Assembly: GCA_028554795.2 (NCBI GenBank)
Contig: CM068825.1
Span: forward strand, 159,445,553-159,509,552
Length of the DNA stretch: 64,000 bases
Direction of reading: 5' to 3'
DNA from: Sinohyriopsis cumingii
Taxonomy: Eukaryota; Mollusca; Bivalvia; Unionida; Unionidae
Of this stretch, positions 1-64,000 are shown one piece after another. Both the position numbers and the translations under genes were made by a program. Positions within the stretch are counted from its first letter, which is position 1. Each line of letters starts with the position of its first letter. The notes beneath the pieces were generated by a model, which saw only the letters and a list, made by a program, of their open reading frames with translations, did no database searches and was not told where the DNA came from.

Positions 1-381
1 TCACCTAGTTCTTCTGTGCAAGATTTACAAAAACAACCCTTGTGGGTGTGGTGTGGGGAACGTGTGCCTAAAACGCAAATCGTCTTTTTCTGCCAAATCT
101 TCGTGGTGTATTGTGTCATCGGGGCAGCCATTGCCAATTTGAGTTTGCAACAAGGAGACAAACAATTGTGGACCATTTTATTGAGCAGTTGTATCGGTTA
201 CCTGCTTCCCAATCCCTCCCTGAAATTCTCTTCCAACGGGAACCACGGGAACCTTGTGTCCAGTGCCAGTGCCAGTCACCACTCCAACAACAACAACCAC
301 AACCAGAACCCCATTTTGGGCGGAGACACGCCTCTGACGTCCAGTAACCCCTTGGACAGCCACAGAACTCTGGAATTATGA
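1..381 (+). CDS. Polinton small membrane protein (5'-partial)
   Basis: The frame is open from the window edge, so the true start may lie upstream; the first in-frame start-like codon is GTG at 16 and I do not trust it. The C-terminal 120 residues show a hydrophobic stretch (VFFCQIFVVYCVIGAAIANL) and a second weaker one (LWTILLSSCIGYLLP), so one or two membrane spans, then an Asn/His/Ser-rich low-complexity tail. A short protein with the pattern 'VP..IVFFCQ...YLLP' just upstream of the capsid genes is what I recall from animal Polinton/adintovirus elements; function unknown. It lies 45 bp before the penton-like gene on the same strand. Confidence 0.55.
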   Translation, partial: SPSSSVQDLQKQPLWVWCGERVPKTQIVFFCQIFVVYCVIGAAIANLSLQQGDKQLWTILLSSCIGYLLPNPSLKFSSNGNHGNLVSSASASHHSNNNNHNQNPILGGDTPLTSSNPLDSHRTLEL

Positions 382-426
382 GTCACCAAAACCAATTTTA
401 CTTTAACCTTACCCAGTGACAGTTCC

Positions 427-1314
427 ATGGAGGTGTTTCCCCACAACACGTTGTGCTGTTACACGGCCAAATTACCTCAGGCCATCCCCTTAGATCACGA
501 AGCCCATTGGGAAGTGGCTTTAGTGGAAATCATTCACCCGACAAAAGTCCTCAATGTCCTTCCCAATCAAATTTTTTTTGATGTGGAAGTTCATGACGAG
601 CAAGTGCAAGAGTACTTGGATAAGAATGTCAGATATGACAAGAAAACCCCTGGCATAAAAAATCAAAAGTCGACTATCTATCACTTGTTCATTCCCCCAG
701 GCTATTATTTTAGTGGTCAACATTTGGTCAACACCATAGCCACCAGGTTTAATGGCGTGTTTCTGAAAGCTTTGGAGCATGTCAAAAAAAGTGTCACCCT
801 GGAATACCACAAAACAGCTCGTCGCTTCCTGATAAAATTTCCTGAGGGGGGTAAAATCATGTCTTTCTTATTTTGTCCTGAATTGTATGACATGTTGGGC
901 GGAGACATGAACATGAGAATGACCATAATCAACAAAAAGGAATTACCAATCGTTTACGACAACGAGTCTTTTAGCAAGTTATTTCGTACCCCAGTAGAAC
1001 TGAATCAAGGACTGAATTTGATGTTCGTGTATTCCGATGTGGTGGAGTACAACGTGGTGGGACACACCTCCGTGCCGTTACTGCGTGTCATTCCTTTCAA
1101 AGTGGATTCTGCCACGAACGCTGACGAGGAAGGTGGAAACACTTACCACGTTCACCGCGAATTTGTACATCCTCACTATTTGCCTGTCAGCAAGTCGTAT
1201 TTGGACACGGTCAACATTACTATAAAAGGAGATTTGGGACAAAATATTCCATTCACCAAAGGAAAAGTCACGGTGAAACTCCATTTTCGAAAACGGTTTT
1301 CTCACGACTCGTAA
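427..1314 (+). CDS. Polinton minor capsid (penton-like) protein
   Basis: Intact 295-residue frame starting at ATG in the context ttccATGG. The N-terminus (MEVFPHNTLCCYTAKLP, then HWEVALVEI.HP) matches the conserved start of the protein encoded beside the major capsid protein in animal Polintons, interpreted in the literature as the jelly-roll minor capsid (penton) protein occupying the capsid vertices. No signal peptide or membrane segment is visible and the predicted character is mostly beta. It is followed after only 3 bp by the core protein, and by capsid and protease genes, all on +, which supports a virion block. Assignment is by family pattern memory; a structural prediction showing a single jelly roll would confirm it. 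Confidence 0.65.
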   Translation: MEVFPHNTLCCYTAKLPQAIPLDHEAHWEVALVEIIHPTKVLNVLPNQIFFDVEVHDEQVQEYLDKNVRYDKKTPGIKNQKSTIYHLFIPPGYYFSGQHLVNTIATRFNGVFLKALEHVKKSVTLEYHKTARRFLIKFPEGGKIMSFLFCPELYDMLGGDMNMRMTIINKKELPIVYDNESFSKLFRTPVELNQGLNLMFVYSDVVEYNVVGHTSVPLLRVIPFKVDSATNADEEGGNTYHVHREFVHPHYLPVSKSYLDTVNITIKGDLGQNIPFTKGKVTVKLHFRKRFSHDS

Positions 1315-1317
1315 GTC

Positions 1318-1767
1318 ATGTATCCAGTGTACCGAGGGGTTGCTCGACAGCGAGGACACGGTTTAGGAGATATGTTAAAAACGGCCTTTCGTTCGGTGGC
1401 CCGGGTGTTGAAACCGATGGTGACACGCGGATTGCACGCCTTGAAAGATGCGGCACTGACAGAAGGCAAAGAATTTCTCCAAAATGTCGTCATCGACAAG
1501 CAAAACCCTAAAGAAACTTTCATGAGGGCAGGCAAAAATGTCTTGCTGCAAACGGGTAAAGACCTTTTGGGCCGACGAGACACATCTATAAATGCCCTGC
1601 ACGCTACCGAGTCAGGCATTCAGCAAGGACAAGGCAGAAAGAGACGACGAAGAAAACACCCTTTCACCAGACATGTGGTTGAAAGAAAAGTATTTGCTGA
1701 ACGGGGTGGATATCCGCTTGAGACTGAATCGCAGCAGTGCCGCTTTCCATTTGATGGCTGCTGCTGA
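1318..1767 (+). CDS. Polinton virion core (pX/pVI-like) protein, C-terminus replaced
   Basis: The first ~110 residues (MYPVYRGVARQRGHGLGDML..) are typical of the small basic virion core protein of Polintons: a 'YRG..RQ.GHGLGD' start, amphipathic helices, and a basic run KRRRRK near residue 105. The family is compared with adenovirus pX/pVI, basic proteins that condense DNA or interact with membranes. After the basic run the frame continues into sequence that in another frame encodes the middle of the major capsid protein, so the last ~40 residues are probably an out-of-frame artefact of a deletion at about 1640-1670. It starts 3 bp after the penton-like gene. Confidence 0.6.
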   Translation: MYPVYRGVARQRGHGLGDMLKTAFRSVARVLKPMVTRGLHALKDAALTEGKEFLQNVVIDKQNPKETFMRAGKNVLLQTGKDLLGRRDTSINALHATESGIQQGQGRKRRRRKHPFTRHVVERKVFAERGGYPLETESQQCRFPFDGCC

Positions 1768-2429
1768 TGCCACTTACAAAACCAAACTCGAAGAAGCCAG
1801 ACTCTACGTGCGTCGTGTGGAAGTGTTGCCTAAGTGGGAAACGACATCAGTCAGACGTTGAGCAGAGCGACCGCCAAGTATCCGATCCGACGAGTGGAAG
1901 TGAAAACGTTCACGATTCCCACTGGACAGCGATCCATGATCGAAGATCATCTGTTCCAAGGACAGTTACCCAAGCGTTTAATCCTTGGTATCGTCAAGAA
2001 TTCAGCCTTCAACGGAGCCTACCATGAAAACCCTTTTGAGTTTCAACATTACAATGTGTCCAAGATCGAAGTCAGTCACGACAGCAAGACCTTGTGTACC
2101 CGACCTTTTGAGCCTAGGTTCGGTGACAAGAATTATTTGAGATCGTACTTGTCCCTGTACGAAGCTACCGGACAGTTAGAACGAACACCAGTCACGGTAT
2201 TACGTACGAGGATTATGCAGGAGGCTACGCTTTGTGGGCTTTCGACTTCACTCCAGACCAAGGCAGCGACGAGGGACATTTCCACCCTACAAAATCCGGC
2301 CAGATTCGTGTGGAAATTCAGTTTGCGAGTGCACTACCCCCAGAGAACACAGTCAACGTCATCCTGTATGCGGAATTTGACAATACCATAGAAATCAACA
2401 GTTTGAGAGAAGTCATTCTAGATTACTAG
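1650..2429 (+). pseudogene. Polinton major capsid protein, 5'-deleted and frameshifted
   Basis: Three overlapping reading frames together resemble the C-terminal half of the animal Polinton major capsid protein (family of C. elegans F54H12.2, double jelly roll). Recognisable blocks are WLKEKYLLNGVDIRLRLNRS and YVRRVEVLP (frame entered near 1650), AKYPIRRVEVKTF and GQLPKRLILG (second frame, about 1850-2200), and TVNVILYAEFDNTIEI (third frame, ending at 2429). The breaks lie near 1830-1850 and 2190-2235. The family is usually 450 or more residues; about 255 are visible, and the N-terminal jelly roll is missing, lost together with the end of the core gene. It cannot encode a working capsid protein as it stands. 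Confidence 0.75.
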
Positions 2430-2434
2430 AAACC

Positions 2435-2937
2435 ATGGAAGACTGTTGTCCCTATTTACCTAGTGGAGAAACTTTGAAGATGAAATGTGAGGAAACTGTG
2501 GAAGAAGAATCCCAAGACAAAGACGAAGAAGATATCATGATGAAGTCAAGATGGCCAGAACAAGAAGCCCATTTAGTCTCCTGTTTTGTCAAACACTTGG
2601 TGGAAAAATGACGGAATTGATCAAGAAAAATTGCTATGGATGTCAAAACGATCATCCCAGTCAAATTCAACACGACAAATGCCTGATGTTGAGTCAAGAA
2701 GAAAAATTGGACGAGTATCTGGACGAAGCTTGGAGTCTCATCTCGGACGAAGACGTGTTGCACCAGTGGTATAAAGACTTGCGTGAACATTCTTGTCCAC
2801 CATTAACCACTCAAGAGATCCATCGTATCGAAGCTCTCCTGAATCAGAGTGAGGAGACTAAACGAAGAAACGGTTATTTGTCAGACATTTTCAAGCAAAA
2901 AGTCAGGATCGAATTGATGACTTATTATTACCTGTGA
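2435..2937 (+). pseudogene. Polinton small Cys-containing protein split in two frames
   Basis: A 58-residue frame (MEDCCPYLPSGE.., 2435-2611) ends in ...ATGA, where the next frame (MTELIKKNCYGCQNDHPSQ.., 109 residues, 2608-2937) begins. The second part, with CYGC..DHPSQ..H and later helices, matches an uncharacterised protein I recall between the capsid and protease genes of animal Polintons; there the region ending HLVSCFVKHL precedes it in one frame. The split sits at an A5 run (2604-2608), so a one-base slip in a single gene is likelier than a genuine start/stop overlap. No function is known. The CxxC plus downstream His could bind a metal. Confidence 0.55.
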
Positions 2938-2959
2938 AGAAGAAAAAAACAACACACAA

Positions 2960-3520
2960 ATGGATACCTGGGAACTTTATTACCTTTTGAACCACAGTTC
3001 GTATACGGCTTCTTGGAATCCTGTCGTCTGTGCTAAAGATGAACTCCCTCATCGCAAACCTCAAGACCATCTAGCTTACGTGATCAACACGGACGACAGT
3101 CATCTCCCAGGAACCCACTGGGTAGCCGTTTACTTTCCTCAAGAAGGATGTGTGGAATATTTCGATTCATATGGATTGCCCCCTTTGGAAGACGATATCA
3201 TTGACTTTATGAGAAGAAATGCTCAGACCACCCGATTCAATAATGTGAAATTACAAGGCACAGATTCCTTGGTGTGTGGACAATATTGTGTGTATTTTCT
3301 GCATCATCGCAGCCTGGGCTATTCCTTAGAACATTTAGTGACTCATTTTGATCCTCGTTCTTCTTCTAGAAACGATGTGAAAGTAGATCGAAGGTTTTGT
3401 GACCATTATGCTTATCTTTTGTCTCAAGCTAGGAAACGTAGTGTCCATCAATGGCCTAATGACTTCCAACAGTGGAAATCACAATTTCATTCACAACGTT
3501 GTCAGCCCTGTTTAAAGTAG
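2960..3520 (+). CDS. Adenain-like cysteine protease (Polinton PRO)
   Basis: Intact 186-residue frame with the complete order of adenovirus-type (C48/C5-like) protease residues: His in GTHWVAVYF (about residue 54), Asp in EYFDSYGLPP, Gln in LQGTDSL and nucleophile Cys in VCGQYCVYFL. Such proteases mature virion proteins in adenoviruses and are a hallmark gene of Polintons. The length is close to the family norm. It is the last gene of the + strand virion block, 22 bp after the preceding gene and about 110 bp before an AATAAA. Nothing in it is broken, unlike the capsid gene. Confidence 0.88.
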   Translation: MDTWELYYLLNHSSYTASWNPVVCAKDELPHRKPQDHLAYVINTDDSHLPGTHWVAVYFPQEGCVEYFDSYGLPPLEDDIIDFMRRNAQTTRFNNVKLQGTDSLVCGQYCVYFLHHRSLGYSLEHLVTHFDPRSSSRNDVKVDRRFCDHYAYLLSQARKRSVHQWPNDFQQWKSQFHSQRCQPCLK

Positions 3521-3631
3521 ACTGTAAATTGAAAAAAATGTTTGTCATTTGAAGAAAAAATGTTTGATGTTATAATGTAGGATTATTGTTAAAATATGTT
3601 AGAGTTGTTGGTTAGTGTTAAGTGATTTTTG

Positions 3632-3637
3632 AATAAA
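3632..3637 (+). terminator. AATAAA polyadenylation signal after the protease
   Basis: AATAAA lies about 110 bp after the protease stop in an AT-rich untranslated stretch, as expected for the 3' end of the capsid/protease transcript. No comparable hexamer follows the next three small genes, which instead carry histone-type stem-loops. Confidence 0.5.
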
Positions 3638-3762
3638 AAATGTTGTGTTTTGAAAAAATGCCATTGTCGTTTGTTTGGCTATAAGAATGTTGATTCATGC
3701 TCTTTGACTTCTTACTATCCCTCTCATGTCACTCATTGAACGTTCCGGCTCGAAAACCGTGT

Positions 3763-3804
3763 GGGGGATGTTTTCCTTCACGTCCGCGCTTTGACTTTAA
3801 GAAC
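3763..3804 (+). promoter_or_regulatory. Shared promoter block, copy A
   Basis: The core GATGTTTTCCTTCACGTCCG continues GCGCTTTGACTTTAAGAAC. The first ~30 bases recur almost unchanged before the other two small genes (4643 and 5485), each time followed by an AT-rich TATA-like motif and, some 50-65 bp later, the start codon. Recurrence at three starts is what supports a promoter reading. Confidence 0.6.
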
Positions 3805-3855
3805 CGGGGGAGTTTCCAGTCTAACCATCCATTGTCGACTCATCCTCCTACGAAG

Positions 3856-4221
3856 ATGTGCTCCAAACTAGCTAAGCTAAACGAAGCCTACGTGAATTTG
3901 CATAGGGTCAGACACAGTCTGATACCGAAAGCTGAAGAGATAGAGAATGTGAGAATGTTAAAAGTCACTGAAGACCTGATAGAAGAGCTCTTCAGAGAAG
4001 AAGTGAACAGGGAGAAAGAAGAATGGACAGAAAAGTACAGACTTCAGAGACAGCAGCAACAGCAACAACAACAGCAGCAGCAGCAGCATCAGGAACCTGA
4101 ACCTGACAGAGGCTTTGTCGATTGTCGTATCGACACCAAAGAGTTCTTCTTCTCTTTCCGAAGAAGCAGACCTATCGTCAGAAAGTCTATCCTCAGAGGA
4201 CGACGCATTCTTAGAAACTAA
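3856..4221 (+). CDS. Small helical protein A with polyQ and histone-type 3' end
   Basis: I chose the ATG at 3856 (MCSKLAKLNEAYVNLHRV..) because it lies at the same distance from the shared promoter block as the starts of genes B and C; the frame is open upstream to 3697. The 121 residues comprise an N-terminal ~60-residue helical, heptad-like region, a charged stretch, a polyglutamine run of about 15 (CAG/CAA mixture, near 4050-4090), and an Arg/Ser-rich tail. I do not recognise a family. Genes A, B and C share an N-terminal pattern of leucine-spaced helix then charged tail, and look like divergent duplicates. A histone-type stem-loop begins 27 bases after the stop. Confidence 0.6.
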   Translation: MCSKLAKLNEAYVNLHRVRHSLIPKAEEIENVRMLKVTEDLIEELFREEVNREKEEWTEKYRLQRQQQQQQQQQQQQHQEPEPDRGFVDCRIDTKEFFFSFRRSRPIVRKSILRGRRILRN

Positions 4222-4247
4222 AAGATTGCCATAGCAAACAAAAAAAC

Positions 4248-4285
4248 AGCCCTTTTCAGGGCTACCCAATACTCTAGAAAAGAAA
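4248..4285 (+). terminator. Histone-type 3' stem-loop and downstream element, gene A
   Basis: The stem is AGCCCT (4248-4253), the loop TTTC, the returning stem AGGGCT (4258-4263), and ACCCA follows immediately (4264-4268). A purine-rich GAAAAGAAA lies at 4277-4285, 14 bases past the stem. This reproduces the metazoan replication-dependent histone mRNA end: stem-loop bound by SLBP, cleavage after ACCCA, and a histone downstream element pairing with U7 snRNA. Confidence 0.85.
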
Positions 4286-4642
4286 TAACCATCGATTTGC
4301 CAATGTGTGTAGGTAAAGTAGTGTGAATATAAACACTGACTCTTTTTATAGTGTGAATGTATGTGTTTGTGTATAAGATTGTGTGTTTGTAAGTGCTCAC
4401 GTACGTTGGTGTGGATAGTAGATTAAGATCATGTCTTTTTTTTTGCTGTTAGAGGTGTGGGGAGAGTAGATTTGGGGGTTTGATTGGATTGCTTTGCGTA
4501 TGTGAACAGTATATTGAAGTGATTAATGAAAATAATTTTTTTAGAATAGGAATGGGTAGTATAAAAAAAGTGAGTGAGTGTTTCTTTTAGGTCCGCGCGT
4601 TGTTTTGGTCATCATCTAGGTAAGATCAATTTTATGTTTTTA
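4286..4642 (+). repeat. Spacer between genes A and B, partly duplicated after B
   Basis: The sequence just after stem-loop A (ataaccatcgatttgccaat, then a GTGTGAATATAAACACTGAC block) is repeated nearly unchanged after stem-loop B (5096-5160). A second unit, GCTCACGTACGT followed by TGTGTGGATAGTAGATT, occurs near 4395, 5195 and 5283. A third, CCGCGCGTTGTTTTGGTCAT followed by a CATCTAGG block, occurs near 4593 and again near 5440. The spacer therefore records repeated segmental duplication of the gene cassette. No gene is seen in it. Confidence 0.6.
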
Positions 4643-4684
4643 GGGGGATGTTTTCCTTCACGTCCGCGCTTTCACTATAAATTG
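4643..4684 (+). promoter_or_regulatory. Shared promoter block, copy B
   Basis: GGGGGATGTTTTCCTTCACG followed by TCCGCGCTTTC and then CTATAAATT, a good TATA box, about 55 bases before the ATG of gene B. The first 31 bases match copy A except for one position. Confidence 0.65.
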
Positions 4685-4735
4685 AAACTCGTTCGGCAGT
4701 CTAGTTACCCTTGTTGATTGATCAACACCACCAGA

Positions 4736-5026
4736 ATGAACACCAGAATTGTGAAACTGCTAGAACTCCAGATGCACCTGGAATATGCCAGGCGCCTGTT
4801 GAACGAACTGGCCGCGGAGGCTATTGTCGAAGAGGGAAGGATGAGAGAGGAGGAAAGAAGAAAAGAAGAGGAGGAAAAAGAGAGAAAAGATTTCAGAATC
4901 CCAGAGACAAAAAATTGGGATTCTGAAGCCACATATCCCGCCTCTGCTCTCCCAAGAAGAAAGGTGAAAGGAGACTGGGGAAGAAGATGTGTGTGTGGTG
5001 CCAGGCCAGGAAGGTGCCAGCATTAG
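4736..5026 (+). CDS. Small helical protein B with histone-type 3' end
   Basis: Start ATG at 4736 (MNTRIVKLLELQMHLEYARR..), placed after promoter copy B like its neighbours; 96 residues. The N-terminal ~45 residues form a leucine-rich amphipathic helix (LLELQMHLEYARRLLNELA), followed by an Arg/Glu/Lys-rich segment (EEERRKEEEEKERK) suited to a coiled coil and a basic tail with two Cys. The N-terminal pattern resembles genes A and C, so the three are probably paralogues that diverged strongly. I do not recognise a function. A histone-type stem-loop begins 32 bases after the stop. Confidence 0.55.
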   Translation: MNTRIVKLLELQMHLEYARRLLNELAAEAIVEEGRMREEERRKEEEEKERKDFRIPETKNWDSEATYPASALPRRKVKGDWGRRCVCGARPGRCQH

Positions 5027-5057
5027 ATAGGTGCATCTGGAATTAAAAAAAACCAAC

Positions 5058-5095
5058 AGCCCTTTTCAGGGCTACCCAATACTCTAGAAAAGAAA
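5058..5095 (+). terminator. Histone-type 3' stem-loop and downstream element, gene B
   Basis: Identical in its core to copy A: AGCCCT (5058-5063), TTTC, AGGGCT (5068-5073), ACCCA (5074-5078), then GAAAAGAAA at 5087-5095. Upstream bases AACCAAC approach the CCAAA-type flank of canonical histone mRNAs. Confidence 0.85.
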
Positions 5096-5418
5096 TAACC
5101 ATCGATTTGCCAATGTGTGTATGTAGAGTAGTGTGAATATAAACACTGACTCTTTTTTGTGTGAGGGTATGTGTTTGTGTGTTTGTGTTTGTAAGCGCTC
5201 ACGTACGTTTGTGTGAATAGTAGATTATGGGTTTGTTTATTGTTTCTTAGCGTATGTGGAGAGTATAGTTTGGGTTTTGTAACCGCTCACGTACGATTGT
5301 GTGGATAGTAGATTATGGATTTTGTTTTAATGATTTGCGTGTGTAAATAGTAGATTTGGGGTTTGTTAAATGTTGCTTCACTTATGTGGATAGTATATTA
5401 TATGACATGAGAAAAGTA

Positions 5419-5526
5419 GGAGGATGTTTTCCTTCACGTACGCGCGTTGTTTGGTCATGATCTAGGTAATATCAATTTTATGTCGGGGATGTTTTCCATC
5501 ACGTCCGCGCTTTTCGTATAAGAACC
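5419..5526 (+). promoter_or_regulatory. Doubled promoter block, copy C
   Basis: An incomplete copy (GGAGGATGTTTTCCTTCACG, then TACGCGCG, 5419-5447) precedes a full copy at 5485-5526 that ends in GTATAAGAAC, a TATA-like motif about 37-45 bases before the ATG of gene C. The first copy is embedded in the 66-bp unit also seen near 4590. Confidence 0.55.
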
Positions 5527-5562
5527 CACAGTATTCGTCGTTCAAACCATTCTACAGAGAAG

Positions 5563-5931
5563 ATGGCTTCAAACCACCTGGATAAAATGCAAACATTACA
5601 AGACGTCCTGGACAATTTGGGCATGATGGAACAAATGCTAGTGAGACTAAATGAAGACCACTATTCTTATAGTCCCCATCGAGTAAAGATGGAGATTAAT
5701 AACTTAAGAAAAGTAAAGGACATGATAAGTGGTGTGATGAAAGAAATAAAGGAGGAGAAGGAGGATGAAGAGGAAAGGATAAGGATAAGAGAATGGAATG
5801 AAAAAATTGAAAAAGAAGAAGAAAATGAGAAGAGGAAGAAAGAAGAGGAGGAGGAGAAGAAAGAAGAGGAGGAGAAAAAAAAGAAAGAAAAGAAGAGAAA
5901 GAGTGTAGGAGAGAAAATAAGAAGTTGGTAG
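5563..5931 (+). CDS. Small helical protein C with acidic/basic coiled-coil tail
   Basis: The ATG at 5563 (MASNHLDKMQTLQDVLDNLG..) gives 122 residues. The first ~65 residues carry two helices (MQTLQDVLDNLGMMEQML and RVKMEINNLRKVKDMISGVM), followed by ~55 residues almost entirely Glu/Lys/Arg, a long charged helix or coiled coil. Organisation matches genes A and B: helical N-terminus, low-complexity charged C-terminus, shared promoter and histone-type 3' end 37 bases after the stop. No family is recognised. The purine-rich coding strand produces spurious long frames on the opposite strand. Confidence 0.6.
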   Translation: MASNHLDKMQTLQDVLDNLGMMEQMLVRLNEDHYSYSPHRVKMEINNLRKVKDMISGVMKEIKEEKEDEEERIRIREWNEKIEKEEENEKRKKEEEEEKKEEEEKKKKEKKRKSVGEKIRSW

Positions 5932-5962
5932 AGAAATAGAAAAAATTAAAAGAAGAAGAAAA

Positions 5963-6006
5963 CCAAAGGCCCTTTCCAGGGCCACCCACATTTCTCGAAA
6001 AGAGAA
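5963..6006 (+). terminator. Histone-type 3' stem-loop and downstream element, gene C
   Basis: This is the most canonical of the three: CCAAA flank (5963-5967), stem GGCCCT (5968-5973), loop TTCC, AGGGCC (5978-5983), ACCCA (5984-5988), then GAAAAGAGAA at 5997-6006. Its stem base pairs differ from copies A and B while pairing is kept, which is compensatory change. Confidence 0.88.
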
Positions 6007-6061
6007 TGACTTTCGATTGCCTACCCCTTTTTTTAAAAATTTTTTTTTATTTAAAAAAAAA

Positions 6062-6355
6062 TCCCATGTTCAATTTCCCTTGACGCTATACAGTCCCACC
6101 ATGTTTAAATTCCTTTGGCGCTATACAGTCCCCTATTCCCATGTTCAATTCCCCTTGACCTTCAACAGTCCCACGGTTTTTTCTCCATGTTAATTTCCCT
6201 TGTCGCTAAACAGTCCCACGATTTTTCTCCATGTTAATTTCCCTTGTCGCTATATGTTCCCACGATTTTTCTCCATGTTAAATTTCCATTGTCGCTATAT
6301 GTTCCCGGGGGGGGGGGGTCTGTAATGCTAATTCCCATTGTCGCTATAGTATCCC
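6062..6355. repeat. Tandem repeat at the presumed right end of the first element
   Basis: About seven imperfect copies of a 35-45 bp unit of the form CCATGTT.AATTTCCCTTG followed by .CGCTATACAGTCCCAC, ending in a G10 run near 6306-6316. It follows gene C directly and could be part of the element's terminal repeat, but no matching left end is inside the window. Confidence 0.5.
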
Positions 6356-6359
6356 TATT

Positions 6360-7224
6360 CACTACTCTTGCGTGAATACAACCATGTAGTTTGGTTCCAC
6401 GAACAAATATGTAAACATTTTGTGAACAGAATTCTCAAGTATATGCGAAAATTATTATCATGAAATCGTGAAGTTAAATCTATTTACATGACAAAATATG
6501 AAAATATTTCAATAACTGTAAATTTCAACAAACGACCAGGTATGAATGGTTTAAAGATGTGCTCCGCTTCACGCCTTCGACCTACATATATAGTCTCAAG
6601 AGAGCGTCACCTGATTTATTTTATAGTTAGAAAATTTAAACTGGAAAAACTTGTCCATTGTTGTGCAAATGCATAAATCCTAACATCGGTATTACAACCA
6701 CAGAACAACGTCGGTCCAACTAGTGTCGACAACTGAAGAATAGTCTAACGTTGGCACAGCGTCATATACCCAACGTCGACTATGCGATGATCTGCAAACG
6801 TTAGTCCAACGTCATATACCCAACGCCAACTATGCGATTATCTGCAAAGGTTGGTCCAACGTCAGCGTACTTTTTGGGTATTATCCAAAATTGTGTTCAT
6901 CAATATGATGATGAGAGCATGCCGAGTTCCAAATCTGACTGAGTGACTTTGACTTAATTTACTTATGTCACGTGTACATTTTTAAAACTTATCAAATGCT
7001 CCTGCCGGGATGCCCGCATAATTATTTTCGGTGGAGGAGAGATGGACAACATGTAGTGGTCAGCTATTAGGTATTACGGATGTAGGCAAAGACATGTTTA
7101 GAGGTGAAATCGGGGTGAGGGAAGAAGTCACCCTACTCCCCCTCTCCTCTATGTACCGTGCCGATGTATTCTTGATAGATGAGGGGATATTCGTAGCATG
7201 AAATGATCTTCTAAGAAATAGACG
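6360..7224. other. Spacer with a short direct repeat, no gene seen
   Basis: At about 6765-6870 a ~60-bp unit (CGTCATATACCCAACG.C.A then CTATGCGATTATCTGCAAA) is repeated twice, with related GTCGGTCCAAC pieces from 6708. No frame with coding character was found; the 62-residue frame at 6488 has no recognisable content. Confidence 0.5.
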
Positions 7225-7365
7225 ATCTCAAATGGGTAACGATTTAATATTGAATGTATGAAACGAGTCCAGTAATGTCCAGTTTTGCGAGCCTTGGCTA
7301 GCATAAGCTGGACATTATTTAACGAGTTTCATAAATTTAATATTAAATCATCACCCATTTGAGAT
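7225..7365. repeat. 141-bp hairpin (MITE-like)
   Basis: Left arm 7225-7282 and right arm 7308-7365, 58 bases each, pair with few mismatches around a 25-base loop. Both ends read ATCTCAAATGGGT. This is a compact foldback structure consistent with a miniature inverted-repeat element; no clear target duplication was identified. Confidence 0.75.
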
Positions 7366-7499
7366 TATTTTTATCACATAGTTTATTTCAGTAGAAATTA
7401 TTTAAATAGAAAGAAGAACGAATAATTTCCTTCATTCTGACAGACGCTGTACCTTTCATTTGTTGTGCGAAAAAAATAGTCCCAAACAAAGTTGAAATA

Positions 7500-7725
7500 G
7501 TAAGAGTATATAGGACGAAAGCAGCGCATATAAATAAGTTTGCACATCATATAAGGACGAAAGCACCGCATATAAAGTTTGTACATCACATAAGGACAAA
7601 AGCACATCATATAACGATGTTTGCACATCGTATAAGGACGAAAGCACATCATACAGAGAGGTTTTTGCATCATATAAGGACGAAAGCACATCATACAGAG
7701 AGGTTTTCACATCGTATAATATAAA
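7500..7725. repeat. Degenerate ~40-bp tandem repeat
   Basis: Five to six imperfect copies of ATAAGGACGAAAGCACATCA followed by TA..GAGGTTTGCACATC. The repeat keeps two minus-strand frames open with repetitive Tyr/Cys-rich translations, which I regard as artefacts. Confidence 0.7.
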
Positions 7726-7920
7726 GTATCATCTTAAGACAGCGTTTTGTTAATCTTTGGCATGAGCTCATTGCTACATTGCCCTTCAAACACCCAGCAT
7801 ACTCCTCCTAACTGGCATTCGCAGCCAAATCTCCGAGTAGAGAGAACTATTTAATTGCGCGTTGAAATGAGAAAATTGTTGATTAGCCAATATAATTGGA
7901 AGGTCACTACGTAATGACTC

Positions 7921-8166
7921 GGGGGGCCCAGAGTGGCCGAGTGGTCTAAAGCGCTCTCGGTTACGGATCACTGCCATCTCACCTCTGCGTGGATTCGAGT
8001 CCAGGATTCGGCCAATGTGGGTATGTGGGAAAGCTTGCCAGTAGCTTCTCGTAGGTCGGTGGTTCTTCCCGGGGTTTTCCCGGGTTCTTCCTCCACCATT
8101 AATACTGGCCGAGATGAATTGCCTATCATGTGCTGAAATATGGCGTTAAACCCCACAACAACAACA
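7921..8166 (+). mobile_element. tRNA-derived SINE, copy 1
   Basis: The 5' tRNA-like head shows a polymerase III A box (TGGCCGAGTGGTCTAAAG) and B box (GGATTCGAGTCC). The body contains a conserved CTTCCTCCACCATTAATACT domain, then GGCGTTAAACCC and a (CAA)n tail. A perfect 12-bp target duplication ACGTAATGACTC flanks it (7909-7920 and 8167-8178). Four more copies lie in this window. Confidence 0.9.
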
Positions 8167-8178
8167 ACGTAATGACTC

Positions 8179-9122
8179 TACACAGTTTTGATCAGTCAGC
8201 TGTTGTCTCGGCATTGTGTGCTATACAAGTGGATTACAATGCCAAGTCGTGCGAAAGTATGGGAAGTCTGCTGAGACACTGAACATTCCATTCGATTCTT
8301 ATATATCCATCTATGTGTATATGTATTACAAGGGGTTAAAACCAGCTACATTCACTTGGTACATACCTTTTACAAGGTTTAGACCCGTGTCAGTACCAGG
8401 TATGTGTCGGCCACCTGTGTACACAGGGAAAACAGCAAAGTTGTGCGCCAACCCACGAAAACGATATTTTAGAAGTTTCATCATCTTATCTGATTGTTTG
8501 TAGTCATGATAGTCAAACAATGATATTTCTTTCTTTTTGTGCTACATTGCCGCCCTTTATTTTACAAACGAGCGAGTGTTTTCTTTGATGTTTATATGGA
8601 GTGAAAAGAAAGCACTCTGTGGAGATACCGACTGCTCTAATATTATTTATTTTGGTCATTAAAAAAAAAAACAGAATAGGGAATGGGCACATTATATGAA
8701 AGCAAGTCATGAGATTGCGTAACGTTAGTAAATAAAGGTAAGAAAAAAAAATGGATGGAAATTCTAACTAAAACTGCACATCGGAAGTGTATTTATTTCC
8801 TACTCTAGAACAACAGACTTGATCCTTTTTATCTTCGGGTTTTCATAGACAAACTAAAAAAATATCAAGTTTCGACTTTTTGTGATCGTTTGCAATTAAC
8901 GTGTCTTTCCCACATTCGTTTCCGCACATTAGCTTATTGTCCTACCTATATACTATTATAGGGTGTGATATAAACGAAACCATTTTATGAGCCATGAAAC
9001 ATGATTATTAAGGTTTTTGTTCAGCCTTTCACACTGCAGACAGTCCAAATAAATGTTTCGTGTTGAATTTATATGTATTTGATTTAATATTGTACATGTG
9101 GCAAACTGATTTATTTTCTCGT
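8179..9122. other. Spacer before the second element, no gene seen
   Basis: AT-rich sequence without a frame of coding character. A 95-residue + frame at 8216-8503 has no recognisable domain and no sign of splicing. The right edge (9118-9122, CTCGT) is the left target-site repeat of the Polinton. Confidence 0.4.
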
Positions 9123-9634
9123 AGCAGCAGAGAGGGTGAACAGACCACTTGATCCGTCACGTACGTTTTTCAGACAAAAAAAAAAATAGTGACCTTTCAT
9201 AGAGGTAACTACCGTTACCGCATCATTGTTTGACCCAAACAAACAAGGGATGCGGTCGTCACCCTCTCTGCTGCTATTGTTCAGAGTAATCCTGGGAATC
9301 TTTGAATCTCAAATAATACTCTATCTCTGTTGGTGGTTTTTCTATTTTTGGATTTTTTTTTTTTCTATTTTTATAATATATCATTAAACTTCTATATCGA
9401 TCTCCACCGCAATTTGCACAAATCTGATATAATCCTCTAACGCCGTTGTTACATCCAACACAATGTCGTGAACCAGCATGAGGATTTTTTGATAAAATAT
9501 AATTATGTCTCCTGCAGTATTCTCCATGGCACCTTTTATCACATTTATCTGTTGTTCCTTGAATCAGCCACGCACACTTGTGCATTATATTAATGATATC
9601 TGTTTAATTAAATTTACATCCTCTCTGCTGCTAT
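9123..9634 (+). repeat. Left terminal inverted repeat
   Basis: 512 bp matching 25686-26194 in reverse with a small number of substitutions and A-run length differences. The end motif AGCAGCAGAGAGG appears at 9123, in reverse at 9263-9275 and in reverse again at 9620-9632. The outer 153 bp (9123-9275) is thus itself bounded by 17-bp inverted repeats, and the remainder contains a gene. Confidence 0.9.
9274..9585 (-). CDS. TIR-borne zinc-finger-like protein, left copy
   Basis: Intact 103-residue frame from ATG at 9585 (context aatataATG). Cysteines and histidines are arranged MHKCAWL..GTTDKCDKRCHG EYCRRH, then RHCVGCNNGVRGLY and ICANCGGDRY, so at least two Cys/His clusters capable of binding zinc. 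The C-terminus is charged. The stop overlaps the inner end motif of the TIR. I do not recognise the family outside such elements; location in both TIRs suggests a DNA-end function or dosage, which is inference. A second copy is at 25735-26046 and a diverged one at 15115-15336. Confidence 0.75.
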   Translation of the reverse strand: MHKCAWLIQGTTDKCDKRCHGEYCRRHNYILSKNPHAGSRHCVGCNNGVRGLYQICANCGGDRYRSLMIYYKNRKKKNPKIEKPPTEIEYYLRFKDSQDYSEQ

Positions 9635-10293
9635 TCATCCAAATATTTTATCAAGACCTACACGATATCTTGTTCTAGGATCGTGCAAATTTATTGTTAT
9701 AAATCCATGCGGAGTAGCTTGCGCTCGTGAAAAGAAGTTTTTAAATTTAATTATATCCATGTCACCGCTGCACCAGGTTTGATGAATATTTCTCATCGTG
9801 TGTGTATCAACTCCATTAAACACAACTAAAATATTACAATTATCTCTGATCACTTTTGGTATTTGTGTGTATCGTTGAGTAACGTAAATGACATCAGTGT
9901 TTTTATGTCTACCTCGAGAAAATATTCTAGCTGGGTTTGTTTGTTTATCCAGCCTCACATCGTCGTATACAATCAAATTATTAATAAATCCTCTATGGAA
10001 TCTACTGATGGTGCTTCATCAATATCAGTTATAAACTTGATAACATCGTCATCCAGTAATCGCGCGTTTTCATTAAAATCCTTGAGCACATCATAACATC
10101 GTTGATCATCAACTGACGGGGTTTCCAAATACAATTTATCCCACTTTAACCATCTTATTATAAGATTAAGTAACAACTGTGTCTTTCCACTTCCAGATGG
10201 TCCTATTATTATCATTCTGATTGAATTCAGTAACGCAGGATGGTGTTTGACAGGTTCTCGTTTTCTTCTCGCTGAGAAATCAATTATATCCAT
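9635..10293 (-). pseudogene. FtsK/HerA-type DNA-packaging ATPase, frameshifted
   Basis: The start is ATG at 10293. The first frame (to 9973) has a Walker A motif, MIIIGPSGSGKTQLLLNLII; the second frame (9976 to 9635) has a hydrophobic-acidic Walker B block, VYDDVRLD, followed by sensor-like VIYVTQRYTQIP. Together these are the order and spacing of the A32-like genome-packaging ATPases that load DNA into preformed capsids. The break is a one-base shift near 9970-9985, in an AT-rich stretch. Size (~220 residues) is normal for the family. It is divergent to the PLA2-like gene with only 16 bp between start codons. Confidence 0.82.
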
Positions 10294-10309
10294 GCTATAT
10301 AAAATATCT
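10294..10309. promoter_or_regulatory. 16-bp divergent start region with TATA-like core
   Basis: The whole interval between the two divergent ATGs is GCTATATAAAATATCT. If both starts are right, promoter and leaders must be extremely short or must overlap the opposite gene. Similar AT-only sequence ending in ATAATG precedes most starts in this element. Confidence 0.4.
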
Positions 10310-10875
10310 ATGGATTTATATTGTGTAAAGTGCAGGACGCGTACCCCCGACGGATACACTAACAACTATTACCACAAAAAATAATAAATCAGCAGTTACT
10401 GGTAAGTGTACGCGGTGTGGTACAAAGAAATTCAAATTTATCTCCACTGACAAGTCAGTGCAGTCAGGTGAAAAACCAAAACCAAGGTCAAGTAAAAAAA
10501 AAAAAAAAAAAGCAACGCGGAGGTGATATTGCAGCAAAATTAACAAAGTTACCGGGAACTCCGTGGGCTAAATACCCAGGAGAAAAACATCTACCAATTA
10601 ATTATTGCGGTCCTGGTACTCGACTCGATATCAGGCTTGATAATCAGGATCAACCAAAACCAGGCGAGGAACCAATAAACGCTACTGATAAAGCATGTCA
10701 TGCTCATGATGTTGCGTATAAAAGCAATGATCTACAATATAGGCATATTGCAGATGTGAAATTAATTCATGCGCTGAATTCTATAAAAAATAAAAATATC
10801 AAAGAAAAATTAGCTAATTGGTTAGTAAGATCTACGATGAAAGGTAAATTAGCACTTGGGGCTGGTAATATATAA
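10310..10875 (+). pseudogene. Zinc-ribbon plus phospholipase A2-like (VP1u-type) protein, frameshifted
   Basis: Three frames in order. From ATG 10310 the first encodes MDLYCVKC, half of a zinc ribbon; the second encodes GKCTRCGTKKF, the other CxxC half; the third (to 10875) contains YCGPGTRLD, the Ca-binding loop, and ATDKACHAHDVAY, with the catalytic His-Asp of secreted-type PLA2 as in parvovirus VP1u. Polintons are known to carry such a protein; in parvoviruses the enzyme opens the endosomal membrane during entry. The breaks are at an A6 run near 10376-10381 and at the A18 run near 10495-10512. The family has no separate signal peptide here. It ends 2 bp before the integrase. Confidence 0.75.
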
Positions 10876-10877
10876 AA

Positions 10878-11832
10878 ATGGAATCGATTTATTATTCTCC
10901 AAGAGGATACTGGAAAGGTAAAGCAGCAATTAGTAAACTTGCTGATGCAGCAGCGGTTAAACATTCTACTGCTAAAGCGTGGTTATCCAAGCAGGGAATA
11001 TGGCAAATTTACCTACCACCACCTAAGCAAATTCGATTTGCACATTTCGATGTTAGTGTTCCTAATGAAGTTCATCAAGCTGATATTCTGTTTTTACCAC
11101 ATGATACTGTACGTAGAAAAACGTACAAATACGCGCTAACCGTTGTTGATTTTGCAAGTAGATATAAAGATGCAGAACCGCTATCAACGAAAACAGCATC
11201 TGAAGTATCCGATGCTTTTAAACGAATTTATCAACGAGGACCATTACGATGGCCACAGCTGCTACAGGCTGATCCTGGCAAGGAATTTCTTGGTCCAGTA
11301 TCATCGCTGATGAAACAACATAATATCAAACTACGACGAGGACATACTGCAATTCATCGTGATCAGGCAATTGTTGAACGATTTAATCGAACACTCGCTG
11401 AGCGGTTATTTGGATATCAATACGCGAAGGAATTTTTTCAGGATACGAGATCTCGTGAATGGGTTGCAAGATTACCAAGTGTGATAGCAGCGTTAAATAA
11501 CGAGATCACTCGAACAACCAACATGAAACCTATTAATGCAATTACCAAAACAAATATACCTACACAACGACGTGATCTTTCAGCACAGCCAGTATTAGGT
11601 AATATCACTGTTAGGTATTTATACGAGCCCGGTGAACTTGAAGGTGGTAAAAAAAAGAGCGACTGATCCTATTTGGAGTGTTACCACACATAAGATATCC
11701 ACCGTAACAAGATCCTCAGGTAGACCCGCAATCTACAGGCTGGATTCAACTGCTCCTCAACGTGGATTTGTACGTGAACAATTACAAGTAATTCCCGAGG
11801 ATACACAATTACCACCGCGATCACTTAACTAG
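10878..11832 (+). pseudogene. Retroviral-type DDE integrase, frameshifted near the C-terminus
   Basis: The first 262 residues (10878-11666) contain the integrase core: first Asp in EVHQADILFLP, second Asp in LLQADPGKEF, and Glu in QAIVERFNRTLAER about 35 residues later, the DD35E arrangement. An N-terminal helical region precedes it. The C-terminal chromo/SH3-like part (ATDPIWSV.. to GFVREQLQVIPEDTQLPP) is in another frame ending at 11832; the switch is at an A8 run near 11650-11657. Integrase inserts the linear element and creates the target duplication. It is convergent with the polymerase gene, whose stop lies at 11825, so the two 3' ends overlap by a few bases. Confidence 0.85.
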
Positions 11833-14800
11833 CTCCGTTACGTCGGTTACACTCAAGACAGGTCAACATGATATTTTCTCGTGTATGACCGCGACTGTTA
11901 TCTTTTCTGTCTACGGTAAATTGTCTTGGATCATTTTTTAGATACTGCCATAACATTATACAATTACAACTTGCACAATGAATATTCTGTTGTTGTTTCA
12001 ATGTGCTGATACATTCAACGTCGAGATCAAATTCTCGATTATTTTTTTATCAGATTGTTTATAACCAGCTAATTTTTTTCTTATTATATCGTTGTCACCT
12101 CGACATTTATCGAGGTCATCATTAGTCACTGACGAGTTCATGACGATTAGTCTCAGCTGAGATATTTTTCTAACTCGAGACACTGCAAGATAAACTAAGT
12201 TTGACCATTCGATCGACGATCCAAACAACTGTATCAGTAACAGTTAATCCCTGAGATGAATGAATCGTCATTGCGTATCCAAGCGTCCACGAGGATTTAT
12301 CAGCACGTAGAGCATCTTCAACAGTGTTGATATCAACTGTGATAATATCATTCAGCACAAGATTCTGTTTCCCCTGTCCTGGTATATCAACGTCAATATT
12401 TTGCCGTCGCGTATCTGCTGGTCGATAACATAACGGAACTGGCAATGTTGGATATTTTTCTTTATGCAACTGAAACAACTCTCGTTGAAGTGTATCACGA
12501 ACTATCTTTCTACTTGCAGCTATTAAATCGGTTGGTCGCCACGTCTGCAGAAAGTCGTTCATGGGTGTTTCTGAAATTATTCCACGCATTACTTCACACT
12601 GAATTTTATTCGGTTGTAGTCTGATTAATTTTTTAAACTGTTTCAACGTTGCATCAAGTGCTCTATGATCATCATTTATTTCTTCGTAATAATCGACAAA
12701 GTTTTTTAGCCATTCATGTGGAGATGGTCTAACAAACGGTGGTGGTTGACCATGATCGCCGCACATTATCACAGCAGTATTTCTTTTTAATAACCAATCT
12801 AGAAATATTTTTAATGTTTCTAACGGCACCGTGCATATTTCATGCCAAATGATGATCCTTGGAATGTATTTCTCGCCCATCCTTAAAGATGTCCATGTAT
12901 CACCCTTCCATCGGAAGAAGCTGTGATAAGTATATGATTGTACTCCTCGTTGTTTCATTTCTCGAGCGAGTCTGTGTGTAGGTGTCAGCACGATCATATC
13001 TGAGTTCTGAAATAGTTCGATCGCTCGAGTGGTTTTACCAGAACTACCCGGTCCGTTTATGTATATCGTTTTATATCTAGCTATTGGATCATATACCGAT
13101 GGTAACAACGAAGTTGTCGATGATATATCTGATCGCTGGTTTTTATAATAATCATCTTTGATCGTAACATCTGCTGATCTTGTATAATCAAGTATATTTT
13201 CTTTCTTTATTCTCCATGAACCCCACGGTGCATCATCGTCCGTAAAATTATCCAACAACGTTGCATATTTCTTATCGATATAGAACGAATCCGTTGCAAC
13301 CCTAACTGCGGTATCAGGAAATTTATTTATCATAGATAGCAAGTTTATGCTCACGTAGGCCAACATCGATGATCTTAACTGCGTATACTGAGGCGATTCT
13401 CCATCCATATAGCTTACAATCGTACCTAATCGTGTTTCATTTTGATAAATAAACGTCTTCGCGGTTTATAAATATATTTCTCGCTGCTGCATCAGCAACT
13501 ATAAAATCGTATTCGGTATCATCCAGTATTAATCGTGCATGACGTTGTTTATGATCATATGCTCCACCTTGAGTAAACTTTCCTATTATTTTTCTTCCAA
13601 GATCCTTTGCTGTTTTATCGCTATTATTTAGTTTAATCTCGAGGATTCTAGGCACTTCTTTGACAATATCATCGGGTGAAGCGTCAGGACATTTTTCTTT
13701 AAATTCCTTAATGACCTCATCGAGACTGATATTTTCCCTCGGTGGTAACCAAACCTCGGATTGTTTCTTATATGATATAATTGCCTCACTAACCACCAAC
13801 GATACCAATATCGCACAATCGAGCATATATCGTAATAAAACTATTGGTGCCCAGCGTTTTTCTGAGAAATGTCTACCAAACCAAACATAACATATCGTAT
13901 GAAGATCCATAGCAAACTCGAATGATTCAACACAAGCAAATCCAGTTAGATCAAAATCCGGCAATGGTCCATTTATCGATACTCGCGTCATTTCATGTGA
14001 TGGATGACCGAACCTTGCAAAATAATTAGAACAATCTCCGTATCCGAGAAAACTTCCTGGATAACACACAACCGTATCAACAGATATCATATCGTTGTAA
14101 TTATATTTGGTGTTCCACAATCCGCCGTGGCCATACTCAACACAACTTGATTGTACATCCGAAAGAAATTCATTTCGGGTTGGTTTCCACGAGTTTTTTT
14201 ATCTAGCAACATGAGCTGCAACAGATGGAACAGTAAAACAGTTGCTGAGCAACTCATCAATGTTTTCTGAATATCTTTGAGCAAGATTTTTCATTTCTTC
14301 ATGAAGGGATTCTTTACGATATATTTCACCTTTAGGTCGCACAAATTGATCATATTTTTCATCATCTGAGCTCTTAAATAACCACACTGACAAAGGATCA
14401 TTTTTACTTATTTTGTTAATAAAATCAGACATGTTATCATCATAAAATTTAACAGTTCGATTTCGTGGAAATATTGTTACTGGGCTAGTCCATGCATGCG
14501 AGTTATGATCAATGATATTTATTGGAGTTCCTTTTGATTTATACTTTGATTCATACAAAATCTCTCCTGTTATCGTCGCTACGGTTATTGGGTGTTTTAA
14601 TCTTTTTCCTAACTCAGTGACATCTTTGATAGACGCCCCGGTATCTTTAACTGCTTCGCCCCAATCGTTTATTATTTTACGTCTTTTATCTGTTAAACCG
14701 TTTCCACGGGCCGCGTTTGTAAAATGTTATATTACTCGTTCAGCTACACAGTTTATTTTTGAAAATTTTATTGGCGCCAGTTTATCAACGCTAGGTTTTT

Positions 14801-15069
14801 CATTTATCACATAGATTCCATAAATAACTGCTGTTACAGGATACACCTTTGGCGTTGACTTTGTCATCACGAATAATCTTGAACGTTGACCAGACATGAG
14901 ATGCACCATCTGCGTGAAATTCTTTCTTGGCGTCGTGAATTTTATTGATCAAACCTTTATTTTTCCGATCGACCAGATCTCGTATTGACACGTCAGGAGA
15001 TATCCTGTCGAGGTTGAATTTACTTGTTTTCCAAGGCTTTATTCGGGATAATCTCTCAAACTCATCCAT
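11825..15069 (-). pseudogene. Type-B DNA polymerase continuous with SF1 helicase and HNH-like zinc motif
   Basis: Start ATG 15069 (MDEFERLSRIKPW). The polymerase part runs to about 13250, with the palm motif VRVATDSFYI near its end. An SF1 (Pif1/RecD-like) helicase follows in the same frame: Walker A GPGSSGKTTRA, VLTPTHRLAREM, WHEICTVP, CGDHGQPPP, then TIHSSQGLTVTDTVV. The C-terminus has CASCNCIMLW and GHTRENIMLTCLECNRRNG, a Cys4/His HNH-like module. Frame breaks occur near 14850, 13435, 12225 and at a T7 run near 12040, with in-frame TAA at 14727-14729 and 14199-14201. About 1,080 codons in total. The helicase frame itself (13408-12170) begins inside the polymerase palm, so the fusion is directly visible. 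Replication of the element is the expected role. Confidence 0.8.
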
Positions 15070-15114
15070 ATTATATTTCAGACAGGTATTTAAATAAAAA
15101 TTATTATATATACA

Positions 15115-15336
15115 ATGTCTCAATGCAAATGGTTAATGATCGGATCATTAACTCGTTGTAATAAATCCTGCAGGAAGGAATTCTGCGGACAACACATGCA
15201 AAACGTTCACCGTGGAAGCTTAGGACTAATACCATGTCTGCGGTGTGGTGCTGGAGTACGAGGAAAAACATAGTTGTGTGCGTGTTGTGGTGGTAACGAT
15301 ACAGAGAGCTTAAAAGCTGTTATGACAAAAAAATAA
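15115..15336 (+). pseudogene. Internal relative of the TIR zinc-finger gene, with in-frame TAG
   Basis: A frame of 73 sense codons plus terminal TAA, interrupted by TAG at 15271-15273. It shares the spacing CKWL..GS..RC.KSCRKEFC.QH, then CLRCGAGVRG and CACCGGND, with the TIR-borne proteins (CAWL..GT..KC.KRCHGEYC.RH, CVGCNNGVRG, CANCGGD). At the stop position the TIR copies have Gln (VRGLYQIC). The C-terminal charged tail is shorter. It starts 45 bp from the divergent polymerase start, in the context tatatacaATG. Confidence 0.7.
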
Positions 15337-15437
15337 CGACCCTGACAGAGTCAATAACAACGCTACAAAATCCGTGGAGGATTATCTAACTAAGTTTTCA
15401 GACAAATTATGATTTAAACAAATGATATTATTGTATA

Positions 15438-15947
15438 ATGGAGAAAAATATGAACCACGAGTTTATAAAGCATCCTACAATAACAAACTACGAATCGAAT
15501 ATTAATGGTATGATCAGAAATTGTCAGAAAAAAGTACCAATTGGTTTTGTTACTAATACTGGTTATCTATTGTTTACTGCTGGGAAGAAAAATTATCTCT
15601 GTCATCGTTTCATATACGAGTGTCTCAAGGGGTTGATCAAAGATGGTCTAGTGATCGATCATATTGACGGGAATCCTCAAAATAATAGTTTATCCAATCT
15701 TCAAACTGTTACACAGAGCGAGAACTCTGCACTGGGAGGGACTGGTAAATATGACAGAACAATTGTAAGGAGGGCGGTAAAATCCACAAACATAGAAACT
15801 GGCGAAGAAATCATATTTCAATCAATGAACGCGGCTGCGAAATACTTTGATATTAACTCGCGTGTGGTAAAATACGTCGCAGAAAATATAACCAAATCCA
15901 CTCTTTCCAAGAAATATAAACATAAAATCATGTTCCAATATTGTTAA
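15438..15947 (+). CDS. HNH homing-type endonuclease
   Basis: Intact 169-residue frame from ATG 15438 (context gtataATGG). Residues ~45-90 carry LCHRFIYECLKG, then VIDHIDGNPQNNSLSNLQTV, the HNH_3-type signature with the DH..GN..NN.L.NL core; the C-terminus (SMNAAAKYFDI..RVVKYVAENI) resembles the NUMOD1/helix-turn-helix DNA-binding module often linked to it. Such enzymes make site-specific breaks and are usually selfish genes in phages and large DNA viruses. Here it is free-standing in the interior of the Polinton, and it is one of the few long undamaged frames of the element. An internal ATG (MNHEF) is an alternative start. Confidence 0.85.
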   Translation: MEKNMNHEFIKHPTITNYESNINGMIRNCQKKVPIGFVTNTGYLLFTAGKKNYLCHRFIYECLKGLIKDGLVIDHIDGNPQNNSLSNLQTVTQSENSALGGTGKYDRTIVRRAVKSTNIETGEEIIFQSMNAAAKYFDINSRVVKYVAENITKSTLSKKYKHKIMFQYC

Positions 15948-16620
15948 TGAGATAAACTATCATCACTATCAAGTAATTACCTCGAATTATGTTTATTAAC
16001 CATTTTTTAACCATTTATCCTTTTTTGTCAGAAAATCTTATTTTTATAATACTTATTTTTTGACTCATGTGAAAGGGAGATTACTTCTGTATGTATATAT
16101 TTATCCGTAGATTTCTGAGTTTTATGGTCGTAATTGGTCAATTATATATCTACGTCGTAATTAATTACTCGTAGAGGATATTTATGGTTTTTAGCTCAGA
16201 AAATAAATATATAAACGTATTTCCCATCATACAATGTAGCGAGCTATTTTTAGATCTGTTACGAGAAATCGAGACAGAACACGTAGTTTATATACTTACA
16301 ATCTGTTTAGAAACCGCTATTATAATGCATAAATATTTGAACCGATCTGTATAAAAATGTTTGATAATGCAGCGGTAGCATGTATATAGACAGAACACGC
16401 TGTTTATATATTTACAATCTGTTACGAGAAATCTTGCCAGAACACGCTGTTTATATATTTACAATCTATTCAGAAACCTCTGTTTTAATGCAGATATATT
16501 CAGAAACCGCTGTTTTAATGTAGAAATATTTACAATCTATTCAGAAACCACTGTTTTAATGCAGATATATGTATAACTTACAATCTATTCAGAAACTGTA
16601 GCTATATAATAATTTCTGGA
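15948..16620. repeat. AT-rich stretch with interspersed 40-bp repeats, no gene
   Basis: From 16230 the unit ACAATCTATTCAGAAACC.C followed by TGTTTTAATGCAGATATAT, and the related ACAGAACACGCTGTTTATAT, recur five or more times at irregular spacing. No frame of coding character is present. Confidence 0.55.
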
Positions 16621-16636
16621 ACGTATATTGTTAGAT

Positions 16637-16708
16637 GATTCGATAGCTCAGTTGATAACGTATCGGACCGTAATACTTGAGGTCTGGCGATCGAATCCCC
16701 ATGGCTGA
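16637..16708 (+). other. tRNA-like sequence
   Basis: TAGCTCAGTTGATAACG resembles an A box and GATCGAATCCC a B box at tRNA spacing. The acceptor arms do not pair and the T stem has a mismatch, so it is a degenerate tRNA or SINE head rather than a functional tRNA gene. Confidence 0.35.
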
Positions 16709-16744
16709 CAACTGGTCGGTGGTTACGCATATTTGCGATTTTTA

Positions 16745-17530
16745 TAATTAATTGGGGCCCCGCCAGCCCCTCTGCGCTCAACAGAACCCCTCCAACCACA
16801 CGTCACTGGTGGTTGATACATGTTTTGTATCACCCACGGGCTGATTATGGGGGTGTGTTCTGTTGAGCGTAAAAAATGGCCTCATATATGTTTGTGCCGT
16901 CATTCATTTATTGTATATACTCATTCATTGTATGTTTGTGCTGTCATTCATTCATTGTATATACTCATTCATTGTATGTTTGTGCCGTAATTCATTCATT
17001 GTATATACTCATTCATTGTATATATTTCATGTCATTCATTGTATGTTTGTTTAGTCCTTAATTAAGATTATATGTTGTGTGTATCCTCTAAACTTGCTAG
17101 AATACGGTGGTAAGCTAGAAGTTATGGAGATTGGTGTAAATATGTAAATACTACGTGTTGTGTTCCGTGTATCCTCTAAACTTAGTAGAATGCGGTGGCA
17201 AGCTACGAGTTTAATGGGGATTATATGTTGTGCTGTCTTCACCAAACGCACCCTCTTGGGCCTCTAGACCGTTGTTTGACGGGTTAGGGGCTCTCATAGG
17301 GGGTAGTGTTTCGTGTGCCCGTGAACTTGGTAGAATGCGGTGGCAAGCTACGAGTTCTGGGCTGTAAATATGTAAATACTATATTTTGTGCTGTGCCTGT
17401 TGAACTTGGTAGAATTCGGTGGCAAGCTACGAGTTCTGGGTTGTACTGTCCTTGTATGTTGTGCTGTGCCCCTTCCTGAACCTGCTAAAAGACTCGAATA
17501 GAGGTTCATAGGGGATATATTTTTTCTTTT
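16745..17530. repeat. Hairpin plus two repeat arrays, no gene
   Basis: A hairpin has arms 16775-16793 and 16849-16869 (CGCTCAACAGAAC and its complement) enclosing a smaller stem around GATACATGTTTTGTATC. Three 44-bp tandem copies (GTTTGTGCCGTCATTCATTC..) follow at 16890-17022, with a shortened fourth to 17052. From 17060 to 17460 a unit AACTTGGTAGAATGCGGTGG then CAAGCTACGAGTT recurs four times. Base composition is richer in GC than the flanking Polinton DNA. Confidence 0.6.
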
Positions 17531-17550
17531 AAATATATATATACTAAATA

Positions 17551-17964
17551 ATGAACTATGAAAATATCAATGATGTAATTGTTGCTATTAAAAAATTAAA
17601 AAAAGACAGTATTAATATATCTGATGAACTGAATCCTGAAAAGATTATTTCTGATTTTGAAATCTTACAAGAACGTAAAAATGATGGTGGTTTTACACTG
17701 TCGTCTGAATACAAGTTTATAAAACGAATTCAGGCAGCGATGATCCGGTCACTATCTGCAGTAAAAGATGATCAGGTCAAGGAATTCATTCCTCTCTCTG
17801 CCACAGTAGAAAAAATTAGATCGGAGTTATCCCACGAATACGAGGCAAAAAAACCCGTTAGTACTCGTATAAGACAATTTAAAAAAATTATGTTAGCGAG
17901 TAACTTCGTTACTGGTGAAGCGATCCAAAGTAACTTCGTTGGTGAAACGACCGAACAAGTGTAA
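17551..17964 (+). CDS. Hypothetical 137-residue protein
   Basis: Intact frame from ATG 17551 in the AT-only context typical of this element (actaaataATG). The product is hydrophilic and mostly helical (MNYENINDVIVAIKKLKK.., IRQFKKIMLASNF), with no membrane segment, Cys motif or recognised domain. The C-terminus contains a short internal repeat, SNFVTGEAIQ / SNFVGETTEQ. It stands alone between two noncoding repeat regions and is the last + gene before the minus-strand virion block. Being undamaged amid decayed genes is its only notable property. Confidence 0.5.
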   Translation: MNYENINDVIVAIKKLKKDSINISDELNPEKIISDFEILQERKNDGGFTLSSEYKFIKRIQAAMIRSLSAVKDDQVKEFIPLSATVEKIRSELSHEYEAKKPVSTRIRQFKKIMLASNFVTGEAIQSNFVGETTEQV

Positions 17965-18780
17965 TATTTTTATTTGTTCTGAAATATTTTTATTTATTCT
18001 GAAACATTTTTATTTATTCTGAAATATTTTATTTCTTGCAAAAACTGATCGATTTTGTTAATTTTGAGTACCCATTTACTAGTCAAAATTAACAAACTGA
18101 TTGATTTGCACGATTTTGAGTACTAAACTACCATACCAATTTAAGATATTTCTGATAAAACAAAATATTTCTGATAAAATAAAAAAATATTTCAGAATAA
18201 TAATAAAATATTTCTGACAAAATAAAAAAATATTTCAGAATAATAATAAAATATTTTTTGTAGTATTTTTTGCAAAACTGATCGATTTGCATGATTTTGA
18301 GTACCTAAATACCCATCAGAATTAACAAGCTGATCAATTTGCATGATTTTGAGTACACATTTACTAGTCAAAATTAACAAACTGATTGATTTGTATGATT
18401 TTGAGTACCAATCACCATATCAATTTAAGATATTTCTGATAAAATAAAAAAATATTTCAGAATAATAATAAAATATTTCTGCTAAAAAATAATAATAAAA
18501 TATTTCAGATCATAATAACTATTTCAGATTACTTGCAAAACTGATTGATATGCATGATTTTGAGTACCTAAATACCCATCAAAATTAACAAACTGATCGA
18601 TTTGCATGATTTTGAGTACCAGTCATCATATCAATTTTTGAATAAATACAATATTTCTGATAAAATAAAATATTTCTGAATAAATACAATATTTCTGATA
18701 AAATAAATATTTCAGAATAAATATAATATTTCTGAAAAATCTACGATAAAGATCTACGATCAGAAATCTATGTTTTCACA
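17965..18780. repeat. AT-rich repeat block between convergent gene groups
   Basis: Two motifs alternate: AAACTGATCGATTTGCATGA followed by TTTTGAGTAC (about seven copies between 18040 and 18620), and clusters of AATATTTCTGATAAAAT or its near complement AATATTTCAGAATAAT. The second motif makes the region rich in potential foldbacks. No frame is coding. Position between convergent gene blocks would suit a terminator region or replication/segregation element; this is inference. Confidence 0.65.
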
Positions 18781-18956
18781 TATAGATTGACAATCAATTC
18801 CTCCCCACGCAGGTCAATTAATCGTCCTATGTGGTCTGTTAGTTTGAAATTTGTTTGTCACAAATACTGATTATGTGTACGTAGTTAAACAGGATTGGTT
18901 GGTACTTGCACGATCAAATCCCCAGGGCGAACTTGTAGTGTGAACGTGTATAAAAT

Positions 18957-20203
18957 TTATCCTTGTTGAGTCTGACTTGATCTTCGGAGATCTATTTGAT
19001 AGCTACCATCGATCACATCACAAACTAGATTAACCGCGACCGTTGAAGTTATATTAACGATTCCCGGAGATACGGGTCTACCGCCGCCGTGTGGATCATT
19101 ATTATATCTAAGAACAGTTGCTGGTGGTGCTATTTTTTCTCCATGCATCAAGTATTTTAGGAAAGTTTTTCGCGACAAGATTATTGAGTGATCTTATCAA
19201 TTCGCCGGTTTCAAATCCTCGTAGTGTAAAATTTAATAAATCTGCTTCAGTTATTTTATAATGATCAATATATGCTTGCTTGATACTATTTTTTTTCTCC
19301 TGTAACTATATAATTATTAGCATTCATTACTTCAGTAATAGTCTGATTAAAATATTTAAGTTCTAAAACAATTTGATTTAAATGTTGTATCGTTGCAATG
19401 ATCTGATGCTTTATATTGATACTGGGATACTCCAGGATATAGTTTTTAAATAAACGTGCTAATGTCGTTAATGTAGTTGTGTATTCAGTTTTAATTTCGT
19501 TAGCCTTTGATCTGAAATCTCTTTCATAAACAATATTAGTTGAAGGTTTTATATCAATATCAATGATAGAAAACGGTACCTTAGGATATAATTTACCATC
19601 ATGAATAATACGAGTATTCCGAGTATCCCTACCAGTCCATGGATAAAAATTTCGGTATTCTGGAGTTGTTATAAACTTGGCTTCGTCCGTGAGAAATTCA
19701 ATTAATTTTGGTTCTGGTGGTCCTTCATGCCCTTGCGGAATTTCAGGCCAACCTAGTACGGATTTTATCGTGGACTGATAAATATCAACGACATAATCAG
19801 GAGAGTTTATTTCGATTGTAGAAGATTACGTCGGTTCATGAACGTTAATCGATATTTTTGATTCCTTTCCTGTTATTGATTTTATTCTACGTTAAAATTC
19901 CTCATTGATCTCTTCAATCTCATAACTGCCAGTTGGTATTCCAACAACGACCCAGTCAGGTGTTCCATCGGGTCTGTTTTTATTAGCAAATACAAGCGAA
20001 TTATTTGTTTGTGTACCATTAAATGATTTCGATCTGATATTTGGCCAACTATGGTATACTCGTAATTGCGCTAGTGCAATTTCATTCGCGTGAATTGCAG
20101 TTGGAAAATTGATGCTAAATTCAGGATTAATCGAGCTTACCGAGATCGTCGTAGTCTTGTGCGGGGTTGTGTTTGTCACGATCTGCTGGAGTAATTCCGT
20201 CAT
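18957..20203 (-). pseudogene. Polinton minor capsid (penton-like) protein, nonsense and frameshifts
   Basis: Start ATG 20203 (MTELLQQIVTNTT). The N-terminal block NFPTAIHANEIALAQLRVYH and then VVVGIPTGSYEIEEI is the pattern I associate with the penton-like protein of this Polinton lineage. The frame meets TAA at 19892-19894 and again at 19826-19828, continues through about 19295, changes frame at an A8 run, and changes again near 19150 before ending at 18957 (TSTVAVNLVCDVIDGSYQID). The start overlaps the end of the two-TM gene by 77 bp, an overlap that may be real or due to another indel. Total about 415 codons. Confidence 0.6.
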
Positions 20204-20666
20204 TATTAATACTCGTACCTTTAACAGCACTGTTATATATTTTAATCATTTCTGAAAACTCAAAATCAGATATAATTCCATCACTGAGACTCGCTGATAA
20301 CAACGAAGAGTACTTCGAGTATGCGACCGTCGCTGTATGTAATTTTATCATGTAATCGGATAATTTTTCATTCGTGCAAGTACATACTTTTTTTGCAATG
20401 ATATTGAACACACCTGCAATCGTTGTTGCAGCTGAAATACAAATGGTTACAACTACTGGTGCCATCATTGTTATTGTTGATAATATGACACCGGTTCCAG
20501 CAACAAGTTCGGATACTGAATAAACGATTACATCGACGATAAGTAGTCGTCGTCGATATTTTTTTACTTTTACCGTGTATTGTTCGACTCGATCTTTCAA
20601 CGCTGCCTCCCATTCACGCGCTTGATTATACCTGTATTGAGATGCATCGTCGATTGAGGTACTCAT
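20127..20666 (-). CDS. Two-transmembrane helical protein
   Basis: Intact 179-residue frame from ATG 20666 (context aaatataATG). An N-terminal helical basic region (YTVKVKKYRRRLLIVDVIVY) leads to two hydrophobic segments, VSELVAGTGVILSTITMMAP and VVVTICISAATTIAGVFNII, separated by a minimal turn, then a C-terminal helical domain ending DGIISDFEFSEMIKIYNSA. Small proteins of this plan occur in other invertebrate Polintons in my recollection, but the function is not known. It lies between the fibre-like and penton-like genes in the minus-strand virion block, so a membrane-active virion or exit protein is plausible. Confidence 0.6.
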   Translation of the reverse strand: MSTSIDDASQYRYNQAREWEAALKDRVEQYTVKVKKYRRRLLIVDVIVYSVSELVAGTGVILSTITMMAPVVVTICISAATTIAGVFNIIAKKVCTCTNEKLSDYMIKLHTATVAYSKYSSLLSASLSDGIISDFEFSEMIKIYNSAVKGTSINNDGITPADRDKHNPAQDYDDLGKLD

Positions 20667-20767
20667 TATATTTTATGCAGTAACCAAATGAGGTGTTTCA
20701 GCTACAAATTCCAAGCATCACCAGTAAGATGTTGCGGTTAATTTCCTATCAGCTGCTTCCAGAATAA

Positions 20768-21694
20768 CTATTTCTTGGTTCCGCTATTTAACATAACAGG
20801 TACAACCCCGGAAAACTTATCAGTTGAATGGCGCCATGGATACGTTGTAAATATTTCAAATTTTGCAGCACTGAACACAGATAACCTGTACACGCCAGTG
20901 ACTGTTGCGGTATATTTGATAGTTTTATTTTGCTGTGACCATGTTGCGAATCCAGATGATACAGTGTATACCATGTTGGTAATATGCCCGGGAGTTATTC
21001 CGGCTGGAATTTTAACCAAATTGGTTGTATTAACGATCTCAGGAATCCACGCTACGATGTCTTGCTGTGTTCGTTTGATCGTGTCTAGGTTAGTTTTGAT
21101 ATCAACGAGTTTTACGTCAACGACCAACGGATTACCAAAAAATTCCTCTGTGGTTTCATTAATTTTTCTAAAATTTCTGCGAAGATTTGTAAACGCGTTT
21201 ACATGAACGTCATACTCGGACCGCAACGTGGATAATTTACCATCTACGGTGTTGTAGTTGACGTCGACGTATTTTTTTGTTGCAGCGTCTTCGTTGGATG
21301 TTGGATCTCTCAAAACTACTATCTTATTCCCGTTCATGCTGAGTTCACCCGTCATTGTGTCACCGGTATTTTTCACGCGATTAGCAACACTTGCTGTAAT
21401 TTGATCTCTGATGGTTGTAAACGATATACTTGAATCCCTGATTTTGCCGCTGTCAGTAAACACAGGGATATTATCCGTGACCGCGCCGAGTACTCGTCGA
21501 ACTATATCATTCCATTTGATATTGCTGGTTTTTAGTTTACTATATCGATCCTGAAAAATAACAACCTCATCTGGGTCGACTCCATCAAGATTCATGATAT
21601 CAGCGAGTTCATCTTTAGTCGCGTACTTTGACAGATCAATGTCATCGGATTTTTTCTTAACGCGTGAAGATCTTCTTTCGTAAATATCAACCAT
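20768..21694 (-). CDS. Tail-fibre-like (receptor-binding candidate) protein
   Basis: Intact 308-residue frame from ATG 21694 (context aaatataATGG). Residues ~105-140 read KNTGDTMTGELSMNGNKI followed by DPTSNEDAATKKYVD, the repeat typical of phage tail fibres and short-tail collar proteins, where it forms a trimeric beta structure. A helical/coiled region follows (~145-215), and the C-terminal ~90 residues are beta-like (ATWSQQNKTIKYTATVTGVY), reminiscent of a C1q/TNF-type or fibre-knob sandwich. It lies directly beside protease and capsid genes and is undamaged. A vertex fibre is the natural inference; no receptor can be named. Confidence 0.7.
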   Translation of the reverse strand: MVDIYERRSSRVKKKSDDIDLSKYATKDELADIMNLDGVDPDEVVIFQDRYSKLKTSNIKWNDIVRRVLGAVTDNIPVFTDSGKIRDSSISFTTIRDQITASVANRVKNTGDTMTGELSMNGNKIVVLRDPTSNEDAATKKYVDVNYNTVDGKLSTLRSEYDVHVNAFTNLRRNFRKINETTEEFFGNPLVVDVKLVDIKTNLDTIKRTQQDIVAWIPEIVNTTNLVKIPAGITPGHITNMVYTVSSGFATWSQQNKTIKYTATVTGVYRLSVFSAAKFEIFTTYPWRHSTDKFSGVVPVMLNSGTKK

Positions 21695-21707
21695 TATATT
21701 TTAAGAT

Positions 21708-22199
21708 CTAAGATCTGTTTAAAACGAATCGGTTGCTTGTATAATCATGCACGACTTTATGTGGCGGTTTGGATGATTTTGATATAGCGTTAAGTACATT
21801 AATTACCTCACGACCGCATATTGGCGGATCTGTCATTGTTTGTGTGGGTAGCGTTGAATACCAAACGTGCGCGTGAAGTGGTGCAGCATACTTGATAAAT
21901 TCAACAGGTGGAGCTAACCCGTATGAATCAAAATAAACGATTCCACGTGGATCAACCGCGTATGATACCCAATGAGTACCGGGTCCTGAATTTGAGTCAA
22001 GATTAATAATACCTGTTTCAACACCGTTTGGTTGTTTCGGTAATTGATCTCGCATAAAAACACCTCTGAAGTTTTTTATTTTTAGCTGTTTAACAACATC
22101 AAGTAAATCAAAATTTGATGCTGGAGCATCTAACGAAGTGATCCTGGAAGCCTCAGACCTCTTCCCCAACGAGATCCCGGTAATCTTAGGCAGCGTCTC
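21708..22199 (-). pseudogene. Adenain-like cysteine protease, start lost by frameshift
   Basis: Catalytic pattern in order: His in PGTHWVSYAV, Asp in IVYFDSYGLAPP, nucleophile Cys in DPPICGREVINVL. Upstream is the conserved KIKNFRGVFMRDQLP block. There is no ATG at a suitable place: the frame is open upstream to the A7 run near 22200-22206, where the pX-like frame diverges. In related elements I recall the pX-like segment and the protease as one polypeptide, so the two were probably one gene split by a single-base slip. The role is maturation cleavage of virion proteins. It is preceded by pX and followed (14 bp) by the fibre gene. Confidence 0.78.
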
Positions 22200-22581
22200 T
22201 TTTTTTGTATCCCTTTCCTGTTGCTTTCTTTAGAGCCATTCCAGCAGCTGTTCCAACAGCACCTAATGCGGCTGCTTTTGCTACGGCTGGAGCGGCAGTA
22301 GTTATTAACGCTGGAATAGCCGCGAGAAGTGGAAACATACCACCGGTTTTAATTGAGTCCTTAATCGCACCCGCAGAGAGATTAAGTTTGACGCCTGTTT
22401 TTGATTGTTTAGCGTCGTTGAAATGTTTAAGTTGACGTTCTAATAATGATAGTTTATTCTGACCACCCGTGATCTGATCTCGCTTTAGTGATATTTTCAT
22501 TCCGCAGTTCTTTGCTGAATTTGATTGAAGGTTTTTAATCTGACCAGGAGTCAGACTGATACTAATGTGATAATATGGCAT
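22186..22581 (-). CDS. pX-like virion protein with hydrophobic segment
   Basis: Start ATG 22581 (MPYYHISISLTPGQIKNLQ, context cataaaATG). The N-terminal half shows the 'LTPGQIKNLQ ... LKRDQITGGQ ... LSAGAIKDSI' pattern of repeated helix-strand units seen in Polinton pX-like proteins. Then comes TGGMFPLLAAIPALITTAAP and an Ala/Gly-rich hydrophobic region, and a basic end GKGYKKRD. In adenoviruses pX is a DNA-condensing core peptide and pVI is membrane-lytic; the hydrophobic stretch here resembles the latter. The frame ends just past an A7 run and the protease follows in another frame, so its C-terminus may be artificial. Confidence 0.65.
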   Translation of the reverse strand: MPYYHISISLTPGQIKNLQSNSAKNCGMKISLKRDQITGGQNKLSLLERQLKHFNDAKQSKTGVKLNLSAGAIKDSIKTGGMFPLLAAIPALITTAAPAVAKAAALGAVGTAAGMALKKATGKGYKKRDAA

Positions 22582-22616
22582 TTTATGATAAATACTTGCC
22601 ACGCTCCAAATAATGA

Positions 22617-23994
22617 TTAAAGATTTTCCACTGGTGCATCAACGACTCTCATTCGACCACTGCCACCTTCAAGTAACATGGCTTTATCGCTGAGTATAAC
22701 CGCGATTGCTCTATAATCAACACCACCTGTATTTAACGTTGCTTTAAGATGTATATCAACGACAGATTGTTTTGATAGATCAAGATGCTCCAGTGAAAAA
22801 TAATAAATCGGATACAAAGTTCTGAAATCATATTGTGATATTTGCAACCCAGTATCTACATTTTCATCACGTCCCATGAATGACATTAAACGATGATATA
22901 CACGTCCTATACTATTTTTTTCATAATTTAGTTGCATATTCTCTGTTGGTTCTTGTTGTCCGTTTATCCGTAAAGAAATATTTGTAATACCTAGTTTATC
23001 AAATATCATATGAGTACATTTTTGATTACCTAAACGATCGATGGTCTGAAACGCAATAAAAAATATGCCGTGGTGCAGAAACACCTTGTTGTGATGCTAT
23101 ATGCGATGTAAACTGACCGTTAACGTCAGCTTGCATACTATCTGTGTTTGTTGTTAACCATGACAACAAGGATTTACCACCAGTGTCCATGAAAGAAATC
23201 AACTTTTGTTCTTCTGCGATCGTTGGAATCATTACCGGCATCCACAGTGAAAGTTTCGATAATACTACTTTACCAGCATCACCAGCAGGTCTCCACAGAG
23301 CATCGCTATCATTAACCTTTCTTACAAGAACAACCGTGTGTCTAGCTCCAAAAATAACCTTTCTAACATTTCTACAAAATCCAAAAATATGCGATAGTGG
23401 AATTGTCCATGAAAAACTTCTATTGGCTCCTAGCAACATATTTCTACGTATTGTAAATCCCAAGCTGAAATTTTCATTAAGGCCATGAACCACTGGCCAC
23501 ACAGCAGCATCAGCGGTATCGTCAGCATTTCTTGGTCGTCTTATATTATACTGATCGCTTTCAGGGTGATTAGAATTATCTTTTGCAAACATCATTGTGG
23601 GACCTGCTGATTTGTATAATCCTCAGAATATCTTGCTAATCCTATTATTGTTGTAGCAACGTCGACATTATTCTGAATTGATTCAATATTTTTTTCCATC
23701 GATCATATATGTGGCGCTATCAAATAATGCCATGATCCCGTTGTTGACAAAACCAACTTTTACTGCATCTCCGTAATTAGTATTATCCGTTTTTACAATT
23801 GTACCTTCTACCTCAAGAAAAGCCTCAGCGGGTAAAAAGTATCTACTTGTGTCATGAACTTGTAGTTCAATTCTTCCTCCACGTTGATCTGGTGTTCGTG
23901 CGTCATAAGAATAAAACTGATAATCACGTACCGATTAATCTTTAAGGACAGGTGCTTCCATATCAAATGCTTCGTCGGATACGCGCTTGAACAT
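22617..23994 (-). pseudogene. Polinton major capsid protein, nonsense and frameshifts
   Basis: Start ATG 23994 (MFKRVSDEAFDMEAP, context aataaaATG). Recognisable capsid blocks include RYFLPAEAFLEVEGTIVKTD and VGFVNNGIMALFDSATYMI (N-terminal jelly roll), SFSWTIPLSHIFGFCRNVRK (middle frame, 23595-23026) and FRTLYPIYYFSLEHLDLSKQ with VVDIHLKATLNTGG (C-terminal frame ending at 22617). Damage: TAA at 23935-23937 after codon 19, shifts near 23690 (A7 run) and 23600-23610, and another near 23060 (T6 run). About 459 codons, a normal size. It is of a different subfamily from the capsid remnant at 1650-2429. Confidence 0.75.
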
Positions 23995-24026
23995 TTTATT
24001 ATAATTATTTCCGTTTAACACGTTGA

Positions 24027-24485
24027 TTACCGCGTTCGGGAAGTTCCACTTCGAGAAGTTCCACTTTCTGATATAAAACTTGAAATATTGCTACTTGGTT
24101 CACCGGGTCTTTGATCTACTAACGCTGCCAGTTTTCGATTTACAGCTTGATTTATTATTTTACTTACGTCTGCGGGCATAATTTCAGTACTTGGTAATTT
24201 TACTGGTTGTGATCTTCGTCGCATTAATCGTGCTAGTCTATCTTTGATAGCCGAGAACGCCTTACTAGCAACATTGACAATTGCACCAGGAGATTTTTCA
24301 CGAACAATATCAATAGCTTTCATCGATAATTGTTTTGCAACAGGTGCTACTTTTGAAGCTATTCTTGTGAATAATCCCCGTACTACATCACCAAGTCCAT
24401 CTCCGTAAATAGCTCTGTAGATTGGTAATCGTGAGTTTACCGCTCTGACCTGTACGGATATACGATGATTATTGTGTAATATCAT
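24027..24485 (-). CDS. Basic virion core protein
   Basis: Intact 152-residue frame from ATG 24485. The N-terminal part includes PIYRAIYGDGLGDVVRGLFT, comparable with 'YRG..GHGLGD' of the core protein in the first element, followed by amphipathic helices and a basic patch RLMRRRSQPVK. The Ser-rich end carries a repeated SGTSR. This fits the Polinton virion core/pVI-like protein. It lies immediately upstream of the major capsid gene, the same order as at 1318-1767 where the core gene precedes capsid sequence. Confidence 0.6.
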   Translation of the reverse strand: MILHNNHRISVQVRAVNSRLPIYRAIYGDGLGDVVRGLFTRIASKVAPVAKQLSMKAIDIVREKSPGAIVNVASKAFSAIKDRLARLMRRRSQPVKLPSTEIMPADVSKIINQAVNRKLAALVDQRPGEPSSNISSFISESGTSRSGTSRTR

Positions 24486-24513
24486 CTTATTTTATTTACC
24501 ATTTATCTAACAA

Positions 24514-25659
24514 CTATTCACTGTAATCATCAGCAAGTTCATCGATAAGTTCTCGGTAAACGCCGATATCCATGATACCACCTTGAAATAATCGCCGACA
24601 AATATCAGCTGCTTCATTAATTATTTCTGGTGAATTATTTCCGGCACGTTTTCCTCCTATGAGAACTTCTAACCGTGACACATCATTGAGGATATTATCA
24701 GGACAAACAAAATTATTTCCCAGACCGCTCCCCGTTGCTCCTTCTTCTGTTGTTTTCTTAAATAGTCTTAAGGGTGATCCTTCTTCTTCTGTTTTTTTAA
24801 GTAGCTTAGCACTTTTTTTAAGTTTCGACCTAAACCTTTCCCCCGGTGAAGAAGATTGTTGTTGTTCTATTTGTTGCAGAGGTGGAGGAAGTTGATATGA
24901 CGGTTCCTGCTGGGAGAGTTGTTGTTTTTCTTGTTGTTTTATTTTCTCTTTATAAAGTCTTTTTACTTCTTCATTAATACTTTTGTATTCTGGACCTCTA
25001 GCTTGTCTTTTGTTTCTATATATGCGATATATCCATTTAATAAGATTATCATCATTTACTTTTTCATGACGGGGTTCTAAAATATTAAATTTATTAAATA
25101 TACAAAATAATATTGCTTCGGGTAATTTTTCTATTATAGTATTTCTAATACCTTCGACAAACACTTTCCTAAATTTTGCAATCAATTCTACGTTTATTTC
25201 TACTAGTTCGGGTTCCGGTGCAAGTTCTTTTCTCACGTCGGCGACATCAGTACGAAGTTTTCCAATATCTTCAAGTATTTCTTCACCAACGGGTGGAGGC
25301 TGAGCCGCAGCTATATCAGTTGGAAGATCTCGTAAAATCTTTTTTGTTTGTTTGATTCTTTTTGCTATTTTTTCAGTCTGCGCTGCAGTTTGTTCTAATA
25401 CCGGAAAAATACCCTTTTTCCTCTTCTCATCTTCCTCCGGAATATCTCCCCATATAGTTTTTTCAACAACCGCTGAAGCTTTCTCAGTAGCTGCAGTGAC
25501 GGGTTTAAACCGTTTTTTAGTGTCTTCTTCGTACTCAACTTGTGATTGTTACTGCGCTTGCAAGTTTTTTCTAAATGAGTCTCTGACAGGAAGAAATTTT
25601 TTGATTGCTTCTAATCGTTCTCGAGCTATCCTTGCAGTATGAGATTCCGGATGTACCAT
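24514..25659 (-). pseudogene. Coiled-coil protein with in-frame TAA
   Basis: Start ATG 25659 (MVHPESHTARIARERLEA, context aaaataATGG). The frame meets TAA at 25549-25551 in a glutamine-rich stretch (LQAQ, stop, QSQVEYEE) and is then open to 24514, 382 codons in all. It is helical and charged, with a Gln/Pro-rich linker (QQEPSYQLPPPLQQIEQQQS) near codon 260 and a paired motif KKTEEEGSPLRLF / KKTTEEGATGSG. I do not recognise it; in size and position (end of the virion block, next to the TIR) it could be a minor virion or scaffold protein. The stop is the only visible break. Confidence 0.5.
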
Positions 25660-25685
25660 TATTTTAATAACATAATGATTTAATT

Positions 25686-26194
25686 ATAGCAGCAGAGAGG
25701 ATGTAAATTTAATTAAACAGATATCATTAATATAATGCACAAGTGTGCGTGGCTGATTCAAGGAACAACAGATAAATGTGATAAAAGGTGCCATGGAGAA
25801 TATTGCAGGAGACATAATTATATTTCATCAAAAAATCCTCATGCTGGTTCACGGCATTGTGTTGGATGTAACAACGGCGTTAGAGGATTATATCAGATTT
25901 GTGCAAAATTTGGTGGAGATCGATATAGAAGTTTAATGATATATTATAAAAATAGAAAAAAAATAAACCCAAAAATAGAAAAACCACCAACAGAGATAGA
26001 GTATTATTTGAGATTCAAAGATTCCCAGGATTACTCTGAACAATAGCAGCAGAGAGGGTGACGACCGCATCCCTTGTTTGTTTGGGTCAAACAATGATGC
26101 GGTAATGGTAGTTACCTCTATGAAAGGTCACTATTTTTTTTGTCTAAAAAACGTACGTGACGGATCAAGTGGTCTGTTCACCCTCTCTGCTGCT
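25686..26194 (-). repeat. Right terminal inverted repeat
   Basis: 509 bp, inverted match of 9123-9634. End motif copies are at 25688, 26045 and, in reverse, 26182-26194. Differences from the left copy include the A-run in the outer segment and substitutions in the zinc-finger gene. Confidence 0.9.
25735..26046 (+). CDS. TIR-borne zinc-finger-like protein, right copy
   Basis: 103-residue frame, nearly identical to 9274-9585 but with the second CxxC damaged: ICAKFGGDRY here against ICANCGGDRY in the left copy, so one putative zinc ligand is lost. Two other substitutions are Ser for Leu after HNYI and Ile for Lys in the tail. The frame remains open. TIR copies should be identical at insertion, so these changes arose afterwards. 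Confidence 0.7.
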   Translation: MHKCAWLIQGTTDKCDKRCHGEYCRRHNYISSKNPHAGSRHCVGCNNGVRGLYQICAKFGGDRYRSLMIYYKNRKKINPKIEKPPTEIEYYLRFKDSQDYSEQ

Positions 26195-26199
26195 CTCGT

Positions 26200-29100
26200 T
26201 CAGTACAACAAGGCAAACTGATTCTCATTCCGATTCGTTCTGCTATTTTGGCAAACATTCGAAATCAATCAACATCTTCAGCTGAGTCTTCGATCGTCGA
26301 AATGCCAAGACCACGTTCCATGGATTTTGTCACTGAATCATCACATTAATAGTCAGTTTCCGTTCCTACTATTGATAAAATTAAAGACAAGTATCATTAA
26401 TTTATACAAGAACTCAATGAGCTCTGTTTATGAAATAGGGCCAGCTGTTTCAGTTTCTGCCTTTGAAGTTAGTGAACTTAAGTTAGCTAATTATCTGTAT
26501 TAGTTACATCCAGTAGTCGAATACTAGCCTAATTCTCCCTAGTTATATAAAATTTGCTTTTTCACGTAATCTTAATAAGGATAGTCAAATAATGAGTTAC
26601 TTCTGCACTCTGTTTTATCTGTCTGCATATACAAATTCCCAACTGGTTTTATTATTTAGCGTAATTTTACAATTTTCTTATTTTTATATTCATGGACTTA
26701 GTACTTTGTTTTAAAACTATTTAATAAAAGTTACTGTTATTGAGTTATTTTTATGTAAAATCTATATTTTGTATTAACCTTTATCCATGATTTTAGAGTG
26801 TAATGATCATATTTAAAAGAACTCAGTGCACAGCTAATTTTTGTCTATGACAGTAGAATCTATTATGGGATAGTGATGCTATAAATAGGTTGTTGACAGC
26901 CTCGATAATGAACCTGTGTACAGTTTGATGTAGTTTTCCATTGGTATGATTGAGTATTGTGACATTTGTCAAGTCGGGATGTATTGTAAAATATGTCAAG
27001 TGTGGATGACTTGTGACAGAGTCATGGAGATGAATATAAGAAGAGAAGTAAAAAAAGTATTCCTAATTCCTACTTTATCACCGTTATTATTTAATTTCAT
27101 TCTTCAAAAGTATTTAATGTTGTGTTTGGATTTAAATTGAGTGAAATCATTTAAATTATTTACTGGAATTACAAGGTGTTCGCATGACTGTTCGGTCTAA
27201 GTACTATGTTGAAATTACTGTGAATTCATTGTGAATTATAGTGAATTCATTCAAACGAGCTCTGGGCAATGCCATTTCGATACATAAAAATTGTTGGCAC
27301 ATCAGTACATTCAAGGCTATTGGTACTTCAGCACATGCAAGACCTTGAATTCATCAAGAACACTCTATTCCTTTGGACTCGTGATGGAACGTTCATTATT
27401 ATTTTGGGTTTAATTTACAATACTGTATTTTCCTCTTAAACGTTCATTTTATAACTTAGAGAATGAAATTGTTAAGTTTTACAGAAGTTGACGGTGTTGC
27501 TTCTTTGGTCTTGCTTAGGTTAGGACCATAGAGTCAATACAGTTATATTGGCTTTTGACTGTAATTATTCACCTTTCCTACTGAATACTTCTATCGCATA
27601 AAACAATTTACATTCTTACATGGAAAATAATATTGTACACACTACAGTCAATGTACATCCCACAGCTCATAAATAAAGTTTTTCACATTCTATTCCAATG
27701 TCTTCGTTATCTCTATCTAATGTTTGTAACCACTCACAATATTATGCAACGATTGAACTGGAATTCAGACTATCAGCTTTGATTTGGTGTTGCCCAACAT
27801 TAGTATCAGCTGGGTCAGTCTTTCAAGAATAAGCCAAACAGTTCCACTTCGTCCATCTCAGCCATTTTGTACCTAATAGCCCTATTTAGAACTTAATAAG
27901 GACCAAATCTGATATGCAGTTTGCACTGTTCTCATATGAATGTTATTTTAATTGTTTTTAATTATCATCACATGACATTGTTTAGGCACTTCATTATCCA
28001 ACATCATCAATTTTCATTTGACTGCAAAAGGTCGATAACCACTGGACTTCATCAAATTTTGGATGCAGATTTGTGTTACGAAGTTATGGAAGTAGAATGA
28101 AATTTAGAGTTCTACTTCTTCTAGTGTTTTAGTCATCATCCCTATTGTCATAACAACCATTTTTCATTATGCAAATAATCTATTTGCTTTTGTTGGATTC
28201 CAACAAACTTTATTATGCAGCTTTAGATTGCAGCAAAGATTATTTTTTAACATTCTGTGACGTCATTCTCACTAATACTACCGCTGGTTATCTGAACTAC
28301 CATTTTAATATTTGCTAAACTAAATTGTATTATTTCTGATTGAAATTCAATTAAATTTGATAAGCCCCACAATTTTAAAAAGATCTCAGATGTTTCTGAT
28401 TTTCGGCTTCAACAATATCATTTTTGGTAGAGAGATGAACCCTAATAGCCTGAATCACTTTGTTTGGTAGATATGTTTTTTTCATTACCATAAGATTTCC
28501 GGCAAATTGACAATGTAGTTTTACCTGTTCATTATCAGTAGTGTATACTTTTCCACGTGCTACATTACTGGCTGGTGGTGTTAACGACATAAAGAGCCCA
28601 AATCACTGTTTTTCATTTCTGCACAATAAATATATTCATTACCTTGAGCTTTCAATTTTGTCAGGACTGATAATATTGATAGTTTCCAAGAAGATGCTCA
28701 AAGGTCTGTGTTATTATTTGTTCGTGTTGTAATAGCCGATTATGGAAATCATTTTATTTTCGCTTAGTTAATTGTTGTGAATTTAAATTAAGTAATGTGT
28801 GCTACTTTGCACTGATACGGTCTCACATGAGTTTTATTTGTCAGCGTTCAATATTAAGTGCTATCATTTGATGAGTCATGTCATCTGACTGCCTAAATAT
28901 TGTCATTTTTATAATATTTACATCATGACTCATGATCTCTTTGTACATACAATTTTGTATGCTGCTTTTCAATAGCTAGATCTCACACGAGTCAACTGTC
29001 AGCGTTCTTCTCGTTAATTGGCCGAGTTATGAGCACTTTTTTTCAGACAGAAGGATTCTCTACTTTTCATGCTGTGGCTCTTTTTATTATTGTTTCAACC

Positions 29101-29579
29101 AAATTTGGTGTGCAGCTTTATATTAACACAGTAGTTAGTTTGTCAGGCTCATGGCCGAAATGTGCAGATTCGAACTCGTACTATACAATCAGACCAGTTT
29201 CTGTCAGTTAGCGTGGTGAATCCTTGGGCAGGGCACTTGACTCCAATTGCTTTTGCACTCAATAACCTACTCGTGTTGCTGTGTCATAAAACATTAAACA
29301 AGTCAAACACAAAATCATTATGAACAGTATGGCACCGATTTATTATGCGCTGTTTTTTTTTTTTTTATATGCAACATTCCTGTTTATTTATAGTCCGTTC
29401 CAAACACAAATTTTGTGCTACTTTATATTAATAAGGTCTCAGGTAAGATTACTTTTCTACTTCATATGTCATCAAATGAGTCAACGTTTTGCTATGGATT
29501 GTTTGACTGATCTTATTTTGTTTCTACACATTAATACTATTGGTTCTCATTCAAAAGTTTGTTGGTCCAAGGTTAACTG
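26200..29579. other. Host intergenic DNA with dispersed-repeat remnants
   Basis: No gene is recognised. The stretch 27140-27360 (ACAAGGTGTTCGCATGAC.. to GTTGGCACATCAGTACATTC) is related to 39110-39560 and, inverted, to 41620-41940, and so is a dispersed repeat. Around 29150-29310 a segment with CCTTGGGCAGGGCACTTGAC looks like part of a tRNA-derived element. A 71-residue minus frame at 28375-28590 could be an exon but has no recognisable content. Confidence 0.4.
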
Positions 29580-30330
29580 GATGCATAAGCAGCTAACTGG
29601 ATGTGTATGCATCTGACTATGGATGTGTATAAAGCTGACTGGATGTGTATGCAGCCGACTGGATGTGCATAAAGCTGACTGGATGTGTATGCAGCCGACT
29701 ATGGATGTTTATAAAGCTGACTGGATGTATGTATGCAGTCGACTATGGATGTGCATAAAGCTGACTGGATGTATATGCAGCCGACTATGGATGTGCATAA
29801 AGCTGACTGGCTGTGTATGGAGGCACCTATGGATGTGCATAAAACTGACTGGATGTGTATGCAGCCGACTATGGATGTGCATAAAGCTGACTGGATGTGT
29901 ATGCAGCCGACTATGGATGTGCATAAAGCTGACTGGATGTGTATGCAGCCGACTATGGATGTGCATAAAACTGACTGGATGTGTATGCAACTGACTATGG
30001 CTGATTATGCAGCTAAGTATGGATGTTTATAAAGCTGACGATGAATAGGCAGCCAGCTGACTATGAATGTATATAAATCTATGGCTGAGTATACAGCTAA
30101 CTATGGAATGTTTATAAAGCTGACTGAATGAATAGGCAGCTGATTGGTAGAGTATGCAACTGACTATGAATGTAAAAAAAGCTATGGTGGAGTATGCAGC
30201 TAACTGGATGTTTATAAAGCTGACTGGATGAATAGGCAGCTAGCTGACTATGGCTGAGTATGCAGCTGACTGGATGAATATAATGCTGACTATGGGTTAC
30301 TATAAAGCTGACTATGGATGATGAGTATGA
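29580..30330. repeat. Minisatellite, ~42-bp unit
   Basis: Unit TGACTGGATGTGTATGCAGC followed by CGACTATGGATGTGCATAAAGC, regular from 29620 to 30000 and degenerate after that. Long frames on both strands here are products of the repeat. Confidence 0.85.
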
Positions 30331-32270
30331 AACTGACTATGAAGGTTTAGCTTGTTTTTAATCGTAAAAATAATTAAGACTGATGACATATATTTATGCT
30401 GAAATTATATTGACAAGACTTAGAATGATCTTAGTTTCAGCAATGCATTGTATTCAGCATTGCTTAGTGGAGAGATAGCCTCATCATTGACAAAGTGAAA
30501 GTTACGATTTCAGTATGGCCTCATCATTGACCACCATATTTCATGTAATTTTTTTTAAACGAAAAAATAATTATCAATTTCAGTGTACGAAAATTTATAT
30601 GTAAAATAAATAATTATCATTTGGTGGTACTGACCATGTATGAAAAATAAAGGGATTATACCTGAACAAGTTCTACAGAACACACGCTACTCAACAAACT
30701 AACAGCACAAACATACAAAGTAAACATATATTTTTGTCTTATTCTGCTAACACCTTGAGAATCTAATTACAATAGAAATAAAAAGTACTCAAAAAGAGTT
30801 TTTTTGTTATTAGTGAATGAGGGGAGAGAGGATTATATCTCAGTGTGAAAGCATGCCTGCATTTAGAGCATATGTAGCTGTTATGTTCTATTATGTTAGC
30901 AAAATGTTTAAGATGGTTCGAACATATATTAGTTAAGGGTATTATTTATTGGTAAATTGTATACAATAATACGAGTCCACATTGTCAAGAAATTAATTGC
31001 AACTTGTATTTCTACAGCAGCAATAATTTCATTATCAAATTGCAGTAAAAAATAAAGAACTTGAAATCACATTTTAGTTAATGCATTTGAGCGCATGTGC
31101 AAGTGTGTGTGCAAGAGAGATGAAACAAAATTATGTCAGGGGTCAAGACCGTATTTATTCAGGGTGGTTTTTATTTGTAGTTTTTGCAAAGAGAAAAAAG
31201 ACTATTTTGAGTTAACCTGACAACTATGATAATCCTCATGTATTATGACCCTACTATATTCCATTATCAATAAACACCGCTAAATCAACAATTCATTCTT
31301 GTTTTAATTACGATATACAACAACAACATGGCTTTGCAGTGTTATTTACATGGTAATTAAACATGCTCAGCACTTTGGATATTCCAGTTGAAACCAGATT
31401 GAGGGCAAGAATCGAACGAATAGGTCAAATCAGCGAGGCTGCCATTAGGGAAATGAGGCAATTATGATACTGAAGACGTTGTCCATACAGAATTTGTTAT
31501 AAGGACAAGAGATCATAAGCATTACTTGTTATCTGAACTCACCAATAAAGATAATAGAGAGGTAAATCATAGAACAGATTTGCAATAAAATGTTAATTAT
31601 ATCCAAGTCACAATAGAACAAGCACTCAAAAGATGGTACATGTATACATATGAATCGATTTAACAGAGTCCTTTACTTTCAAATTTGCGATAGAAAATGG
31701 CAAGGTTTAAATGTTTTATGTTTGTATGACAATAATGAAACAATAAGACTAGTTGACCAATGGTATGTGGTCTTTATTTTAGCATGTAATGAGATGTAAT
31801 TTTTGTTGGATAAGAAAACATCAAACTCCTGTTAAAATGCACGTGATATTTTTGTTATGGTGGCAGACTTAATAAGAACTAATTAATGATAATATTTTAA
31901 GCTATGATATGTGAAGTCCTTTGTCCATTTGTTAATAAACACCAGTAGATACTGTAATGACAATAAGAGAGCTTATTCATCAATCATTTATTTTCTCACC
32001 AACATTTTATTAATAATTTTTGTAAAAACAAAATGGCTATTGATACAGTATTTTCGATCTTTTCTGTAAACATAATCTTAGTAGAAATTTTATGTCCGAT
32101 AATTAAATGGATTTTTCGAAAAATACAAAGTGATATGTACAAAAAATTATGATATATTTAAATAATTACGATTTTGATAAATGGATTGTGTACGAAAACT
32201 TAAATGGTATGAAACAATACAAGGAATACGGTATAAAAAGTTTGCACCGACTTAAAACGAAATTATGGTC
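30331..32270. other. Host intergenic DNA, nothing recognised
   Basis: AT-rich. A short open stretch near 31360-31467 (VETRLRARIERIGQISEAAI) may be a fossil exon, but I see no splice signals that decide it. Confidence 0.3.
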
Positions 32271-34560
32271 TCAGACTACACTAAAATCAAAGTTATGGCT
32301 TAAATTTTAACTAAAACTACAGTTATGACCTCATCCTTGTCAAAAAAACCAATGGTCTCAGCATTAACTTAAATCAAAGTTAAGGCATCAACTTGGACTA
32401 AAACAAAAAGTACATTTCTCAACTTTGATTAACACCAAAGTTATGTCTTTGACCTTGACTGAAACCAAAGCTACGGTCTCAAGACTTGACTCAAACCAAA
32501 GCTATGTTTTCAGCCTTAAGTCAGACCAAAGTTATGACCTCAACATTGACTCAAACCAAAATTATGACCTCAGCCTTAATGCAAAGCAAAGTTATGTTCT
32601 CAGCCATGACTCAACCAAAGTTATGTTCTCAGCCATGACTCAACCAAAGTTATGTTCTCAGCCATGACTCAACCAAAGTTATGTTCTCAACAATGACTCA
32701 ACCAAAGTTATGTTCTCAGCCATGACTCAACCAAAGTTATGTTCTCAGCCATGACTCAACCAAAGTTATGTTCTCAGCCATGACTCAACCAAAGTTATGT
32801 TCTCAGCCATGACTCAACCAAAGTTATGTTCTCAGCCATGACTCAACCAAAGTTATGACCTCAACATTGACTCAAACCAAAATTATGACCTCAGCCTTAA
32901 TGCAAAGCAAAGTTATGTTCTCAGCCATGACTCAACCAAAGTTATGTTCTCAACAATGACTCAACCAAAGTTATGTTCTCAGCCATGACTCAACCAAAGT
33001 TATGTTCTCAGCCATGACTCAACCAAAGTTATGTTCTCAGCCATGACTCAACCAAAGTTGTTCTCAGCCTTGACTCAAATTGAAGTTATGTTCTCAGCCA
33101 TGACTCAACCAAAGTTATGTTCTCAGCCATGGCTCAACCAAAGTTATGTTCTCAGCCATGACTCAACCAAAGTTATGTTCTCAACAATGACTCAACCAAA
33201 GTTATGTTCTCAGCCATGACTCAACCAAAGTTATGTTCTCAGCCATGACTCAACCAAAGTTATGTTCTCAGCCATGACTCAACCAAAGTTATGTTCTCAG
33301 CCTTGACTCAAACTGAAGTTATGTTCTCAGCCATGACTCAAGCAAAGTTATGTTCTCAGCCATGACTCAACCAAAGTTGTTCTCAGCCTTGACTCAAACT
33401 GAAGTTATGTTCTCAGCCATGACTCAACCAAAGTTGTTCTCAGCCATGACTCAACCAAAGTTATGTTCTCAGCCATGACTCAACCAAAGTTGTTCTCAGC
33501 CATGACTCAACCAAAGTTATGTTCTCAGCCATGACTCAACCAAAGTTATGTTCTCAGCCATGACTCAACCAAAGTTATGTTCTCAGCCATGACTCAACCA
33601 AAGTTGTTCTCAGCCTTGACTCAAATTGAAGTTATGTTCTCAGCCATAACTCAACCAAAGTTACGTTCTCAGCCATGACTCAACCAAAGTACATGTTCTC
33701 AGCCATGACTCAACCAAAGTAATGTTCTCAGCCATGACTCAACGAAAGTTATGTTCTCAGCCTTGACTCAAACTGAAGTTATGTTCTCAGCCATGACTCA
33801 AGCAAAGTTATGTTCTCAGCCATGACTCAACCAAACTTGTTCTCAGCCTTGACTCAAATTGAAGTTATGTTCTCAGCTATGACTCAACCAATGTTACGTT
33901 CTCAGCCATGACTCAACCAAAGTACATGTTCTCAGCCATGACTCAACCAAAGTTATGTTCTCAGCCATGACTCAACCAAAGTTATGTTCTCAGCCTTGAC
34001 TCAAACTGAAGTTATGTTCTCAGCCATGACTCAACCAAAGTTATGTTCTCAGCTATGACTCAACCAAAGTTGTTCTCAGCCTTGACTCAAATTGAAGTTA
34101 TGTTCTCAGCGATGACTCAACCAAAGTTATGTTCTCAGCCTTGACTCAAACTGAAGTTATGTTCTCAGCCTTGACTCAAATCAAAGTTATGTTCTCAGCC
34201 TTGTTGTTGTTGTTGTTATAGGGTTTAACGCCATTTTTCAGCGCAAGATAGGCCATACATGGCGGCCAGTATTAATGGTGGAGGAAGAACCTGGGAAAAC
34301 CCCGGAAAGAACCACCGACCCACGAGAAGCTACTGGCAAGCTTTCTCACATATCCACACTGGCCAAGCCCAAGACTCGAACCTACACAGACAGAGGTGAG
34401 ATGGCAGTGATCCGTGACTGAGAGCGCTTTATACCACTCGGCCACTCGGGGCCCCTTCTCAGCCTTGACTCAAATCAAAGTTGCATTTTCAACCATGATT
34501 CAGATTAATATTATGGCTTTAGCCTCGATTAAAACCAATGTAACACACTGCCTTATTAAA
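32270..34560. repeat. 29-bp minisatellite array, interrupted by a SINE
   Basis: Unit TGACTCAACCAAAGTTATGT followed by TCTCAGCCA, regular from about 32580 to 34200 (over 50 copies including 26-bp variants lacking TAT) and degenerate at both edges. A SINE at 34204-34455 splits it; the array resumes after the insertion. Confidence 0.9.
34204..34455 (-). mobile_element. tRNA-derived SINE, copy 2
   Basis: Minus-oriented full copy: (GTT)n, then the complement of GGCGTTAAACCC, the CTTCCTCCACCATTAATACT domain, and the tRNA head at the right. A 12-bp duplication TTCTCAGCCTTG (34192-34203 and 34456-34467), itself minisatellite sequence, flanks it. Confidence 0.9.
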
Positions 34561-34659
34561 AAACTTGATGATGTAAATCAATGCAGATATGTTGTTTTAC
34601 ACAAAACAGACCTACAAAAATCTGAATTTCCTGTTTGCTATGTTTACCTCATATCATGT

Positions 34660-34825
34660 ACTGTATACTATGTACCATATATCATGTAGCAAATATAATG
34701 GACCATACATCATGTACCATGCATCATGTACCACACATCATGTACCATACATCATATACCATGCATCATGAACTACATACATTATGTACTACAGATCATG
34801 TACCACAGATCATGTACCATATACG
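34660..34825. repeat. Short tandem repeat, ATCATGTACCAT-type
   Basis: About nine imperfect 15-18 bp copies of CATCATGTACCATA. No gene. Confidence 0.6.
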
Positions 34826-37006
34826 TGTGATTTAACAGAATGATGCTGAAAGTATTAATTTCTGGATATCATATCATCTTTGATTAAAATCCAGCTAAAG
34901 GTCTTTTGAATATATTTGGGGCAAATACTGTGGCACAGTTTCATACCCTTTTCTCCATTCTATTGCTGACAGTCACAACATGATGTGTATTGAGGATGTT
35001 TATTTCATAAATTCAACTTGCAAGTCATTCATTACACCTGTTTTTAAAAGAAAAATTAAATTTCACAAAATAATTTAAAAAAACAATTTGTACACAAAGT
35101 AAAAATGCATCTTAACCCTAGCAAAGGACTGCCCAATGGGCCAAAATTAAAGACAAAGATGGCGTGTACTTAAGATAACAACACCTGTTCATATGCATAG
35201 CATTTCTATCCAATATTTACCTCTCAAAAATTGCATACATCAATATCATAAAATATTTCAATTCACAGTAAATATATCACAAAATATAAAACAATTTCGA
35301 TTTTTACATGTTTTCTAGTGACAACTACCATAGTGTTTAACCATCAGTGAACCATCTACCACCCATGTCATCTCCATGTTGGAAAATCTTAGCATTTGAA
35401 ATATCATTACATAATGATTAATGAAATCTAACAAAGCTCATGTCATTGGTTAACAGTCCATTAGATATTTGAATAAACAATTGGTGAGTGAAAGCTGGTG
35501 GTAGATAGGTGGATTTTTGTGAGTGTCAATTACTATAATAAAAATATCATTGCTGGATATATGTATATGGATTTTTCATTAAAAATTATAAATTAACTTA
35601 TGTAAATTAAGATTGGCCAACAGTCAGTGTAGTAGCTTATTAACATCAACAGTGGTTTATATGATGCTACATCACTGATGTGTTTGCTGTTTATCATGTG
35701 ATGCAGCCTACAATCTAAGGCCACACATTTCTTTCATGTATATATATGTACAACACATGCCTACAATGCTGGCTGTTTGAATACCAGTGTGAATGTTTCA
35801 TTTATTAATGTTCATATCTGACAGCTTGGACATTCTTGTCAGTCAAAGTTTTCATAAATATAGTTGGCATTTAACAAGGGCAGATGAATGACCTCCAGGC
35901 ATGAAGAAAACTGTAAGGGAATTAAGAACAAAGTCTATCACTGAAACAATCCCCATTTCTGCTGATGGGCTGAATGTAGCTGACGATTCCTCCAAAACAA
36001 GGTCCATGTTTGTGAACAGGTTTCATATAAAAATACTTGTATACAACAAATCCATGCCTTATTACAAAAACAAAGAACACTGAATAATTGTATCATACAT
36101 ATTGAATAGTTGTATCATACACAATGAATAACTGTATCATACACATTTAATAATTGTATCATAAACATTGAATAATTGTATCATACATTTCAAATAATCC
36201 AGTGAGATTATCATTCAATCCAATATTTCACATTTAAGGATTTTGTGTCATTAGATCAGTGTTTTTGAGCTAAACCACTCCTGACAAGCTAAACTGGTGT
36301 TTTCCTTCAGGCACTGGCTAGCCCTGTCTTACAAAAGTATTTATTTTAAATTCAGTTTTATTTTATTAGAAACAATCATGTAAAAGTTTGAGTTTTTTAC
36401 CATACTCACATAGATGGCATTGATTCAAAGCTTGATAAAATAATGTATTTTGACTATGGGATCCACACATGGGTAAAAACTGTCCTGGCAATCAGAATGA
36501 ATCTAATGAAATGTATCAAACTTTGGAACAATTTTGCCTATGATAGTGTATTCAACAACTTCTGCACAATTATTTACCAAATATTTAGAATAGAATAGAG
36601 CTGAATTTAACAGATAATACTGTTTTGAAACATGCAAAGTACAAAAGAGCTCCAATGTTTTGCTCCAAACACCAGTACAGCATCACTGACAATATAATGG
36701 TAAAGACACAGTCTGTGAAATTTTGCATAAAAACATTTGCATATATACATATGTACATATATACAAATATATTTATATCACTAAATACAAATCTGGAATG
36801 AAAGTTTGTCCTAATCAAAATGCAAAATACAATTGCTTAGTTTTTTTTAGGGATTTAAACATTTCATTCTCATTTACCCATAACTGTACTAAGAACAGGG
36901 CAGGCATAACTATACTAGCAGAGAAAACATTGTAACATTCAGATATCTACTGCGGTATCCATACACAAGACTGGACCTTGACTACATAGTAATCAATTTT
37001 AGACAG
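34826..37006. other. Host intergenic/3' flanking DNA
   Basis: No gene seen. About five 22-bp copies of ATTGAATAATTGTATCATAC occur at 36083-36190. The right part probably includes the 3' untranslated region of the HECT gene, which ends at 37007 on minus. Confidence 0.4.
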
Positions 37007-37320
37007 TCATCCAAACCCGAAATGTTCTGCATTCATAAGTGTTTCCACCATGATCTTGAAGAAACTGATCTTGTCATCTACTGTTTTGTCATTCACATAC
37101 ATGACAAGTTTGTTACCACATGTGTGGGCTGACGGGTGGAATTTTTCATCCATATGGGCAAAAGTCACGTGTGGATCATCTTTGAAACCTAGAACTGGAA
37201 TTTTGCTTGATCCGGTGCAGAATTCCAGTAGCTTGGAAGGTTTCATTGTTGATATGAATTCTCTTTCCTCAGTGGTTAAATCAGCAATCTCATCATCAAG
37301 CCTGTGCAAAAGTGTTCTCT
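37007..37320 (-). CDS. HECT-type ubiquitin ligase, last exon (C-lobe)
   Basis: The acceptor is tgcatttcag before AGAGAACACT; the frame ends with TGA at 37007. The translation holds the HECT C-lobe: LLEFCTGSSKIPVLGFKDDP, then FHPSAHTCGNKLVMYV with the catalytic cysteine, and the usual C-terminal AEHFGFG. HECT enzymes accept ubiquitin on that cysteine and pass it to a substrate. The sequence resembles G2E3-like HECT proteins of molluscs. Confidence 0.8.
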
Positions 37321-38128
37321 CTGAAATGCAATGAATCAATTTTAAAAAGAGAACCAAGTGGTTCTAATATTGCTTACCTGGCTTATATAACTTGATGGTT
37401 TACCAATTTACTATGCAGGCTCATGTTGAGCAACAAAAGCTAAGGGACCTATCTCCTAAACTTAATATTATGTCAGTATTACATATTTCACTATAGCCTA
37501 AAATCAAGTATTGCCAAATATAAAAGGCCTAATATGTGTAATTTCTTCTAACTTCTTGTTCACAATCAGTCATCCAAACTTTTATGGATAAAGCTTGTGA
37601 TTCAAAACAGCCAATGCCTCTCACACGATTTGAATCTTTTTTTGTAATTCACATTTTTTAAGGCAGGAGGTTTCTTGACCATTGGTAATTTTATTTGGAA
37701 GTGTTTTGTGAAAAAATGTTGCGGGTACTTTTAAAAAAGCTAAAATTACAAAAATCTAAATTTAAAAGATAAATTGTGAGGAATGACATTGATAAATGAC
37801 AAATAATGCATGATATATGTGAAAACAAACACATGACAAATGTTTCGTGCACTTTAGTTGGGCAATGGTGGTGACAGTCAAACTCTATTTTCCTAAATAT
37901 ATAGAACCTGCTTTGAAATATTTAAAAATGTTTAGAAATAACTCTCTGAAATAAATTTATAAACTTAAACATTATTTTGACAAGAAATATGATCTTACTG
38001 GAGGAAAATCAATATTAGATTAAGGAAACTGCCTGCTACACATCTCCATAACTGTGTAAATAAATTCTTAATTGTGAATAGTTTAACAACAATGCATCAG
38101 GTTAAATATATCCTCATCTACCATCAGC

Positions 38129-38381
38129 TGAGTGGCCAAGTGGTCTAAAGCACTCTCCATTATGGATCGCTGCCATCTCACCTCTGTCTGCATGGGTTTG
38201 AGTCTCGGATTCAGCCAATGTGGGTATGTGAGAAAGCTTGCCAGTAGCTTCTCGTGGGTTGGTGGTTCTTTCCGGAGTTTTCCCAGGGTCTTCCTCCACC
38301 ATTAATACTGGCCACCATGTATAGCCTATCGTGTGCTGAAAAATGGCGTTAAACCCTACAACAACAACAACAACAACAACA
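38129..38381 (+). mobile_element. tRNA-derived SINE, copy 3
   Basis: Head TGAGTGGCCAAGTGGTCTAA, B box GGGTTTGAGTC, CTTCCTCCACCATTAATACT domain, GGCGTTAAACCC, then a (CAA)n tail. A 13-bp target duplication ATCTACCATCAGC lies at 38116-38128 and 38382-38394. It sits in an intron of the HECT gene. Confidence 0.9.
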
Positions 38382-38529
38382 ATCTACCATCAGCCACTCC
38401 CAACGCATCTTTCTAACAGTATGTAAGGTTTTAACAATTCAATAATTTTACAAACTCACTTAGAGTTAATGGTTGTATTTCATGTTTTCTTCAGTAATAA
38501 ATTAAAAATTATCTGTTTTAGACCACATG

Positions 38530-38670
38530 TGAATTATTTTGTTAATAAATGGTTCTATTCATATGTGCATTATATTGTTAACAAATGATTCTATTCATAT
38601 GTGTATTATTTTGTTAATAAATGGTTATATTCATGTGTATTATTTTGTTAATAAATGGTTCTATTCATAT
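38530..38670. repeat. 36-bp tandem repeat
   Basis: About four copies of TATTTTGTTAATAAATGGTT followed by CTATTCATATGTGTAT, within an intron. Confidence 0.6.
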
Positions 38671-39109
38671 GTCTATATCTTGTATTATAATTTGTCTTAA
38701 GTTCAATTTTGTGCAATGGGAGAACTCTATAACTTGAATCTTGTAATTCTCAATAGTCATTATCATTGGTAACTTTCCTTTTTTCTTTAGAGATGGAAGA
38801 AATGTGAATTAATAGAGAAATCGAATTATTTATATAGAATATGAAATGAGAATTATTTATAACTGTGCTAAACATTATTAAAACATGCAGATCTTGCATA
38901 ATCTTGATAATATAGTGTACATATTAAGCTAAACGAAAAGCAATTTGTATTAGTCACTAATGTGCGGACAAGCTCAGCAATCAGATGCAAGATCATGTCA
39001 GTAATATGTTCACATCTGTTATAAGTATTTATTTTGTGTGCCTGATGTTTGTCCATGATTAAGGAGAGAGTTATGGTGAGTACATTGTAATGTGTTTAGG
39101 CTCAAATAA

Positions 39110-40220
39110 ACATTAACACAAGAAAGTGAAAACAAAAAGCTTTGAAAAATACAACAAATAATCTATTTTCCTGGAAAATACTGTAAAAATGAACAAATAT
39201 GAGAACTTAAAGTTTCCAAAATCAAATCCAAAAATAATACAAGAATAATCCACAAATAAAATTTTAGAAGTCCTAACAATAAAATGTTCTAATGAATTCA
39301 AGTTCGAGTCCCAGTAAAGAATCCAAGATGGAAGGCGATGACATATGCTGTGGTCAGTACTGTGCTTATCTACTATTTATTTCAATTATTCATTGGAGTC
39401 ACAAGGTGCTCATTGACATTTTGGACTAAATAGTTACTTCAGAATTATTGTGAATTAATTCAAGGACATTCTGGATTTTATCATTGTGATAAATCAAAAC
39501 TGCTGGCACATCAGCTCATTCAAGTTTAATTGGTTCATCACTCTTACTTCGACCAATTAAATGCAAGATTGCCCCAATAATATGTGCCAATATTGTGTAT
39601 TATCAAATATCTCAGGATATTCAACATAAACATTTATTCTAAGTCAGATCAAAATCTGATTACATATATGGCCTATGGAGTGGTAACAATTTCAGCTAAT
39701 CATACTCAAACTCATTTCATCAGTATTTTTGTATCTTGCTCATTATCAAACTTTTCCAGGTTCAGAAAGGCATCACATGAGGAATATAAATGCTTATAAA
39801 TTGTTTACCCACTTCCCCCCACCCCGGCTTCCAGATTCAAAGCAGAATCTTCCTGCGGTCAACCTCCATTCCTCTCGGAAACCTGGTATCCAGGTGGGAC
39901 TGTCAGATCCAGAATTTTTAGATCCTAATGATACAAGGATATGTTATAAATTTAATCAAAATCAGATCAGAAATAAGGCATCCAAAGTAGACAGAAGGAC
40001 TACCAATCAGATGCAAGATCACCTCATTAATATGCATGTATCTTGCTTATTAATCAGTGCCTCCGATATTTTAACGATAAAAACCATAATTCTAAGTTTG
40101 ATCAAAATTGTAGCAGAAATGTGTACTAATAATATATGGAGTAACATGCAATTGTTGGCAGACGGACGACACACAACAGACGACACAGGCTGGATGCAGG
40201 CCGATACCATAAGCTCACTT
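39110..40220. repeat. Dispersed repeat / TE remnant in intron
   Basis: 39110-39560 shares sequence with 27140-27360 and 41620-41940. A diverged direct repeat (CCAATTAAATGCAAGATTGC, ~39545, and CCAATCAGATGCAAGATCAC, ~39999) spans about 110 bp each. The segment ending GACGACACAGGCTGGATGCA..CATAAGCTCACTTGG is typical of molluscan repeat ends. The 200-codon + frame here is not a gene. Confidence 0.5.
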
Positions 40221-40983
40221 GGCTTTGCGACTATTTTTGCTGAAACATGTATAATGCTTATCTGGTTCTCTGGTTTAAAATTATATTCTTTTTGGTGTGC
40301 TTTAGTGCATATATTTGTTGTCTTATATTGATATTATGACATTTGTAGGAAGAAGTGTCACTGCTGTTGTTATCTAGTACATCCATCCTAAGTTTGTTTA
40401 ACATTGTAAATCACGTGGGTGCTGTTCTTTTACTCACGACAAATTAAGACAGTAATGTTTCTAAATTTAGGATACATTTCTCCAAATGTTTTATAGGCAA
40501 GGTCCGTGATCGTTAGGTTGTACATTTTGGTCAGCATATAGACTTGGTCACCATATATTTATTACTTTTGTTGGACCAAAACTGTCTTTCTGACCAAAGT
40601 GATCAGGAGACTGACTTTCTAACCACCCGTAAGCTATTTTATTCTGCGCTGGGCTTAGTCCAGTTACTGTTTATGATGAATAGGGACGTATTAGAGATAG
40701 GAAGGAATAGAACATTGTTTGAATACAGGGTCACTCGGCATCAAACAACATGTTCTTGACTCTGAACCATGAAAGGATTAGTTTGGTTATTAACATCATT
40801 TCCTTTTAATGAAATAGATGAATAAAAAGACCCAGATACAGACTGACATGTAGGATAGCATATTTTTCTTCTTTCTTATAATAGCTTAGTGTTTTTGTAT
40901 ATAGACAAATGAGTTGATTATAAAGGCATGATTGTTCATTTACACAGACCCAAGCATACTAACCAATGACATACTCTGCTTAC

Positions 40984-41164
40984 CCTCTACTAGCTGAAGA
41001 AACTCTTTCAGATTGGAGAAAAGTTTTTCCTCTCTCTCTTTTCGGCTTGCCGTATACGAGTATTCTGGTTTCATCATAGATATCAAGTCCTTTGTAAAAA
41101 CATCACCTTTCTTGTATTCCAGAATATTACAAATGAACGGCTTTCTTTTCATAAGCTCGAGAAA
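40984..41164 (-). CDS. HECT-type ubiquitin ligase, internal exon
   Basis: Acceptor ttattccag before TTTCTCGAGC and donor GAGG|gtaagc. It encodes FLELMKRKPFICNILEYKKG and then KLFSNLKEFLQLVEG, consistent with the HECT segment between the N-lobe and C-lobe. Confidence 0.6.
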
Positions 41165-42436
41165 CTGGAATAAAATTTTTAAAACAAATATCTCTTTTAA
41201 ATAAAAATGATACATTATAAATAAGAGAAATATCTAATATGTACATTTGGTAGATAGCAGTAAAAAAATCAAAACTTGATCAAATATTTAGACAGAAAGG
41301 AACAAGAGCAACAGTTTCTTGATTGATATGTCAATACTTAATGGTTGCACAAAAACATAGTTTTGTTTACGGGAAACGATCATGTTACGTTTCCAAATTA
41401 CAAATTAGAAAATGTTGTTTTATGCATTATCTATCACTGGCATTTGTGATGTGTATGGTGCTTGAAAATACAGTAGTAGTACTTCAGTTTGGTTGGTATT
41501 AACAGCACATCAACACGTGGAAGTTGCTAATGAAGCTCTTCAGCTGTGTAGTGGTGGCAACCAATTGTAGTGGTGGTTGTCATGGTTGTGTAGTATTACA
41601 ATTATATGGTCTTACATTAAGTAAAGTAGAAGAGCAGAAACCAACAAGTTTTGTAAAATTCAACAAATAATTTATTTCCCTAGAATACAAAAGTGAAAAT
41701 TTAAAAATAACTAACAGTATTGCAAATTAAGTCCAAAATAGTCCAAAAGTTTTTTTTTCAAAAGTCCTAATTAAACTGGCGCTGAAAGTGTTGATGTGCC
41801 TTTAGTCTTGAACGTACTAATATACTAGCAGCCTGAAGTGTGATGATGTATTAACAGTCTTCTAATCAAACACAATAATATAATCTAAGATGTCCTTCTC
41901 TGAATTCACTATAATTCCAAGTTAATCTCCAAGATTAAGAGCTCTTTGTATTTCTAGTGAATAATAATTTTAATAAATAATTTCACCTACAAGAAATACT
42001 GAACACAACAATAAGACTGATTTCTGCATCTGATTCAGCTGTTGTTGCAGAAATGAGTAATTTCTCAAGTTAACAAGACTATAAACTCCACTATCTGACC
42101 TAGGTCAGAAATAGCATTTTCTAGAAACACTATGTCTATTTAGTGGAATTTATTCTAGAACACTTGAGTTGTTTACAACATAAAATCTTTTCTTAAATTA
42201 TAATAAAGAACATGGTAAACATAATGTCCTTGACTCAGACTAAGATAGTGATCCTAATAGTTAACACACACTCGTATAAAAACAACAGGAACTTGACTTT
42301 GAACAAGGTCAAGTCCAAAATATAATTATGCATAATCATGGAGAAAAACAAATTAAATATACATAATAGTTGATTATAGTAAAATTCCGAGTTGTTATTG
42401 TGGTACTATAGTAGTTGTAGTGAAAGAAGCATAATT

Positions 42437-42636
42437 ACATCATAGTATTCGAGTCCTTGAAGAAGTTGTTGAATACCCGTTTGCCTCTGCAGAATCGCGA
42501 AATACATAGCACTAGCATGAATGAACTCCTCTTTGTTTTCCATTTTAACGAATAAAGGGAGGCCATCCACATCAAAGCGCCAATCACAAGAGTTCAAAGC
42601 TTTTTCTAAGGATTCATAGTCATTTGCTTGCTGTAC
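42437..42636 (-). CDS. HECT-type ubiquitin ligase, internal exon
   Basis: The acceptor is ctttcttag before GTACAGCAAG. It encodes QQANDYESLEKALNSCDWRF and then GIQQLLQGLEYYD, matching the HECT 'fr.GL' region. The donor is uncertain: a gtaatt near 42437 is the best candidate. Confidence 0.55.
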
Positions 42637-43646
42637 CTAAGAAAGCAACAATAATATCTTATTTTTAGGCATGTGATATAGACTCAAAAGAACATCAGGA
42701 TTAATCAATAGTTACATTTAAAAGGAGATAATTACACATTTAGTCAAAATGACAAGAAGCTAAGTCTAGAAGATGATCGCATAATTGTTGAAGAACAATA
42801 AAACATCAAAAGGAGACAAAATGGGCACTGTCATGTTTTTATATTGATATACAGGTAATTTACAAATTTCAAGATATTTGGCTGGAAGTCATCGATGACT
42901 TTCAAAGCATATCTCCAGAAATATATATGACAATAGTTCTATTTCGAAAAAAAGATATTTTAAAAGGGCACCTTCAACAAAATATTTTTATATCATGCTG
43001 AGAAAAGGAAACCTTTCCCAAAAGGACATACACAGACAGCCAATCCAGGCATGCCTCACTGGGAATGGAACCAGCAACCAGTGGATTACAAGTTACATGC
43101 ACGTGCACACAACTGCAAGCAAGCTAGAGAGGGGGGATTGAAATATTCAAAGAATTAATGTTATAAAGTTCAGAGCAAAACTGGAAAATAAAACTGACGG
43201 CAATGGTATTCAGAGATCTTGTAAAAATCTCTTCCTCTTATTCTTGGCATCAATAGATGACTACTGTTGCATATCATTGATTTATCTCAAAGGTAACTTT
43301 GATATGGACCTTTGACATGACTCCATGACATGGTTTAGTTTGATTTTTGTGTGTGTTTTACTGTACAGCAAAATAGGAAGCCTATGTAGTGCAGAGGCAA
43401 TTAGTGTAAAGGACCTTGACTTATTCTATTGAAGGATTCAATTTTCTGGTCATTAGCCTGACATGATAACCACTGACTCACAGTGACTTCCCTTCATACA
43501 GTAGAAATAAAAATTACAAGATTCAAAGCACTTGACTATTGTGAAGAACGAAGCTAAGAATAGACGAATGAAACTTTCAACTAGTCAAAAAACTTATGAA
43601 ATTGTCATTTCTTGCAGGAATTACTTCTAAATGTAACAAAGAATAC

Positions 43647-43867
43647 CAGCTTTAGAGATTCCCTAACGACAAGGTCAGGTATGTCATCCACATCGGGTTT
43701 GGTGGATACTGGGTCATTCAAAATGCACTGAGTGATGATGGGACTGAATATTGCAGGTGCTTCTCCTCCCTGTAGCACTATTGTAGAAATCATTCTGCCA
43801 ACGTGCCGCAGTACTCCTTCCTGAAGCTGGCGAATATTATTACGTGGGACAAGTCCATTTGGAGTTT
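43647..43867 (-). CDS. HECT-type ubiquitin ligase, internal exon
   Basis: The acceptor is ctacatttcag before AAACTCC; the likely donor is GCTG|gtattc. It encodes VGRMISTIVLQGGEAPAIFS, matching the HECT 'GrliG.al.qGg..p..f' N-lobe block. Confidence 0.65.
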
Positions 43868-44229
43868 CTGAAATGTAGTTGTATTTCTAAATATGGTTAT
43901 TAAATCAAAATGTAAATATACATCATTAATGTTGCCTTTCTTTGGATTCTGAATATTATGGGATATGAAATTAAATAAGAAAGATCAATCTAACATGCCT
44001 CTAAAGATAAGATTTTTCAAAATATGATTTAGATTCTGAGCATTTTCATTTGAAAATTCAAACTTCAACATTTTAACGCACGACTTTAGATGAAAACTCA
44101 AACAAATTTAAACATTGTAATAATCTTACTAAAATTGTTCAGAATCGCATGTTGAAAAGGAATTAAATGAAGTATGCAATTTTTGTATCAAAGGTGCCAG
44201 AAATAAGATCCAAGCAATCTACCAACAAG

Positions 44230-44524
44230 TGCACCAGATTTCTGGCATATCTCGCCAATCAGAAGTCGGAAAAACTCTCTCTTTGGCCCGCTAAAATCGG
44301 AAGCTTCTTCTGTGATACCATCTTGTATCTGAAATTTCACACTCAGTGTTCCAAATTCTTTGCAGAAATCAGGCTTTTTGAAAAACTCCAGAGCAGAATT
44401 CCATAAATCCTCTCTTTTGATCGTGATGTACCTCTTGAACCCTTTGACAACTCTGTCTGCGTGTTCCCGAAGAACTCGAGCGATTTTATCATTACTTTCT
44501 TCAGATGAACCTGCTGCATTTGAC
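44230..44524 (-). CDS. HECT-type ubiquitin ligase, internal exon (N-lobe start)
   Basis: The acceptor is tattacag before GTCAAATG. It encodes YITIKREDLWNSALEFFKKP and then EEASDFSGPKREFFRLLIG, the hallmark beginning of the HECT domain with the GP.REFF signature. The 3' boundary is not certain; a gtagat near 44230 would serve. Confidence 0.7.
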
Positions 44525-45661
44525 CTGTAATAAACAGAATTTTCCTGTGGAGGTTTTATAATGGCTTGACTGCCTCTCAAAATTGTAAAAAAATTCAATT
44601 TTAATCAAGACTGCATTATTTAGTCACTGGTAAAATTCAACAGAATGTAAAATCAGTAGAATGCAAAACAATTGATATAATAAGTCTTTTAAAATCTCTG
44701 GTTAACAAAATTTGTCTTCTGGTTTGATAACAGACTAAGAAAATATTTTATAGAATTTCCTGATAATGAATCCAAGGGTAACAATTGTGGTTTAAAATTT
44801 AACAATTAAAAAAAATGTTATCAATAAAGGACAATGGTGATATTGAAAAAAACATGCATTTATGATTTCAACGCTTTTTTTGGTAAAAATAATCTCGCTT
44901 TCAATACCATCAAGCTGAGTGTCTAATTGGCAGCATCAATATAGAATAAAATACATAATTATCAATGGTTGTTCAGTTAATATAACCGTGTTTTATGCAC
45001 CATATTTTTCAATAAATATAATAGTAACTGTGAATGAGGAAATTATCTTTACCACATAGCAGATCTAAGACAGTTCCATTTCCAGATGCAAAAGAAAATC
45101 AAGATAGACTACAGGTCCATACATAATGTAACAATGCTATGCACAACACCAACCTTAACACAATGCACTTACATTTGACAATTATTAGCCAGTTAACAAA
45201 TTATATAAGAAAAGGAAACTTAAGCTCATTTAGTCATGAATTACTTTGGTCAGACAAACTCGTGACCCTAATAGCTCTGAGCTAGCCTGATACCTTCGCC
45301 ATAATTTTACCCGTACTTTGAGTCAAATAATGGTCACATGCCAAGATTCATAAGCTCAGGCACGTCAATTAAAACATACCAAACATCTTAGTTGAACCAG
45401 TGAAACACACACCACACAAAAAAGCACACACAGTGTAGAAATGTCTTAATTACAAATAATACATAAACCTTTGAACTGAAGTTTCTATTTTGTGAACATT
45501 TATGAACATAGTAGTTCACATCCAAATATACAACCAAATACTAACTTACAAGTGAGCTACTACATTCATGTCCCTACAAACGGGTAAATATAACCATTAG
45601 TGCATAATAAGTATTCATGAAATGAATAAAAGAGACTGGCATAGTGTGGAAATACTAGTAC

Positions 45662-45739
45662 CCATATGGTTCACTCCGGTCGGTGAGACTCCTTCTAATA
45701 GCTTCAGTGACTGCTTCCTCTTCGTTCATAAATTCAGAG
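45662..45739 (-). CDS. Exon encoding a ubiquitin-interacting motif
   Basis: Acceptor tttttaag before CTCTGAA, donor ATGG|gtacta; 78 nt. The translation contains NEEEAVTEAIRRSLTDRS, an E-E-E-x4-A-I-x2-S-L pattern that matches the UIM consensus. A UIM upstream of a HECT domain suits a ubiquitin-binding ligase. Confidence 0.6.
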
Positions 45740-45759
45740 CTTAAAAAACAATGGCTGAT

Positions 45760-45912
45760 AACATACTACATGTATAGAAATAACATACTATATGTACAGA
45801 AATAACATGCTATATGTACAGAAATAACATACGATATGTACAGAAATAGCATACCATATGTATAGTAAAACATGCTATATGTACAGAAATAACATACTGT
45901 ATGTATAGATAT
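45760..45912. repeat. 22-bp tandem repeat
   Basis: About seven copies of AAATAACATACTATATGTACAG just upstream (minus sense) of the UIM exon. Confidence 0.7.
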
Positions 45913-46122
45913 TTACAAACCATTTTATTCAGTTAAAAACATGTTTTGTAGCCAATGGTTTAGGTCATACAATTCTCCATGATGGTTAAAATATGTCCAC
46001 AGACAACAAAATGTTGAAACAAAAAAGGGATAAAAATCAATTTTATAAAGTTAGTCCTTGAAGGGCATGTGAGGATACTTCCAGAATGAAATGAAAATAA
46101 AAGGGACAGAAGGGTTAAAAGA

Positions 46123-46522
46123 ATGATATTGGGATCTCAGTCTATTATGAATTAATGATAAAACAATATTGGGATCTCAGTCTATTATGAATTAATGATA
46201 TAAGAATATTGGGATCTAAGTCTATTATAAATTAATGATAAAACAATATTGGGATCTCAGTCTATCATGAATTAATGATAAAACGATATTGGGATCTCAG
46301 TCTATTATGAATTAATGATAAAACAATGTTGGGATCTCAGTCTATTATGAATTAATGATACACCGATATTGGGATCTCAGTCTATTATGAATTAATGATA
46401 CAACGATATTGGGATCTCAGTCTATTATGAATTAATGATACAACGATATTGGGATCTCAGTCTATTATGAATTAATGATACACCGATAATGGGATCTCAG
46501 TCTATTATGAATTAATGATACA
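46123..46522. repeat. 40-bp minisatellite, ten copies
   Basis: Unit GATATTGGGATCTCAGTCTA followed by TTATGAATTAATGATAAAAC, very homogeneous, within an intron. Confidence 0.9.
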
Positions 46523-47049
46523 ACCAAAAAAGCAAACAGGTCACATTCATGGGAAAAGAAAGCAGCCAAACGACACCTGAATCAAGTCATTAAAGGTTTT
46601 ATTCTGTCTAAGTACTAAGGCTAAAAATATAAAATGGCTCTAAACAGTTATACAGCAAAAATAATAAAATGCGCAAAAATATCTGACAAATGAAAACTCA
46701 AAGAAGCAAAAACATGAAATGCATCAGATGAAAGTACAAGTAGATAGCCTTAATTCTTAAAGTGAATAAGATGTAGAAAGCAAAGTTCAGTGATATCAGC
46801 TGATATCATTGTGATGCAACAAAATAAAAAACTAATGGACAAGATTTAAAATCAATACATTTTACAATGAAGGGAAAAAAATAACAGTAGTTAATATTGG
46901 CTTCTAGAAAAGAATAAAAGATATAGGAAATGAGATGTAGCTTTTATACAAATGTGCAGTCTTAATTTTTGTCTGAGGAAATTGTGGTCAAAACATTAGA
47001 AGAGAAACAGGATATATCAATATCTATATTACACTTGACAAGAGCAGAA

Positions 47050-47870
47050 TTGGGACGATTGTTCAAGTTCCAGATGGATATGGACTGTACATTAGGTTGA
47101 CTGTATGAGTTCCAAATGGATAAGGACTGTACATTAGGTTGACTGTACGAGTTCCAGATGTATATGGACTGTACATTAGGTTGATTGTACAAGTTCCAAA
47201 TGGCAAAGGACTGTACATTAGGTTGACTGTACAAGTTCCAGATGGATAAGGAATGTACATTAGGTTGACAGTACAAGTTCCAGATGGATAAGGACTGTAC
47301 ATTAGGTTGAGTATACAAGTCCCAGATGGTTATGGACTGTATATTAGATTGACAGTAACGAGTTCCAGACGGTTAAGGACTGTATATTAGGTTGATGGAT
47401 GGAATCCAGATGGTTAAGGACTGTACATTAGGTTGACAGTACAAGTTCCAGATGGTTAAGGACTGTACATTAGGTTGACAGTATGAGTTCCATATGGATA
47501 TGGACTGTACATTAGGTTGACAGTACGAGCTCCAGATGGTAATGGACTGTACATTAGGTTGACTGTACAAGTTTCAGATGGATATGGACTGTACATTAGG
47601 CTGAGTATACGAGTTCCAGATGGTTATGGACTGTACATTAGATTGACAGTATGAGTTCCAGATGGTTAAGGACTGTACATTAGGTTGACAGTACAAGTTC
47701 CATATGGATATGGACTGTACATTAGGTTGAGTGTACAAGTTCCAGATGGTTATGGACTGTACATTAGGTTGACTGTATGAGTTCCAGATAGAAATGAGCT
47801 GTACATTAAGTTGACTGTATGTGCTCCAAATGGTTAAAGGCATAACATTCAGTTAACTGTACAACCTCCT
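47050..47870. repeat. 42-bp minisatellite, about nineteen copies
   Basis: Unit GTTCCAGATGGTTATGGACT followed by GTACATTAGGTTGACTGTACAA. The length is divisible by 3, which leaves long repetitive minus frames (YCQPNVQSLTIW-type) open. The translations look protein-like but follow the array exactly and have no splice context. Confidence 0.88.
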
Positions 47871-48543
47871 AATGTTTACAAGGTAAATGTTGTATGATAA
47901 TTGATCCACTAAAACATGGCTAACTGAAAGACAGACACAAAAACAAGTGCAATACTGTTTTTGCAACATTGGAAAGACATTGAATCAGTATTGTTAATAT
48001 TGGTTAGTTGGAGAGACACAGATTGCATTTTGTGAGTGAATGGCCGGACTTCCAACATTTTGAAACAATAAGTGTTGTATGTGAGGGGGTGTCCTCCCAC
48101 TGACAGACCATATATATTGCGACTGCACATTCATTACTAAAGTGCAAAATTGTATTTCTTTTCAGAAGGCTTGAATATTATATATTACATTGCTTATTCT
48201 GTTAATAAAATTTAGTAGTGTATTAACCATGTATTATAATTACTCTCAATTTAGGTCAAAATTCAGTAACACCATCTTCTTTTCTTTGTCAGTAACCACT
48301 CATCGCAAGCTCACTTGACAGAAAATATCTAGACAGTACCTTCAATAAATATTTTTTCACTTTGGAATGTTAAAGAATTATTTGAATCAATAAATACATC
48401 TACATATTTGGTCATACTATTCGTGATTTATGTCACAATGGTTTTCCTCTGGAGCTATATTACATCCAGATATATATTTGAAATTGCAATTAGTGTTGTT
48501 AATTTACACAGAAGTAGATGTATGTGTTTTCTGTATTACTCAC

Positions 48544-48628
48544 TCATTTCCAGCTTCCATCTGTCGGACGAGTCTTGATCGCTGAATCAATGAAGATACT
48601 GGCTCAGAAAGTTGCCTGTAAGACATTG
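48544..48628 (-). CDS. Probable exon of the HECT gene
   Basis: Acceptor tgttttcag before CAATGTCTTA, donor AATGA|gtgagt; 85 nt. It encodes SYRQLSEPVSSLIQRSRLVR. The splice signals are good but no domain is recognised. Confidence 0.5.
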
Positions 48629-48664
48629 CTGAAAACAAGTTCTTTTTTCCAGTGAAATAAACAG

Positions 48665-48990
48665 AATGTGCAGGTCTCCTCTCTTTCCAAGTCATCAATC
48701 AAATCTAGACTGTTTGTATCAAAGCATATATCCAATTTCTCCTCTCTTTCCAAATCATCAATCAAATCTTTACTGTTTATATCAGAGCATAAACCCAATG
48801 TCTCCTCTCTTTCCAAGTCATCAATCAAATCTTTACTGTTTATATCAGAGCATATACCTAATGTCTCCTCTCTTTCCAAGTCATCAATCAAATCTTTACT
48901 GTTTATATCAAAGCATATACCCAATTTCTCCTCTCATTCCAAGGCATCAATCGAATCTGGACTGTTTGTATCAAAGCATATACCCAGGTC
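48665..48990. repeat. 63-bp minisatellite, five copies
   Basis: Unit CTCCTCTCTTTCCAAGTCAT followed by CAATCAAATCTTTACTGTTT and ATATCAGAGCATATACCCAATGT. Both strands stay open because 63 is divisible by 3. It lies immediately beside the exon at 48544-48628. Confidence 0.85.
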
Positions 48991-49463
48991 TTGCAAACAT
49001 TAACCTTCTCGAAAGTGTCATCAATAATTATTTTCAATTATCCAACCATTTGATGACTTCATTCACAACTATTAAAGTCGTTTTTGGTTAATACAATGAA
49101 TCCATGCTAAAGTTATTAATTAGAACATATTAGCATCACAATAATTCATTTTATGGGTGACAACAGTACTTCGGATATATATATATATATATATATATGG
49201 TTCTTTGTCATAAATGAGCAAAGACCAAATTTAAACACCTTCTTATCCACATATAACAGTAATTGAGACACTGATGCTATGATAGGAAACACCAAAATGT
49301 GCGGAAATATTAATGCGAGACAGAAGCAATGGTCCACTCACCATACTAAACAGAATAGTCTTCATGAAAATTAAACTGAGTGGTTTCCGAATCTCTCTCA
49401 TCATGGATTTGCCACCTTCAATTACCAATAGACTACATGAAAATAAACTAAAATGTATCTCAC

Positions 49464-49531
49464 CTTCTTCTCGGATCATTTCTCTCACATACGTCAACCA
49501 AACAACTCGTACTGAATGAAGAGTCTGTCAT
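49464..49531 (-). CDS. Probable exon of the HECT gene
   Basis: Acceptor tttgtttag before ATGACAGACT and donor AGAAG|gtgaga; 68 nt. The best frame reads TLHSVRVVWLTYVREMIREE. Assignment rests on splice signals and position only. Confidence 0.4.
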
Positions 49532-50382
49532 CTAAACAAAAGATACACAAAGCATAATATTGTGAAATCTAAATATCTATTTCCTTTTTCATGGAAGGGA
49601 AGGGAAAATTAAATAATTTATAATTTTAGTGAAAAACAGTCAAATAATCTTAACAACTTTCTATCTCATTAATGTTGGGAATTGGAATTATCTTCCATAG
49701 CGTTCGAGATTCCTTTTATTCATTGTAAAACTGAAGAATCGGATTGTTACTGCATACTTAATTTAAAGATGCTGCTGTTGTAACAATTTAAAAAATTTTG
49801 CCAGGTGTTTCATTCGTAAGTAATACATAAATGTGTCAATTAATTTATTCCTAAGCAATACATACTACAGTTGTCAATATAACATAATAAAGGTGTCAAT
49901 GACATTGATTCAATCCTAAGCAATACATAATACAGGGGTCAATGACACTGATTAATTCCAATGTAGTATATAATACAGGCATCAATGACGTTGATTTATT
50001 CTTTTGAAACTGAGCAAACAGCAGAAACATTATTCTTTAAAGTTCTCCACGAGAGTATCTATTAATATGTTATACTATTGTTTGTAATATAATGTACATG
50101 AAAGGTTAATTAAATGTTTCTGGGTTGCACAAATATGTAAAAACAAATGGTCACATTCAAACATTCAACCTGTAAATTATTACGAAAAGACTACCATTAC
50201 CTGTTAACACTAACCGCTGTGCCTACAACTAGAAATACACTCGAAATAAAAGATGCAAAAGACACTAATAAAGTCAAAATTGTAAGATGGTCAGGCTACA
50301 ATTACTACATTTTCCAAATTATCAAAAGAATTATGATTGAAAACCAACATGTTTTACAGCTAAATATCATGTATGTTTTGTG

Positions 50383-50435
<53 letters not shown>

Positions 50436-50912
50436 GGGGTGTGGAGCAAGTGAATAGTAGTTGAAACAAGGGACTCTAGATTTTGTAATACATTCCAAGG
50501 TAAAATCTTAACCCTCTTGGTAAACTACTTATAACTGCATTATACTACATGTTTTTTATTATTTCTCTCTAGAACAACTCCTGAATATTTAAAGCATAAA
50601 TGAATCGCGCTGGCATACATTTTGGTGCCTATAATATTCTGGAATTTAACTAGGTACTATAAATATGTATGCATTATTAGCTGTAGTTACAGATATTGTA
50701 TTTACAGAAGGGTCGTAAATGTTTTGAACACTCAGACAATTTACATTATATCTTATAGACTGATTTAGCAAGGATGTTTCCCATGATTAAACCAATCACG
50801 ATGCAGCAGAACCAACAGTCAAATAATAGCCAATCACAATACAGCAGGACTAATATTCAGATAACAGAAAAGCTTTTCTTTGCAGCTCCTTAGCATATCA
50901 ATATTTTCTTAC
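49532..50912. other. Intron with simple repeats
   Basis: Contains ~40-bp repeats (CCTAAGCAATACATAATACA then GG.GTCAATGACATTGATT, 49800-49990) and a (TA)n tract at 50384-50432. No exon is seen. Confidence 0.4.
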
Positions 50913-51634
50913 CATTTCGATTTGTACCATTACATGGAGCTTCCCACTTCCTATCAGCCGACGTATTTTGTCTCCGTTCCACTGAAATTCTGGTGGGGAG
51001 ACAGGTAAATCTAGTTGTCGTCTTGCAGATTTTAGAAAGACCAAATCATCCTCAGTAATGTGATGGTAGCCATGTTTCACCACCAACAAGTCCACCAATT
51101 TACCCCTGATATCGTCTTCTCCATCATCCATTAGGATGTCTATAACAGTCTCAAGTATAAAGCAAGTCCAAGAGCGATTAACACGGAGGGGTAGGATACT
51201 TTTGGAATAGAAGCAGACTGAATAAGCTCGTGTATACTGTCTTGATCTGTATCGCCTTGGTGTTCTGGAAAAAGTCAAACTGGTCGACTGATATGGATCA
51301 AACCTGTTACTGTTTCTCTGACTTTCATTTGAACTATTGGATGTTGACATGGATGGTTGGTTGACTTCTAAAGAAGCTTCTGATGAAAGGGTGGTAATTG
51401 TATTTGAAACAACTGGGATGGTAACAGGATTGGAAAGAACTGGGATTGTGATCGCATTGGAAAGATCTGGAGTGTTAATCGAATTGGAAATAACTTGGTT
51501 GGTAATTGGATTGAAAACAACTGTGGAGGTAACTGGATTGGAAAGACCTGGGCTGGTAACTGGATTGGAAAGAACTGAAGCACATCTTGGACTGACATTG
51601 TTTATGAAGTCCTGCATATTCATTCCAAATAGGT
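50913..51634 (-). CDS. Large exon, N-terminal region of the HECT gene
   Basis: Acceptor atatatttcag before ACCTATTTGG; donor AAATG|gtaaga; 722 nt, open throughout. The first part encodes degenerate ~10-residue repeats rich in SNPVT/SNAIT (VLSNPVTSPGLSNPVTSTVV), then a Ser-rich linker, then a compact segment (CFILETVIDILMDDGEDDIR and LVDLLVVKHGYHHITEDDLV). I do not recognise a named domain. The strand and position upstream of the UIM and HECT exons make it the likely N-terminal region; the first coding exon is not identified. Confidence 0.6.
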
Positions 51635-51799
51635 CTGAAATATATATAAAGCATGTTAAACTCTCCTACAGCATAATGGTGAACAAAAAAAGCATTCTGA
51701 ATTAGATACTTAAATTTAATTGCTTTATTTTAAAAAAGCACCAGCAATGTTTCTTCTGTATCTATAAAACATGGTTTTCCTGGATGTTGCAGTAAAATC

Positions 51800-52080
51800 T
51801 TAAAAATATTAGCTAAGGACAGCTGTTATATTGCAGTAGTATATGTCACTAATGACAGCTGTAATATTGCTATAATATATATCACAAATGACAGCTGTTA
51901 TATTATGCTATTATATATCACTAATGACAGCTGTTATTTTGCACTAGTATATATCACATATGACAGCTGTTATATTACACTAGTATATATCAATAATGAC
52001 AGCTGTTATATTGCTCTAGCATAAATCACTAATGACAGCTGTTATAATAACCTAGCATTCATTACTAATGACAGATGATG
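51800..52080. repeat. 36-bp tandem repeat
   Basis: Seven to eight copies of ATCACTAATGACAGCTGTTA followed by TATTGCACTAGTATAT. Confidence 0.75.
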
Positions 52081-52843
52081 CATGTACAATTACACTATTA
52101 TCTGTGACATGTACTCTGATCTCCTTTTTCTTTTTGGTCAGTTACGGAATGAAATGGCATTGATTGTTAAAAATGTGCACAATAAGCTGATAATAAAACC
52201 AATGATGATGATCATGAATTGTTCCCTTACCTCATCCTAAATCCACATCCATTTTATAAACTTGAAGAAAGAAAACGAATCTGTTTAATGAACAATTTAC
52301 TAGCTCAAGTGGTCATTGCCCAGTTCTAAGAAATTATATTCAATGTCGAGTGCAATTTTTATTTTACTGTGTGCTTGTTCTTACTGGAATATGATATATA
52401 TACTGCTGAGAAAAAGTGTTTCCCAAATCATCAAGCAATACATACGTGCATTAATGGACTCACAGTCATGTGTAATATATTTATAAAGACTGTCATGAAT
52501 GAATATACATATGATAATATATTTTCTTTGAATAGTTTGAAAGATAGATCAATTACTCAAAAGTATATTTGCTTCCTTTTTGTCATTAAAACATCAGTAC
52601 ATGTAGTTAGTCCTACAATGTAAGACATAGCACATGTTTTAGTTTTAGTGCCATCACCCCCCAGTACAAAAATATCGGGTGATGTGTCTTACGTTGTACG
52701 ACTATACATGTAGTCAACTAACTACGATGTCGTAGCCTCAACTTCATTGTCCACGAAGTAGGAGTAGGGATACTAATATTATATAGTACTAGCAGTCAAC
52801 CAGCTACAACAAAAATGGCCACAATATATCTCTATCTGCCAGA

Positions 52844-53008
52844 TCAGTTTAGTTCGACTGGATTCGGTTTATATGCTATAGTTAATGCATCAATAAAAGG
52901 AATACCTCTCGATACACTGAAATGTTTATTGGGGTTGTCGTGTTTCCACTCCTCTATGGTTCTCCGGAATACATCCACAGTCGCTGTGAAATATTGAGAG
53001 TAGTCTCC
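52844..53008 (-). CDS. Probable terminal exon of an unrecognised minus-strand gene
   Basis: Acceptor gattttgcag before GGAGACTACT; the frame then encodes GDYSQYFTATVDVFRRTIEE and ends PNPVELN with TGA at 52844. It joins in phase with the exon at 54735-54976 in principle. No family is recognised. Confidence 0.5.
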   Translation of the reverse strand, partial: GDYSQYFTATVDVFRRTIEEWKHDNPNKHFSVSRGIPFIDALTIAYKPNPVELN

Positions 53009-53582
53009 CTGCAAAATCAAATTGTAATATCGATTTATTATCATACGGATAAGGGTGTAAATGGATACAGCAGACTTACTTTATTTGCATGCTATCGATA
53101 TTTGCAGAGTTGGCGGGTGGAAACTATCCGAACACTTAAGTGGTCAATACTTTCTTTAAAATAATTTGTAAGCACAAGAAGAGTTTGATCCGCGAAATTT
53201 AATTAACTTCGAAATATTGTGACATCGGAATACCGTAAAAATTAAACTAATCAGGTAGGTACGGTACATGCAAATATATCTGAGAGAAAGACAAACATCG
53301 CGAATAATATCCCGTCAGATACTAAAAATCCGAAAATAACAGGGTCCGCTTTTTTTCTCTCTATTGATTCAGAAACCATTCCTGTAATGTTTAGAACTAG
53401 AAAATATACTTTCAGTTTTGACAATTTATTGCATATTCGTTTTAAATTATTTATTAAACATATAAAAGGGTTAAGCCTTTTAAAATACACCTATACCCAT
53501 TGTTAAATGGCGTCATGGATATTTCGAATAAATACAAATACCTTATTAAAAATATATATGTGTGTGTGTGTCTACCCTTTCC

Positions 53583-54654
53583 CCACCATGTCGGAAAATT
53601 GTGCGCGTCGGGTATTTCTGCGCAACGTTACGTCATTTCTGTAAACATTGGATCATGTGTTATTTTGGGTCAAAATCCATTTTGCTTCAAGAAAGAACGA
53701 TCGTACTTTAATCAAGGAAAGTGATATTCATAAAGTGTACAAAAATATCCCGCATTTCGAATCGAAATGCAGATGAAAATGTGATTTCTCAATGTCAACT
53801 TAGAAGACCCATTCCATGACCTTCTTGAACAGGTAACAAGGAAAATCCGAGTTACTATGTATCTTTTAGAATCATACAAAGAAATACATAATATAAAAGA
53901 TGGAAATATATACCTTAAAACAATAATGCATTTTAATCCAAGTTTCCGACTTTGCAAGAAGTTGTCCAACACGTACAATATTCTGGTGACAATTGCCTCT
54001 TTCAAATGGTACGCATTGGTGTATATTATTTTCGTCAATCGGTCGAATTTGGTATGCGTTTTGCTTCAGTATTGGAGACGAAAACCTTAGGTGCGCAGAA
54101 ATGCCTGATATACAATGCGGTCGGGCATTTCTGCACACTTAAGGTTTCAGTCTCCAATATTGGAAGAGAAACAACAATAAATAAGATGCAATGTGTTTAC
54201 AACGTCTTTTTTTATGAGGAAAAATTGCTAAAGAATTTAGAAACAGTATACGCCGGGGAATTTCTTGAGAAATTATGTTCTAGCGGCAAGCTGACACGTT
54301 GGGTAGCAAATGATTTTGTACGTATGGGACTTCTTGCAAAATTGGAAACTTGGATTAAAATGCAGTTTTGAATTAAGGCATACATCGGATTTTCTGGGTT
54401 ACCGTTTCAAGAAGGTCATGGAGTGGGTCTTCATGTTGACATTGAGAAATCAGAGTTTCATGTGCATTTCGATTCGAAATGTGGGATATTTTTTGTATAC
54501 TTTATGAATATAACTTTCCTTGATTAAAGTTCGATCGTTCTTTCTTGATACAAAATGGATTTTTGAACCAAAAATAACACGTGATCCAATGTTTACAGAA
54601 ATGACGTATCGTTGCGCAGAAATACCCAACGCGCAGAATTACCCGACATGGTGG
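53583..54654. mobile_element. 1.07-kb foldback (long inverted repeat) element
   Basis: The left half from CCACCATGTCGG (53583) and the right half ending CCGACATGGTGG (54654) are imperfect inverted copies of ~520 bp meeting at a short loop near 54100-54120 (GCAGAAATGCC...GGCATTTCTGC). Simple TATA/TG tracts flank both ends. Frames inside are mirrored on both strands and are not genes. It is consistent with a nonautonomous foldback transposon in an intron. Confidence 0.8.
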
Positions 54655-54734
54655 TATATATATATATAACTTTACAAGTATCCACTAATGAAATTTTTGC
54701 ATGTGTAAAACAAATAAAAATTCGTGCTACTAAC

Positions 54735-54976
54735 CTCTCCGTTCACTGCACTGTAAATATTATTTTCGATGGTTTGGGCGAACTGTAATAACATCGTATA
54801 TCCAGTGTAGCGATTGTTCCTGTTCTCTTCTGACAAAACGATGTCCGTTCTGTATTCAAAAAATATGTGTCTAGTGTCGATGTATACAGATTCATAATGA
54901 GTATGATACATTATGGTGTGATATAGTGCTGTGCTTTGTATTTGTCTTAATTCCTTCCGCTCAGCAGTTTTGCACT
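54735..54976 (-). CDS. Probable exon of an unrecognised minus-strand gene
   Basis: Donor GGAGAG|gttagt is good; the acceptor cctatgcag before AGTGCAAAAC is tentative. It encodes KELRQIQSTALYHTIMYHTH and YTGYTMLLQFAQTIENNIYS. No domain is recognised. Confidence 0.45.
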
Positions 54977-55084
54977 CTGCATAGGTTAAAATTTTAAAGA
55001 GAAGCATTCCTCAGATTTTTTCGATTTGTAATGTCAGCTATAAATAGAATACATGCCCAGGGGCAGTGTTAGGAAGAAACACTT

Positions 55085-56640
55085 TAACTAATAATAATAA
55101 TAATAATAATAATAATATACTTTATTCAGTAATTTAAGTCACCGGCCCATATTACAAAAAACAAGTAAATATAGTGTGCGCCATGGTTTAATGGTGTTCA
55201 TCATGAGTATAGATACATAAATTCCAATAATCGGTGCATTATATTATATAAATTACTACCTCTAAGCATGTTATTCACCATTCGTTTGAGTTATCAAAGA
55301 TTGTCTAAGACGAACAGCCAAATTGATGTAGTAAGAAATATATCTTATAATTAATATATTGCTATTAATCATTGGGGATACAAATTTTTCTACAGAGGTA
55401 GAAGATAATAAACTTCATTGACGTATTTCTTTCTTACATGGTCGTAAGCTGGACAAACACAAACAAAATGAATTCATCTTCTACCAAATAAACATTATTT
55501 TTCCAACAAAGTTGACAATACCTATTATTTCTCTCAATCCTTCTATGACTACTTGTCTCTATTTTCAGCGTATTTACTGAGCAACTAAATTTAGCAAGTA
55601 TTTTCCTAAGAAAATAAGATAATCCACATGAGAGGTTTTCCCAGGTCCTAATTTGGTTTTATTCATGCTATAATACCCATATTTATATGAGCTATTAATA
55701 GCACATTGCCAGTTTTGCAGTGTTGCATCCTTAATTCTTTGCAAAAATATTGCGACAAAATTTTGCTTTTCGTCTCCAACATGTTGATTTAGTCAAACAT
55801 ACCCAAAACCGAAGCGAAATAACATGTCTTTAACTTTGGTAGCCCAGGTGACATGGTTAGTTTCATCTAATCTTTTCAACATTAAATAACATAGGTAATG
55901 GTATCGAGTTGAAGGCATTCCTATGACTTTCAACTAGAATTTAATCATCGTGAAATAATACGAGATGCAAAGTGGGTATCTTCCGCACTCCCCTAACACA
56001 ATCGCATTATTGGGAGATTTAGGAACACCTAAATATTGTTGGCATAAATGTTATTGCACAATTTCCAAATCTCTGTCAAATTCATATCCCCAAATTTCTG
56101 ACCCATAGTGGTTTTATTATCGAATCAAATTTTAAACGCAACCTCTACACTAAAGCAGCTGAATCGATTTTGACAACTCAAAATCTTTGAACTTGCCTTC
56201 TTTGTCTGAGCTGCTAGTACCTGCTTTGGTTTCGTCCAAACAGACTTTTGGGTGAAAAATAAACCCATGTACTAGCAATAAGGCATACGTTCAGTAAGAC
56301 TTATCGTTCTAATATCTAGGGGTTGATTTTTGTTTCAAGGTACAACGTAGGGCCTTAGAGCTGATATGTATCTAGTCTACAAAAGCCTCTATTCCCATTT
56401 TCACTTTCTGAAAGAGTAAATCAATGCGTTCTTAGCTTGTTTAACTGTTTAGAGATTTTAAAATTTCAACAGATGCGCTTTCAGACATAATAATGCGTGC
56501 ACTATCAAATCTACATCTATATTTTAAGAACAAGCAAAGTTTATGTGATTATTGATATTTCAAGCTAGCAGGCAGGAATAGTCATTTCCATTTGCCGCCT
56601 GCTTCAGACATAACACGGATTTCATAATAGTGATTAAAAA
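55085..56640 (-). mobile_element. 3' part of a non-LTR retrotransposon (LINE), decayed
   Basis: On minus the sequence ends in GGGCCGGTGACTTAAATTAC, then an ATAAA-bearing end and an (ATT)n tail (55087-55115), a typical LINE terminus. Upstream, interrupted frames resemble the C-terminal region of a LINE reverse transcriptase protein: NNAIVLGECGRYPL, HVTWATKVKDMLFRFGFGYV, then a Cys-containing end (RYCQLCWKNN..VEDEFILF). Multiple stops and shifts show it is dead. Confidence 0.7.
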
Positions 56641-56989
56641 TTAAAAATAACCGTTAGGCAAGTAGGTGTTAAGGTGTATGTTTATTATCTCTACATTGTG
56701 AGTATTTTAGAGCAAACACCTTTGCCCCGTACCATGTCCTCTTTGCCCTGTACCATCTTCTCTTTTGAAGATCCTCCAAAACCGCAGAGTGGAATGTTAA
56801 AGAGGAGTCTTATTTTGTTATTTATTTTGAACGACAAAGCTGAAACATTCAGATATGATGCATTTCGGCCATTCCCCCCCCCCAAAAAAAAAAACAAAAA
56901 AAAAAACGATGCATTCTTCTCTAGAAATGTAGGCACAAATACCAAAGTCTAAAAAGCCTCCGCTCTTACCAACACAGGCCACAATATCA

Positions 56990-57405
56990 GTATTAAAAGT
57001 GATATATTTTCACCCAGGCCGTAATACCATATCAATATCAAAAGTGAGATATTTTCACCCAGGCCGTAATACCATATCAATATCAAAAGTGAGATATTTT
57101 CACCCAGGCCGTAATACCATATCAATATCAAAAGTGAGGTATTTTCACCCAGGCCGTAGTACCATATCAATATTCACCCAGGCCGTAGTTCCATATCAAT
57201 ATCAAAAGTAAGATATTTTCACCCAAGCCGTAATACCATATCAACATCAAAATGAGATATTTTCACCGAGGCCGTAGTACCATATCAATATCCAGAGTGA
57301 GATTTTCCCCCAAGCCGTAACACCATATCAATATCAAAAGTGAGATACTTTCACACAGGCCGTAGTTCCATATCAATAACAAAAGTGAGATATTTTCACA
57401 ATACA
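56990..57405. repeat. 45-bp minisatellite, about nine copies
   Basis: Unit CAATATCAAAAGTGAGATAT followed by TTTCACCCAGGCCGTAATACCATAT. Both strands are open through the array. Confidence 0.85.
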
Positions 57406-58309
57406 CAAGTCCTTTTCTCAACAAAACAATTGGTGTTATACCAAAAGACTGGAACATGAAGCGTGCCACATATATTCCACAGATGTGACAAATAAATTCT
57501 ATAAATGAAAGAGGTAAAAAAATATCATGGTCACAGAGGGAAAAAGTCACAAAGTACAAATGTTAGTTAATTCTTCACACACTCGTATAAGGAAGCAACT
57601 GAAGCACCATTTTTCACGGTTTTTTTCTTAACTTTGATTGAAAATTAATTAAATGACAATTTTCTTCTATATTCACCTTTTATAGAACAAAGCTATTTTT
57701 AATTTAGTTGATTTTAGTTCCACATCCTAGGACATTTAAATTCCATATGACCAGGTATATTTCACGTACAATACTGCCCCAAAGCCACGTTGTATCGAAA
57801 AGAGAAAATAGGTATAAAATGCTAGTTCCTCCTGCATCAATCTTACTGCACCATTTTATTTTCCAAAGTGTCCGTTATGGCACAAAAAGGAGAAAAATGG
57901 TTGAGGAAATGATCACAAGGTTTTGCTTTAAAGTTCTACTCGGGTGTTTCGCAGTTTTTCGCGGAGTTGAACATTCAAAAGCTAAGCCATTCCCCGGACA
58001 GTTCTCACTGGTAATCATGGTTATAAAAATGGAATTACCAAGAGTGTAGATACCTACATTCTTCTTTTCTTTTCTTTTCCTTTTTGTACATGAATTATAG
58101 GAGGGGTGATTTAGGTTTGAGAGGTCAAGCTGAGCCTTACTTCCGATATGCATTTCTGAAGTATGCAAGCTCTGCGTGATCATTTCACGTTCTGAATTTG
58201 AAAGGTAAATCATAACAAACCAACAAACAGACAAGAAAAAGAAAAAGAAAAACAACAAAAATCCTAAAACAAAAATCCCAACCCGACAGCTTTAAAAAAG
58301 TAATAAAAA
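57406..58309. other. Host DNA, nothing recognised
   Basis: AT-rich; frames at 57708-58049 (+) and 57875-58258 (-) overlap each other and show no domain. Confidence 0.3.
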
Positions 58310-58625
58310 CCACCGGTGGCATAAGTGGTTAAGAGCGTCTGCCTCTGATATAAGAGGTCGTGGGTTCGAATCCCCGGTCGAGTCATAACAATTACTTGAG
58401 AAAGTGGTATTAGCAGCTACCTCGCATGGCGCTCAGCATTAAGAGGCTAGTGTTAGGACAGGCTGGCCTGATGTTAGGATAATGTAATTCAGTGGGACAT
58501 GATGCTTTATGTCTGCGGCATGATGCCACCGTGCTAGACATCACTACAAACTGCCACACAGCATACATCGTAGCGATATGACTCGAATTGTTAAAGGTAT
58601 GTTACAAATAAAAATAACAAAACCA
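58310..58625 (+). mobile_element. Second tRNA-derived SINE family
   Basis: The head has an A box (GTGGCATAAGTGGTTAAGAG) and a B box (GGGTTCGAATCCC); the acceptor stem does not pair, so it is not a tRNA gene. The body GGCGCTCAGCATTAAGAGGC, ATGATGCCACCGTG and the AT-rich end fit a molluscan SINE I have seen in other genomes. It differs from the family at 7921. Confidence 0.6.
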
Positions 58626-60572
58626 CAAATACACATAATAAAAAAAATGTCAACCCAAGTAGGTGTGGGGCATATATATATGTATGTTATCTGTGTCTAC
58701 GTTACAAGAGCTGTATAGCATAATATATTGCGTTAATTCCTTCCCCTCTTTCAGCGATGTCCCAAACCTCCAGAGCGGAACCAATCCTAGTCTCGTTCAA
58801 TTAGACTCTGGCGAGACTCCAAGACATCCTCTCTTGAATGGAAGAGGTGAATCCGGAAGATGTACGCCCAGCGAGAATCGTGTTCAAACCGCACAAATGA
58901 TTGTCACGGAAAGGAGTAATTTCGTCTTTTTCTATGAAAGCTGCACCAATGGGAAGTTTTTGGTAACAAAGCCAAGTCTGTACTGCCTTTGCTGGTTCTT
59001 TTACTTAGTAGAAAATGCAACATCATGCAAGTAAATATTCGGTTAGAGTCACCAGGCCCTTTGACTATTCAGTGAAATATTCAATATGTCAGTCAACCAG
59101 AACGGATGACACAGTAGAGTGTACATTACTTTTTTTAAAAAGTGATCTAGGACCAAGTGAATATAATAATGATATAGGTTTCTCGACGCATCAGCCACTT
59201 TACAAGACTTTTCATCAGTAAGGACATTCACCAGACTCTAGTGTTGTTCAACCTGAGTCTCACGTGACCCAGTGATATCAAATGCATTGGCCATGTTATT
59301 TTCGTCTAGTATAAACATAAACAGGGCATTCTTTGCTAGATGCAATTCAGTTCTGCTTGTAAAGGGTGCACAGGTAGAGCTGGTATTCGTTTCGCCGCAT
59401 AAATCCTGCATGTCATCAAACTATGATACACGGTGACGACTGACACCTATCGGTAATAATCAGTTGTAAAGACTCTTACCAGACTGTCATTTCTAGCTGT
59501 TGTTCTAGGGTTTAACGCCATTTTTCAGCACAAGATATGCTATACATGGCGGCCAGCATAACTGGTGGAGGAAGAACCCTGGAAAACCCAGGGAAGAACC
59601 ACCGACCCACGCTAGCCGAGCATTGGACTCGAACCCACGCAGACAGGTGAGATGGCAGTGATCCGGAACGGTAAGCGCTTTAGACCACTTGGCCTCTCGG
59701 GTCCCCGGACGGTCGTTTCACAAGAGAATATGGTTGAACGAGACTGCCAGGCTCTAGCTTTGTGAATATCTCTCGAAATCAGGCGTTCAAAGATTAGTTT
59801 CATCCTCGATCTTGTTTATTTTCGGGTCTCTGTTGCAATATGTGAAAAGCTAAATAATCCCAAATGTAAAATTTAACAATTCATCCTGGAAGAGTATTGT
59901 ATATAACTGAATACTTGGGCAGACTGTTTTCTACATGCCAACGAGAAATGTGAAAACTATCAATGACAGTATATTGCCTACAACAGTCAACGTCTTAGTA
60001 TCTCGAGCAAAGTATTTTGCCTATAAATAGTTACTACAGCATCTACTAAAATATTACATTTGTAAGTAAAACGACTAGTAGCAACCATGTTTGTCATGTT
60101 ACAGTTGAGTATTACATAGGAACAATTAAAGACTTTCATGAAAGAGAAATGCTTCAATACCATAGTTCTGCTATATATGTGGACTAAAGTCTCAATAATG
60201 TGACTGGTTGGCTGCCGTTATTTCTTCCTTAGGAAAGTGGTAGAAGCTCTGAAAACCAGTAACCTTATTACTATTTATAAATATGGTCGGAAAATAGTGG
60301 ACAATAGAACGAGCAATATTGTTTTGAAACAATTATATCATCTTTATAGGAAACATTTACCAAGAGTCAAATCTCCCGTTAAGTATTCTTGCCATGTCGT
60401 TTTATTATAATATATAATATTGTACCGCACGGAATGACAGTTGTGCTTCCTGAAATTGGCCAAGTGTATTGCTTACATCTCGACAGACGTATCTTGACTT
60501 GAAACAAAACTCCATTCTTATTTCTAGATGACACTAGGAAAAAATTTCGAATATTTTTCGAATATTTCTTAC
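58626..60572. other. Host DNA with a SINE; possible + strand fossil exon
   Basis: At 58756 a pyrimidine tract and CAG precede DVPNLQSGTNPSLVQLDSGE; a similar segment (EDPPKPQSGM) lies near 56765, so the two may be diverged copies of one sequence. I cannot show that either is expressed. Confidence 0.3.
59500..59706 (-). mobile_element. tRNA-derived SINE, copy 4 (internally deleted)
   Basis: Same family as copy 1, minus orientation. It lacks ~30 bp of the middle (the GCTACTGGCAAGCTTTCTC part) and its tail is short. The head is complete (GCGCTTTAGACCACTTGGCC). Confidence 0.85.
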
Positions 60573-60882
60573 ATTCTATGAACATTTTCGTCCCTCCTTT
60601 CCTGTGGTACACTGACAATCCTCGGTCTGATAATTGTAATGTTCTCATTGTTGTCACGTCCGCGTTCGGCATGTGTTTCGTGTATGGCTATGGTCTCCGT
60701 ACTGTCCGTATGAGGAAAAAGGAATGCGAAATCAGAAGCTTCTGTAGTGGGTAATATATCCTGTAAGTTATGTGTTGAGTGATACGGTGTGGATAGTAAA
60801 CTCCCGGTGGTAGCGTCTGATAGATTATCTTCGTTTTCAGTTGGGCTGAGAGGAAGTAAAACTGTTGAAAACGGAGCAGTCT
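60573..60882 (-). CDS. Probable exon of an unrecognised minus-strand gene
   Basis: Acceptor atttatttcag before AGACTGCTCC and donor AGAAT|gtaaga, both strong; 310 nt open. It encodes a hydrophilic Ser/Thr-rich segment (LPLSPTENEDNLSDATTGSL) and RPRIVSVPQERRDE. No domain is recognised. Confidence 0.5.
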
Positions 60883-61635
60883 CTGAAATAAATGTTTTTG
60901 CATTGATTACTGACAAAATTAATCAAGAATACAACAGCAACAAGAGAAAAGTATCTTTGTAACTCCGATTTTCATATCATTCCAAAACCAAAACTCACCG
61001 TATTGGGTAACTTACATTTTATTATATTTGCGGAAACATTGAGAAAATTCACTAGCTCTCTTTGTATTGGTCTCTAAGTTAACAGATAATGTGACTTTGA
61101 AAATGTTGAAATGCTCCATAATCGTAAAACAAACATTTGGATTAAACCTGTGTGCATCATCAAGCAAAATATTTACCCATAGAGATCTGAAGAAAAAAAA
61201 ACAAATGGCCAAATTCTTTAAGAAATCATTACATTTCAAAAGGTGAAAGAAAGAACCAGAAAAGTGTGTTACGAGAAAATAAAAGCCTATGAAAGGCTAT
61301 GAACACATGAAATTTTATGTTATTATTCAATTCTTATTTACGTGCATGGGACACCGTTGCCTCAACCGTTGCCTCAACTGAGCTATTAAAATCTGAACTG
61401 AGCCAAGCTTAACTAAATAATAGTATTCAATATGATAATAATTTCAGTCAAATCAATTCGCATATTAAATGACATTTATGAAATTATAGCATCTATAAAG
61501 CTGATATTTATCTACCCAACCTTGAGAAGGAATGGCATAATAGTGTTATGGGCGATTTGATATTTAAAGAATCCAAATAGTTTCTTACTGTTATATATCA
61601 AATGGCAATTACATCGAGTAATGCAAGAAAAATTA

Positions 61636-61824
61636 CCAATTGAAAAGGCTATTTCATTGTCCGACGAGATGAGCATTGCGCCGTCAGCCTGGTTAAGACT
61701 GGAAGGTGTCATAGCATTTGGCACTCTCCCGGCGGTAGAACATACAAAGCTTAAATCCACTGGTCCAATGCTTAAATCCATGGGCTGAAAGCTTGAATCC
61801 ATGGGAACTATATGCTGTTGCAGG
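61636..61824 (-). CDS. Probable exon upstream of 60573-60882
   Basis: Acceptor ttacctgcaacag before CATATAGTTC; donor near ATTG|gtaatt. The translation contains the repeated motif MDSSFQPMDLSIGPVDLSF and then NQADGAMLISSDNEIAF. It is on the same strand as the exon at 60573-60882; no family is recognised. Confidence 0.4.
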
Positions 61825-64000
61825 TAAAACAATTTATATGGAATATTCACGACTGAAATTCAAAGAAAATGTCCCACTTTGAATAAGAATATCGTGCGAA
61901 TCATGACAACTCAGTTGGCGCTGACCTAGTTATGGCTCACTTTCTTGTTTTCGACTGAGTGAAACTGGCATTGGAGTTGCCAGTATTATTGTTATTGCAC
62001 TTTCTATTGTCGTTCATATAGTGGTATCCCTGCCGCTGTCCTAAATGCTGAGGAAACAAGAAGTCGATTGTTTGTTGTTGTTCACTGCCCACGCTTTCCA
62101 TCTCTGCATATCTCTTGTAAGGAATCTCAACATTCTATAACTAGTGTAGATATGGAGACTGTGTACACAGCATTTGTCACCTGTAAAGATATTAATCATG
62201 GGAACATAAGCGTTAGTCAATCCTCTCGATATGCATTTCGTATGTTCCGAGCTCGATTCAAATTTTAAAAGTCATGGTGGATTCTCATGCATAGTCATAT
62301 TCTCTGTCTACTTCTGCTTCTTCAAACAGCGCAAAGTGTACGCACTGTTCAAGAGTAAATGATGCTTAATGCACTTCGGTGTTAAGATCTTGCATGCTTT
62401 AACTAAAATAAATCAAGCATAAGAATGTATATTTTTGGGATTGTGTTTAAAGGCCCATCAACGCATGAAAGGTTTTATATGTTGAGGCAATCGGAACAAG
62501 CTGCCTTTTCCAGAGATAAACTACGCCATTTTTCAGCACAAGGCAGGCATTTCATGGCGGCCAGTATAAATGGTGGGTTAAAAAACCGGAAAGAGCAACC
62601 GACCCAAGAGAAGCCACCGGCAAGCTTTCTCACATACCCACATTGGCCGAGCCCGAGACTCAAACCCATGCAGACAGAGGTGAGAAGGCAGTGATCCGTA
62701 ACAATGAGCGCTTTAGACCACTCGGGGCCCCACCATCTCCCGTCTAGCCTGGTGTCTGATTGCAAGCAAATTAAACTTTATAGTTCGTGTTTATTAAACA
62801 ATGAAATGACTATGTTGAGTTTGTTTCTAATTTACATAAGAATTATATTAGGTTTAGGACGAGACTAGACACTAAAATGCACTCGTGGTTGGTGGGTGGG
62901 TGGGTGTGAGTTTAAAGTTGTGCACATAATGCATACGTTTCGCTAGCATTTGTCCGGCTTCAATTTATGTGCTGATGAAATTGTTAAAACCGACACGGAA
63001 AAGACGTAAAATTTTGTATTAAGAACTTTACTTTTGACTGGTACTATATAAAAATTAGTGCGTTTTAGTGCCGATAAACCTTATATTCGTACATACATAC
63101 ATGCACTGTAATTGTTTTCCATTTCGAAAAAATATCACGTTCTAGCATGTTACAAAAGTAGAAAAATTGTTACATATTCTTGCAAAGAACTGGATACTTA
63201 ATCAGGCAAAATGCAAGTGCATAAGAGGAATAGAAATACCACTTGCTATAAACCTCGTCTGATATACCCGTATGTTGTTATTAAAGCAAGGAAGAGCCAA
63301 GATTACATATGTTACATGAATTAACATGACACGAGATTGATGAAAGACTTCATTTTTCTACTTGGTGACAAAAGATTCCTCATAACCTTATTTAAACGAT
63401 TTAAGCCGTATTTGTAAATATTGTCTTTAATGTATATGTACGTAACGGGGGAGGTGCAATCCTGCTTTTGACCAGTTTTACCTTGTTGAGAGCGAGGGCA
63501 CATGTACATATATTTGTCTTTGTTGATGATTTCACAAATATGATCAGTATTGCTAATCAATGCAATTGTTCTGGTACCATCCAGGCCATCGATATAAAAA
63601 AAGAATTGGAAGAATTTGTCTAAGGCTCGATATATCGACTCTAAGAACGCAAAGTTTACTAAGATGCATAAAAAATATACAATTTTCCACCAAATGCGTT
63701 GATGTCCCCGATACCGGATGTAGCCACACCGATGCACACGATACCAGACCCGTAACAATGTATCGGTAAACAATATCTTGTTAGTCAACATATATAAATC
63801 TGCGATGTGCAGAACAAAGGATCGATCTCATCTCTCAAATAATCAGGTAACACCTTGATTATGGACAAACCAACATAAGGAATTGCAAATAATTATGTAG
63901 AACTTTATTTTCACCCTAGAGTACTCCCCAAAATCGGATAGAGCAGATGTTTCGAGGTCTTCATCTACAATTATTAATAATATCTGTCTTAATTCAGTCT
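61825..64000. other. Host DNA, one SINE, no clear gene
   Basis: The 156-codon minus frame at 63321-63791 has no recognisable domain and is unlikely to be more than chance or a fossil exon. Nothing else stands out apart from the SINE at 62522. Confidence 0.35.
62522..62732 (-). mobile_element. tRNA-derived SINE, copy 5 (3'-truncated)
   Basis: Same family as copy 1, minus orientation: it begins inside the CGCCATTTTTCAGC region without the (CAA)n tail, with several differences in the middle domain, and ends in the tRNA head (AGCGCTTTAGACCACTCGG). Confidence 0.85.

Follow-up and report, generated by a model that had tools for sequence, protein, structure and literature searches.

Histone-type promoter blocks and 3′-end signals on accessory genes of a Polinton-like element in Sinohyriopsis cumingii

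The signals reported here have their closest described counterpart in animal replication-dependent histone genes, whose stem-loop arrangement is presented as histone-only in the available portions of PMC6303110 and PMC5011920. Among viruses and mobile elements, the nearest systems are Polintons/Mavericks and adintoviruses. A further relevant group is the adomaviruses, which carry 'Histoid' genes according to the accessible part of PMC11071296; one of them, from a clam data set, has adintovirus-like capsid genes.

The window, by which we mean the whole 64,000-nt stretch analysed (Sinohyriopsis cumingii, GCA_028554795.2, CM068825.1:159,445,553–159,509,552, forward strand), contains three small genes, A, B and C. 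They resemble animal replication-dependent histone genes in having a 6-bp stem, a 4-base loop, a purine tract, a short 3′ untranslated region and an intron-less frame, and in a promoter block that they have in common with host H2B. They differ in that their proteins are non-histone and they are carried by a mobile virus-like element. A further difference concerns the tail after the stem, which is ACCCA in 64 out of 84 distinct family-assigned contexts of the element, whereas the host histone genes that we read have ACACA, ACAAA or ATACA.

With Polintons/Mavericks and adintoviruses the element has in common PolB, an rve integrase and an A32-like ATPase, and probably a penton-like protein, an adenain-type protease and terminal repeats; it departs from them in that its accessory genes bear a promoter block and 3′ ends of the histone type, a feature that we did not find described. 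The preliminary description of this locus knew of no Polinton with such 3′ ends, and our literature search, which covered titles, the beginnings of abstracts and few subscription papers, likewise gave no precedent for histone stem-loops employed by viruses or Polintons. Adomaviruses are comparable as animal DNA viruses with a gene for a histone-like protein, whereas here the likeness is confined to the control signals; the term 'stem-loop' does not occur in the available text of PMC11071296. Histone-like genes of the adomavirus type may have offered histone control DNA a way into such viruses.

Stem-loops, purine tracts and promoter blocks in the window

The initial claim that three small genes end in a stem-loop, ACCCA and a purine tract was borne out by a covariance search of the locus with the Rfam histone stem-loop model (RF00032, Histone3). 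Three + strand matches, at 4243–4288, 5053–5098 and 5963–6008, span model positions 1–46, which is the full model (Table 1; E-values are for 4227 Rfam families). Their scores of 31.0–31.9 bits lie 2–3 bits below the gathering score of 34 bits, and no further match appeared in the 64-kb window up to E 1. Between positions 3501 and 6100, a perfect 6-bp stem with a 4-base loop directly followed by ACCCA was observed three times, against 0.0015 expected from 2000 dinucleotide shuffles. The stem begins 26 (A), 31 (B) or 36 (C) bases after the stop codon, and at each gene GAAAAGA begins 13 bases past the stem.

As first described, the stems of A and B differ from that of C by a paired change: stem pair 1 is A–U in A and B and G–C in C, a two-sided change. 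We did not accept covariation as proof, the changes being too few (one pair changed on both sides, with 2 of 66 cells unpaired). Nor are the stem-loops of A and B independent: because the 147 bases from 4236 are 87% identical to those from 5046, the two 3′ ends represent a recent duplicate. The statement that no AATAAA lies near held for AATAAA itself, which was not found close to the window stem-loops, but not for the variant ATTAAA, which occurs at 5042 (ahead of stem B, 5058) and at 5945 (ahead of stem C, 5968).

Upstream, each of the three genes has a 24-base promoter block of the H2B type. Allowing A or T at one position, the window holds three exact copies and one with two mismatches, compared with 0 expected in 100 shuffles.

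Table 1. Positions of the element's features within the window
Feature	Position	Strand	Remarks
Penton-like protein	427..1314	+	27 homologues; fold comparison
Probable major capsid pieces, broken overlapping frames	1592..2429	+	without Pfam match
Element protease, without stem-loop	2960..3520	+	AATAAA at 3632
H2B-type promoter block before A	3767..3790	+	23/24 against host H2B block
Gene A, 121 aa, non-histone, intron-less	3856..4221	+	9 environmental homologues; at least 150 genome copies
Histone-type stem-loop and ACCCA tail after A	4248..4268	+	RF00032, 31.0 bits, E 6.4e-5
Purine tract (HDE-like) after A	4277..4285	+	13 bases past stem
H2B-type promoter block before B	4647..4670	+	23/24 against host H2B block
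Gene B, 96 aa	4736..5026	+	8 environmental homologues, P0038–P0045, with common C-terminal end
Histone-type stem-loop and ACCCA tail after B	5058..5078	+	RF00032, 31.7 bits, E 3.3e-5
Purine tract after B	5087..5095	+	
Degenerate second block copy before C	5423..5446	+	2 mismatches
H2B-type promoter block before C	5488..5511	+	24/24 against host H2B block
Gene C, 122 aa	5563..5931	+	homologue P0037, labelled Sinanodonta woodiana
Terminal repeat	5959..6300, outer edge approximate	+	probable, from homology between copies; inner edge 9 bases before stem of C
Histone-type stem-loop and ACCCA tail after C	5968..5988	+	RF00032, 31.9 bits, E 2.8e-5
Purine tract after C	5997..6005	+	

Element genes, copies and terminal repeats

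Genes A, B and C are single open frames. The environmental homologues of gene A are 67–81% identical to it; with B and the front part of C as queries, nine proteins were returned, eight matching the C-terminal end of B and one (P0037) matching C. No Pfam family, histone families included, scored above cut-off for A, B or C, and the D, E and G proteins of related copies had no histone family match in Pfam. A histone fold was also considered for gene A and rejected: the predicted structure, two helices and a beta hairpin, had no PDB fold match at E 0.001, which at a pTM of 0.34 is a weak result. Given their environmental homologues and the lack of a Pfam family above cut-off, A and B are, judged from sequence, conserved non-histone protein-coding genes; gene C has at least one relative.

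The preliminary description called the locus virus-like and Polinton-related, and Pfam agreed when applied to another copy, L025, in which it identified PolB, a protein-primed-type DNA polymerase B (PF03175, 57.7 bits, L025:1547–2524), a retroviral-type integrase (PF00665, rve, 54.8 bits, L025:8846–9910) and an A32-like packaging ATPase (PF04665, 29.4 bits against a cut-off of 22.8, L025:5975–6703). The protease matched the adenain-type family PF00770 at 14.9 bits, below the cut-off of 21.3, and the S273R protease in PDB at E 1.2e-4. For the penton-like protein, no relatives were found in IMG/VR, and PDB sequence searches, single or by profile, gave no match. The broken frames between the penton and protease genes are pieces of what we take to be the major capsid protein; no Pfam family, those of double jelly-roll capsids included, matched them or the open frame of another copy (L059:86–1285). 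Two IMG/VR matches obtained with a capsid piece lay on phage-like contigs and were dismissed as chance matches. On its gene content, the element is a multi-copy member of the adintovirus/Polinton type. The window also contains a second Polinton-like element, without an RF00032 match.

The genome (2.9 Gb) carries at least 150 copies of gene A that are nearly identical. A genome-wide search with RF00032 scored 75 of 589,472 candidates. Each of these 75 exceeded the cut-off, and the weaker window matches fall outside this list. We inspected 41 of these best 75 matches, and all 41 lay at genes of the element, as assigned by short motifs. Six non-histone families, A, B, C, D, E and G, end in the stem-loop and purine tract; their proteins measure 183–192 aa for D where the frame is open, 76–78 aa for E and 182–204 aa for G. 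Loci from the RF00032 list had been chosen for the hairpin, and a separate set of 30 loci, the window included, was chosen by gene A alone. Among these 30, a stem-loop with at most three mismatches was found 3′ of gene A at 29, with six pairs intact (G–U allowed) at 24 and the stem broken or unfound at six. A second stem-loop followed further downstream at 27 loci, with six pairs at 26. Either version of the promoter block was present somewhere, with at most one mismatch, in all 30 loci; at D and E it was not found with a narrower pattern. As the 30 loci are the best matches to gene A and recent copies, they demonstrate presence in the family, not selection. Absence from related copies had been named beforehand as an outcome that would count against the histone-type reading; instead the stem-loop followed gene A at 29 of 30 loci and also ended families D, E and G.

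Similarity between the families is concentrated in the 3′ signal. When A, C, D, E and G were compared pairwise, each family by a single representative, identity averaged 0.94 for the stem-loop and tail and 0.77 for the purine tract, compared with 0.31–0.40 upstream and 0.34 beyond +70. AATAAA or ATTAAA occurred within 140 bases past the gene A stop at one of the 28 loci in which the gene start was found. For the protease, the count was 26 of 29 distinct places within 300 bases downstream (AATAAA at 25), with a perfect hairpin at none of the 29; the 30 loci tabulated represent 29 places, L027 and the window being one.

In the copies, gene E faces outward at one end (in L061 it is followed by D and PolB, in that order); at the other end the outward-facing gene is C or G (L057, L059, L060 and L062). 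Homology between E and C/G 3′ ends begins exactly 9 bases before the stem in 12 of 12 pairs compared between copies. From E of L061, four alignments extend 283–364 columns outward, and L058 shares 44 bases only. Since the homology of E and C/G starts at this point, the stem-loop of the outermost genes probably marks the inner boundary of the terminal repeat in the copies compared.

Host histone genes and processing factors

A Pfam histone search of the genome scored 150 of 662 candidates. Many of these follow one another on the same contigs at intervals of about 8.27–8.29 kb. In one cluster unit (C14:13099650–13105000), H3, H4, H2B and H2A each have a GGCCCT–AGGGCC stem-loop and a GAAAAG tract, and the stem-loops lie 27–35 bases past the stop and score 35.9–39.4 bits with RF00032. 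AATAAA lies within 160 bases at host H4. The 16-base stem-loop of host H2B is identical in 24 of 30 distinct C, D, E and G contexts, and CTCTAGAAAAGA is common to genes A and B and host H2B. The host H2B promoter holds the 24-base block, beginning 107 bases ahead of the start codon and agreeing with gene C at every position and with A and B at 23. Upstream of host H2A, a reverse copy of the block has four mismatches, the best of 20 shuffles having eight. The earlier suggestion that the element borrowed the histone 3′ processing pathway is supported at the level of sequence by these comparisons, the host histone 3′ ends being closely similar and the H2B promoter holding the element block, a feature absent from the preliminary description. 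The element appears to have taken the promoter block and 3′ end of a histone gene, probably those of H2B.

A host U7 search gave one match below threshold (29.3 bits, E 0.27). A host SLBP search gave no match, but the control queries were silent too, and introns may interrupt the SLBP domain. When the element purine tracts were paired with the 5′ end of human U7, the result was no better than with shuffles (fractions 0.13–0.20).

Possible origin and use of the shared signals

Because the promoter block and the 3′ end occur together, we regard histone-type expression of the small accessory genes through captured histone signals as the best explanation, with a probability of roughly 0.8. Several observations weigh against it: the window scores below the gathering score, ATTAAA ahead of stems B and C, the weak U7 match and the silent SLBP search, U7 pairing at the level of shuffles, a tail unlike that of the host genes, no such block at D and E, slight covariation, and the six gene A copies whose stem is broken or was not found. 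The main competitor is that a histone cassette was captured and copied while its stem-loops stayed unused, the mRNAs being polyadenylated at ATTAAA or further downstream. The ATTAAA motifs ahead of stems B and C and the copies with broken stems fit this account, which we nevertheless consider unlikely: AATAAA or ATTAAA is close to the gene A stop in a single locus, the stem-loop, its spacing and the purine tract are kept over six families amid surroundings that have not been kept, and the promoter block and 3′ end come from one kind of gene. We give little credence to a hairpin that acts in DNA as part of the terminal repeat, in replication, packaging or integration, with its histone likeness secondary. 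The position of the stem-loop at the inner edge of the repeat would suit such a role, but in A, B and D the hairpin lies at a distance from that repeat, in every case right behind the stop codon and on the coding strand, and neither the purine tract at fixed spacing nor the H2B promoter block would be accounted for.

Very improbable, too, is transfer in the reverse direction or from a third source, in which the host histone cluster received its block and stem-loop from the element or from some other repeat. The very high copy number of the element would favour it; against this, stem-loops of core histone genes are described for animals generally in the available part of PMC5011920, and all four core genes that we read have the stem-loop, whereas the block is confined to H2B and, weakly, H2A. 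Chance likeness of palindromes in repeat-rich sequence has a negligible probability. A relaxed RF00032 search of 14 control prokaryote genomes did produce weak matches, none above cut-off, yet the window matches are full-length and exceed the shuffled expectation, as do those of the block. The loose pattern RGCYCTTTYYARRGCYACCCA had one match in IMG/VR, which lies inside a gene on a phage-like contig, on the opposite strand, and is not matched by Rfam, and the tighter pattern GGCYCTTTTCAGRGCCACCCA had 0 occurrences in a prokaryotic genome collection of 257 Gb. We rejected a chance origin on the shuffles of hairpin and block together with this near-absence of the patterns from IMG/VR and prokaryotic genomes.

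Under histone-type expression from captured signals, an ancestor of the element would have picked up control signals from an H2B-like gene and put them to work on genes of its own. The signals would then have been duplicated along with the genes, and the 3′ end built into the terminal repeats. The promoter block would confer histone-like (S-phase) transcription, host SLBP would bind the element stem-loop, and U7 snRNP with CPSF73 would cleave shortly past the stem. The resulting accessory-gene mRNAs, without a poly(A) tail, would be translated during DNA copying and destroyed when copying stops. Two classes of message would thereby arise: poly(A) messages from the protease gene and probably also from the capsid genes, and messages with histone-type ends from the accessory genes at both ends of the element. 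Production of the accessory proteins would keep pace with DNA synthesis and coincide with the presence of replication factors.

It seems reasonably likely that the element is a virus that in this way reads the DNA-replication state of its host, making its accessory proteins only during DNA synthesis and without poly(A), by means of the H2B block, the histone 3′ end and the stem-loop in its terminal repeats. These would be the first animal messages for non-histone proteins to be made by way of SLBP and U7, and the viral genome would divide its 3′ ends between the poly(A) and histone types. If true, unrelated genes that use both a histone promoter block and a histone 3′ end would break the histone-only rule, and a DNA virus could couple its own gene expression to host replication. 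The element would serve as a natural experiment on which parts of the sequence are enough for S-phase coupling, and RNA sequencing after poly(A) selection would underestimate viral messages of this kind. The block may also have a counterpart among the environmental proteins: the translated 5′ extension of P0029 is compatible with it, codon by codon.

Sequence beyond the purine tract

In several gene families, the purine tract is followed by an additional conserved stretch, approximately TTTCRATTTGCC, which was also present at the equivalent place in three other loci carrying the element (L057, L059 and L061). Left of the window's element, we observed a fragment of another copy in the opposite orientation (L026:5987-7310), in which gene D is followed by a stem-loop at 7290 with an A in its loop. 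The terminal repeat region of the window's element includes tandem repeats with a unit of about 35-45 bases (window 6064-6355; repeat families D9, D10 and D14).

Features and their coordinates
Feature	Location	Strand	Remark
Conserved stretch, ~TTTCRATTTGCC	window 4289-4302, 5099-5112, 6009-6020		3' of purine tract
Second Polinton-like element	window 9123-26203		inverted terminal arms, ~500 bases each
Type II hammerhead ribozymes	L002 and L003, 7410-9609	+	5 per contig; score > gathering score

Second Polinton-like element

The second element encodes a protein resembling helicases; it also contains part of a double jelly-roll capsid gene and an rve integrase match slightly below the cut-off. 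Our Rfam search of the 64-kb window found no match in it to RF00032, the histone 3' UTR stem-loop model.

Other repeats and ribozymes

The same search assigned a weak MIR447 score to a long, near-perfect hairpin at window 54067-54162, which is probably a palindromic repeat. From our reading of the sequence, we take window 7920-8170 to be tRNA-derived and SINE-like. Hammerhead ribozymes were detected in two phage-like IMG/VR contigs, L002 and L003.
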